A stretch of DNA of 40,504 bases from an uncultured Bacteroidota bacterium (lineage in GTDB: Bacteria > Bacteroidota > Bacteroidia > Chitinophagales > LD1): the NCBI GenBank assembly GCA_903919075.1, contig CAIXGR010000081.1, positions 1-40,504 on the forward strand, in the 5' to 3' direction. The first letter of the stretch is position 1. Every line of letters starts with the position of its first letter. Shown here piece by piece: positions 1 through 40,504 of this stretch. The notes under the pieces are model-generated. The model did not search any database and was not told the origin of the DNA. It saw only the letters and a program-made list of their open reading frames with translations. The position numbers and the translations under genes are program-made.

Positions 1-133
1 ACAACAAAAACTACCATTAAAAAGATGGAAAAGCAGATATAATAAACCACTAATGAAGCAGGAATCTTAATAAATTTTACATTTACTAATCAGTCAACCT
101 ATTTTGGGACGTTACAGCAGGCTTGATTTTTTG

Positions 134-159
134 CTACTTTTTTATCAAGAAAAAAGTAG
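134..159. terminator. Hairpin with T/A-rich arms, likely bidirectional terminator
   Basis: CTACTTTTTT (134-143) and AAAAAAGTAG (150-159) are perfect inverted 10-bp arms around a 6-base loop. The T-run within one arm and the A-run in the other would act as a U-tract in either direction. It lies 100 bp beyond the stop of the minus-strand monooxygenase gene and could end its transcript. It may also belong to an interspersed hairpin repeat. Confidence 0.45.
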
Positions 160-216
160 GAATACTTATAAATACACAGAAAGTAAAATTCAAAAAAAGA
201 AAATTTTCACCTGTGG

Positions 217-255
217 TGTCGGTTCTCCTTTTACGGAGTCAGAGGGTGCGGGGAG
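217..255 (+). repeat. Intergenic hairpin repeat, family A copy 1
   Basis: This is a diverged copy of an element also found at 3784-3835 and 16051-16101. The shared core is a short stem of the CTCC/GGAG type with a TTTA-like loop, followed by T(T/C)AGAGGGTGC. This copy has CTCCTTTTACGGAG in place of CTCCCTTTAGGGAG. It lies immediately beyond the stop codon of the minus-strand monooxygenase gene. Function is unknown. Confidence 0.6.
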
Positions 256-259
256 CCTA

Positions 260-1777
260 TCATTCTACCAACTCATACTTCCCCGGTTCAAACCTTTTAG
301 TCCGCCTCATAAAAGTAAAAGTAAAACCCGGCCAAAGCGTTACATTTTTTCCGTTTTTATTCTGATACCAGCTATGGCACCCACCCGATTGCCAAACAGT
401 TTTAGCAAGCTGCTTTTGTAAATCAGTATTAAAATTAGCCTGTGTTGCTTTTGTAACCTCGGCTGATTTTATATTACGTTTTTTCATAAATTGTATACAC
501 TCCATAATATAATGCACCTGCGCCTCAATCATCAATATCATCGAACTATGTCCTAAACCCGTATTAGGCCCCACCACCAAAAATAAATTCGGAAAGCCCG
601 AAACGCTCGTGCCTAAATAAGCCTCTGCACCGTTACGCCACGCCTCGTTTAAGTCTTCACTATTCTTCCCTTTAACCGTAAACGGTATTACTCCCTCAGC
701 AGCTTTAAAACCTGTTGCCAAAATAATAGCATCAACCGGGTATTGCTGTTGGTTGGTTAATACACCGGTTTCGTTTATTGTTTCAATACTTTCTGTTACT
801 ACGGCCACATTATCTCTTTGCAGCGCCGGGTAATAATCGTTCGATAGTAAAATACGTTTGCATCCTATTATATAATTGGGGGTCAGTTTTTTTCTGAGTG
901 TTTCATCCTTCACACTTTTCTTCAAATATCGCAATGCAATCTTTCCGAACAGCTTCATCACATCCACATTTACCACAAACCCAATGGCCATTAGTTCGTG
1001 TAGCCAGTATAGCCGCCACCGGTGCAGCGCTCGAGTAAATGGTAAATATTTATAAAGTGTTTTTCTGAAATTCGAAATCAGTTTATCGTCCTTAGCAATA
1101 ATCCACGGCGGTGTCCGCTGAAAAAGATATAATTGCTTTACTACCGGTGCTATAGCCGGAACAATTTGTATAGCACTGGCTCCGGTTCCTATCACGGCAA
1201 CAGTTTTGCCTGCTAAATCAAAGCTCTTATCCCACCGCGCCGTATGAAACATTTCCCCCTTAAAATTTTCTAAACCTTTTATATCCGGTAAAGCAGGCTG
1301 GCTTAACCCACCGGTGCATAAAATTATCATACGGGCCGAAAAAGCTTTACCGGTAGTTGTGTTTACCACCCATACCGCTGCCGCTTCATCAAATATGGTT
1401 TGGCTTACTTCGCAATTCAGGTGCAAATGTTTTTCTACTTCATACTTAGCCGCACACCTTTCCAAGTAGTCCAGTATTTCCCCCTGCGGGCTAAACTGCC
1501 TGCTCCACACCGCATTAGGTTTAAACGAGTAAGAATATAAATGCGATTCCACATCGCAAGCCGCCCCTGGGTAAGCATTATCCCACCAGGTCCCACCAAG
1601 GTTGCAGTTCCTTTCAAGTATGATAAAATTACTCATACCCGCCTGTTTCAGCTTTATGGCCATACAAATACCAGCAAACCCGGCACCAATAATAATTTGC
1701 TCGTATTCAGGCTCTTTCATAAGGGTAAAAGTACGTTTCTTCCATAATTTATAAAATTCTTTTCGCAGGTGTTTCAT
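260..1777 (-). CDS. FAD-dependent monooxygenase, Baeyer-Villiger (BVMO) type
   Basis: Predicted NADPH- and FAD-dependent oxygenase of the flavin-containing monooxygenase/BVMO superfamily, which inserts oxygen into ketones or hydroxylates substrates. Visible motifs are the FAD Rossmann glycines GAGFAG at residues 31-36, the GGTWW segment near 61-65, the BVMO fingerprint FKGEMFHTARWD at 172-183, and the NADPH Rossmann motif GTGASA at 197-202. The length of 505 residues fits the class. Translation may start at an internal ATG at 1718-1720 (residue 20, MKEPEYEQ), which places the first Rossmann fold at the usual distance from the N terminus; the longer form adds a basic leader. The substrate cannot be told from sequence. 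The gene stands alone, downstream of a repeat-rich 500-bp gap. Confidence 0.85.
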   Translation of the reverse strand: MKHLRKEFYKLWKKRTFTLMKEPEYEQIIIGAGFAGICMAIKLKQAGMSNFIILERNCNLGGTWWDNAYPGAACDVESHLYSYSFKPNAVWSRQFSPQGEILDYLERCAAKYEVEKHLHLNCEVSQTIFDEAAAVWVVNTTTGKAFSARMIILCTGGLSQPALPDIKGLENFKGEMFHTARWDKSFDLAGKTVAVIGTGASAIQIVPAIAPVVKQLYLFQRTPPWIIAKDDKLISNFRKTLYKYLPFTRALHRWRLYWLHELMAIGFVVNVDVMKLFGKIALRYLKKSVKDETLRKKLTPNYIIGCKRILLSNDYYPALQRDNVAVVTESIETINETGVLTNQQQYPVDAIILATGFKAAEGVIPFTVKGKNSEDLNEAWRNGAEAYLGTSVSGFPNLFLVVGPNTGLGHSSMILMIEAQVHYIMECIQFMKKRNIKSAEVTKATQANFNTDLQKQLAKTVWQSGGCHSWYQNKNGKNVTLWPGFTFTFMRRTKRFEPGKYELVE

Positions 1778-1880
1778 CCCGCCATTTTCGCGCGAAGGAG
1801 GTGAAAGGGTTCCATACTGTCAACCCTGCCCACCCATAATTTTTTTGCAATAAATTCACTTTCAATAGCTTACAAAATAA

Positions 1881-1956
1881 ACATGGTTGACAGTTGACAC
1901 TTTAAAACTACCTATTTGATAATCAATGTTTTAATCTCTAAAAGTGTCAACCATGT
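1881..1956. repeat. Inverted repeat with internal 7-bp duplication
   Basis: ACATGGTTGACA at 1881-1892 is perfectly complementary to TGTCAACCATGT at 1945-1956. In the left arm the heptamer GTTGACA is doubled, so the right arm can pair either with the outer 12 bases or, shifted, with GTTGACACTTT. The total span is 76 bp, with an AT-rich centre. It could be a remnant of a small non-autonomous element, an operator for a dimeric regulator, or a transcript hairpin. Confidence 0.5.
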
Positions 1957-2066
1957 ATTCAAGTTTAAAACCAAATAATATAGTTGGCATAGCTCATTCT
2001 ACAAATATAACAAAATAAGCTAAATTTTATACTTTAAATAATTTAGATAATCTCGATCTAATAATT

Positions 2067-2090
2067 ATTCGCGCAGCGAATCATTTTTTT
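2067..2090 (+). terminator. Short hairpin followed by T-run
   Basis: ATTCGC (2067-2072) and GCGAAT (2076-2081) form a 6-bp stem with a 3-base loop, followed by CATTTTTTT. The orientation suits a plus-strand transcript, yet both flanking genes are on the minus strand. It may therefore belong to the adjacent interspersed repeat rather than being a working terminator. Confidence 0.3.
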
Positions 2091-2096
2091 GTATTC

Positions 2097-2151
2097 CCCT
2101 CTCTACGCGAAGTGTGGAGAGGGGGGGCGAGCGAAGCGAGACGGGGTGAGG
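2097..2151 (+). repeat. GC-rich interspersed hairpin repeat (family B-like)
   Basis: CCCCTCTC at 2097-2104 pairs with GAGAGGGG, and is followed by a GCGAGCGAAGCGAG segment and GACGGGGTGAGG. The stem-loop plus purine-rich GGTGAGG tail resembles the element inside the sdh operon at 29331-29362. It differs sharply in base composition from the AT-rich surroundings. This type of element is commonly seen between genes in Bacteroidota. Confidence 0.5.
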
Positions 2152-2277
2152 CGCGGGAAGCAGCAACTGAAAACGCAAATATGTTTTAACCACAAAGCCC
2201 TTTACCACACTCAGTTTGAGCGTGTCTAATCTTTCGGTAAGTTAACACATAAGCGCCATCGGTGGGATGAACCTCTA

Positions 2278-3666
2278 TTACTGCACCACCAATTTTTGCA
2301 AAGAAATATCATCATCATTAACCTGCACATAATAAATACCCTTTGCCAAATTACTAAGGTTTAAAATGTGCTGCTTGCCGCTAAGGCTTTCAATACATTG
2401 AACCAGTGCACCGGTTTGGTTGAACATTTTAATGGTTTTGATATTTTCAGCGCTAATAATAGTAACCAAATTGCCGGTAGGGTTTGGGTACAGTCTAATT
2501 GAAGTTGCAACATTTGCTACCTGCGGAATACCGGTTAGAGGGTTAGCATATTTGGCTACATAATATCTACCGCTGCTGTTGGTAAACTGTCCTGCAGCAT
2601 AAATGCTTCCTACTCCATCACTGCAAAGCGAATGGATTGGCCCATTAGCTGCCAAAGCATTAATTCCGCCTAATTCACTCCATGTAATGCCATTCCATTT
2701 GGCTATATAAGAAGAACCATCGTGAAAATAATTGCCGTTAGTAAATCGTCCTGCCGCATAAATATTTCCTGCTCTATCACTACAAACCGAATAAATATCC
2801 CAATTGGCAGACAAAGCATTCAGCCCGCCTAATTCACTCCATGTGTTTCCATTCCATTTGGCTACATAATATTTACCACTATCGTTACCAAAACTTCCTG
2901 CGGCATAAATGCTGCCCGATGTATCGCAGCAAACCGAATTGATCTCTCTATTAGCCGCCAGGGTATTAGTTCCGCCCAATTCGCTCCAATTGCTTCCATT
3001 CCATTTGGCTACATAATATTTACCACTGTTGTTAGTAAAAGCTCCCGCTACATAAATATTGCCCAATGTATCACTGCAAATTGAGGAAATGTAACTATTA
3101 GTTGCCAAGGCATTGGGTCCACCTAATTTGCTCCAATTACTACCATTCCATTTGGCTACGTAACATTTACCGCTGCTATTTGTAAATTCCCCCGCTGCAT
3201 AAATATTGCCCGCTCTATCGCTGTATACTCTATTAATCCAATTATTAGCTGCCAAAGAATTGATTCCGCCTAATTCGCTCCACGCGCTGTCATTCCATTT
3301 GGCCACATACTCATTGCTGCTGTTATCGCAAAAAAATCCAGCCGTATAAATATTGCCCCATCTGTCACTACAAACCGATGCAATAATGCGATTAGCCCCC
3401 AAAGCATTAGCTCCACCTAATTCGCTCCATGTGCTGCCATTCCACTTGGTTACATATTGTTTGTCGTTATTATTAGTAAACCATCCTGCTGCATAAATAT
3501 TGCCTGATGAATCGTTACAAACCGAAAGAATATATCCATTAGCCGCTAATGCATTTAATCCGCCCAACTCGCTCCACTGAGCGTTGACTTTATTGACAAA
3601 CACTAGGCATACGATAAAGCAGCTTGAAAAAAACCGGAGCTTGGTTTGTGTAGCTGGCTTATTCAT
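2278..3666 (-). CDS. Secreted seven-repeat protein with T9SS type A C-terminal domain
   Basis: A 462-residue protein of unknown function. Residues 1-29 form a signal peptide ending VNA before Q30. Residues 31 to about 372 contain seven tandem repeats of about 49 residues, each starting WS(E/K)LGG and containing GNIYAAG-like and YVAKWNG motifs; repeat six carries a short insertion. The regular Gly/Trp/Tyr pattern suggests a beta-propeller or beta-solenoid surface. The last 75 residues hold the LYPNPTGNLV motif and end KGIYYVQVNDDD...LQKLVVQ, typical of a Por secretion (T9SS) type A sorting domain. Expected route: Sec export, then T9SS secretion or surface anchoring. The 147-bp DNA repeats are similar enough to allow gain or loss of units. 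It is divergent from mraZ. Confidence 0.85.
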   Translation of the reverse strand: MNKPATQTKLRFFSSCFIVCLVFVNKVNAQWSELGGLNALAANGYILSVCNDSSGNIYAAGWFTNNNDKQYVTKWNGSTWSELGGANALGANRIIASVCSDRWGNIYTAGFFCDNSSNEYVAKWNDSAWSELGGINSLAANNWINRVYSDRAGNIYAAGEFTNSSGKCYVAKWNGSNWSKLGGPNALATNSYISSICSDTLGNIYVAGAFTNNSGKYYVAKWNGSNWSELGGTNTLAANREINSVCCDTSGSIYAAGSFGNDSGKYYVAKWNGNTWSELGGLNALSANWDIYSVCSDRAGNIYAAGRFTNGNYFHDGSSYIAKWNGITWSELGGINALAANGPIHSLCSDGVGSIYAAGQFTNSSGRYYVAKYANPLTGIPQVANVATSIRLYPNPTGNLVTIISAENIKTIKMFNQTGALVQCIESLSGKQHILNLSNLAKGIYYVQVNDDDISLQKLVVQ

Positions 3667-3783
3667 ACAGAAATATCTTTATAATAAAGATACGAATTCT
3701 TACATAATCATTTCCAAGCAAGAATTTGTGTGCCGATTTCCTAAACCAATCCTCAAATAATATTCGTTTTCGATAATTCAGAA

Positions 3784-3835
3784 TTTTTTTTGCAGGGCAG
3801 CGGTCCTCCCTTTAGGGAGTTAGAGGGTGCCGGAA
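3784..3835 (+). repeat. Intergenic hairpin repeat, family A copy 2
   Basis: T-run and TGCAG, then CTCCCTTTAGGGAG (a stem of five base pairs around TTTA) and TTAGAGGGTGC. It is nearly identical over about 45 bp to the copy at 16051-16101. It lies in the 429-bp divergent gap between the repeat-protein gene and mraZ. A small reading frame at 3790-3990 simply translates the repeat and is not a gene. Confidence 0.65.
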
Positions 3836-3941
3836 GCCCAAATCCCTATCAACACCACCTTCCAAATCTGTTAATAGGCTGTTTAAAACCTGTTGATAAC
3901 GCAACATCTTGTCAACAAGCAACGTTAATTGTGTATAATTT

Positions 3942-3957
3942 ACCACTTTTTACCACT
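3942..3957 (-). promoter_or_regulatory. Two reverse-orientation MraZ-box-like repeats
   Basis: ACCACT occurs at 3942-3947 and 3952-3957, exactly 10 bp apart. Read on the minus strand this gives AGTGGTAAAAAGTGGTA, matching the AGTGG boxes at 4027-4052 in sequence and period but inverted. Two boxes facing back from the dcw promoter could widen the MraZ-controlled region or reach a divergent promoter. Function is inferred only. Confidence 0.4.
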
Positions 3958-4026
3958 TCTAAAACCATTGGTAAATCTATGTTTTATTGAAAAGTTTGCA
4001 TTGTTGAAAAATATTTATACTACTTT

Positions 4027-4052
4027 AGTGGTATATAGTGGTATTAAGTGGG
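4027..4052 (+). promoter_or_regulatory. MraZ-box-like triple direct repeat upstream of mraZ
   Basis: AGTGG begins at 4027, 4037 and 4047 (the last as AGTGGG), giving three copies with exact 10-bp period, one helical turn each. Known MraZ operators consist of three or four short TGGG/GTGG-type repeats about 10 bp apart upstream of mraZ, so this is the expected operator for autoregulation of the division cluster. It lies 44-69 bp before the mraZ ATG and overlaps the -33 zone of a TATTTTTG promoter box. Confidence 0.7.
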
Positions 4053-4061
4053 ATAAACGCA

Positions 4062-4069
4062 TATTTTTG
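4062..4069 (+). promoter_or_regulatory. TAnnTTTG-type -7 box for the dcw operon
   Basis: TATTTTTG matches the Bacteroidota housekeeping -7 consensus TAnnTTTG exactly and ends 26 bp before the mraZ ATG. No good TTG -33 element is seen. The MraZ-like boxes occupy that position, so binding there would be expected to block or modulate initiation. Confidence 0.45.
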
Positions 4070-4095
4070 TCTCACTTTTAAAGAAGTAAAAAACT

Positions 4096-4566
4096 ATGGT
4101 ATTCCGCGGACAATACGATTGCACAATGGACGACAAGGGGCGCATTAAAATGCCTGCCTCTTTGCGTAAGCAATTTCCCGCGGAAGACGGTAACCGTTTT
4201 ATGGTTGCCAAGGATATCGAAGATTGCCTGGTAATATATCCTATCAAAACCTGGGAGAAACAGGAGGCGCTTCTTTCTAAACTCAATCCTTTCAACTTAA
4301 AACATCAGCAGTTTATTAACGCCATCACCGTAGGGCTTACCGAAGTGGAAATGGACAACGCTGATCGTTTCTTAGTTGGTAAAAGCCTGATGAAATACCT
4401 CGGCAATGGCAAAGAGATTGTCCTAAAAGGAAAATTTGACCGCGTGCAGGTATGGGATGCTGGCAAATACGAACAATATACACAAGGCAATATTTCGAAC
4501 ATTCAGACTTTGGCTGATGAAGCAGCAACGCATTTGGATACGCTGAATGGAGAAAAAGAAAAGTAA
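4096..4566 (+). CDS. mraZ: Transcriptional regulator MraZ
   Basis: First gene of the division/cell-wall cluster. MraZ is a DNA-binding protein with two AbrB-like (SpoVT-AbrB) halves that assembles as a ring and binds spaced repeats in its own promoter. The sequence shows the first DxxxR element as DDKGR at residues 12-16 and the second as DNADR near residue 95, each beginning a half. The length of 156 residues is normal for the family. The start ATG sits 44 bp after the last AGTGG box. rsmH follows after 32 bp and is probably cotranscribed, so MraZ likely tunes the whole downstream operon as well as itself. Confidence 0.95.
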   Translation: MVFRGQYDCTMDDKGRIKMPASLRKQFPAEDGNRFMVAKDIEDCLVIYPIKTWEKQEALLSKLNPFNLKHQQFINAITVGLTEVEMDNADRFLVGKSLMKYLGNGKEIVLKGKFDRVQVWDAGKYEQYTQGNISNIQTLADEAATHLDTLNGEKEK

Positions 4567-4598
4567 CAGCATTCGGATTTCTCATTAAAAATGAAGAA

Positions 4599-5531
4599 GT
4601 GAAAGAAGAAAAAATCCGAAATCTGAAGGCTGATAGTGAATATCATATACCCGTTCTTTTACATGAGAGTATTGAAGGCCTCGCAATAAAAGCCGATGGC
4701 GTTTATGTGGATGCCACGCTTGGCGGAGCAGGCCACACCAAAGCAATATTGCAAAAGCTGGGCGAAAACGGAAGGCTGTTAGCATTTGATCAGGACGAAG
4801 ATGCATTGAAAAATGCGCCGACCGATAAAAGGCTCACACTCATCCAAGCCAACTTTAGCGAGATGCAAAGATTTTTGCGCCTTCATAAAGCAATACCGGT
4901 AGATGGTATTCTAGCCGACCTCGGTGTTTCAAGCTGGCAATTCGATACCGCTGAGCGTGGTTTCAGTTACCGGTTCGAAGGCCCGCTGGATATGCGCATG
5001 AACAGGTTGGCCGGAAAAACAGCTGCCGAGATTTTGAACGAATATGATGCCGAACAATTGCAGGAAATATTCAGCAGGTATGGCGAAGTGAGGAATTCAA
5101 AAACACTGGCACAGGCAATTGTTGAAGCAAGAAATGTCAAGCCCTTTGAAATGATAGCCGACTTAAAAGCGGTTACCGAAAAAACGTCAAAAGGTGGTTT
5201 AATGAAATACTTATCACAAGTTTTTCAAGCCATAAGAATAGAAGTGAACGATGAGTTAGGGGCGCTAAAAACTTTGCTTCAACAAAGCACTGAAGTTTTA
5301 AAACCCGGCGGAAGATTAGCAATAATAACTTTTCACAGTCTCGAAGACAGATTAGTGAAAAATTATATAAGAAACGGAAACTTTGAAGACGAACCCGAAA
5401 AAGATTTTTTCGGAAAGTTTGAACTGAAATATAAAGCGATAAATAAAAAACCCGTAGAAGCAAGCGAAGAAGAAGTAAGGCGAAACCCGAGAGCGAGAAG
5501 CGCCAAGTTGAGGATAGCAGAGAAGAAATAA
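4599..5531 (+). CDS. rsmH: 16S rRNA (cytosine(1402)-N(4))-methyltransferase RsmH (MraW)
   Basis: SAM-dependent methyltransferase that N4-methylates C1402 in the decoding region of 16S rRNA. The YHIPVLLHES entry motif is at residues 15-24 and the SAM-binding motif VDATLGGAGHT at 37-47. ILADLGVSSWQFD and TFHSLEDR follow, and the end is RNPRARSAKLR; all are hallmarks of RsmH. At 310 residues it is full length. The first in-frame start is GTG at 4599; the ATG eight bases earlier is in another frame and stops after three codons. It lies between mraZ and the ftsL-like gene, as in most bacteria. Confidence 0.95.
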   Translation: MKEEKIRNLKADSEYHIPVLLHESIEGLAIKADGVYVDATLGGAGHTKAILQKLGENGRLLAFDQDEDALKNAPTDKRLTLIQANFSEMQRFLRLHKAIPVDGILADLGVSSWQFDTAERGFSYRFEGPLDMRMNRLAGKTAAEILNEYDAEQLQEIFSRYGEVRNSKTLAQAIVEARNVKPFEMIADLKAVTEKTSKGGLMKYLSQVFQAIRIEVNDELGALKTLLQQSTEVLKPGGRLAIITFHSLEDRLVKNYIRNGNFEDEPEKDFFGKFELKYKAINKKPVEASEEEVRRNPRARSAKLRIAEKK

Positions 5532-5556
5532 AAGAATTAGAAACTATAAAAATACA

Positions 5557-5973
5557 ATGGCCGAAGAAAACATCATCGAACAAGAAAACCCGGAAACGGA
5601 ACCAAAGGCTAAGCCCCGAGGCTTAGGCTCATGGCTGGGTAAGCTCGATTCTGTTAGCGAAACAGGATTGAAAAAGCTATTGTTCAATATGCCCTTTGTA
5701 TTGTTTTTGTTTTTGTTGGCCGCGCTGCATATAGCAAACAATCACCTTGCCGAAAATTATGCACGCCGCATTACAAAAACCGAAAGAGAAGTAAAACAAC
5801 TACGCTGGCAATATATGACCTCTGCTTCGGGCTTAATGCACATTAGCAAGCAGAGCGAAGTAGCAAAAATGGTAAGCACACAAGGAATCAAAGAACTTAG
5901 AATACCACCCTACGAAATTGAAACACCGGTAAACCCGGAAAAAGGACACGGGCAGGGGAATTCGGAAAACTAA
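5557..5973 (+). CDS. ftsL: FtsL-like bitopic division protein
   Basis: Identified mainly by position (between rsmH and ftsI) and architecture. It has an acidic, Pro-rich cytoplasmic tail (about residues 1-40), one membrane helix (about 42-60, LLFNMPFVLFLFLLAALHIA) and a short periplasmic stretch with a heptad-like helix (about 63-90) suited to pairing with a DivIC/FtsB partner. At 138 residues it is in the range of Bacteroidota FtsL-like proteins. FtsL links FtsQ and FtsB to activate FtsWI septal synthesis. Primary sequence is poorly conserved in this family, so the symbol rests on synteny. A 137-bp gap to ftsI follows. Confidence 0.8.
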   Translation: MAEENIIEQENPETEPKAKPRGLGSWLGKLDSVSETGLKKLLFNMPFVLFLFLLAALHIANNHLAENYARRITKTEREVKQLRWQYMTSASGLMHISKQSEVAKMVSTQGIKELRIPPYEIETPVNPEKGHGQGNSEN

Positions 5974-5983
5974 AGCATGATAA

Positions 5984-6103
5984 AACAAATTTTCAAATAG
6001 AGCTTCTAACGCTCCGGTAAAAACGGAGGTGGAAGAGGCTCCCCGATATTTTATTGTATTAAGTAAAGGAGGAAAGAAAAAAAACACACCGGCCAACCGG
6101 TAA
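5984..6103 (+). other. Coding-like remnant or small reading frame between ftsL and ftsI
   Basis: The frame from 5984 to the stop at 6101-6103 is open and reads as a plausible soluble peptide (SNAPVKTEVEEAPRYFIVLS, then Lys-rich). It has no start codon in frame; the nearest ATG (5977) is in another frame and stops after seven codons. It may be a decayed or frameshifted small gene, or chance. In a cluster with otherwise tiny gaps, this 137-bp spacer is unusual. Confidence 0.25.
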
Positions 6104-6110
6104 AAATTAA

Positions 6111-8204
6111 ATGGCAAGCAACAAAAAAAAGGAAATTCTTTTAAGGGCCTACTTCGGGTTCATGTTCATTTGTATACTGGGTGTGTCCATTATCGGGCGC
6201 GCATTCTATATACAAAGTGTGCAGGGAGTTTACTATCGCAGCCTTGCCGATAGCCTTACCATTTTCCCTAAAAAAGTAATGGCCGAGCGAGGCAATATTT
6301 ATTCTGAGGATGGAAGATTATTAGCAACCACACTTCCAACCTTCGATATCAGAATTGATTTCAAAACAACATACACGCACCCCGAAGTTTTCAAAGAAAA
6401 TATCGACTCGCTGTCAATACTTCTTGCCGGTATGTTTAAAGACAAATCGAAAGAGCAATACAAGAATGAATTAATTACCGAGCGCCACAAAAAGAACCGG
6501 TATTATTTATTGAAGAGAAATATAAGCTTCAATCAATTAGCTGAAATGAAGCAGTGGCCAATGTTTCGCGAAGGCCAATACAAAAGCGGAATGCTGAGTA
6601 CACAGAACGACAAACGCTTAATGCCTTTCGGTTTACTGGCTAAAAGAACAATCGGCTTTACAAATACCGATGGAAGAAAAGTAGGCCTCGAAGGGCAATA
6701 CGACGAACCCTTACGCGGCGCACAAGGCGAAGTAATGGTACAAAAAATTGCCGGTGGTGTTACAATCCCTCTCGATTCCAAAGAAGGCATTGCACCGCAA
6801 ACCGGTAAAGATATTTACACCACTATTGATATCGAATTGCAAGACGTAGCCGAAGATGCTTTGTTCCGCTCATTACAACACCACCAGGCCGAGCACGGCT
6901 GCGTAGTTTTAATGGAAGTTAAAACCGGTAAAATAAAGGCCATCGCAAATCTTGGCCTAACAAAAGATTCATCGTACACCGAAAATTTCAACTACGCAGT
7001 AGGCGAAGCAACCGAGCCGGGCTCAACTTTCAAGTTAGCAACCGCCGCCTCTGTAATGGAAGATGGCCTTGCCAATAGTAACACTTTAATAGATGTAGGA
7101 AACGGCGAAGCAAAATTCTACAGTCTAACCATTAAAGACCACGAAGCACCTGAAACGCCAAAGCTAACCTTAAAACGTTCTATCGAAGTTTCCTCCAACG
7201 TTGCAATGGCAAAACTTGCTTTTCAAAGTTATTCTTCAGCACCCGAAAAATTTTATAAGCATTTAGAATCTTTCGGATTTACAAAACCAATCAATATCGA
7301 ATTACCCGGTGCCGGTAACCCCATTTTAGCCGATCCTAAAAAATGGTCCGGTGTGTCGGTGGCATACATCGCTCACGGTTACGAAATACAACTTACGCCA
7401 TTACATATCCTTCAATTTTATAACGCCATTGCCAACAACGGCGTAATGGTAAAGCCCTACATAGTTGATAAAGTAAAAGAGTACAACAAAACCGTTGACT
7501 CAACAAGAACTACAGTAGTAAACGAAAAAATATGCAGCGAGCAAACCGATAAAGAACTGCGCGCCATATTAGAAGGCGTTGTCGAAAACGGAACGGCCAT
7601 GAATCTTAAAACCGATTATTTGCACGTAGCTGGTAAAACCGGTACTGCAGTTATCGCACAGGGCAACCAGGGATATAAAAAGAGAATTTATCAAGCCTCA
7701 TTCTGCGGCTATTTCCCTGCCGAAAACCCTCAATACTCAATGATTGTAGTAATTAACTCACCGGGTACGAACGGTTATTACGGCAACGTAGTAGCAGGAA
7801 GTATTTTTAAAGAAGTAGCCGATAAAGTTTATTCGCTTTCGCTTGATATGCATCAGGCAGTCAATCACAATTTAACTGCAGAAAATAATATCCCCTCTAT
7901 TCAAAAAGCAAACGCCGGTGATTTGTCCAGTATATACAAATTTTTTGGTGTGAAAGTTAACGGCGCTGTTAGCGGATGGGCTACAGCTAATGTAAATGAT
8001 AAAGGAGTTTCATTAAGCGAAAATGAAATTGCCAATGGAGTAGTGCCCGATGTAACCGGTATGACCATGAAAGATGCCATCTACATGCTCGAATCTATGG
8101 GCATGAAAGTAAATATTTCAGGAATGGGTAGTGTTAGGCAACAAAGTATTGAACCGGGAACAAAAATTATTAAAGGAAACACAATAACCATTCAATTAAG
8201 TTGA
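6111..8204 (+). CDS. ftsI: Septal penicillin-binding protein (FtsI/PBP3-type transpeptidase) with PASTA domain
   Basis: Class B PBP that cross-links peptidoglycan at the septum together with FtsW. The N-terminal membrane anchor is at about residues 11-30 and the dimerisation domain follows (RGNIYSEDGRLLA near 60-72). Transpeptidase motifs are SxxK as GSTFK (304-308, Ser305 nucleophile), SSN (361-363) and KTG (509-511). A single C-terminal PASTA domain (about 643-697, GVVPDVTGMTMKDAI) is present, as in other Bacteroidota FtsI proteins. At 697 residues it is complete. murE follows after 29 bp, so it is in the same operon. Confidence 0.93.
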   Translation: MASNKKKEILLRAYFGFMFICILGVSIIGRAFYIQSVQGVYYRSLADSLTIFPKKVMAERGNIYSEDGRLLATTLPTFDIRIDFKTTYTHPEVFKENIDSLSILLAGMFKDKSKEQYKNELITERHKKNRYYLLKRNISFNQLAEMKQWPMFREGQYKSGMLSTQNDKRLMPFGLLAKRTIGFTNTDGRKVGLEGQYDEPLRGAQGEVMVQKIAGGVTIPLDSKEGIAPQTGKDIYTTIDIELQDVAEDALFRSLQHHQAEHGCVVLMEVKTGKIKAIANLGLTKDSSYTENFNYAVGEATEPGSTFKLATAASVMEDGLANSNTLIDVGNGEAKFYSLTIKDHEAPETPKLTLKRSIEVSSNVAMAKLAFQSYSSAPEKFYKHLESFGFTKPINIELPGAGNPILADPKKWSGVSVAYIAHGYEIQLTPLHILQFYNAIANNGVMVKPYIVDKVKEYNKTVDSTRTTVVNEKICSEQTDKELRAILEGVVENGTAMNLKTDYLHVAGKTGTAVIAQGNQGYKKRIYQASFCGYFPAENPQYSMIVVINSPGTNGYYGNVVAGSIFKEVADKVYSLSLDMHQAVNHNLTAENNIPSIQKANAGDLSSIYKFFGVKVNGAVSGWATANVNDKGVSLSENEIANGVVPDVTGMTMKDAIYMLESMGMKVNISGMGSVRQQSIEPGTKIIKGNTITIQLS

Positions 8205-8233
8205 AGAGTTTTTGAAGAAATTATAAATTGATA

Positions 8234-9700
8234 ATGGCAATATTGAAGGACATATTATACGGCGTAGCACTACAACAAGTAGTAGGTTCTACAGATGTGC
8301 AGATAAACCAGCTTCAACTGGACTCGCGCAAAGTAGCTACCGGTGATTGCTTCATTGCCGTTAAAGGTTCCGCTGTTGATGGCCATAATTTTATTGCTCA
8401 ATGTATTAATCAAGGTGCGCGCGTAATTATTTGTCAAAGCATGCCTTCAACAATTGATAAAAATGTAACATACATACAGGTTGAAAACAGCCACAAAGCC
8501 ACCGGTATTCTCGCTTCTAATTTTTACGGTAATCCTTCAGCTAAAATGAAAGTAGTTGGTGTTACTGGTACTAATGGCAAAACATCAACGGTTACTTTGT
8601 TATTTCGTTTGTTCAGGGCGTTGGGTAAAAATGTTGGCCTGCTTTCAACTGTACAAAATCAGGTGAACGATGAAATCATTTCATCAACACACACCACACC
8701 AGATGCTATTAGCTTAAATAAGTTGATGAAGCAAATGGCCGATGCCGGTTGCGAATATTGCTTCATGGAAGTAAGCTCTCACGCTATAGACCAACAGCGT
8801 ATTGAAGGATTAAAGTTTACCGGTGCCGTATTCACCAATATCACTCACGACCATCTCGATTATCACAAAACATTCGAAAATTATTTAAGAACCAAGAAAA
8901 GATTCTTCGATGAGCTTCCAGCAACAGCATTTGCATTAACCAATGCCGATGACAGGAATGGAAGTGTGATGATGCAGAACACAAAAGCGAAAAAACATAC
9001 TTACGCTCTCAAAACTCCTTCTGAATTCAAAACAAAAATAATTGAAAACGATGTTACCGGTTTAATGCTGGAGATGGATGGCATTGAAGTACACACAAGA
9101 TTAATAGGCGAGTTTAATGCTTACAATCTGACCGCAGTTTATGCTATTGCTCGTTTGCTTGAAACCGATAAAGAAGAATGTCTGAGAATTCTTTCAGCAC
9201 TTACCCCACCGGAGGGAAGATTCGACCAATTGATTTCTGAGAAAGGAAAAATTGTAGGCATTGTTGATTACGCACACACACCTGATGCGCTGAAAAATGT
9301 GCTGCAAACCATCAATGCTATCCGAGGTAACAATGAAACACTATTCACTGTAGTAGGTTGTGGCGGTGATAGAGATGCCGCGAAACGCCCGGTAATGGCT
9401 GAAATTGCATGTCGCCTTTCTGATAAAGTGGTGTTGACTTCAGATAATCCAAGAAGCGAAGAGCCGGGAGAGATTTTGAAACAAATGTATGAAGGCGTAC
9501 CGGTTACCGACAAAAGAAAAGTATTGACAATACCCGAAAGGAAAGAAGCCATTCGCGCAGCTTGCATGATGGCCGATAAAGGCGATATCATTTTGTTAGC
9601 AGGTAAAGGACACGAAAAGTATCAGGAAATAAAAGGGACGAAATATCCTTTCGATGATAAAAAAGTTTTGCAGGAAATGTTTGTTGAATTAGGAAAGTAA
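8234..9700 (+). CDS. murE: UDP-MurNAc-L-Ala-D-Glu--meso-2,6-diaminopimelate ligase MurE
   Basis: Cytoplasmic ATP-dependent ligase adding the third residue of the stem peptide. Using ATG at 8234 it has 488 residues; a TTG two codons earlier is less likely. The ATP loop GVTGTNGKTS is at residues 109-118, the HDHLDYH segment near 205-211, the C-terminal ligase motif VDYAHTPDA near 344-352 and GCGGDRDAAKRP near 375-386. DNPR at 404-407 is the specificity motif of enzymes that add meso-diaminopimelate, so Gram-negative-type A1gamma peptidoglycan is expected. It sits between ftsI and mraY. Confidence 0.95.
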   Translation: MAILKDILYGVALQQVVGSTDVQINQLQLDSRKVATGDCFIAVKGSAVDGHNFIAQCINQGARVIICQSMPSTIDKNVTYIQVENSHKATGILASNFYGNPSAKMKVVGVTGTNGKTSTVTLLFRLFRALGKNVGLLSTVQNQVNDEIISSTHTTPDAISLNKLMKQMADAGCEYCFMEVSSHAIDQQRIEGLKFTGAVFTNITHDHLDYHKTFENYLRTKKRFFDELPATAFALTNADDRNGSVMMQNTKAKKHTYALKTPSEFKTKIIENDVTGLMLEMDGIEVHTRLIGEFNAYNLTAVYAIARLLETDKEECLRILSALTPPEGRFDQLISEKGKIVGIVDYAHTPDALKNVLQTINAIRGNNETLFTVVGCGGDRDAAKRPVMAEIACRLSDKVVLTSDNPRSEEPGEILKQMYEGVPVTDKRKVLTIPERKEAIRAACMMADKGDIILLAGKGHEKYQEIKGTKYPFDDKKVLQEMFVELGK

Positions 9701-9715
9701 ATCAATAAGTAAGCA

Positions 9716-10969
9716 ATGTTATATTATTTGTTTAAATTTTTAAAAGAACATTACGACTTGCCGGGTGCGGGATTGTTTAACTACATCTCATTCCGTGCTG
9801 CTGCTGCCATTATAGTATCGTTGATTATTTCAGTAGTGTATGGTAGAGATATTATTGAATTGCTGCGCAGAAAACAAATTGGAGAAACAATTAGAGAGCT
9901 AGGTTTGGAAGGCGAAACTCAGAAAAAAGGAACGCCAACCATGGGTGGTTTAATTATTCTTGGTGCAATTATAGTTCCTACACTTCTTTTCGCGCGTCTC
10001 GAAAACGTGTATATTATTTTAATGCTCATCACTACGGTTTGGCTGGGTGCCATTGGTTTTGCAGATGATTATATCAAAGTATTCAAAAAAGATAAAAAAG
10101 GATTAGCCGGGACTTTTAAAATAATTGGACAGGTAGGTTTAGGAATAATTGTGGGCACAACACTTTATTTCAATAAAAATGTAATTACCAAAGAAGAAAT
10201 ATCGCCAAAGCAGGCTCACGAATACAGCGCCGATAGAGTAACCAAAGTTACCGACGACAACTTTAAGGTACATTATATGGTTTCTGAAAAGGCGCCAACC
10301 ACAACTATTCCGTTTATCAAAAATCACGAAATAGATTACTCAATAATATTATGTGCTTTTAATAAAAATTTATGTCAATACTCATGGCTGATTTTTATAC
10401 CGGTAGTTATTTTTATAATCACGGCAGTTTCAAATGGTGCCAATCTTACTGATGGCATCGATGGTTTAGCCACCGGTACGTCCGCTATTATCGGAGCTAC
10501 TCTGCTAGTGTTCGCGTACGTATCTGGTAATGTAATTTTTGCCAATTACCTTGATATTATGTACATCCCAAATGCCGGCGAGCTGGTTATTTTTTGCGCC
10601 GCCTTTGTAGGTGCTTGCGTTGGCTTCTTATGGTACAATGCTTACCCGGCACAGGTTTTTATGGGCGATACCGGTTCCTTGGCAATAGGCGGAATTGTTG
10701 CTACACTGGCTATAGCCGTTCGTAAGGAATTACTTATACCCGTTATGTGCGGAATTTTCGTTATAGAAAATTTATCGGTGGTAATGCAGGTTAGCTATTT
10801 CAAATATACCAGAAAAAAATATGGAGAAGGCAGGCGAATTTTTTTAATGAGCCCTCTGCATCATCATTACCAAAAATTGGGTATGCCCGAAGCGAAAATT
10901 GTAACACGCTTTTGGATTGTAGGAATTTTGCTGGCCGTGTTAACTATTGTAACACTTAAAATCCGGTAG
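9716..10969 (+). CDS. mraY: Phospho-MurNAc-pentapeptide transferase MraY
   Basis: Polytopic membrane enzyme that transfers phospho-MurNAc-pentapeptide from UDP to undecaprenyl phosphate, making lipid I. Catalytic and binding motifs are seen: KGTPTMGG (71-78), DD in FADDYIKV (Asp117, Asp118), [10 protein letters not shown] (243-252), GDTGS (317-321) and the triple His of [11 protein letters not shown] (His382-384). At 417 residues it is longer than the roughly 360 of E. coli MraY. The extra sequence lies at about residues 155-222 between membrane helices, a charged polar loop of the kind found in Bacteroidota homologues. Gap of 15 bp to murE and 21 bp to murD. Confidence 0.95.
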
Positions 10970-10990
10970 TAAGAAATTAGTAGAAACAAG

Positions 10991-12328
10991 ATGAAAAAGA
11001 GATTAGTCATACTCGGTGCGGGCGAAAGCGGTTTTGGTGCGGCAGTACTAGGACAGAAGCAGGGCTATGACGTCTTTGTAAGTGACGGAGGCAAAATAAA
11101 AGACAATTACAAAAAACTACTAAACGATTGGAAAGTAAAATTTGAAGAAGGGAAACACACCGTTGACGAAATTCTGAATGCTGATTTAGTAATGAAAAGT
11201 CCCGGCATACCCGAAAAAGCCGAGATGGTGAAAAAGATAAGAGCAAAGAATATAAAAGTGGTAAGCGAAATTGAATTTGCATCATGGTATACCAAAGCAA
11301 AGATTATTGGCATCACCGGTGCCAATGGTAAAACTACCACTACTGCTCTTACTTATCATATTTTAAAAAATAGTGGATTGAATGTGGGGCTAGGAGGAAA
11401 TATAGGTAAGAGTTTCGCTTTCCAGGTGGCTACCGAAAATTTCGATTACTATGTTTTAGAAATTTCAAGCTTTCAGTTAGATGATATTGAAACCTTCAAG
11501 CCAAATGCAGCGGTGTTAACCAATATTACACCCGATCATTTAGACCGGTACGATTATAAGTTAGAAAACTATGTGGCTTCAAAATTCAGCATTACTGAAA
11601 ATCAGGATGAGAACGATTATTTCATTTATTGCGCCGATGATGAAATAACCATGCAGAATATAGATAAGTATAAAACCAAGGCGCAAAAAATACCTTTCAG
11701 CTATGATAAAGAATTTGCTGAGGGTGGGTTTGTGAAAGACGAAAACATCATTATTAACCATAAACAAAACCAATTCACCATGTCAATTCAGGAACTAGGA
11801 TTGCGAGGACGTCACAACGTCTACAACTCATTAGCAGCTGGGATAGTAGCTAATGTTTACGGTCTGCGTAAAGATCAGATCAAAGAAAGTCTTTCAGATT
11901 TCAAATCACTGGAGCACCGGTTAGAAACCGTAACCAAAGTGAGAGGGATTGAATTTGTAAATGATTCGAAGGCTACCAACGTTAACAGTACATGGTATGC
12001 ACTCGAAACCATGAGCAAACCAGTTATTTGGATTGCCGGCGGTATCGACAAGGGTAATGATTACTCTGTGCTTGATTCAATGGTGAAAAGCAAAGTGCGC
12101 GCCATGATTTGCCTTGGGCTTGATAACAACAAACTTCATTCCGCTTTCGGAAGAAAAGTTGATGTTATTGTAAACTGCACTAATATGAATGACGCGGTTA
12201 GAATGGCTTACGGCTTAGGAAATCCTGGCGATGTAGTATTGCTTTCTCCATCATGCGCTTCGTTCGATTTGTTTGAAAACTACGAAGACAGAGGACGTAA
12301 ATTTAAAGAGGCAGTGGTTCAGTTGTAA
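10991..12328 (+). CDS. murD: UDP-N-acetylmuramoyl-L-alanine--D-glutamate ligase MurD
   Basis: Cytoplasmic ligase adding D-Glu to UDP-MurNAc-L-Ala. It has three Mur-ligase domains: an N-terminal Rossmann-like UDP-binding domain (LGAGESGFG at residues 8-16), a central ATPase domain with GITGANGKTTTT (107-118) and TPDHLDRYD, and a C-terminal domain with LEHRLETV, NDSKATN and SPSCASFDLF. The last two are characteristic of MurD rather than other Mur ligases. The length of 445 residues is normal. It acts after MurC and before MurE. Confidence 0.95.
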   Translation: MKKRLVILGAGESGFGAAVLGQKQGYDVFVSDGGKIKDNYKKLLNDWKVKFEEGKHTVDEILNADLVMKSPGIPEKAEMVKKIRAKNIKVVSEIEFASWYTKAKIIGITGANGKTTTTALTYHILKNSGLNVGLGGNIGKSFAFQVATENFDYYVLEISSFQLDDIETFKPNAAVLTNITPDHLDRYDYKLENYVASKFSITENQDENDYFIYCADDEITMQNIDKYKTKAQKIPFSYDKEFAEGGFVKDENIIINHKQNQFTMSIQELGLRGRHNVYNSLAAGIVANVYGLRKDQIKESLSDFKSLEHRLETVTKVRGIEFVNDSKATNVNSTWYALETMSKPVIWIAGGIDKGNDYSVLDSMVKSKVRAMICLGLDNNKLHSAFGRKVDVIVNCTNMNDAVRMAYGLGNPGDVVLLSPSCASFDLFENYEDRGRKFKEAVVQL

Positions 12329-12372
12329 ATGCAAATTTTCGATTAAGAAACAAGGATGAAGAATATATACTA

Positions 12373-13557
12373 ATGAAACTATCGGTTAACAAAGTATTCA
12401 CTTACCTACAGGGCGATAAAATGATATGGCTTACAGTCATGCTATTGTTCCTTGTTTCTATGTTGGCGGTATATAGCAGCACCAGCACACTCGCATACAA
12501 AATGCAAGTAGGCAGCGAAAAATATTTAATGAAACAAATCGCAATGGCTGTTGCAGGTATAATGCTAATGTTTTTTACGCACCTCATTGATTATAAATAT
12601 TACTCACGTATTGCGCAGCTACTATGGTTGATAAGTATTCCGCTGCTCATTTATACAATGATTTTTGGTTCGCGGATTAATGATGCCAGCCGGTGGATAA
12701 CGCTACCGGTAGTTGGTTTAACCTTTCAAACTTCCGATTTGGCAAAGCTCGCCCTGATCATGTTCCTGGCGCGGCAGCTGTCAATAAAACAAGACCAAAT
12801 CACAGATTTTAAAGAAGCTTTTCTACCAATTTTATTGCCCATTGTATTAACCACAATTTTAATTGCACCGGAGAATCTTTCTACGGCGCTCTTATTATTT
12901 TGCACTTCAGTTTTTGTAATGTTCCTGGGCAGAATTGCCATGAAACATATTTTGATGTTATCGGGTTTAGGTATTGTAGCCCTTTCAATATTCATTTTAT
13001 TATTGTTTGTAGTTCCTGAAACTACTTTGAAACATGTATCCCGTGCACCTACATGGAAACACCGTATCGAAAATTTTGCACATGGTATAAGAGGAGATAA
13101 AGAAGATGCCGACGAAGACTTCCAAATGCAGCAGGCAAAAATTGCCATTGCAAAAGGTGGAATATTTAAAATAAACCCCGGTGGAAGTGAACAGAAAAAT
13201 TTTCTCCCCCATCCTTATTCTGATTTTATTTACGCCATTGTTATTGAAGAATATGGATTACTAGGTGGAGCGTTATTAGTAGGATTATATCTTTTCTTTT
13301 TATACCGGTGTATTCGTATAGTTATTAAATCTCCTAAAGCCTTTGGCGCATTATTAGCAGTTGGTTTGGGCACGGCCCTTGTTATACAGGCCATGATAAA
13401 TATGGCGGTAGCGGTTAATTTAATGCCGGTTACCGGCGTTACCCTGCCGTTAGTAAGTATGGGCGGTAGCTCAGTAATTTTCACATCCATAGCATTCGGA
13501 ATTATTTTAAGTGTTAGTAGAAATATAGAAGAAGAAGAAAACGCTGCACTGGCATGA
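12373..13557 (+). CDS. ftsW: Peptidoglycan glycosyltransferase FtsW (SEDS family)
   Basis: Polytopic SEDS-family polymerase that makes septal glycan strands from lipid II as partner of FtsI. Family features include ASRWITLPVVGLTFQTSDLAK near residues 100-120 (quoted in part: RWITLP, QTSDLAK), APENLSTALL, the PHPYSDFIYAIVIEEYG stretch and the C-terminal LPLVSMGGSS. At 394 residues with about ten membrane helices it is typical. The position between murD and murG, and the 4-bp ATGA overlap with murG (13554-13557), indicate translational coupling. RodA is the alternative SEDS identity but context favours FtsW. Confidence 0.93.
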   Translation: MKLSVNKVFTYLQGDKMIWLTVMLLFLVSMLAVYSSTSTLAYKMQVGSEKYLMKQIAMAVAGIMLMFFTHLIDYKYYSRIAQLLWLISIPLLIYTMIFGSRINDASRWITLPVVGLTFQTSDLAKLALIMFLARQLSIKQDQITDFKEAFLPILLPIVLTTILIAPENLSTALLLFCTSVFVMFLGRIAMKHILMLSGLGIVALSIFILLLFVVPETTLKHVSRAPTWKHRIENFAHGIRGDKEDADEDFQMQQAKIAIAKGGIFKINPGGSEQKNFLPHPYSDFIYAIVIEEYGLLGGALLVGLYLFFLYRCIRIVIKSPKAFGALLAVGLGTALVIQAMINMAVAVNLMPVTGVTLPLVSMGGSSVIFTSIAFGIILSVSRNIEEEENAALA

Positions 13558-14651
13558 GCGAACTAAGAGTAATAATAAGCGGAGGTGGTTCCGGTGGACA
13601 TATTTTCCCGGCCGTAGCTATTGCCAATGCTCTCAAAAAGAGAAATCCTGAAACCAAAATTTTATTCGTTGGGGCAAATGGCCGCATGGAAATGGAAAAA
13701 GTACCACAAGCTGGCTACGATATTAAAGGACTAAATATTGCAGGCTATCAGCGCGCATCAATAGTTAAAAATATTGCCCTGCCATTTAAACTTATAGATA
13801 GTCTGTTCAGCGCATATAAAATAGTAAAGCAATTTCGCCCTGATGTGGCAATAGGTGTAGGCGGATATGCAAGCGGGCCACTATTGCGCGCCGCAAGTTT
13901 TGCAGGCGTTTCCACAGTAATACAAGAACAAAACTCTTTCGCAGGCATTACCAATAAATTATTGGCGAAGAGCGCAAAAGTAATTTGCACCGCTTATGAA
14001 GGAATGGAAAAAGTTTTCCCAAAAGAGAAAATTATATTAACCGGTAATCCCGTTCGTGCTGAAATATTAAACCCTAATGTAAATAGAAGCGAAGCGATAA
14101 AATATTTTGGTTTAGATGAAAACAAGAAAACTATTTTTATTACCGGTGGTAGCTTAGGCGCACGCACTTTAAATCAAAGTGTAGAAGCCGCGGTAGAAAG
14201 AATAAAAAATTCAGGTGCACAAATAATATGGCAAACCGGTAAAATATATTTCGAAGACTGTAAAGTTGTTGCAAAAGGCGTTTCAAACTTAAAAGCCATA
14301 CAGTTTGTCGACCGCATGGATTATGCTTATGCCTGTGCCGATGTAATTATATCAAGGGCCGGTGCGCTTTCAATTTCCGAATTGCAACTGATAGGCAAGC
14401 CTGTTATTTTGGTGCCCTCGCCTAATGTTACTGAGAATCACCAGATGCATAACGCCATGGCTTTGGTAAATCAAAAAGCGGCCCTTATGATTGAGGACAG
14501 TGAGGCCAAATTAAATTTAATAGGCGCAGCACTTGATTTGCTCAATAATGAAGAAATACGAAAGCAACTAAGCACCAACATTAAAAAAATGGGCATTGCC
14601 GATGGTGCCGAAAGAATTGTTGATGAAATATTAAAAGTTATAAAACGATAA
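13554..14651 (+). CDS. murG: Undecaprenyldiphospho-muramoylpentapeptide beta-N-acetylglucosaminyltransferase MurG
   Basis: Membrane-associated GT-B glycosyltransferase that adds GlcNAc from UDP-GlcNAc to lipid I, giving lipid II. The N-terminal glycine loop GGGSGGHIFPA is at residues 10-20; VGVGGYASGP, the donor-site loop TGGSLGARTLNQ, and the SRAGALSISEL segment follow in the family order. The length of 365 residues is normal. The start overlaps the ftsW stop by four bases and murC starts directly after the stop, so translation of ftsW, murG and murC is probably coupled. Confidence 0.95.
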   Translation: MSELRVIISGGGSGGHIFPAVAIANALKKRNPETKILFVGANGRMEMEKVPQAGYDIKGLNIAGYQRASIVKNIALPFKLIDSLFSAYKIVKQFRPDVAIGVGGYASGPLLRAASFAGVSTVIQEQNSFAGITNKLLAKSAKVICTAYEGMEKVFPKEKIILTGNPVRAEILNPNVNRSEAIKYFGLDENKKTIFITGGSLGARTLNQSVEAAVERIKNSGAQIIWQTGKIYFEDCKVVAKGVSNLKAIQFVDRMDYAYACADVIISRAGALSISELQLIGKPVILVPSPNVTENHQMHNAMALVNQKAALMIEDSEAKLNLIGAALDLLNNEEIRKQLSTNIKKMGIADGAERIVDEILKVIKR

Positions 14652-16016
14652 ATGAAAGCACTAAAAGAAATTAAGAAGGTTTACTTTCTCGGAATAGGAG
14701 GAATTGGAATGAGCGCGCTGGCACGTTATTTTAAATGGCAAGGGGCCGAAGTAAGCGGGTACGATAAAACCCAAACCCACCTAACCGGTGAATTAGAGAA
14801 AGAAGGCATTCAGGTAATTTTTGAAGATAATGTTGATTTGATGCCTAAAGATGTTGACCTCGTTATCTACACACCGGCTATCCCAAAAGAACATAAAGGC
14901 TTGAATTATTATAAGACTAATAATTTCGAATTAAAAAAACGTTCAGAAGTTCTCGGCCTTATTTCTGCCGATAAATTCACTATTGCAGTTGCCGGTTCGC
15001 ATGGTAAAACCACCGTAAGCTCAATGATTGCGCACATACTTACACAATCAGGCTTCGGATGCACAGCATTTTTAGGTGGTATTCCAATCAATTATAATTC
15101 GAATTTTTTGCCCGGCCAGAATGATGTAGTAGTAGTTGAAGCCGATGAATTCGACCGTTCATTCCACCGGTTAAGCCCTGATATGGGAGTAATTACCGCT
15201 GTTGATACCGACCATTTAGATATCTACGGAAGCAAAGAAGCTATCGATGAAGCGTTCATTGAATTTGCCAATAGAATTTCCGAAGAAGGTTTTTTAGCCA
15301 TTAAATCTGGTCAGAGCATTGAAGATAATCTACCGGTGTTGGATAAAGCATTCTATTCTTTAAATGATAATAATGCCGATGTTTTTTGCAGCAACTATTG
15401 GTTGCTCGATGGGGGTTACCGGTTCGACATAAGTTATTATGGCAAAAAAATAAGTGGCTTTAAACTTAACCTTGGCGGGTTTCATAATGTTGAAAATGCA
15501 ATTGCAGCAATATGCATCGCCAAAGAGTTAAAAATAACCGATGAACTTATAAAAGAAGCCCTTGCTTCGTTTAAAGGAATTAGAAGAAGATTCGAAACAC
15601 TTGTAAAAAACGATAAAGTAGTTTTTATTGACGACTACGCTCATCACCCCGAAGAAATTCGCGTGTTCCTGGAGTCGGTAAAAGAATTGTATCCGAGTAA
15701 AAAAATAACAGCAGTATTTCAGCCTCATCTTTATTCCAGAACCAAAGATTTGGCAAAAGAATTCGCCAACAATTTGAGTATTGTCGATGAAGTAATCTTG
15801 CTTGACATTTATCCCGCCCGCGAGCAGCCTATTGAAGGAGTAACCTCAGATTTAATATATAATCAGCTTACCAGTAACGAAAGGGCCTTAATTAACAAAG
15901 ATGAACTGGTGGAAACTATTCGAAATAAAAAAGACATTGAAGTTCTGGTTACAATAGGCGCCGGTGATATTGATAAATATCTTGCAGAGATTAAAGATAT
16001 TCTCAGCCAGCGGTAG
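14652..16016 (+). CDS. murC: UDP-N-acetylmuramate--L-alanine ligase MurC
   Basis: First Mur ligase, adding L-Ala to UDP-MurNAc. It has the UDP-binding GIGGIGMSALA motif at residues 14-24, the ATP loop VAGSHGKTTVSSM at about 113-125, DTDHLDIYG, the C-terminal FIDDYAHHPEEI and FQPHLYSRT, all typical of MurC. At 454 residues it is full length. The start ATG abuts the murG stop codon. It is the last gene before a 236-bp gap holding a family A repeat, after which ftsQ begins; murB and ddl, which adjoin murC in some phyla, are not here. Confidence 0.95.
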   Translation: MKALKEIKKVYFLGIGGIGMSALARYFKWQGAEVSGYDKTQTHLTGELEKEGIQVIFEDNVDLMPKDVDLVIYTPAIPKEHKGLNYYKTNNFELKKRSEVLGLISADKFTIAVAGSHGKTTVSSMIAHILTQSGFGCTAFLGGIPINYNSNFLPGQNDVVVVEADEFDRSFHRLSPDMGVITAVDTDHLDIYGSKEAIDEAFIEFANRISEEGFLAIKSGQSIEDNLPVLDKAFYSLNDNNADVFCSNYWLLDGGYRFDISYYGKKISGFKLNLGGFHNVENAIAAICIAKELKITDELIKEALASFKGIRRRFETLVKNDKVVFIDDYAHHPEEIRVFLESVKELYPSKKITAVFQPHLYSRTKDLAKEFANNLSIVDEVILLDIYPAREQPIEGVTSDLIYNQLTSNERALINKDELVETIRNKKDIEVLVTIGAGDIDKYLAEIKDILSQR

Positions 16017-16050
16017 ATTTAAATTAAACCTGTTCGATAATTTTAGAGCG

Positions 16051-16101
16051 TTTTTTTGCAGTGGAGCCGGTTCTCCCTTTAGGGAGTTAGAGGGTGCGCG
16101 G
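16051..16101 (+). repeat. Intergenic hairpin repeat, family A copy 3
   Basis: T-run with GCAG, then CTCCCTTTAGGGAG and TTAGAGGGTGC, matching the copy at 3784-3835 almost base for base over the core. It sits in the 236-bp murC-ftsQ gap (16017-16252), the largest break inside the dcw cluster. Apart from this element the gap shows only AT-rich sequence. Small reading frames crossing it are translations of the repeat. Confidence 0.65.
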
Positions 16102-16252
16102 GGCGGCTGTAATTTCCCCCTGTCTTTTGTGCTATTCACTCTGGCATTATCCACAATTTCTGTCAATAATTAAGCGTTGTAATTACAATAAAGAATCGGA
16201 CTTTTGGGCGGACACTAACATATATCCATTCACTATATAAGGATTTTCAAAA

Positions 16253-17053
16253 GTGAAAAAATTCTGGCGCATATTAAAAAAAGTTCTACTGGTTGCAACT
16301 GTGTTGTCGGCGGCATGTGTTTTTGTCATTGTTCTGTCTTCGGCCATAAAAAAGCAAAATCAACTTGTATGCAACAGTATACAGGTAAAAATCGACTCCG
16401 ACTCCGGTGTTGGCTTCTTAAGTGATAATGAAATTAAGGACAAAATCAACTATTTAAACGGGGGTAGTACCATAGGCAAACGCTTGCCTGAGCTTGATTT
16501 GCGGAAGTTAGAGGCTGAAATAAAGAAAAACCCTTTTGTAAAGGATGCCGAGATTTATATGGACCAGTCGCAAAACATGACTGTTGAGGTTTTTCAAAAA
16601 CGACCTATTGTTCGAGTAATCAACAATGATGGTGTTAGTTATTATATAGGAGAAAATAATGATAAAATACCGCTCAATGATAATTTTACGCCTTATGTAG
16701 CCATTGCGCTTGGCAATGTTGAAACACACAAAGACTCAAAACGCGATAGTACAATACAGGCCGCTCTTTACAAAATGGTTCAGTATATAAGAAAGGATGA
16801 ATTTTTAGAGGCCTTTGTTGACCAGTTGTATGTAAAGGAAAATGGAGAAATGGAAATAATACCCAAAGTAGGTGGGCATATTATACGTTTCGGTCCCGTT
16901 GATGATAGCATGGCGGAAAAATTTGGAAGGCTTAAAGTTTTTTACACCGAGGGATTGAGGAAGATGGGTTGGACAAAATATAAAACCATTGATTTAAGAT
17001 ATAAAGACCAATTGGTTTGCGAAAAAAGAGACTCAACTAATAAGAAACAATAA
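16253..17053 (+). CDS. ftsQ: Cell division protein FtsQ/DivIB
   Basis: Bitopic division protein whose periplasmic POTRA and beta domains bind FtsB/FtsL and hold FtsWI inactive until septation. It has a short basic cytoplasmic tail, a membrane helix at about residues 12-31 and a periplasmic region of about 235 residues. The POTRA-like segment starts near residue 41 (CNSIQVKI) and contains the typical NPFVKDAEIYMD-like strand. Start is GTG at 16253; no better ATG is upstream in frame. At 266 residues it is normal. Identity rests on architecture plus the position before ftsA, from which it is separated by six bases. Confidence 0.88.
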   Translation: MKKFWRILKKVLLVATVLSAACVFVIVLSSAIKKQNQLVCNSIQVKIDSDSGVGFLSDNEIKDKINYLNGGSTIGKRLPELDLRKLEAEIKKNPFVKDAEIYMDQSQNMTVEVFQKRPIVRVINNDGVSYYIGENNDKIPLNDNFTPYVAIALGNVETHKDSKRDSTIQAALYKMVQYIRKDEFLEAFVDQLYVKENGEMEIIPKVGGHIIRFGPVDDSMAEKFGRLKVFYTEGLRKMGWTKYKTIDLRYKDQLVCEKRDSTNKKQ

Positions 17054-17059
17054 CATTAT

Positions 17060-18475
17060 ATGGCAGTTGCACACAATTACGAAAACCCAATTATAGTTGG
17101 CCTTGATATTGGAACAACGAAAATTGCTGCAATTGTAACCCGCCGCGATCAATTCGGTAAGCTTGAAATTATTGGTTTGGGCAAAGCGCCATCATACGGC
17201 GTTACCCGTGGAGAAGTTACCAATATCAAACAAACTACCGATGCTATTCTTGAAGCAGTAGCCGATGCCGAAAAACAATCCGGTCATAAAATAAATGTTG
17301 TTTATGTGGGTATTGCCGGCCAACACATTGCCAGCAAACAGAACAGAGGTATTTATACCTTACCCGGGCCCGATGAAGAAATTACACGCCAGCATGTTAA
17401 AGATATGGTGGAAGATATGCACCGCCTTGCTCTAGATCCGGGCGAAAGAATAATACACGTTCTTCCGCAAGAGTTTACCGTAGATAACATGCACGGCATT
17501 AAAGACCCGATAGGTATGTGCGGAAGCAGGCTGGAAGCCAACTTTCATATTATAACCGGTAAGGTAGCGGCAGCACAAAACATAAAAAAATGTGTTGAAC
17601 GTGCAGGCTTACAAATGATGGGCTTAATTCTTGAGCCACTGGCATCATCAGCTTCTGTATTGCATGAAGATGAAATGGAAGCCGGTGTTGTTTTAGTTGA
17701 TATTGGTGGTGGAACTACCGATGTTGCAATTTTTAAAGATGGAATCATCCGCCACACAGCAGTAATTCCTTTTGCCGGAAATATTATTACCGAAGATATA
17801 ATGGAAGGATGCAAATTGCTAAGGCCACAAGCCGAGAAGCTTAAAATTGCATTCGGAAGCGCTTTGCCTGCTGAAACACATGAGAATGAAATTATCTCTA
17901 TCCCTGGTATTGCCGGTAGAGATAGAAAAGAAATATCAATGCGCACATTGGCTCACGTAGTTAATGCCCGCATGGAAGAAATTTTTGCACAGGTTTATTT
18001 CGAAATAAAAAGTTCTGGCTATTCTAACTCTTTAAATGCAGGTATTGTGGTAACCGGGGGCGGTTCTCAGCTTAAGCATTTAAAACAGTTGGTTGAATAT
18101 GCTACCGGTCTTTCTACACGTATTGGTTATCCAACTTCGTTCCTTGCTAAGAATAATAAGGACGAATTGAAAAACCCGATGTATGCTACCGGTATTGGGT
18201 TATTGTTGAAAGGCTACGACGAAGTAGATGAAATGACCGAGATTGAAAAAATGCGCTTGTTTGCAGACAAGCAGGAACAAACTGTTACGGTTGAAGAAAC
18301 AAAACCTGTGGATATTGAAAACCATGAAGTTTTTGAAGAAGAAACACCAATGGAGCACGACCATATAGTTGATGAAACGGCAAATAAAAAGAAAAAAGGA
18401 AATCTTTTGCAGCAAATGTTTTCATCAGTAAAAAACTGGTTCGAAGACGAGAATGTGAACGGGGATTTTGAATAA
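17060..18475 (+). CDS. ftsA: Cell division ATPase FtsA
   Basis: Actin-fold protein that tethers FtsZ to the membrane and recruits later division proteins. Phosphate 1 motif GLDIGTTKIAAIV is at residues 14-26, phosphate 2 motif DIGGGTTD at 214-221, and an adenosine-type motif VVTGGGSQL follows. The C-terminal end carries a short amphipathic helix (LLQQMFSSVKNWF) matching the membrane-targeting sequence of FtsA, after an acidic linker. At 471 residues it is slightly longer than E. coli FtsA, due to this linker. It is directly upstream of ftsZ (49-bp gap). Confidence 0.95.
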   Translation: MAVAHNYENPIIVGLDIGTTKIAAIVTRRDQFGKLEIIGLGKAPSYGVTRGEVTNIKQTTDAILEAVADAEKQSGHKINVVYVGIAGQHIASKQNRGIYTLPGPDEEITRQHVKDMVEDMHRLALDPGERIIHVLPQEFTVDNMHGIKDPIGMCGSRLEANFHIITGKVAAAQNIKKCVERAGLQMMGLILEPLASSASVLHEDEMEAGVVLVDIGGGTTDVAIFKDGIIRHTAVIPFAGNIITEDIMEGCKLLRPQAEKLKIAFGSALPAETHENEIISIPGIAGRDRKEISMRTLAHVVNARMEEIFAQVYFEIKSSGYSNSLNAGIVVTGGGSQLKHLKQLVEYATGLSTRIGYPTSFLAKNNKDELKNPMYATGIGLLLKGYDEVDEMTEIEKMRLFADKQEQTVTVEETKPVDIENHEVFEEETPMEHDHIVDETANKKKKGNLLQQMFSSVKNWFEDENVNGDFE

Positions 18476-18524
18476 AAATAATAGATACTGGATTTTAAAT
18501 ATAGAACAGTAAAATAAAAAAAAT

Positions 18525-20162
18525 ATGGAGCCATTATTTCAGTTTGATTTACCAAAGGACCAGGCATCTATTATTAAAGTGTTTGGTGTAGGCGGTGGCG
18601 GAAGCAATGCCGTTAACCATATGTACGACCAAGGCATTGTGGGGGTAAACTTTGTGGTTTGCAATACCGATTCGCAAGCATTGGATATAAGTTTGATTCC
18701 TAATAAAATTCAGCTTGGGCCCGCATTAACACAAGGTTTGGGTGCAGGTGCAAAACCTGAAGTGGGCATGAAATCGGCCGAAGAATCTAGCGACCCGATA
18801 AAAGATTTGCTTTCTAAAAACACCAAAATGGTTTTCATTACCGCCGGTATGGGTGGTGGAACCGGTACCGGTGCCGCACCGGTGGTGGCAAGAATAGCCC
18901 GCGAGATGGGCATTTTAACGGTAGGTATCGTTACCACTCCGTTTTGGTTCGAAGGCAAAGCGCGTTACAACCAGGCAATGGAAGGCATTGAAAAATTGAA
19001 AGAATATGTCGACACGTTACTTATCATCAATAACGATAGAATACGCGAAATGTACGGCAACCTTACACGCCGCGAAGCTTTCAATCATGCAAATAACATA
19101 TTAGCTACTGCTGCAAAATCTATTTCTGAAATTATTACGGTGCCAGGCGAAATCAACGTCGACTTTGCCGATGTTCAAACCGTAATGAAGAATGGTGGCT
19201 CGGCTATTATGGGCTGTGCCACTGCTGAAGGTGATGATCGCTCAATGCGTGCTGTTCAAGGCGCTATCAATTCGCCACTGTTGAATGATAGCGATATCAA
19301 AGGTGCTAAGAAAGTGTTAGTTAATATAACTACCGGTAGCCGTCAGGTAACTATGGATGAGATTGGTGAGATTATGGAATACGTGCAGGAGTCAGCAGGT
19401 AGCACAGATATTATTCTGGGTGCTTGCGATGATCCTTCTCTAGGTGATAAACTTTCTGTTACCATTATAGCAACAGGCTTCGAATCAAGCAGAAAACCAA
19501 CTTATACTGAACAGAAGGTAGTAAAAGTATACGAGCTTACTGACCAGCCAGTAGTTGAAGAAACAGCAACACCAGCACCAGTTGTTGAACAAATTGAAGA
19601 GCCGGTAATGACTGAAACTGTTGAAGAAACTAAAACAGAAGAATTGCCATTAGTTTCTTTCCAAATTGAAGAAGATACTTTTTCATTATTCCCCTCAGTA
19701 ACTGAAGAAACTGAAACAGAAAATGTAATTGAGTTCGACGTAACCCGCGAAGAGCAAAATATTGTTGTTGAAGAAACTGTAGCAAGTATAACAGAGGAAG
19801 TTGTTAGTGCTAAAGAAGAACCAATAGCACAACCACAACAGGAAAAGAAAGAAGAGTATGTGGTTTATACTAAAAAGAGCTTTGAAACCGATTCTTCTTC
19901 TGCATTCCCACAAGATGATTTAACTAAACAGTTGGAAGACCGCAAAAAAATTCTTTCAGGTTTAAGCTACCGTTTTGGCAACAAACAAAACGTTAGTGAA
20001 TTAGAGAACGAACCAGCTTACAAAAGAAAAAATATAGAATTGAACGGAGAACAGAATTTTTCTACTAACAGCGAAATTTCAAGGTTCAGTGTAAATGATA
20101 GCGGTAACGATCGTCCGGAAATTAAAAAGAACAATTCGTTCTTACATGATAATGTAGATTGA
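18525..20162 (+). CDS. ftsZ: Cell division GTPase FtsZ
   Basis: Tubulin-like GTPase that forms the Z ring. N-terminal nucleotide elements are GVGGGGSNAV (21-30), the tubulin signature GGGTGTG at 110-116 and TTPFWFEG. The globular core ends near residue 330. A long acidic Glu/Val/Thr-rich linker of about 130 residues follows, then a short basic patch (YKRKN) and the terminus NNSFLHDNVD. This makes 545 residues, well above the roughly 385 of E. coli. The tail lacks a canonical IPxFLR peptide; an SFLHDNVD-like end appears to replace it. The gene closes the dcw cluster and is followed by a terminator hairpin. Confidence 0.96.
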   Translation: MEPLFQFDLPKDQASIIKVFGVGGGGSNAVNHMYDQGIVGVNFVVCNTDSQALDISLIPNKIQLGPALTQGLGAGAKPEVGMKSAEESSDPIKDLLSKNTKMVFITAGMGGGTGTGAAPVVARIAREMGILTVGIVTTPFWFEGKARYNQAMEGIEKLKEYVDTLLIINNDRIREMYGNLTRREAFNHANNILATAAKSISEIITVPGEINVDFADVQTVMKNGGSAIMGCATAEGDDRSMRAVQGAINSPLLNDSDIKGAKKVLVNITTGSRQVTMDEIGEIMEYVQESAGSTDIILGACDDPSLGDKLSVTIIATGFESSRKPTYTEQKVVKVYELTDQPVVEETATPAPVVEQIEEPVMTETVEETKTEELPLVSFQIEEDTFSLFPSVTEETETENVIEFDVTREEQNIVVEETVASITEEVVSAKEEPIAQPQQEKKEEYVVYTKKSFETDSSSAFPQDDLTKQLEDRKKILSGLSYRFGNKQNVSELENEPAYKRKNIELNGEQNFSTNSEISRFSVNDSGNDRPEIKKNNSFLHDNVD

Positions 20163-20235
20163 TGTTTAAATGCCGGTTATTCCGGTGTTCGGCATCAAAT
20201 ACAAAAGAGTCTCTCCTTTGTTAGTGTGTCCAATA

Positions 20236-20270
20236 AAATTCCCAAGCATCCCTGCTTGGGATTTTATTTT
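20236..20270. terminator. Rho-independent terminator after ftsZ
   Basis: CCCAAGCA (20241-20248) pairs with TGCTTGGG (20253-20260) around a 4-base loop, flanked by an A-rich stretch and a TTTTATTTTT tract. It ends the dcw cluster and, being flanked by A and T tracts, could also serve the convergent minus-strand hydrolase gene that ends at 20378. A weaker TGCCG/CGGCA hairpin lies just before it (20171-20194). Confidence 0.8.
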
Positions 20271-20377
20271 TCATGTCGGTTCTGAAGCAAAGCGCAATGA
20301 ACTTTCAATTTTAAAAATTGAATCAAAACAAAAGAAGAAGTAATGAAAATAAGTAAGGTAAGTATTGAAGGCTAGGC

Positions 20378-21256
20378 CTAGGCGTGATGCAGGAATTTGG
20401 TAATAGCGCTAATAACGTGCTTGTCTTTAATAATGCTGTAATGCCCAACCCCTTTCATGTTTAGGGTTTTTATTTTGGGATGGTCCAATAAAAATTCCTG
20501 CACATCTTCTGATGCAGCTATTTCATCAAACTCATCATATATCATAAATATATTATCGGCCTTAATAGTTTCCTTCCGCTCAATAAGATTATATTTTTCG
20601 ATGGACTCTCCCAGCTCTCTTTCATAACCGGCATAAAAAGCCTTTTGCATTTTCATGGGTACTTTCATAGATGAAAACATCTGATCGAAAAAACGTTTCG
20701 ATACTACCGGTATAGCTATAATTACTAGTTTCTCAATCTTTATATCATACTCCATAAGCATAAATGCCGCGGCAGCACCACCCATAGAGTGGCCCACTAT
20801 TGCATAAGGCTTTCCATAATGAAGTATAAATTTATGAAGCACCTCTTTAAAATCAATAATATGGCTTATCTCTCCCTCCGAGTGCCCGTGTCCAGGGCTA
20901 TCAAACGACACAACACGGTAACCAGAATCAACCAGCACCGGTATTAATTTGTAAAAATCGATAGCGCGTGCGTCCCAACCATGCATTAATAAAACAGTTT
21001 TGGTTCCGGCACCCCAACTATAACATGATAATTTAAGTTTGCGTTCAGGGTTTTGAAATTCGGGTACGTCGAAACTAAATTTTTCGGCTTTATTGATGCA
21101 GGCAACATGGGCAGGTTTCAACGGCCGCGTTTTAAGCGTAAACATTTGCCTTACCAAAAAATTTACAGTGGCAACCGGTGCAATATTACCGGCTATCGAA
21201 ATAAATCCCTGCATCCATTTTTGTGCAGTGGTTAGTTTTTTCTTCCTCCTGTTCAT
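20378..21256 (-). CDS. Alpha/beta-fold hydrolase (serine esterase/lipase-like)
   Basis: Single-domain alpha/beta hydrolase of 292 residues. The HGW oxyanion element is at residues 92-94, the nucleophile elbow GHSMGG at 155-160 (Ser157), the acid is probably Asp244 and the catalytic His is His272 in GVGHYS. The N-terminal 50 residues are basic with a hydrophobic patch and could associate with the membrane, but there is no clear signal peptide. Substrate cannot be read from sequence; monoacylglycerol- or ester-type substrates are typical of this group. It ends converging on ftsZ and its start lies 11 bp beyond the stop of the cyclophilin gene, so the two may be cotranscribed. Confidence 0.8.
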   Translation of the reverse strand: MNRRKKKLTTAQKWMQGFISIAGNIAPVATVNFLVRQMFTLKTRPLKPAHVACINKAEKFSFDVPEFQNPERKLKLSCYSWGAGTKTVLLMHGWDARAIDFYKLIPVLVDSGYRVVSFDSPGHGHSEGEISHIIDFKEVLHKFILHYGKPYAIVGHSMGGAAAAFMLMEYDIKIEKLVIIAIPVVSKRFFDQMFSSMKVPMKMQKAFYAGYERELGESIEKYNLIERKETIKADNIFMIYDEFDEIAASEDVQEFLLDHPKIKTLNMKGVGHYSIIKDKHVISAITKFLHHA

Positions 21257-21267
21257 TTTATTTATCT

Positions 21268-21909
21268 CTATTTTATAATGCTCACTTTTTTAATTCGCAC
21301 TTCATTTTTCGGCCGGTCATTTTTATCTGTTTCCATTGCTGCAATTTTATCTACTACATCCATACCCCCAATCACTTCTCCGAAAACAGTATATAATGAA
21401 TCAAGACGTGGAGTGCCCCCTAATATGCGATAAACTTGCTTATTTTCTTCGGTAATTTCATAACCCGACCTGCTTTTTGCTTTCACAAAGGTAGAATCAT
21501 TGACTACTTTTCCCTGCACAATATAAAATTGGCAGGCCGAAGAAGCCTTTTCAGGGTTACCATCCCTCGCCATACCCACAGCGCCGGGTTTGTGGAAATA
21601 TTTTTCGGGTTTAAGCTCAGCAGGGATAGTATACCCTAAGTCACTATCGCCCAGTAAAACGCCTGAATTGGCATGTTTTGAATACGGATCACCCGCCTGT
21701 ATTACAAACCCATTAATAACCCGGTGAAATAATAACGAATCATAGTAATGACGGTTAGCTAATTGAATAAAATTATCGCGATGCAGCGGTGTACCATCAT
21801 ACAGCTCAATAATAATAGTTCCCTGGTTGGTTATAATTTTTGCTTTATATGTTTGCGCATTTATTGTCGAAAAAAAACAGAGAAGCAAAACCAGCAAATG
21901 AAACTTCAT
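21268..21909 (-). CDS. Exported peptidyl-prolyl cis-trans isomerase, cyclophilin type
   Basis: Cyclophilin-fold prolyl isomerase for folding of exported proteins. The chosen ATG at 21907-21909 gives a 213-residue protein beginning MKFHLLVLLLCFFSTINA, a clean signal peptide cleaved before Gln19. The frame is open further upstream to 21975, but that would bury the signal peptide. Cyclophilin motifs are FHRVINGFVIQAGDP, GAVGMAR and SACQFYIV, in that order, with VFGEVIGGMDVVDKI near the end. An insertion around the DSTFVKAKSRSGYEI stretch is common in Bacteroidota homologues. It is divergent from the sua5 gene across a short gap. Confidence 0.85.
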   Translation of the reverse strand: MKFHLLVLLLCFFSTINAQTYKAKIITNQGTIIIELYDGTPLHRDNFIQLANRHYYDSLLFHRVINGFVIQAGDPYSKHANSGVLLGDSDLGYTIPAELKPEKYFHKPGAVGMARDGNPEKASSACQFYIVQGKVVNDSTFVKAKSRSGYEITEENKQVYRILGGTPRLDSLYTVFGEVIGGMDVVDKIAAMETDKNDRPKNEVRIKKVSIIK

Positions 21910-21981
21910 ATATTCATTTACTTTTGTGCAGTTCGCGAAGGAATGGTTTTTCAATTCAATTAATTTATAGCGCACTTTTAA

Positions 21982-22959
21982 ATGTCGTATTTCAATACAA
22001 TCATAGGAAAGGATATTCTCATTGCCAAAAATTATTTTGAAAAAGGTGAAGTAGTAGGCATACCTACCGAAACCGTTTACGGGCTTGCTGGCAATGCGCT
22101 GAATGAAGATTCGGTTCTGAAAATTTTTTCAGCCAAAAACAGGCCCCATTTCGATCCGCTTATTGTGCACGTTTCATCAAAAGAAGATATTGAAAAATAT
22201 ACTGCAGAAATTTCGCCTAAAGCACAGGTATTGATTGAGCATTTTATGCCCGGGCCATTAACTATCTTGCTAAAGAGGAAAGCCCTTATTCCCGACTTAG
22301 TTACTTCGGGGTTAGATACAGTAGCTATTCGAATCCCCCAGCATCCGCTCACTATCCAATTACTTAAATCGCTGAGATTTCCGCTGGCGGCACCAAGCGC
22401 CAACCCGTTTGGCTATATAAGTCCCACCACAGCCCAACATGTATTCGAGCAACTGCATGGAAAAATTCCATACATACTTGATGGCGGACCTGCAACAGTA
22501 GGGGTGGAGTCAACCATTGTAGGTTTCGAGGAAGATACTTTAGTAGTATACCGGCTTGGCGGTGTTTCGGTTGAAGAAATAGAAAAGGTAGCAGGGAAAG
22601 TAAAAGTGAACGCCCACTCTTCATCTAATCCTAAAGCACCGGGCATGTTAAAGAGCCACTATGCTCCAAAAAAGAAAATGATTTACGGCTCTGAAAGCTT
22701 CTTGCTGCAAAATATTAGTGCATCTGAAAGAGAAAAGAAAATAGGTATTATAGCATTCGACCATTACGTAAATGGATTTGATGAAAAATATCAGGTAATG
22801 CTTTCACCTAAATGCGATTTAAATGAAGCCGCAAAAAATCTTTTTGCCGCAATGAGAAGTATGGATGATAGCGAAGTAGATATAATTTGCGCAGTTGAAT
22901 TTCCACAGCATGGATTGGGTAGGGCTATTAACGACCGGTTAAAACGCGCAGCTACTTAA
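21982..22959 (+). CDS. L-threonylcarbamoyladenylate synthase, Sua5/YrdC/YciO type
   Basis: Makes threonylcarbamoyl-AMP from threonine, bicarbonate and ATP for the universal t6A37 tRNA modification. The YrdC domain occupies about residues 8-200, with PTETVYGLAGNA and KNRPHFDPLIVH as substrate-site motifs and APSANPFGYISPT downstream. A C-terminal Sua5 domain of about 110 residues (after KAPGMLKSHYAPKK) shows this is the long Sua5 form rather than short TsaC. The length of 325 residues agrees. Its stop overlaps that of the convergent riboflavin synthase gene by four bases (22956-22959). Confidence 0.9.
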   Translation: MSYFNTIIGKDILIAKNYFEKGEVVGIPTETVYGLAGNALNEDSVLKIFSAKNRPHFDPLIVHVSSKEDIEKYTAEISPKAQVLIEHFMPGPLTILLKRKALIPDLVTSGLDTVAIRIPQHPLTIQLLKSLRFPLAAPSANPFGYISPTTAQHVFEQLHGKIPYILDGGPATVGVESTIVGFEEDTLVVYRLGGVSVEEIEKVAGKVKVNAHSSSNPKAPGMLKSHYAPKKKMIYGSESFLLQNISASEREKKIGIIAFDHYVNGFDEKYQVMLSPKCDLNEAAKNLFAAMRSMDDSEVDIICAVEFPQHGLGRAINDRLKRAAT

Positions 22960-23546
22960 TTTTTAAACCCCATCATTCGCGCAACATATTTCCCAATAAT
23001 ATCAAACTCAAGATTTACGCTTGAGCCTTTTACTACCTGTTTTATGTTAGTGTTTTGGTAAGTGTAAGGAATGATTGCCACTTTAAAAGTATTGTCCTTT
23101 GCTTCAAAAGCAGTAAGGCTTATGCCGTTTACACATATCGAACCTTTTTCTACTACAATGTTTTCTTTTGATGGCGAATATTTGAATTGATAAACCCAAC
23201 TTCCATTTTCTTCTTGCATCGATAAGCATTCCCCAGTTTGGTCTACATGGCCTTGAACAATATGCCCATCCAGCCGGTCACCAATTTTCATGCAGCGCTC
23301 AATGTTTACTTCATCGCCAACTTTAAGCGATCCGAGGTTGGTTTTTTTCAATGTTTCATCAATAGCAGTTATGGTGTGAGTGTTGTTGCCCAATTCAACA
23401 ACAGTAAGGCATACCCCATTATGAGAAACACTCTGGTCAATTTTTAATTCATGCGAAACAAGAGAGGAAACAATAATGTTTAGATTTCCGGCATCTTTTC
23501 TTAGTTCAACTACTTTACCTGTGGCTTCAATTATTCCTGTAAACAT
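22956..23546 (-). CDS. ribE: Riboflavin synthase, alpha subunit
   Basis: Dismutates two 6,7-dimethyl-8-ribityllumazines to riboflavin. Two lumazine-binding repeats are visible: the first starts MFTGIIEATGKV, the second after about residue 98 with HIVQGHVDQTG. SVSHNGVCLTV and GSICVNGISLTA are the paired substrate-loop motifs of the two barrels. At 196 residues it is standard length. The gene follows the 939-residue surface protein gene with a 16-bp gap on the same strand, perhaps by read-through. Its stop overlaps the convergent sua5 gene. Confidence 0.95.
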   Translation of the reverse strand: MFTGIIEATGKVVELRKDAGNLNIIVSSLVSHELKIDQSVSHNGVCLTVVELGNNTHTITAIDETLKKTNLGSLKVGDEVNIERCMKIGDRLDGHIVQGHVDQTGECLSMQEENGSWVYQFKYSPSKENIVVEKGSICVNGISLTAFEAKDNTFKVAIIPYTYQNTNIKQVVKGSSVNLEFDIIGKYVARMMGFKN

Positions 23547-23562
23547 GGGTTAAACTGTGTTA

Positions 23563-26382
23563 CTATTTTCTTATCAAATGTATAAAACCGCCGCCCTTCT
23601 TTTCGCCGCTTAACGGTTTTCTTATTAGGCCGTTTATATGTTGCTCGTAATAATAACCAGCGTATAAATAAACACCATCACTTACCGGTTTACCACTCTT
23701 ATCAGTGCCGTTCCAATTAATATCAGGGTCAGTGGTTTCAAAAATAAGCTCGCCCCACCGGTTATAAATTTTCATTTCAATTTTTGGTACAAACCTGTAA
23801 GGCTCGTATGGATGGAATAAATCATTAAACCCATCGCCATTTGGTGTAAAGGCATTTGGTAAAACGTAATAAGGGCAATTGTCAATACATACAACATTGC
23901 TAAAACCACTTTCAGCACCCGATTTGCTGATTGCTGTCACGGCGTAGCAACCCGCAAGTTTATCATTTAAAATGTGGTTGTATGTTGTGTCTTCAATCGC
24001 AGTAGTGCTATCAAGTAAAACAAAACCTGTTGAGTCGCTATTTTTGTAATAAATGTGATAATGCCTAATAATAACCTTGCACGTAGAATCAGTGCTGTTA
24101 CTCCATATTAAGTGGTTGATGAATTGTGGGGTGTTCCATGCCTGCCCATTATATAAATCGCAATCGTTAGTTATGTTTAATGAAGGCGGGCAAGGTGTTA
24201 CAGTATCAACCGGTATAGCGCAAACACGTTCTGAGCGGTTAAGCAGCGGTTGCGGGAAAAACCCCGATGTATAATGCCCATAACTTTTTACATAGTAGCA
24301 GTATGTGGTATCATTAAATAATGCTGTGTCAATGTAAGCAGGTTTATAAGCAATTGCAATTGAGTCGTAAATATTAGTGATATGATTCTGCCGATAAATG
24401 GTAAAGCTATCGTTCGACCATGGCACATTATAATTCCAATTCAAATAAAGTGTTGAATCACTTGGCCCAATCTTAAGAAAAACCGATGAGGCGGAAGCTG
24501 ACGCACCAATAGTATCAATATGTCCATTGCTATTATTAGCGTAAAAATAAACCTTATAGCTCCACGGTAAGTCCTGAGTATTTATTAAGCTATCAAGGTA
24601 CGAAGTAGTATCCGGAATAGCTGAATATGATGGGTAGGTATAGCTTTGAAGCAGCGTCGGAGCAGAAAAATTAAATCCATCGCTCCTGTATAAATCAAAA
24701 CGGTAAATCGGTGGATCGGTAAGTGTATCTAAATCTGTTGCACCGGCTAAAGGTTTTTGCCAGCGCACATAAATCTGGCCATTTACTGCATCGGTTTGCG
24801 TTATATCAACATTTAAAATTACCGGTACATTAATAGGTGCATTGATACATACTTCGTTTGAAGGAACACTTTCCTGATTATCGTATTGAAGTGAAGGTAT
24901 TCCATCTGGCGGCAGTTTATAAAACTCGGCTAATATCCGGTAGCTGTATGTTTGGCCCGGTACAACTGTATTGTCAACGTACGAATAAGTTAAAATATTA
25001 TTGGTTGAAATTTTTACGTAACCGGTGCCGGCTAGCCCAGTTTCGCAATAACCCGGCACAAACGGGTCACAGCCTATTTTTCGCCATACCGAAAACCCGC
25101 GAAAATTTGAATTGGATGCACATTTATATGGGTTTTGCCAATTAAGCGTAACGCTTGAATGATTCGCGATAGCCGTTAACCCCTCAACCGGTGGTGGTAT
25201 AACATGTATTTGCCAGCTTTGCATATCCTGCATAGGGTAAGGTGCAGGTACACCATCTGGGCCTGTAAACTGATAATTATCAGCCGCTGTAAAATAGGTA
25301 TAATAAGGCTGTTTTTGTATGTGATCACAAGTTGTGTTCCAGGTAAAAGTACCGGTTATTGATGCGCGACCTGTTACGTTGGGAAAAGTAGCCGGTGAGT
25401 TTGTAACAAGGAAAGGCTGCCCGGTAGCACTAATGGTAATAATAGAATCGTTAGGGTCGGTTGCTCCAATATGTTGTATCAGTGTATCTCCTGCGCGAAT
25501 ACAGGTGTCAGGCGGAATAATCAATTTGGGCGGCTTTAGATTAGGCACGTTCAATACAATTATCTGCATGTCGCGCAGCATAGTGCCTATACATAAACCA
25601 TGCCGGTATATATGAATTAGAATACCCACATTATAGTAGCCATTTTCGCATGGGTCTTTCCAAACAAAATCGCCGGTGTGCCTGTCAATAGTACAAGTAT
25701 TAATGTTCACACAAGTGCCCAGATTATTACAAAACGCATCAGGAAAAGAATAGAACGGGACCACACTATTCTGATTTTGCTTGCAGGCTATTAACTGATA
25801 GTCCAGGCTATCGGCATCGGCATCTATAGCTTCTGGGTTTGTATAAAATGGCTGACAAGTATTAGCGTATTGAACGGCAGGGTTTTCTAAAATTGGCGAA
25901 GAAAAGTAACCGATTGCATTGATATCATTAGGATAGAATAAAGTATCCTCAACATAAAAAGGAACATCTACCGAACTGGCCATATTCAATATATTGGCCA
26001 ATCTGTTTTCATCAAAAAATTGAAGAACAAAAAAATTGTTTGGTGGAGGGGGCAACCCGGCGTAGTTATGTGTGCCTTGATATTCATTTTTTCTAACATC
26101 TGTTTCAACCAGTTCTCCCTGATGGAAACCCCCAATTATAGGTCCGTTAACCCGCGGTATGGTATCGCTTGTGCCATCGCCCCAATTAACTGCAACCGCA
26201 TTTCTATCAGCCTGTATACTGGTGCCGCTAATTTTAGTATATGTAATTACTGTTACCTCGTATGACAAAGGCCCTATAACTCTATATAAAACCTCACCGG
26301 CACGGTAGTGGGTAGCCCATAAACCAGCCGAGTAAAAAGTGAGAAGAATAAGAAAGAAATGCTTACCGGTAACTTTCATCAA
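23563..26382 (-). CDS. Large exported fibronectin-III-like protein with gliding-motility (T9SS type B) C-terminal domain
   Basis: A 939-residue secreted or surface protein of unknown specific role. The signal peptide is about residues 1-23 (ending GLWA), followed by THYRAGEVLYRV, a conserved entry motif of gliding-motility-associated proteins. The middle has repeated Ig/fibronectin-III-like segments (about 400-830), with phrases such as VTLNWQNPYKC and LYLNWNYNVP. The C-terminal 100 residues contain NAFTPNGDGFNDLF, then YNRWGELIFET and W(N)GTDKSGKPVSDGVY, which define the type B T9SS sorting domain. Adhesion or matrix roles are plausible but inferred. It is upstream of ribE on the minus strand and is preceded by the sdhCAB operon with a terminator between. 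Confidence 0.88.
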   Translation of the reverse strand: MMKVTGKHFFLILLTFYSAGLWATHYRAGEVLYRVIGPLSYEVTVITYTKISGTSIQADRNAVAVNWGDGTSDTIPRVNGPIIGGFHQGELVETDVRKNEYQGTHNYAGLPPPPNNFFVLQFFDENRLANILNMASSVDVPFYVEDTLFYPNDINAIGYFSSPILENPAVQYANTCQPFYTNPEAIDADADSLDYQLIACKQNQNSVVPFYSFPDAFCNNLGTCVNINTCTIDRHTGDFVWKDPCENGYYNVGILIHIYRHGLCIGTMLRDMQIIVLNVPNLKPPKLIIPPDTCIRAGDTLIQHIGATDPNDSIITISATGQPFLVTNSPATFPNVTGRASITGTFTWNTTCDHIQKQPYYTYFTAADNYQFTGPDGVPAPYPMQDMQSWQIHVIPPPVEGLTAIANHSSVTLNWQNPYKCASNSNFRGFSVWRKIGCDPFVPGYCETGLAGTGYVKISTNNILTYSYVDNTVVPGQTYSYRILAEFYKLPPDGIPSLQYDNQESVPSNEVCINAPINVPVILNVDITQTDAVNGQIYVRWQKPLAGATDLDTLTDPPIYRFDLYRSDGFNFSAPTLLQSYTYPSYSAIPDTTSYLDSLINTQDLPWSYKVYFYANNSNGHIDTIGASASASSVFLKIGPSDSTLYLNWNYNVPWSNDSFTIYRQNHITNIYDSIAIAYKPAYIDTALFNDTTYCYYVKSYGHYTSGFFPQPLLNRSERVCAIPVDTVTPCPPSLNITNDCDLYNGQAWNTPQFINHLIWSNSTDSTCKVIIRHYHIYYKNSDSTGFVLLDSTTAIEDTTYNHILNDKLAGCYAVTAISKSGAESGFSNVVCIDNCPYYVLPNAFTPNGDGFNDLFHPYEPYRFVPKIEMKIYNRWGELIFETTDPDINWNGTDKSGKPVSDGVYLYAGYYYEQHINGLIRKPLSGEKKGGGFIHLIRK

Positions 26383-26509
26383 AAAGCAAAATACGTCATT
26401 ATTGGAATAACTTGTTCAAATAACCATGTTTTTGGCTGATTTTTATAAAATTAGTTGCGGTATCTTTTATTGCATTTATCTAATTCTTTTTTGTTAATTG
26501 ATTAAATTA

Positions 26510-26538
26510 AAAAGCCCCAACATACAGTCAGGGCTTTT
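26510..26538 (-). terminator. Terminator of the sdhCAB operon
   Basis: AAAAGCCC (26510-26517) pairs with GGGCTTTT (26531-26538). Read on the minus strand the stem ends in a T-rich tract, 23 bp beyond the sdhB stop. The 178-bp gap up to the next minus-strand gene (23563-26382) is otherwise AT-rich and should contain that gene's promoter. Confidence 0.7.
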
Positions 26539-26560
26539 GCAATATTTTATTTTTTCATCT

Positions 26561-27307
26561 TCATTCATCAATTATCGTAGCGGCTAAATATTCCCTATTC
26601 ATACGGGCAATGTTGGTAAGCTTAATTTCCTTAGGGCATTCAGCCTCGCAAGCGCCTATGTTGGTGCAATTACCAAAACCTTCGGCATCCATCTGCTCAA
26701 CCATTTTAATAGCCCTGTTTTTGCGCTCAGGGCCGCCTTGTGGCAGCATTGCTAATTGCGAAATTTTGGCCGAAACAAATAACATAGCGGCCGAGTTAGG
26801 ACAAGCGGCAACGCAAGCACCACAACCTATGCAAGCAGCTGCATCCATAGCTTTCTCAGCAGCCTCTTTTTCAACTGGCAGCGAATTAGCATCCTGAGCC
26901 TGCCCTGTATTTACCGATACAAAGCCACCGGCTGCAATAATCCGATCGAACGCCGAACGATCAACAGCTAAATCTTTTATTATTGGAAATGCTTTTGCTT
27001 TAAAGGGCTCTACATAAATAGTATCGCCATCTTTAAATGTGCGCATGTATAATTGGCAGGTAGTCGCAGCATGGTGCGGCCCATGTGCACGCCCATCAAT
27101 ATACATCGAACACATACCGCATATCCCCTCGCGGCAATCATGGTCGAAAGCAATCGGGTCTTCGCCTTTGCGTATCAACTCATCGTTAAGCACGTCCACC
27201 ATTTCCAAAAAACTCATATCGACATTAATATTGTCAATGGTATAATCTACCAGTCTGCCGTCTGCTTTGGCGTTTTTTTGGCGCCATACTTTTAGGTTAA
27301 ATTTCAT
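26561..27307 (-). CDS. sdhB: Succinate dehydrogenase/fumarate reductase iron-sulfur subunit
   Basis: Electron-transfer subunit of complex II. Cys58, Cys63, Cys66 and Cys84 (CREGICGMC...ATTC) bind the 2Fe-2S cluster. [12 protein letters not shown] (Cys159, 162, 165, 169) with Cys214, Cys220 and Cys224 supply the 4Fe-4S and 3Fe-4S clusters. The third motif is [14 protein letters not shown]. At 248 residues it is full length. It is last in sdhC-sdhA-sdhB, six bases after sdhA. Succinate oxidation or fumarate reduction cannot be separated by sequence alone; the single-cytochrome form occurs in both. Confidence 0.93.
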
Positions 27308-27313
27308 ATATTT

Positions 27314-29251
27314 TTATTTATAACTTCTTACCTGTAATTCTACGTTTTCAAATTTCAATTCTTCTTTGTGCAATACTGGGTCAGTATCAACACCTTTAAA
27401 TTCCCATGCCGCCGCGTACGCAAAGTTCGCATCATCGCGTTTGGCTTCACCCTGGTCCTGATATTCCACACGGAAATGGCCTCCACAGCTTTCGTTTCTA
27501 TGTAGCGCATCAACAACCATTAATTCACCTAACTCAATAAAATCGGCTACACGGCCTGCCTTATCAAATTCCGAATTAAAATCATTTAGCAAACCTGGTA
27601 TTTTTACATCGCTCCAAAACTCTTTACGTAATTCGCGTATTAAGTCACGCGCTTTTGTAAGCCCTTCGGCAGTGCGGGCCATGCCGCAGTATTCCCACAT
27701 AATTTTACCAAGTTGTTTATGAAAATCATCCACCGTTCTTTTACCTTGAATCGACATTAATTTTTCCGACCTTTCTTTTACCGCATTTTCTGCCTCCACA
27801 AATGCAGGATGATCGGTAGGAATAGGTTTAGTGAAAATTTCGGGCGATAAATAATTGCTAATAGTTGAAGGAATTACAAAGTAACCATCCGCCAAACCCT
27901 GCATTAATGCCGAAGCACCAAGCCGGTTGGCGCCGTGGTCGCTAAAGTTTGCTTCGCCCAAACAGTATAAACCCTGAACGGTGGTCATTAATTCGTAATC
28001 AACCCATGTGCCACCCATAGTGTAGTGAACAGCCGGATAAATTTTCATCGGTGTTTTCAATGGGTCCTCGTTCGTAATATTTTGATACATCGGGAATAGC
28101 TCGCCATAGCGCGCTTTCACTGTGTCAACCCCCAAACGTTTAATTGCTGCAGCAAAATCAAGAAATACTCCAAAGCCTGATGGCACTATGCCACGGCCCT
28201 CATCGCAAACTTCCTTGGCAGCACGCGAAGCAATATCGCGCGGGCACAGGTTACCGAACGATGGATATTTTCTTTCTAAGTAGTAATCGCGGTCATCTTC
28301 TTTAATGTCTTCCGCCTTCTTAGTTCCTTTACGAATTGCTTCTGAATCTTCTTTCGTTTTTGGTACCCAAACCCGCCCATCATTTCTTAATGATTCACTC
28401 ATCAAAGTCAACTTCGATTGGTAGTCACCGGTTACCGGTATACATGTAGGGTGAATTTGAGTATAGCAAGGGTTAGCAAAATACGCACCCTTTTTATACG
28501 CCTTCCAAGATGCTGTTACGTTGCTGCCCATGGCATTGGTTGATAGGTAAAATACATTTCCGTAACCACCGGTGCAAAGTAAAACAGCGTGGCCGAAATG
28601 CCTTTCCAATTTCCCGGTTATTAAATCACGTGCAATAATGCCGCGCGCTTTTCCATCTATAGTTACCAGTTCCACCATTTCATGGCGCGAATACATGGTT
28701 ACATTGCCCAACCCAATTTGTCTTTCTAATGCCTGGTATGCTCCTAACAAAAGTTGTTGGCCTGTTTGCCCCCGGGCATAAAAAGTACGCGATACCTGCG
28801 CACCACCAAACGAACGGTTATCTAACAACCCTCCATATTCACGTGCAAACGGAACACCTTGTGCTACACACTGGTCAATAATATTACGGCTTACATCTGC
28901 AAGCCGGTAAACATTAGCTTCGCGCGCGCGAAAGTCGCCACCCTTAATAGTATCGTAAAATAAACGGAAAACTGAATCTCCGTCATTCTTATAATTTTTC
29001 GCAGCATTAATGCCCCCTTGCGCAGCAATAGAGTGTGCACGGCGTGGCGAATCCTGAAAGCAATATGCTTTAACCTTGTAGCCCAACTCGGCTAGTGTAG
29101 CTGCCGCCGATGCACCTGCCAAACCGGTGCCTACAACTATAATTTCTATTTTTCTTTTATTGGCAGGGTTCACCAATTTGGCATGTTCTTTATAATTGGC
29201 CCATTTTTCGGTCAAAGGGCCATCTGGTATTTTCGAATTAAGTTCAGACAT
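27314..29251 (-). CDS. sdhA: Succinate dehydrogenase/fumarate reductase flavoprotein subunit
   Basis: Catalytic subunit of complex II carrying covalent FAD. FAD Rossmann motif [10 protein letters not shown] is at residues 41-50. His73 in [12 protein letters not shown] is at the flavinylation position. Active-site segments are QIHPTCIP and LRNDGRVW, with FAD-binding [14 protein letters not shown] followed by [11 protein letters not shown]. At 645 residues it is of the longer type shared by Bacteroidota and other bacteria with a single five-helix cytochrome subunit. It is separated from sdhC by 113 bp that hold an interspersed hairpin repeat. Confidence 0.95.
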
Positions 29252-29330
29252 ATATTAGTAAATAGTAAATTAGTGAATGGTAAATAGTTTTTAATATTTT
29301 AAGTATCTATTTTACAATCTATTTTTTTAG

Positions 29331-29362
29331 TCCTCTCCTTCGGAGAGGATTTAGGTGAGGTG
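29331..29362 (+). repeat. Interspersed hairpin repeat (family B) inside sdhCAB
   Basis: TCCTCTCC (29331-29338) and GGAGAGGA (29342-29349) form a perfect 8-bp stem with a TTC loop, followed by TTTAGGTGAGGTG. This is a common intergenic element type of Bacteroidota genomes. Here it lies in the 113-bp spacer between sdhC and sdhA and would be transcribed in the sdh mRNA, where the hairpin could affect mRNA stability or partial termination. Confidence 0.65.
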
Positions 29363-29364
29363 TT

Positions 29365-30048
29365 TTATCTCACCAACCCAAAATGCATGCTTATTGGCAT
29401 CATGGCAAAAACAAATGGCACTATTATCGAAAATGCAATACCTATTACGGCAATGGTTTCGTTATATTTTACATGGTTTAATCCTAACGATTGAAACGCA
29501 CTTTTAAACCCATGCAATAAGTGCCAGAAAAGCGAAAAACAGCCAGCCACATAAATAGCTACAACAAGTCCGCTCCGAAAAACCTCCTGCATTACAGCAA
29601 ATAGATTTTCCTGATTTTCAGTATCCAGGCCATATTTTTCAATACCGGTAATCCTTGTTTTTACCCAAAAGTGCGCAAGGTGCAAAATCAAAAAAAGTAA
29701 AATCAAAGTTCCTAACAATGCCATACTGCGCGAATACCAACTGCTGTTATCACCGGCACGGTTATAAGCATACTTTACCGGGCGGGCAGCGCGGTTTTGC
29801 GCATATAACATTAAGCCATCTACTACGTGAAGAATTAAACCGAAGAACAAACCCCATTCCATGGTGCGGATAATGAGGTTAGATCCCATAAAATGAGCCC
29901 ATTTGTTAAAGGTAACACCACCGTCCTGAAACCATATCATAGCGTTGATAGAAGCATGAACTAAAAGGAAGGTTATTAGAAAAAGCCCCGTAAGGCCCAT
30001 TAAGAGTTTTTTTCCGATTGAACTTTTAAATAATGCCGTGTAAGCCAT
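29365..30048 (-). CDS. sdhC: Succinate dehydrogenase cytochrome b subunit
   Basis: Membrane anchor of complex II, 227 residues with about five membrane helices (near 15-37, 60-82, 107-129, 158-178 and 199-221). Histidines inside or next to helices (His31, His74, His123, His126, His176, His179) fit the two-haem type B cytochrome b558 known from Bacillus and Wolinella complex II. No separate SdhD is present, consistent with that type. It is first in the sdhCAB operon. Quinone (probably menaquinone) is reduced at the membrane; this last point is family knowledge, not seen directly. Confidence 0.92.
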   Translation of the reverse strand: MAYTALFKSSIGKKLLMGLTGLFLITFLLVHASINAMIWFQDGGVTFNKWAHFMGSNLIIRTMEWGLFFGLILHVVDGLMLYAQNRAARPVKYAYNRAGDNSSWYSRSMALLGTLILLFLILHLAHFWVKTRITGIEKYGLDTENQENLFAVMQEVFRSGLVVAIYVAGCFSLFWHLLHGFKSAFQSLGLNHVKYNETIAVIGIAFSIIVPFVFAMMPISMHFGLVR

Positions 30049-30267
30049 ATTAATTGATATTAAGAATTAGGTTGTAATATATGAAACAACTTATACAAGT
30101 TCAGGTTTTCATAACTGCATCAAAATTAGAGCGGGAAGTGTAAAAGTGAAGTTTTTAGCTCATTATTTTTGAACAATTATTTAATGTATGAAAACGTATT
30201 TTCGGCACTTCAAATAATATTAAAACCATTCTTTTATTTTTACGCTACACTTATTGCTACTTTAACT

Positions 30268-31038
30268 ATGAATTATACCCTTATTACCGGCGCTTCTAAA
30301 GGAATTGGTAAAGCCGTAGCTTTCGAAGCGGCTGACCGGAAAATGAATTTATTGCTGGTTGCCCGCTCAAAAGATTTATTGGAGCAATTAGCCTCAGAAC
30401 TTTCAACCAAGAATGTATCAGTTAAAACTTTTGTTGCCGACTTATTGGAAGATGACGCCCCAAAAAAAATATTTCAGTTTGCCAAAGAAAACTCACTGAA
30501 TGTAAACATGCTTATAAATAATGCCGGCGCTGCGCTTTACGGCAATTTCGAGGATGCAGATTTTCAGAAGAATTTAAATGTTATGAAGCTGAATGTTGAT
30601 GCCTGTGTAAAAATGGCCTACGAGTTTTTAAAACAGACTGATGCCAGCCAAAGGCGCTACATACTAAATACAGTTAGCCTGGGCGCTTACCAACCCCTGC
30701 CTACTATGGCTATATACGCATCCAGCAAGGCATTTATGCTTTTCTTTTCAAGGGCGCTTCGGCAGGAATTGAAACCCAAAAATGTTTATGTAACTGCTTT
30801 ATGCCCTGGTGGTGTTGAAACCGAATTTTTTGTTCCCGCAGGCTTAGGTAAGGTGGTTGAAAAGAATGCCCGCTATATGATGGGTGCCGATAGAGTGGCT
30901 AAAGAAGGTTTAGATGCCCTTATGAAAAATAAAAGTGTCGTAATCCCGGGCTTTATCAATAAAATGACTGCCCTGGTGTCAAAACTCTTCCCGCACGATA
31001 TAGTAGTTCCCGTAGCGGGTAATGTTTATAAAACCTAG
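30268..31038 (+). CDS. Short-chain dehydrogenase/reductase (SDR)
   Basis: NAD(P)-dependent oxidoreductase of the classical SDR family, 256 residues from the ATG at 30268-30270. The frame is open from a TTG at 30169, but the added 33 residues precede the Rossmann strand with no homologous role, so the shorter form is preferred. The cofactor motif TGASKGIG is at residues 7-14, NNAGAALYG near 80, the catalytic Ser in NTVSLGAY and YASSKAF as YxxxK. The C-terminal LFPHDIV end is hydrophobic. Substrate is unknown. The lipid kinase gene follows after 36 bp and may be cotranscribed. Confidence 0.85.
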   Translation: MNYTLITGASKGIGKAVAFEAADRKMNLLLVARSKDLLEQLASELSTKNVSVKTFVADLLEDDAPKKIFQFAKENSLNVNMLINNAGAALYGNFEDADFQKNLNVMKLNVDACVKMAYEFLKQTDASQRRYILNTVSLGAYQPLPTMAIYASSKAFMLFFSRALRQELKPKNVYVTALCPGGVETEFFVPAGLGKVVEKNARYMMGADRVAKEGLDALMKNKSVVIPGFINKMTALVSKLFPHDIVVPVAGNVYKT

Positions 31039-31074
31039 TACGCTTTTTACCTATTTCATAATTATTTGCCTACC

Positions 31075-32013
31075 ATGAAAAAGAAAATTGCTTTTATAGT
31101 GCATGGTAAAATCAAAAAGCATCAGCAAATCATTTCGCAGATAAAGGAAGTATTTTCTGCCAGGTACGATTTAAGCTTCCACATAAGCCAATATTCCCGC
31201 CATGCTATCCAACTTTCTTCCTCAGCCATACAAGATGGCGCCTCCTTTATTATTGCAGTAGGTGGCGATGGAACCCTTAACGAAGTAGCAAATGGAGTAA
31301 TGAATGCCAAAAACAATGGATTTATTGATGATTTGCAGTTGAATAACGTAAAAATTGGCGTTCTGCCACGTGGAACAGGAAACGATTTCTGTAAAACAAT
31401 AAGGGTTAGTTACGATTTGCAGGCACTTAAAAAGCTTATTGAAAACGATAGTTATAAGCCTGTTGACCTAGGCTTGGCAACATTTCAAGGCACTAACGGT
31501 AACACCGCAAAACACTATTTCATAAACATTACCGATATAGGCCTTGGCGGTATTATAGCACGCAAGCTTTCGGGCTCTTCAAAACTGCTGGGGGCTGTTA
31601 TTACTTATCAGGCTATAATTATCAGTTCCTTGATTAGTTATCGGCATAAAAAGATAAAAGTAAAGGCCGATAGCTTTGATTATGAGGGCAAAGTAATGAG
31701 TTTTATTGCCGCGAATGGTAAATATTTTGGGGCAGGTTTGGGTATAGCACCAAATGCGCTGCCTGATGACGGCCTGTTTTCGGCAGTTATAATTGGCAAA
31801 ATATCTATTTGGGACTACCTGATGAATCTGGGCCGAATACGGAAATGCTTGAAAGTAGAACACCCTGAAGTGAAGTATTTCGATGCCCGTGAAATCCATA
31901 TCGAATCGCTAACCGAGCCACTTCCTATAGATATGGATGGTGAGTTTGTGGGTTATTCTCCATTGAAAATCAATATAGTACCAAAGGTTTTAACGTTTAT
32001 AGCACCTCTATAA
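31075..32013 (+). CDS. Diacylglycerol-kinase-family lipid kinase (YegS/BmrU-like)
   Basis: ATP-dependent lipid kinase, 312 residues from ATG at 31075 (a TTG three codons earlier is unlikely). The N-terminal catalytic DAGK domain shows VGGDGTLNEVANG (GGDGT at 63-67) and PRGTGNDFCKT (98-108). The C-terminal beta-domain includes GLGGIIA, GKYFGAGLGIAPNA, DDGLF and DMDGEFVG, as in YegS-type enzymes. Diacylglycerol, ceramide or another long-chain lipid could be the acceptor. It is paired with the SDR gene upstream, suggesting a shared lipid-related function, which is inference. Confidence 0.88.
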   Translation: MKKKIAFIVHGKIKKHQQIISQIKEVFSARYDLSFHISQYSRHAIQLSSSAIQDGASFIIAVGGDGTLNEVANGVMNAKNNGFIDDLQLNNVKIGVLPRGTGNDFCKTIRVSYDLQALKKLIENDSYKPVDLGLATFQGTNGNTAKHYFINITDIGLGGIIARKLSGSSKLLGAVITYQAIIISSLISYRHKKIKVKADSFDYEGKVMSFIAANGKYFGAGLGIAPNALPDDGLFSAVIIGKISIWDYLMNLGRIRKCLKVEHPEVKYFDAREIHIESLTEPLPIDMDGEFVGYSPLKINIVPKVLTFIAPL

Positions 32014-32052
32014 AAGCAAAAATCCCTGCCTTTCGACCGGGATTTCGCTTTG
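32012..32052. terminator. Bidirectional terminator between lipid kinase and array gene 1
   Basis: AAATCCC and GGGATTT flank a 12-base loop, and outer AAAGC/GCTTT-like segments extend the stem. It lies between the convergent lipid kinase gene and the first small secreted protein gene, and has A/T tracts on both sides. Confidence 0.7.
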
Positions 32053-32075
32053 ACCCTAAAACCAAAACTTAACTA

Positions 32076-32375
32076 TTACTTTTTAATATACTGTTTCTTT
32101 CCGTTTTTGTCAAGATAATAATTGCCACCTTTTGGGCCAGTATATACAGTTTCGCCTTTTGGGCCTTTTAAAGCTGCATTAACTTTATCGGTTGATTTAG
32201 TTTCTGTTGTTTTTGTTTCAGTTTTTGTAGTAGTTGGTGTACTAGTTGTTTTTGTTGTTTCAGTCTTAGTAGCTGATTTGTTTTGGCCAGTAGTTGCTTT
32301 CGCACCTTGTGCACTTACGCTTAACGAAAAAGCAACGGCTAAAAGCATCATTGCTAAATTTTTGATTGTTTTCAT
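32076..32375 (-). CDS. Small secreted Lys/Thr-rich protein with PBCV-type basic adaptor-like tail (array member 1)
   Basis: A 99-residue protein. Residues 1-22 form a signal peptide ending VSA before QG. A Lys/Thr/Glu-rich low-complexity region (about 25-65) follows, then a structured tail with VYTGPKGGNYYLDKNGKKQY, which strongly resembles the PBCV-specific basic adaptor domain (GPKGGxYYxxxNGKKxY). This small domain is known from chloroviruses and various bacterial exported proteins; its function is unclear. The signal peptide is closely related to that of array members 3 and 4, but the tail is unique. Own promoter-like box at 32415-32422 and terminator at 32012-32052. Confidence 0.75.
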   Translation of the reverse strand: MKTIKNLAMMLLAVAFSLSVSAQGAKATTGQNKSATKTETTKTTSTPTTTKTETKTTETKSTDKVNAALKGPKGETVYTGPKGGNYYLDKNGKKQYIKK

Positions 32376-32414
32376 GTTTTTGATTGTTTTATTGGTGATT
32401 TAAAAGGTTGATGC

Positions 32415-32422
32415 CAAATGTA
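32415..32422 (-). promoter_or_regulatory. TAnnTTTG promoter box of array gene 1
   Basis: TACATTTG on the minus strand, its G 40 bp before the ATG. The other four array genes have T(A/G)nnTTTG boxes at 42-49 bp, and the shared position supports a real -7 element. Confidence 0.5.
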
Positions 32423-32469
32423 GCGAGGCAATTTTTTTATAAAACTCATTTAACTTTCGTTAACCAAAA

Positions 32470-32500
32470 AAAATCCTGGCTTTCAAAGGGCCAGGATTTT
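32470..32500 (-). terminator. Terminator of array gene 2
   Basis: AAAATCCTGGC (32470-32480) and GCCAGGATTTT (32490-32500) are perfect 11-bp arms with a 9-base loop and flanking A/T tracts, 17 bp beyond the stop of array gene 2. Confidence 0.75.
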
Positions 32501-32516
32501 ACAAAATTTCGGGTTA

Positions 32517-32756
32517 TTACTGTTTTTTAGTAGATGAACCTGTAGTTGTAGTCTTAGTAGACTTAATGGTTGTTTTAGCAGATTTGCCTTTGCTTCCTTT
32601 GCTTCCTTTAGCTGCTGGCTTAGCTTCAGTCTTAGTTGCAGCAGTTTTTGTGGTAGCCGTTTTCGATTCTGTTTTGGTAGTTGTACCTTGTGCACTTGCG
32701 CTAATTGCGATGGTGGCTGCTACTAAAAGCAAAGCCATACTTTTGATCATTTTCAT
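32517..32756 (-). CDS. Small secreted Lys/Thr/Ala-rich protein (array member 2)
   Basis: A 79-residue protein with signal peptide 1-22 (MKMIKSMALLL... ending ASA before QG). The mature part is low complexity: Thr/Lys/Ala, then KGSKGSKGKSAK, ending in STKKQ. It lacks both the adaptor-like tail of member 1 and the AATGAKEAPKK end of members 3 to 5. The real gene is supported by the signal peptide, dedicated promoter box at 32798-32805 and terminator, and paralogy with neighbours. Another frame at 32483-32695 is a shadow. Function unknown. Confidence 0.7.
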   Translation of the reverse strand: MKMIKSMALLLVAATIAISASAQGTTTKTESKTATTKTAATKTEAKPAAKGSKGSKGKSAKTTIKSTKTTTTGSSTKKQ

Positions 32757-32794
32757 GTTTTTGTTTTTTTAGTTGTGAACGAATGATTGCTATT

Positions 32795-32816
32795 ATCCAA
32801 ACGTAATGCCAATCTT
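32795..32816 (-). promoter_or_regulatory. Conserved promoter-like box of array gene 2
   Basis: On the minus strand this segment contains AAGATTGGCA followed by TACGTTTG, an exact TAnnTTTG match at 32798-32805, its G 42 bp before the start codon. Array genes 3 and 4 carry nearly the same 22 bases at the same distance. Confidence 0.55.
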
Positions 32817-32856
32817 TATTTAAAGCCGGCATTTAACTTTCGTTAACCAGGGGCAT

Positions 32857-32890
32857 AAAAAAATCCCGGCAATAGGGCCGGGATTTTTTT
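32857..32890 (-). terminator. Terminator of array gene 3
   Basis: AAAAAAATCCCGGC (32857-32870) and GCCGGGATTTTTTT (32877-32890) are perfect 14-bp arms around six bases, immediately beyond array gene 3 on the minus strand. Confidence 0.8.
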
Positions 32891-32907
32891 TAAAACTTAA
32901 GAAACAA

Positions 32908-33165
32908 CTATTTCTTAGGAGCTTCTTTAGCACCAGTAGCTGCAGCAGGTTTTACTGTAGTTTTGGTTTCAGTTTTTGTTGTTTTTGTTTCTGTGCTTGT
33001 GCTTTTGCCAACTGGTTTTGCAGCTGGTTTTGTTTCAGTTTTAGTAGTAGTTGTTGTTTTAGTCTCAGTTTTTGCAGCTGGTTTAGTTTCTGTACCTTGT
33101 GCGCTTGCGTTAAATGCAATTGTTCCTGCTACTAAAAGCATTGCTAAATTTTTGATCGTTTTCAT
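32908..33165 (-). CDS. Small secreted Lys/Thr/Ala-rich protein (array member 3)
   Basis: An 85-residue protein with signal peptide MKTIKNLAMLLVAGTIAFNA, cleaved after the SA of ASAQG. The mature protein consists of KTETKT/KPAAK-type repeats and ends AAATGAKEAPKK. The signal peptide is nearly the same as in member 4 and related to member 1, while the tail is shared with members 4 and 5. Own promoter-like box (33204-33225) and terminator (32857-32890). A basic, flexible secreted peptide is predicted; function unknown. Confidence 0.7.
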   Translation of the reverse strand: MKTIKNLAMLLVAGTIAFNASAQGTETKPAAKTETKTTTTTKTETKPAAKPVGKSTSTETKTTKTETKTTVKPAAATGAKEAPKK

Positions 33166-33203
33166 GTTTTTTGTTTTTTAATTGTGAACGAATGATTGCT
33201 GTT

Positions 33204-33225
33204 ATCCAAACACAGTGCCAATCTT
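33204..33225 (-). promoter_or_regulatory. Conserved promoter-like box of array gene 3
   Basis: AAGATTGGCAC then TGTGTTTGGAT on the minus strand, corresponding to the box of gene 2 with TGTGTTTG (33207-33214) in place of TAnnTTTG; its G is 42 bp before the ATG. Confidence 0.5.
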
Positions 33226-33273
33226 TTTAAAGCCATTGATTTTAACTTTCGTTAACTAATCGGTCATTGCCCT

Positions 33274-33314
33274 AAAAAATAAATCCCAACCATAAGGTCG
33301 GGATTTATTTTTTA
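33274..33314 (-). terminator. Terminator of array gene 4
   Basis: An AAAAAATAAATCCC arm and a GGGATTTATTTTTT arm form a long stem with one mismatch near the loop, just beyond the stop of array gene 4. Confidence 0.8.
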
Positions 33315-33332
33315 GAAACTCAACAAGGTCGA

Positions 33333-33554
33333 TTATTTCTTAGGGGCTTCCTTAGCACCAGTTGCAGCTGCAGGTTTTGCGGCTGGTTTAGCAGCAGGCT
33401 TTGCAGTTACTTTAGTTTCTGGTTTGGCAGCAACTTTAGCACCAGTTGCAGCAGCCGGCTTAGCTTCTACTTTAGTGGTTGAACCTTGTGCACTAGCGCT
33501 TAGGGTGATTGAGGCAGCTACTAAAAGCATTGCCAGATTTTTGATCGTTTTCAT
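33333..33554 (-). CDS. Small secreted Lys/Ala-rich protein (array member 4)
   Basis: A 73-residue protein with signal peptide MKTIKNLAMLLVAASITLSA cleaved near SAQG. The mature region is made of (V)xAKPAAK-type units and contains AAATGAK twice, once internally and once in the terminal AAATGAKEAPKK. This is an internal duplication of the tail motif. It has less Thr and Glu than members 1, 3 and 5. Own promoter-like box at 33593-33614 and terminator. Function unknown. Confidence 0.7.
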   Translation of the reverse strand: MKTIKNLAMLLVAASITLSASAQGSTTKVEAKPAAATGAKVAAKPETKVTAKPAAKPAAKPAAATGAKEAPKK

Positions 33555-33592
33555 GTTTTTTGTTTTTTAATTGTGAACGAATAATTGCAGTA

Positions 33593-33614
33593 ATTCAAAC
33601 ACAATGCCAATCTT
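33593..33614 (-). promoter_or_regulatory. Conserved promoter-like box of array gene 4
   Basis: AAGATTGGCAT then TGTGTTTGAAT on the minus strand, with TGTGTTTG at 33596-33603 and its G 42 bp before the ATG, as in genes 2 and 3. A TTAAC(T)TTC(C/G)TTAACC segment lies further upstream in each of these units. Confidence 0.5.
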
Positions 33615-33656
33615 TTTTCCTTCGTTCCCTTTAACTTTCCTTAACCAATGCCCTAA

Positions 33657-33695
33657 AAAAATAAATCCCGGCCCAAGGGCCAGGATTCATTTATA
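33657..33695 (-). terminator. Terminator of array gene 5
   Basis: AAATCCCGGCCC pairs with GGGCCAGGATT (one G-U or mismatch) around a short loop, with A/T-rich flanks, 20 bp beyond the stop of array gene 5. Confidence 0.7.
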
Positions 33696-33714
33696 GAAAT
33701 TTCAACTAAGTTGA

Positions 33715-33942
33715 TTATTTCTTAGGAGCTTCTTTAGCGCCAGTTGCTGCAGCAGGTTTTGCTGTAGTTTTAGCAGCAGGTTTAGCTGTAGTTTTAGTTT
33801 CAGTCTTAGTAGCAGCTGTTTTAGTTTCTGTTTTAGTAGTAGCTGTTTTAGTTTCTGTTTTAGCAGGTGCTGTTGTTGTTCCTTGTGCGCTTACAGCTAA
33901 TACTGCAAAAGCTACAGACAATGTCAAGAAGATTTTTTTCAT
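33715..33942 (-). CDS. Small secreted Lys/Thr/Ala-rich protein (array member 5)
   Basis: A 75-residue protein whose signal peptide (MKKIFLTLSVAFAVLAVSA) differs from the other four, while its tail AAATGAKEAPKK matches members 3 and 4. The mature part is a run of KTETKTA(A/T)T units. At DNA level a 27-bp unit is repeated in tandem at 33814-33840 and 33841-33867, so length change by slippage or recombination is likely. First gene of the array in transcription direction, with TAAATTTG box at 33991-33998. Function unknown. Confidence 0.7.
   Translation of the reverse strand: MKKIFLTLSVAFAVLAVSAQGTTTAPAKTETKTATTKTETKTAATKTETKTTAKPAAKTTAKPAAATGAKEAPKK
33814..33867. repeat. Two tandem 27-bp units inside array gene 5
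   Basis: AGCTGTTTTAGTTTCTGTTT begins both units (33814 and 33841); the first 23 bases are identical. Each unit encodes nine residues, so copy-number change keeps the reading frame. Confidence 0.7.
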
Positions 33943-34381
33943 GGCCTTTTTGTTTTTGTTTTTTGTTGGGTTAAATAAAATTTAAGTCGGCAAATTTACA
34001 ATTGAACCGATAGGTTTTAATTCATTTAACGTTCTATAACAACTTTTAAGAAATCCAACTTTTTCTTAAAAATGACATTTTTAACATGGTTTCTGCGCAA
34101 AATTACTCAAAAAGGCGACCTTTTTATGCATTTTTTGGGAAAAGCGAATAAAATAACATTCTCGAAATTAAACCCATTAAGCCCGTAATCGGCACTCAAT
34201 TTCTATCATTCTCATCGCCTATTTAGTCAAACACAGCCGTTAAAAGAATTAATTGACGGCTCTTTTTCTGCCGTTTACTGCAGTATTTATCCAGCTTCAT
34301 GCAAACGAAGTTTAATGGTTGGCTAAAAAATTTTTTCTTTGCCGCAGTTATTCCAAATTATAAAGAACAAAAAAGGAAATT
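33943..34381. other. Divergent intergenic region between array gene 5 and fabG
   Basis: No gene is supported. On the minus strand TAAATTTG (33991-33998) is a TAnnTTTG box, its G 49 bp before array gene 5. A terminator-like hairpin lies at 34235-34267. The rest is AT-rich and must contain the fabG promoter; a TTG...CTTTG pair near 34319-34341 is a weak candidate with short spacing. Confidence 0.5.
34235..34267 (+). terminator. Orphan terminator-like hairpin
   Basis: AGCCGT (34235-34240) pairs with ACGGCT (34256-34261), followed by CTTTTTCT. It suits a plus-strand transcript but no plus-strand gene lies between here and 32013, so either a small RNA ends here or the hairpin is fortuitous. Confidence 0.35.
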
Positions 34382-35125
34382 ATGATGCTTCAAAATAAAA
34401 CTGCTCTTATAACCGGAGGCAGCCGTGGTATTGGTTATGCTATTGTAAAAAGGTTTGCCGAAGAAGGTTGTAATGTTGCCTTTACCTATTTAAGTTCCGA
34501 GGAAAAAGCAAAACAATTCGAAGCTGAGCTGAATGCCATGGGCATTAAAGCCAAAGGATATAAATCCAACGCCGGTTCATATACCGAAAGCGAAAAATTA
34601 ATTGAAGATGTAGTAAAAGAATTTGGCACTATCGATGTTTTAGTAAACAACGCCGGTATTACTCGCGATAATCTAATTTTAAGAATGACGGAACAACAAT
34701 GGGATGAGGTAATAACCGCTAACTTAAAATCAGTTTTTAATCTAACTAAGCATGTTTCTAAAATAATGCTTAAAAACAAAAAGGGCTCTATCATCAACCT
34801 AACTTCCATAGTGGGCGAAATGGGTCAGGCAGGCCAGTCAAACTATGCAGCTTCAAAAGCTGGCATTATTGGTTTTACAAAATCTATTGCCGATGAGTTT
34901 GGTTCACGCAGCATTCGTTCCAACGCCATTGCACCGGGTTTTATCGAAACCGATATGACAGGCGTGTTAAATGAAGAAACTAAAAAAAGTATTCTTGACA
35001 AAGTACCTATGAAACGCATGGGCCGTGCCGAAGAAGTAGCAAACGCCGCTTTGTTCCTGGCAAGCGATCTTTCAACCTACGTATCAGGGCAAGTGCTTAG
35101 TGTATGCGGTGGAATGAGCCGGTAG
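34382..35125 (+). CDS. fabG: 3-oxoacyl-[acyl-carrier-protein] reductase FabG
   Basis: NADPH-dependent reductase of the fatty-acid elongation cycle. Cofactor motif TGGSRGIG is at residues 11-18, NNAGITRDNL from 89, catalytic Ser142 (LTSIVG), Tyr155 and Lys159 (YAASK), with NAIAPGFIETDMT and the terminal SGQVLSVCGGM. NNAGITRDNLxxRM and the PGFIxTDMT segment are typical of FabG rather than of general SDRs. The length of 247 residues is standard. ATG at 34382 and 34385 are both possible starts. The VWA-like gene follows after 48 bp. Confidence 0.92.
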   Translation: MMLQNKTALITGGSRGIGYAIVKRFAEEGCNVAFTYLSSEEKAKQFEAELNAMGIKAKGYKSNAGSYTESEKLIEDVVKEFGTIDVLVNNAGITRDNLILRMTEQQWDEVITANLKSVFNLTKHVSKIMLKNKKGSIINLTSIVGEMGQAGQSNYAASKAGIIGFTKSIADEFGSRSIRSNAIAPGFIETDMTGVLNEETKKSILDKVPMKRMGRAEEVANAALFLASDLSTYVSGQVLSVCGGMSR

Positions 35126-35173
35126 TTTAAAAGCAATAATGTTTCTATCTTTCCACTTCTTAATTTACAAAAG

Positions 35174-37285
35174 TTGAATTCCGGCCTTTCATTTCATTAT
35201 CCTATGTGGTTTTTATTGTTGTGCCTGGCTTTAGGTGCCGGTTACGCAGCTTTGCTATATTATAAGGATAGCGCCTTTGATGAAAAAGCCTCCGGTTCTA
35301 AATTTTGGAAATATGCCATGAGCGGTTTCCGCTTTGTGGCAGTTACCATTCTTGCAGTTCTTTTGTTATCTCCTTTTTTCCGCACTCGCAACACACAGCA
35401 GTTTAAACCCATCATAGCAGTAATAAACGATAACAGCGAATCAATAAAAAACGGGCTTGGAAAAGATACAGCCGCATACAGACAAAAAATTTCAGCACTA
35501 ATTGAAAAATTAGGAGAAAAATATCAGGTAGCCGAGTTCTCCGCCGGTGACCGGTTGCGCAAGGGCATCGATTTTTCTTTCACCGATAAATCAACCGATC
35601 TCAGCTCGGCAGTTGAAGAGATTAATGATTTATACTTCAATCAAAATTTAGGCGCCATTGTAATTGCCAGCGATGGTATTTATAACAAGGGCATCAATCC
35701 GGTATATTCAGCAACCAAAGCGCCATACTCTATTTATACCATTGCCCTAGGTGATACTACAATTCAGAAAGATCAGAAACTTGCCAATACCTATTATAAT
35801 ACTATCGCCTATCTCAACGATCAATTCGGTTTACGGATTGATGTCGAGGCTAATAATTTTATAGGCAAAACTGCCAAGCTTGGTATTTACGAAATTAACG
35901 CCGGTGTCGAGCCTAAACAAATTCAGCAGAAAGACATTAATTACAACAGCGAAAACTTTTTCCAGTCGCTTGATTTTACTTTGCCTGCCAACAAAACTGG
36001 CATTGTTCATTACCGCATCGTTCTTTCAAATCTTGAAGGCGAGGTTACTTATAAAAATAATGTCCGCGATATTTTTGTAGAGGTACTTGATGGCCGCCAG
36101 AAAATTTTATTAGTTGCCAATTCACCGCACCCCGATGTTTCTGCGCTTAAAACAGTTATTGAAAACAATCGCAATTACCAACTGGATGTAGAATATGCTG
36201 AAACGTTTTCACGTAAGCTGAACGACTACAATCTTATCATCCTTCATCAACTGCCATCTAATGCAAACAAAATAAGTAACCTGTTAAACGAAGCTCACAA
36301 GCTGAAAAAACCTTTACTGTTTGTTGTCGGTTCACAAAGCTCATTATCCGAGTTTCAACGTGCGCAAAACGCTTTAATTATAAAAGGCAATGCCGATAAG
36401 TATAACGATGTAGCAGCCGTAGTTGCAAAAGAGTTTTCGCTATTCACCCTTTCCGATAAAACGGTTCAAGCCATTGGCAAGCTTCCTCCCTTTTCATGTT
36501 TTTTTGGCGAGTATGTTACCAATGCTGCTTCAAGAACTATGTTGAAGCAAAAAATAAATTCAGTTACAACTGAATACCCATTATGGCTTTTCAACGAAAG
36601 TGGCGATGCTAAAATGGGCGTTATTTGTGGCGAGGGTTTATGGCGTTGGCGTTTGTACGATTACCTGCTCAATAAAAATCAAGATGCTACTAACGAAATC
36701 ATCAACAAAACTATTCAGTATTTATCAGTAAAGGCCGATAAGCGCCCATTCCGCGTTACTGTGCCCAAAAATATTTTTCAGGATAATGAAGCTGTAAGTT
36801 TTGATGCGCAACTATACAATGCTAATTATGAGTTGGTGAATACGCCCGATGTAGAAATGAAAATAAAAGGCGATGAAGGAAAAGAGTATGAATACAACTT
36901 TAGTAAAACGGAAAACGCTTACCATTTAAACGCAGGCTTTTTACCGGTGGGCAATTATTCTTTTACGGCTTCGGTTAAGTTGGGTAATTCATCGTATGCC
37001 GATAACGGAAAGTTTTCGGTGAGCCCATTGCAATTAGAAGAAATGCGTACCCGCGCCGACCATCAGGTATTGTATCAATTAGCTTCGCAGCATAATGGCA
37101 GTATGCATTATTTGAATGATATAGAAAAAATTGCTTCCGAAATTGATTCTAAAAATCAACTCAAACCTATTCTTTACGATACGTTTGTTACCGAAAGCGC
37201 CATTAACCTTAAATGGATATTTTTTATAATACTACTGCTGGTTTCAGCCGAGTGGTTTATCAGGAAGTATTTGGGGGGGTATTAA
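35174..37285 (+). CDS. Membrane protein with VWA-like domain, Bacteroidota family
   Basis: A 703-residue membrane protein. Two N-terminal helices (about residues 11-30 and 49-69) are followed by a large extracytoplasmic region and a C-terminal helix (about 681-697) ending AEWFIRKYLGGY. Residues 79-90 contain DNSES (Asp86, Ser88, Ser90), matching the DxSxS metal site of VWA domains, and IVIASDGIYNKG later fits a further VWA strand. A beta-sandwich-like C-terminal part is probable. Role unknown; related Bacteroidota proteins are annotated as VWA-containing. The start is TTG at 35174, keeping the HYPMWFLLL lead-in; the first ATG is at 35204. Its stop overlaps the next, convergent gene by four bases. 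Confidence 0.75.
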   Translation: MNSGLSFHYPMWFLLLCLALGAGYAALLYYKDSAFDEKASGSKFWKYAMSGFRFVAVTILAVLLLSPFFRTRNTQQFKPIIAVINDNSESIKNGLGKDTAAYRQKISALIEKLGEKYQVAEFSAGDRLRKGIDFSFTDKSTDLSSAVEEINDLYFNQNLGAIVIASDGIYNKGINPVYSATKAPYSIYTIALGDTTIQKDQKLANTYYNTIAYLNDQFGLRIDVEANNFIGKTAKLGIYEINAGVEPKQIQQKDINYNSENFFQSLDFTLPANKTGIVHYRIVLSNLEGEVTYKNNVRDIFVEVLDGRQKILLVANSPHPDVSALKTVIENNRNYQLDVEYAETFSRKLNDYNLIILHQLPSNANKISNLLNEAHKLKKPLLFVVGSQSSLSEFQRAQNALIIKGNADKYNDVAAVVAKEFSLFTLSDKTVQAIGKLPPFSCFFGEYVTNAASRTMLKQKINSVTTEYPLWLFNESGDAKMGVICGEGLWRWRLYDYLLNKNQDATNEIINKTIQYLSVKADKRPFRVTVPKNIFQDNEAVSFDAQLYNANYELVNTPDVEMKIKGDEGKEYEYNFSKTENAYHLNAGFLPVGNYSFTASVKLGNSSYADNGKFSVSPLQLEEMRTRADHQVLYQLASQHNGSMHYLNDIEKIASEIDSKNQLKPILYDTFVTESAINLKWIFFIILLLVSAEWFIRKYLGGY

Positions 37286-37788
37286 AAAGTTAAGCCTCCT
37301 CGTAGCACTAAGCCATTAAACAAATTGTCGTTATCAACTGCGTAGTAGGTTTTCCAACCCCATGCAAACAGCAACCCTAGTTTATTATTTAAATAATAGC
37401 TAAGCCCCAACTGTGTGCTGCCATATATTAATGGCTGCATGCTCTTTAGCCCTACCCCCGAACCACACTCTATAATAACAACCGGAGTAAACCTTTTTTT
37501 AAGCAGGTTGACATTAAAGTGAAGATACACCGGCAGCCACAACCGGTTAGCGTCAGCCTCTAAATTAGCACCAAGCCCTAATGCAAACGTGCGATTAACC
37601 CTTATCCCATTTACTATCGAAAAAGAACTCAAACTCGTTTTTCCAAAAAGAATAGATGCCCCATAAGATGTTTGTAAATAGTAAGAACATTTTTTGCCTG
37701 TGGTATCATTATTAGCTGGATTCTCAGCCTTTACAAAAGCAGGAAATGCAAATAATACAGTCAGAAGTATTAAGGCGGCTATTTTCAT
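37282..37788 (-). CDS. Exported outer-membrane beta-barrel-like protein
   Basis: A 168-residue protein with signal peptide 1-21 (ending FVKA before EN). The mature part has alternating polar/hydrophobic strands rich in Gly, Tyr and Leu and ends LVLRGGLTF with a terminal Phe, as in outer-membrane barrel proteins. No named family is recognised. A small eight-stranded barrel would fit the size. Its stop codon overlaps that of the convergent VWA-like gene (37282-37285). No downstream partner on its own strand. Confidence 0.7.
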   Translation of the reverse strand: MKIAALILLTVLFAFPAFVKAENPANNDTTGKKCSYYLQTSYGASILFGKTSLSSFSIVNGIRVNRTFALGLGANLEADANRLWLPVYLHFNVNLLKKRFTPVVIIECGSGVGLKSMQPLIYGSTQLGLSYYLNNKLGLLFAWGWKTYYAVDNDNLFNGLVLRGGLTF

Positions 37789-37866
37789 CGTGCAATGATT
37801 AACGTTACAAAGTAAAGATAATTTGAGTCCACGTGGCCAAATTAAAATGTTGCTTCTTGGGCAAAC

Positions 37867-37903
37867 AAAAAAGCCTATGAATCATTGATTTATAGGCTTT
37901 TTT
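37867..37903. terminator. Strong bidirectional terminator-like hairpin
   Basis: AAAAAAGCCTATGAATC and GATTTATAGGCTTTTTT form a 17-bp stem with one G-U or mismatch and a 3-base loop. It lies upstream of the barrel-like gene and no intact gene reaches it from the right. It may mark the end of a lost minus-strand gene, or insulate the region. Confidence 0.6.
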
Positions 37904-37953
37904 GAATTTAAGTGATCCTGTCTAAATCATAATATACTTGTTTTATGTTCTTC

Positions 37954-37996
37954 AATATTCACTAATATTCTTTATTATAAAGTATTTATGAATATT
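37954..37996. repeat. AT-rich imperfect inverted repeat
   Basis: AATATTC (37954-37960) and GAATATT (37990-37996) enclose a nested CTTTA/TAAAG stem. It lies 40 bp before the recombinase remnant. It might be a recombination-site relic, but AT-rich sequence gives such pairs by chance. Confidence 0.3.
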
Positions 37997-38037
37997 AATT
38001 AATAAAATGTAAGAATTGAAAAGCACCAAAGTGATAA

Positions 38038-38340
38038 AAATTTTTTACCTGTGTTTGTCTCTGTCCAAAATATAAACTGCTATCCTCAATAGATTTAATT
38101 CTTCGCAATGATAAAATTAAAAGCGATGGGAGACTTTACTTTCAGCGCAAAAAAAATAGTAATTTGAATGGTTTTTCAATTACTAAACAAGGATTAGCCA
38201 TTATTAATTATTACAGGACGCTGAATCGAAATAGCAAGGGTGAGCATTTTATTTTTCCAGCAATGAGTGCTACAAAAGAGCTTTACAACTTCTTGAAAAA
38301 TCCAGTAATAAAAAGTGCGTATAATTGGATGTGTTGTTGA
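38038..38340 (+). pseudogene. Remnant of a tyrosine recombinase/phage-type integrase
   Basis: An open frame without a start codon, from a stop at 38035 to the stop at 38338-38340. Its translation includes SIDLILRNDKIKSDGRLYF, then QRKKNSN, LAIINYYR and EHFIFPAM. This matches, in order, the first part of the integrase catalytic domain in Bacteroidota recombinases (iDlllL..nIk.gRl.y.RkKt...i......i..Y......yiFP). The catalytic HxxR and Tyr parts are missing, and the N-terminal SAM-like domain is absent. It is therefore a dead fragment, probably from a former integrative element. Too short for certainty. Confidence 0.55.
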
Positions 38341-38351
38341 ACACCGCCTAC

Positions 38352-38463
38352 CTACCTCGCTATGACTAATTTCTGAGTAACACTCCCTGTTAAGTTTTTT
38401 ATTATCACATAGTATACACTGGTGGAAATTCTTTTAGTGGTAATGCCATCGGTTGCTTTTATA
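38352..38463 (-). pseudogene. Remnant of a T9SS type A C-terminal sorting tail
   Basis: On the minus strand this stretch reads DGITTKRISTSVYYVIIKNL, then TGSVTQKLVIAR and a stop (38352-38354). This is the usual end of a T9SS type A sorting domain (sTGVYYVxIxxxxGxxTQKLVIxR). Upstream the frame loses similarity and soon closes, and no YPNP motif or signal peptide is found. It appears to be the last 35 codons of a deleted secreted-protein gene. A small frame at 38434-38625 on the same strand is different and not supported. Confidence 0.5.
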
Positions 38464-38570
38464 TGGAATCGCCTGCCATGCGACAATTGCCGCGCAAATT
38501 ATAAGTAGAAGATTATTTATGATTTGTAGTTGCCAGTTCGGGAATTCGTCCCGGCGTTTCAAGTTCGGGT

Positions 38571-38813
38571 ATGATTCGGGAATATATTTTACGCTACCGC
38601 TATTCTGAAAAGAGAGAAGAGCCACACCCGAAATTACTTGAAATAATGCCTAAGACATACGGCGTTATGGTGTGTCAACAAGATGTTATCAAAGTAACGC
38701 ACTATTATGCGGGTTTGCCCCTAGAAGAAGCGGATGTAATGCGCAGAGGCACGTCTGGTAAGTTCCGGAATTTTGCGGATGTAAGGAAAATGAAAAAGTT
38801 GCCCACCGGATAA
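38571..38813 (+). pseudogene. Fragment of a DnaE-type DNA polymerase III alpha subunit
   Basis: The 80-residue frame contains MPKTYGVMVCQQDVIKVTHY followed by YAGLPLEEADVMRRGTSGKF. In bacterial DnaE this is the segment TyGvmVYQEdvikVah.fAGl.laeADvLRRgmSgK, part of the polymerase catalytic region. All the rest of a protein of about 1,000 residues is missing. The end has diverged (MKKLPTG). It may derive from the error-prone DnaE of an imuA-imuB-dnaE2 type cassette, but a replicative dnaE copy is possible too. No start context; judged non-functional. Confidence 0.65.
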
Positions 38814-38914
38814 TATATTGAAGCGGAAGCACTAAGCTCGAGCGGTCACAAGGTTGTTCGCAATGCGTTTTTTCGGTAACGATGAGGATATCAGAAATGC
38901 TCAGATTGAAAAAT

Positions 38915-38980
38915 GTGTGAATGATGTAATCTTTTCTCCAAATTATATAAAACTATCACATCATAATCAACTCACCTTTG
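38915..38980 (+). promoter_or_regulatory. Shared upstream motif pair, copy 1 (before the DUF892-like gene)
   Basis: GTGTGAATGATGTAA at 38915-38929 and CACCTTTG at 38973-38980. The same two blocks occur before the gene at 40002 with spacing of 57 instead of 58 bp. CACCTTTG resembles a TAnnTTTG -7 box with one change and ends 37 bp before the ATG. Probable common stress-type promoter or activator site. Confidence 0.55.
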
Positions 38981-39017
38981 CGTAGTGAAAATTCTTTCAC
39001 AATTAAATTGAATTAAA

Positions 39018-39641
39018 ATGAAAAATACAGCAACGAAGCCCGCTTCTAATAACAGCAACCAAAAAGAAAAAGTAAATTCTAATGTAGAAAAGGGTTTGCG
39101 CAATTTGTTTGTAGATAAACTGAAAAGTATCTACTGGATAGAAAAAGCGCTCGTTATCGCAATTCCAAAGATGGTTAAAAATGCAACAGCTCCGGAATTG
39201 GGAAAAGCACTTACAGCGCATCTGGAAGTTACCAAACAGCACGTTACACGATTGGAAGAGGTTTTCACTACAATTGGCGAAAAGGCAGAAGAAAAAAAGT
39301 GTGAGGTAATGGAGATGCTAATTAAGGAAGCAGGAAAAATAATGGAAAATACAGAAGAGGGCGTAGTGAGAGATGCCGCAATTATTTCAGCAGGCCAGAA
39401 GGTTGAACATAACGAAATGGCATCCTATCATACTCTTAGCGCTTTAGCCAAAACACTTGGAGAAACAGCGGCGGTTAATTTATTGGATGAAACTTTAAGT
39501 GAAGAAAAGGAAGCCGATGAAAAACTTTCGGAAATTGCTGAATCTGTAGTTAAACTTGGAGCAACGAACGAAGACAACCATCACGAAGAGGAACATGAAA
39601 TGAGCAATTCTGGTGGAAACACAAAAGAAAGACACAAGTAA
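39018..39641 (+). CDS. DUF892/YciF-like ferritin-like helical-bundle protein
   Basis: A 207-residue protein of the YciE/YciF (DUF892) family: LRNLFVDKLKSIYWIEKAL near residue 30, repeated acidic and His-containing helices, and GQKVEHNEMASYHTLSALAK in the second half. The family forms a four-helix ferritin-like bundle and is linked to stress responses in other bacteria; the exact reaction is unknown. It starts with a Lys/Asn-rich segment and ends in a His/Glu-rich tail (NHHEEEHE), perhaps metal binding. The upstream motif pair is shared with the gene at 40002. A terminator follows at 39670. Confidence 0.85.
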   Translation: MKNTATKPASNNSNQKEKVNSNVEKGLRNLFVDKLKSIYWIEKALVIAIPKMVKNATAPELGKALTAHLEVTKQHVTRLEEVFTTIGEKAEEKKCEVMEMLIKEAGKIMENTEEGVVRDAAIISAGQKVEHNEMASYHTLSALAKTLGETAAVNLLDETLSEEKEADEKLSEIAESVVKLGATNEDNHHEEEHEMSNSGGNTKERHK

Positions 39642-39669
39642 AAGGGGCTAAATGGATTGATTAAAAAGG

Positions 39670-39702
39670 AAGTCGGCTTGAATCATCGGGCCGACTTTTT
39701 TA
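39670..39702 (+). terminator. Rho-independent terminator after the DUF892-like gene
   Basis: AGTCGGC (39671-39677) pairs with GCCGACT (39690-39696) around a 12-base loop, followed by TTTTT. It lies 29 bp after the stop codon. Confidence 0.8.
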
Positions 39703-39730
39703 ATAATATAACGGCAATACTTGAAATAAA

Positions 39731-39856
39731 ATGGCAACGTATAGTTCATTAAATAATACTAACTCAGTCGTCTTTAAGCTTTCTTCAAGGGTGATGCAAA
39801 GACTTTTTGACCATCGTAATATAGACAAACTTGCGAGAAGAATTAAAATGGTTTGA
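39731..39856 (+). CDS. Possible 41-residue small protein
   Basis: ATG at 39731 to TGA at 39854-39856. The translation starts MATYSSLNNTNSVVFKLSSR and has a basic second half (LFDHRNIDKLARRIK). It resembles no family known to me. It has no clear ribosome site or promoter and follows a terminator. It ends just before the shared motif at 39858, so the spacing is compatible with a gene, but chance is equally likely. Confidence 0.22.
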   Translation: MATYSSLNNTNSVVFKLSSRVMQRLFDHRNIDKLARRIKMV

Positions 39857-39857
39857 T

Positions 39858-39922
39858 GTGTGAATGATGTAACTCTTTCCCAAAATTGTGTAATGCTTAA
39901 CTGTTTAAAGAAATCACCTTTG
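39858..39922 (+). promoter_or_regulatory. Shared upstream motif pair, copy 2 (before the DUF2383-like gene)
   Basis: GTGTGAATGATGTAA at 39858-39872 and CACCTTTG at 39915-39922, the same blocks as before the DUF892-like gene. Intermediate sequence is less conserved (CTTT, CC and AAATT parts agree). The box ends 79 bp before the ATG at 40002. Confidence 0.55.
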
Positions 39923-40001
39923 TATTGTCAAAATCCCACTGCTGAAGCGGAAGGTTTTGTTTATAAGCGGTGATATTTTATCATTAGGGAAAAAAATAAA
40001 A

Positions 40002-40483
40002 ATGGAAGAAAATGAAAATCAAATGGCTGATAACATGACAACAGACCGTGGTATGTTATCTAAAGAGTCTGAGGGCCGGGAAATTACGGACGATGCTTTG
40101 CTAAAAACAAACAACATGAATATAGAAAAGTCAATTGAGGTGTTAAACACGCTCATCGAAATAATCAACGACAGAATTACGGGATATGAAACCGCCGGTG
40201 AAGAAGCAGAAGAACCCGATTTAAAATTGCTGTTTTCCCAATTTGCCAAAACAAGTAGAAAGTTTAAAGAAGAGCTTGTTACAGAAATTCAAAAATTAGG
40301 TGGTATACCAACGCAGGAAACGAAAGCAGAAGGCAAGGTTTTCAGAGCATGGATGGAATTTAAAACAGTGGTTACGGCCCATCACAGTGTATGTCTTCAA
40401 ACCAAAGTGAACTTTTAGAGAGTTTTCAATTCAGAGAATTTAAATTTGTGAATGCAAAGTTAGAAGATTTGTTTTTAAAGTAA
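40002..40483 (+). pseudogene. DUF2383/PA2169-like four-helix-bundle gene, frameshifted near its 3' end
   Basis: The frame from ATG 40002 runs to 40418 (138 residues). Residues about 39-118 match DUF2383/PA2169 proteins: SIEVLNTLIEIINDRITGYE, then DLKLLFSQFA, then KVFRAWMEFKTVVTAHH. After that the family pattern (an LLxSCEFGED-like segment) is not in this frame but appears in the frame two bases off as SELLESFQFREFKFVNAKLE, ending at 40481-40483. An indel between about 40380 and 40405 is implied, and the normal final helix is missing as well. The first frame alone may still make a shortened protein. An open stretch from a TTG at 39957 is not the likely start. Confidence 0.6.
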
Positions 40484-40504
40484 ATACTTCTTCTGTCATT
40501 TAAT

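Follow-up and report, generated by a model that had tools for sequence, protein, structure and literature searches.

Gene layout of the array

The window analyzed here, a stretch of 40,504 nucleotides from an uncultured Bacteroidota bacterium, carries five genes in tandem on the minus strand (Table 1). All five open reading frames were confirmed at the coordinates named beforehand by a first-pass annotation of the DNA, each with an ATG start, and the start-to-start spacing is 381, 409, 389, and 388 bp. In every case, a predicted Sec-type signal peptide ending in SAQG, as had been claimed, precedes a low-complexity, basic body, a terminator-like hairpin follows the gene, and the mature chain contains no cysteine. 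The description of the locus as a tandem array of genes for a basic product with an export signal is thus supported. In-register repeats were found in the array beyond chance, the longest family comprising three copies of 211 nt. The genes flanking the array encode a YegS-type lipid kinase and short-chain dehydrogenases. A reading of the array as non-coding RNA was rejected, as an Rfam search of positions 31000–35000 returned no family at gathering score.

The first-pass annotation had assigned one signal-peptide type to members 1, 3, and 4, leaving out member 2, but members 1–4 all have a single signal-peptide and promoter type; 5' identity is 64–82% within these four and 52–55% between them and member 5. 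The modules are indeed mixed, since member 5 is similar to members 3 and 4 in its 3' part, while its 5' part is orthologous to the far copy of relatives. The label "system-like," however, proved too strong: the array was shown to have expanded from a single gene family whose products bear an export signal, and no partner gene was found fixed beside it.

Table 1. Genes, upstream boxes, and terminator-like hairpins of the array (positions in the window)
Feature	Position	Strand	Basis or score
Member 1 (99 aa), founder type with signal peptide, body rich in K/T/E, and PF08789 tail	32076..32375	-	Syntenic orthologues
PF08789-like C-terminal domain of member 1, residues 64-99, four predicted beta strands	32079..32186	-	Pfam, AlphaFold2, pN/pS
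Member 2 (79 aa), without tail, KGSKGSKGK motif	32517..32756	-	
Member 3 (85 aa), without tail, ending in AAATGAKEAPKK	32908..33165	-	
Member 4 (73 aa), without tail, ending in AAATGAKEAPKK	33333..33554	-	
Member 5 (75 aa), separate signal-peptide type that relatives conserve, 3' part similar to members 3/4	33715..33942	-	
Box preceding member 1, GTTAACGAAAGTTAA	32450..32464	-	
Box preceding member 2, GTTAACGAAAGTTAA	32833..32847	-	
Box preceding member 3, GTTAACGAAAGTTAA	33242..33256	-	
Box preceding member 4, GTTAAGGAAAGTTAA	33631..33645	-	
Weaker box preceding member 5, GTTATAGAACGTTAA, one mismatch to GTTAANGAANGTTAA	34026..34040	-	
Terminator-like hairpin of member 1	32016..32049	-	z -2.5
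Terminator-like hairpin of member 2	32471..32500	-	z -4.6
Terminator-like hairpin of member 3	32857..32890	-	z -4.3
Terminator-like hairpin of member 4	33277..33310	-	z -7.6
Terminator-like hairpin of member 5	33659..33692	-	z -4.9

Upstream boxes, hairpins, and a regulatory lead

Each gene had been proposed to possess its own promoter-like box. This stands for one box, GTTAAnGAAAGTTAA, which is common to members 1–4 and ends 74–76 bp before the ATG, but not for generic promoter boxes, as a sigma-70-type scan remained at chance level (6 found, 5.3 expected). With one mismatch allowed, the entire 3.53 Mb genome contains GTTAAnGAAAGTTAA only four times, always within the array. Its form in members 1–4 is a direct repeat, GTTAA-N5-GTTAA; the palindrome TTAAC-GAAA-GTTAA was rejected, because in the window it fits only members 1–3 and the direct repeat is more widely kept. 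Also rejected was a sigma-54 promoter (GG-N10-G) upstream of some copies, since the -12 GC is missing and the GG is not conserved in all.

Of 23 regions upstream of array genes and of the copies of relatives, 12 carry the box with no more than one mismatch and 15 with no more than two; the other eight, including those of the tail-bearing copies of L059, L060, L064, and L067, lack it even at two mismatches. At the far L059 gene, the box ends 75 bases before a CTG start. A similar pattern at up to one mismatch had eight matches outside arrays in 18 genomes of the genus, and the reversed control gave 37, so that single inexact matches mean nothing.

The strong terminator claimed for each gene was borne out by folding, in which all five downstream stretches scored better than the mean of their own shuffles (z -2.5 to -7.6), but not by a consensus terminator scan, which found none on the minus strand and one on the plus strand against 3.0 expected. 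We think that the consensus rule fails where the stem absorbs the T run.

A possible regulator was suggested by the loci L065 and L066 of two other genomes, where a founder-type gene diverges from a gene pair for a histidine kinase and a LytTR regulator (the two pairs are 51% and 68% identical). Among the 18 genus genomes, the kinase (E < 1e-60) was found in G000, G006, G011, G012, and G013, and the regulator (54–57% identity) in the same five and in G008. All four multi-copy genomes (G000, G006, G012, and G013) have both genes, and these may simply be one clade. No array member was detected at E 0.01 in G011 and G008, which have the regulator, and neither kinase nor regulator was found at cutoffs of 1e-20 and 1e-40 in the founder-bearing G001 (73% complete), G004, G010, and G016. 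In G000, where the regulator gene lies at C50:22527-23210 and encodes one candidate for the protein that acts on the box, the 12 kb around the pair showed neither an array gene nor a box with one mismatch or fewer. Founder-bearing genomes in which the pair was not detected speak against LytTR control as a fixed link, and it is kept only as a lead.

The C-terminal domain, relatives, and selection

The tail of member 1, described earlier as PBCV-adaptor-like, matches PF08789 (PBCV basic adaptor) over residues 73–99 with 22.7 bits, above the gathering cutoff of 20.4, while the profile left members 2–5 unmatched. At E ≤0.05, it matched 8 of the 21 tail-bearing proteins in alignment A3 and missed 13. 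AlphaFold2 predicted a confident four-stranded tail for member 1 (pLDDT 88–92 by blocks) and a body of low confidence (49–58). With Foldseek, the chlorovirus adaptor-domain protein M1H517 aligned with an rmsd of 1.1 over 31 columns (probability 0.99), and the two best named viral adaptor proteins, M1H517 included, gave rmsd values of 2.2 and 1.1 over 30–31 columns, with probabilities of 0.95 and 0.99 and E values of 0.087 and 0.099. PBCV-1 protein Q84496 aligned poorly (E 0.30, rmsd 8.6), and no named viral adaptor protein reached E < 0.001. Neither did any match in a fold search of the PDB (best 1.1), and a sequence search of solved structures gave no clear relative (best E 0.2). A literature search by the name or accession of the domain retrieved no paper. 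In PBCV-1, two kinases with a PF08789 domain and a pI of 10.8 are listed among the DNA-associated proteins (Table 1 of PMC3281028), and the text concerned does not map this association to the adaptor domain. In its profile score, and perhaps to a slight degree in its predicted fold, member 1 resembles the PF08789 proteins of chlorella viruses and others, which are basic as well; it differs in being bacterial, with an export signal, a disordered body, and no kinase, and members 2–5 lack the domain. A phage origin was rejected, as member 1 had no match in phage records and the PHROG matches of the five members were weak (best 22.4 bits).

These comparisons bear on a possible but somewhat unlikely alternative, modeled on the virion proteins of chlorella viruses that associate with DNA: the products would be extracellular matrix polycations, released from the cell to attach to extracellular DNA or acidic polysaccharide of a biofilm, and the PF08789 tail would serve as the binding domain. 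The profile score, the alignment with M1H517, and the DNA-associated kinases of PBCV-1 argue for it; the Foldseek E values of the best named adaptor proteins, the rmsd of Q84496, the unmapped association in the relevant text of PMC3281028, and the fact that four of the five members are tail-less argue against it. The array proteins may bind DNA.

When relatives were compared for copy number, as had been proposed, a syntenic locus with one to five copies was found. No array member was detectable in 9 of the 18 genus genomes, which must therefore do without the function or fill it by other means. The tail-bearing family was matched in 25 of 296 sampled Bacteroidota genomes, including that of the window, and 22 of the other 24 have one match each. 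The K-rich exported tail proteins of other Bacteroidota (L069, L071–L079, and L136–L154) share the signal peptide, basic body, and tail with member 1, to which they are homologous by profile, but they are mostly single and often longer. A scan of 29 such loci, with a filter that missed L079, L151, and L152, found no tail-less K-rich neighbours. Most likely, the PF08789-tailed member 1 is the founder, or ancestral unit, and members 2–5 are a lineage expansion.

The signal-peptide codons of members 1–4 (pN < pS in 6/6 pairs) and the tail (pN < pS in all 55 pairs of 11 proteins) are under purifying selection, and the PF08789-like domain of member 1 has a pN/pS of 0.14–0.31 against 10 relatives. 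Together with the syntenic locus in relatives, this selection agrees with the earlier claim that the copies are kept as genes. The family has little sequence in common (mean column identity 34% in A3). Nevertheless, the mature chains of the five members have a net charge of +7.9 to +11.9 and a pI of 10.3–11.1, all lie on the disordered side of the line in a charge-hydropathy plot, and the pI was 10.0–11.1 in all 48 array and family proteins computed (L078 and L136 are identical; L139, L151, L154, the far L059 copy, which has no ATG, and the L052 copy were omitted). This basic pI is partly built in, as the relatives were found by a K-rich profile and the tail itself is basic. Identical codons in repeated 5-mers were about as expected in members 3 (46/75, 43.5 expected) and 4 (30/70, 35.0 expected) and above expectation in member 5 (45/60, 34.0 expected); member 1 had too few to judge (3/5) and member 2 none to count. 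Selection on the body would act on charge and disorder rather than on sequence.

It is unlikely that the array is a selfish or near-neutral tandem duplication of a low-complexity gene, kept by recombination, with extra copies of little benefit. The variation from one to five copies, the nine genus genomes without a detectable member, the exchange within the array, and some recent DNA-level repetition in member 5 would fit such an origin, whereas the purifying selection seen in signal peptides and in the tail, the retained boxes and hairpins, and the positive charge of 48/48 proteins speak against it.

A possible function as exported polycations

Our favored but tentative explanation, by analogy, is that the products are exported disordered polycations of the envelope, which may work like Asr of E. 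coli without being its homologues. Asr is a disordered chaperone that aids outer-membrane integrity, according to PMC10746267. Like Asr, the array proteins are small, basic, and of low complexity, with a signal peptide and predicted disorder, a likeness in way of working only; they fall short of the Asr profile NF033636, for which member 1 scored 18.0 bits (cutoff 50) and members 2–5 were not among the matches at E ≤1. Bound to the box, immediately 5' of each promoter, an activator would turn the copies on together. The products would cross via Sec into the periplasm or beyond and stay unfolded, and their bulk positive charge may bind polyanions such as LPS, capsule, or extracellular DNA; alternatively, positively charged envelope proteins may be kept from aggregating, as has been reported for Asr. 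Extra copies would give a higher dose, and the beta domain of the founder may dock the chain to one target. As for T9SS cargo, the C-terminal sorting domain PF18962 alone was searched, with no match in members 1–5 at E ≤1; the same library matched the window protein at 2278–3666.

Very improbable is a role as precursors of modified or cleaved peptides, such as MNIO-type RiPPs, which the small secreted precursors in tandem and a weak match of member 1 to a chryseobasin-precursor profile (18.5 bits) might suggest; this score lies below the 50-bit cutoff of NF050124, the mature chains are without cysteine, and no maturation enzyme was recognized among the flanking genes.

A wider and rather doubtful proposal is that an undescribed family of exported disordered polycations is scattered across the phylum Bacteroidota, with a C-terminal beta domain that would be a docking module also present in proteins of algal giant viruses that associate with DNA. 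In one lineage, this family would have become a tunable array, in which a tail-bearing anchor and recombining copies without tail share a dedicated activator box, perhaps under LytTR control. PF08789, a named domain without known function, gains a testable bacterial setting, in which tail-bearing and tail-less copies naturally adjoin in one array. The locus also provides a small, self-contained example of what would be selection for charge instead of sequence, among copies that exchange parts, and its defined DNA box offers a handle for finding the regulator.

Layout and maintenance of the array

The positions claimed by the first-pass annotation for the five tandem ORFs, numbered here by rising coordinate, proved exact. 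Direct repeats span the array in register, one family having three copies of 211 nt with 71–79% identity. In a search of the whole genome (3,529,374 bases in 97 contigs, of which the window is C81), member 3 recovered itself and the four other members at E ≤1e-4, and one extra match, interrupted by a stop, at E 0.11. Elsewhere in the window are adjoining DUF892 and DUF2383 genes, from families linked to stress, and a long stretch of genes that by eye belong to the cell wall and division, which is ordinary.

Coordinates of the array ORFs and of other features mentioned in the text
Feature	Position	Strand	Start
Member 1	32076-32375	minus	ATG
Member 2	32517-32756	minus	ATG
Member 3	32908-33165	minus	ATG
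Member 4	33333-33554	minus	ATG
Member 5	33715-33942	minus	ATG
DUF892 and DUF2383 genes	39018-39641 and 39957-40418		
Cell-wall/division genes, mraZ to ftsZ type	4096-20162		
Tail-less protein outside the G006 array	L052:4675-4872 (G006:C107)		
Cysteine-rich protein	L070:2267-2575		
Larkinella terrae gene pair	L075:5737-6944		

The array is real and maintained, an expansion of one Bacteroidota family and not merely a degraded duplication, as had been argued. pN was below pS in both signal-peptide and tail codons. This held for the first 24 codons of members 1–4 in all six pairs (pS 0.35–0.70, pN 0.09–0.26). The tail, a C-terminal PF08789-type (PBCV basic adaptor) domain at residues 64–99 of the founder-type member 1, is conserved: over 29 codons, the 11 tail-bearing relatives (member 1 included) gave a mean pS of 0.60 and pN of 0.14, pN being the lower in every one of the 55 pairs, and in 53 of 55 for the first 20 codons of the same proteins. 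The coding of repeated 5-mers was compared in members 3–5, repeats being too scarce in members 1 and 2. Codon usage roughly accounts for the number of identical 5-mers with the same codons in member 3 (46/75, 43.5 predicted) and member 4 (30/70, 35.0 predicted). The number in member 5 was higher than expected (45/60, 34.0 expected), which indicates that some of the DNA-level repetition in member 5 is recent.

Relatives and exchange within the array

With a profile of tail-bearing members, 9 of the 18 genomes of the genus sample (the window's own included) gave a match at E ≤0.01. Arrays lie beside a YegS-type lipid kinase in the own genome (five copies), G012 (three) and G013 (four), and the four-copy array of G006 adjoins a FabG-like dehydrogenase on a contig that stops short of the kinase. 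G001, G004 and G016 each have one tail-bearing copy adjoining the kinase, G010 has one copy elsewhere in its genome, and for the tail match of G003 no signal peptide could be recognised among the ORFs listed. Copy number thus ranges from one to five, and in all four multi-copy arrays the kinase-side copy is tail-bearing and the copy at the other end (the far copy) has an MKKIFLT-type signal peptide. The G012 far copy (L059:1272, contig G012:C507) begins with CTG, against ATG in its relatives, reflecting either an error in the assembly or an atypical start codon.

Exchange within the array is seen in member 5. Its 5′ part (95 upstream and 66 coding bases) shares 70–71% identity with the far copies in three relatives, against 52–55% with members 1–4, and its 3′ part (the last 12 codons and 65 bases past the stop) is 79% identical to member 4 and 70% to member 3, against 56–62% for the far copies in relatives. 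The mixing of modules and the distinct signal peptide of member 5 were therefore borne out; the signal-peptide type assigned to members 1, 3 and 4 stood, but it also includes member 2, one 5′ type being common to members 1–4 (64–82% identity). The mosaic is most simply explained by gene conversion or unequal crossing-over within the array.

In named genomes, 21 loci encode a tail-bearing-type relative, in uncultured Bacteroidetes and Chitinophagales as well as in Flavobacterium sp., Spirosoma, Larkinella, Flavihumibacter and Desertivirga. In a phylum sample of 296 genomes and 140 genera, at least 25 genomes, the window's own among them, and at least 11 genera gave a match at E ≤1e-6, the count being a lower bound because at most 13 candidates were scored per genome. 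Tail-less copies were detected in four genomes, every time with a tail-bearing copy adjoining, and most simply the tail-bearing form is the ancestor. A scan of 30 loci (L069–L079, L136–L154) gave one further tail-less K-rich protein, a cysteine-rich, low-complexity, secreted-type protein close to the tail match in L070. Larkinella terrae has two tail-bearing genes side by side, an independent small tandem whose second gene ends in mid-tail. The domain of the tail is already known; no description of the Bacteroidota family was found in the open papers searched.

Upstream box and downstream hairpins

Members 1–4 share an upstream box, the direct repeat GTTAA-N5-GTTAA. GTTAACGAAAGTTAA at ≤1 mismatch had four sites in the genome, all upstream of these members, and its reversed control none; the looser GTTAAN5GTTAAA had six, four of them in the array, with three for the control. 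Among 23 upstream regions from the window and relatives, GTTAANGAANGTTAA was present in 12 at ≤1 mismatch and in 15 at ≤2, ending 65–85 bases before the start in all 15 when the L059 far copy is counted from its CTG, a position consistent with an activator site. A LytTR two-component pair, adjacent to the founder-type gene in two other genomes, is one lead to the regulator, but founder-bearing genomes that lack it speak against a fixed link. Across the 18 genus genomes, GTTAAYGAAMGTTAAA gave 15 matches at ≤1 mismatch (five perfect ones and two others within array-type loci, eight elsewhere), and its reversed control 37; exact boxes thus mark arrays and inexact boxes do not. In several copies, including members 1 and 2 and those of L061 and L068, the box is followed by a TAnnTTTG-like element, which we take to be the Bacteroidota promoter motif. 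The 5.3-kb locus L052 encodes an extra tail-less, K/T-rich secreted-type protein of the same kind, outside the G006 array, and had no box at ≤2 mismatches.

Each gene had been credited with its own promoter-like box and strong terminator, and both claims survive in part. The box is present upstream of members 1–4, whereas a sigma-70 scan gave matches at chance level. The hairpins predicted 3′ of members 1–5 were all more stable than the mean of their dinucleotide shuffles (z -2.5, -4.6, -4.3, -7.6 and -4.9), whereas a consensus terminator scan found none on the minus strand, that of the array.

Protein properties and proposed role

The array proteins combine an export-type signal peptide with basic, predicted disordered chains. 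The mature chains of members 1–5 have a computed net charge of +7.9 to +11.9 and pI of 10.3–11.1, and each of 48 proteins from the arrays and the family, 47 of them distinct, is positively charged, with pI 10.0–11.1. In the AlphaFold2 model of member 1 (alignment of 21 sequences), pLDDT by blocks was 49–58 over the first 60 residues and 88–92 beyond, with strands predicted at 64–70, 76–79, 85–88 and 94–97. Over 30–31 columns, the modelled tail aligned with adaptor-domain proteins of chlorella virus IL3A (rmsd 1.1, E 0.099) and Virus NIOZ-UU159 (rmsd 2.2, E 0.087), and it aligned poorly with that of PBCV-1 (rmsd 8.6, E 0.30). The tail and the viral adaptor domain may be alike in fold, the alignments being agreement and not proof.

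The array products might be matrix or DNA-binding proteins, a reading that we regard as rather unlikely and that draws on PMC3281028, where the proteins associated with virion DNA include two adaptor-domain kinases of PBCV-1 (pI 10.8). Membership in the family of Asr, the E. coli acid shock protein used here as a functional comparison, was tested by profile and rejected. In the envelope role that we propose as the likeliest reading, the array copies would be co-activated through the box, their products would be exported by Sec, the founder tail may serve as a docking module, and the proteins would act in the envelope through bulk positive charge.
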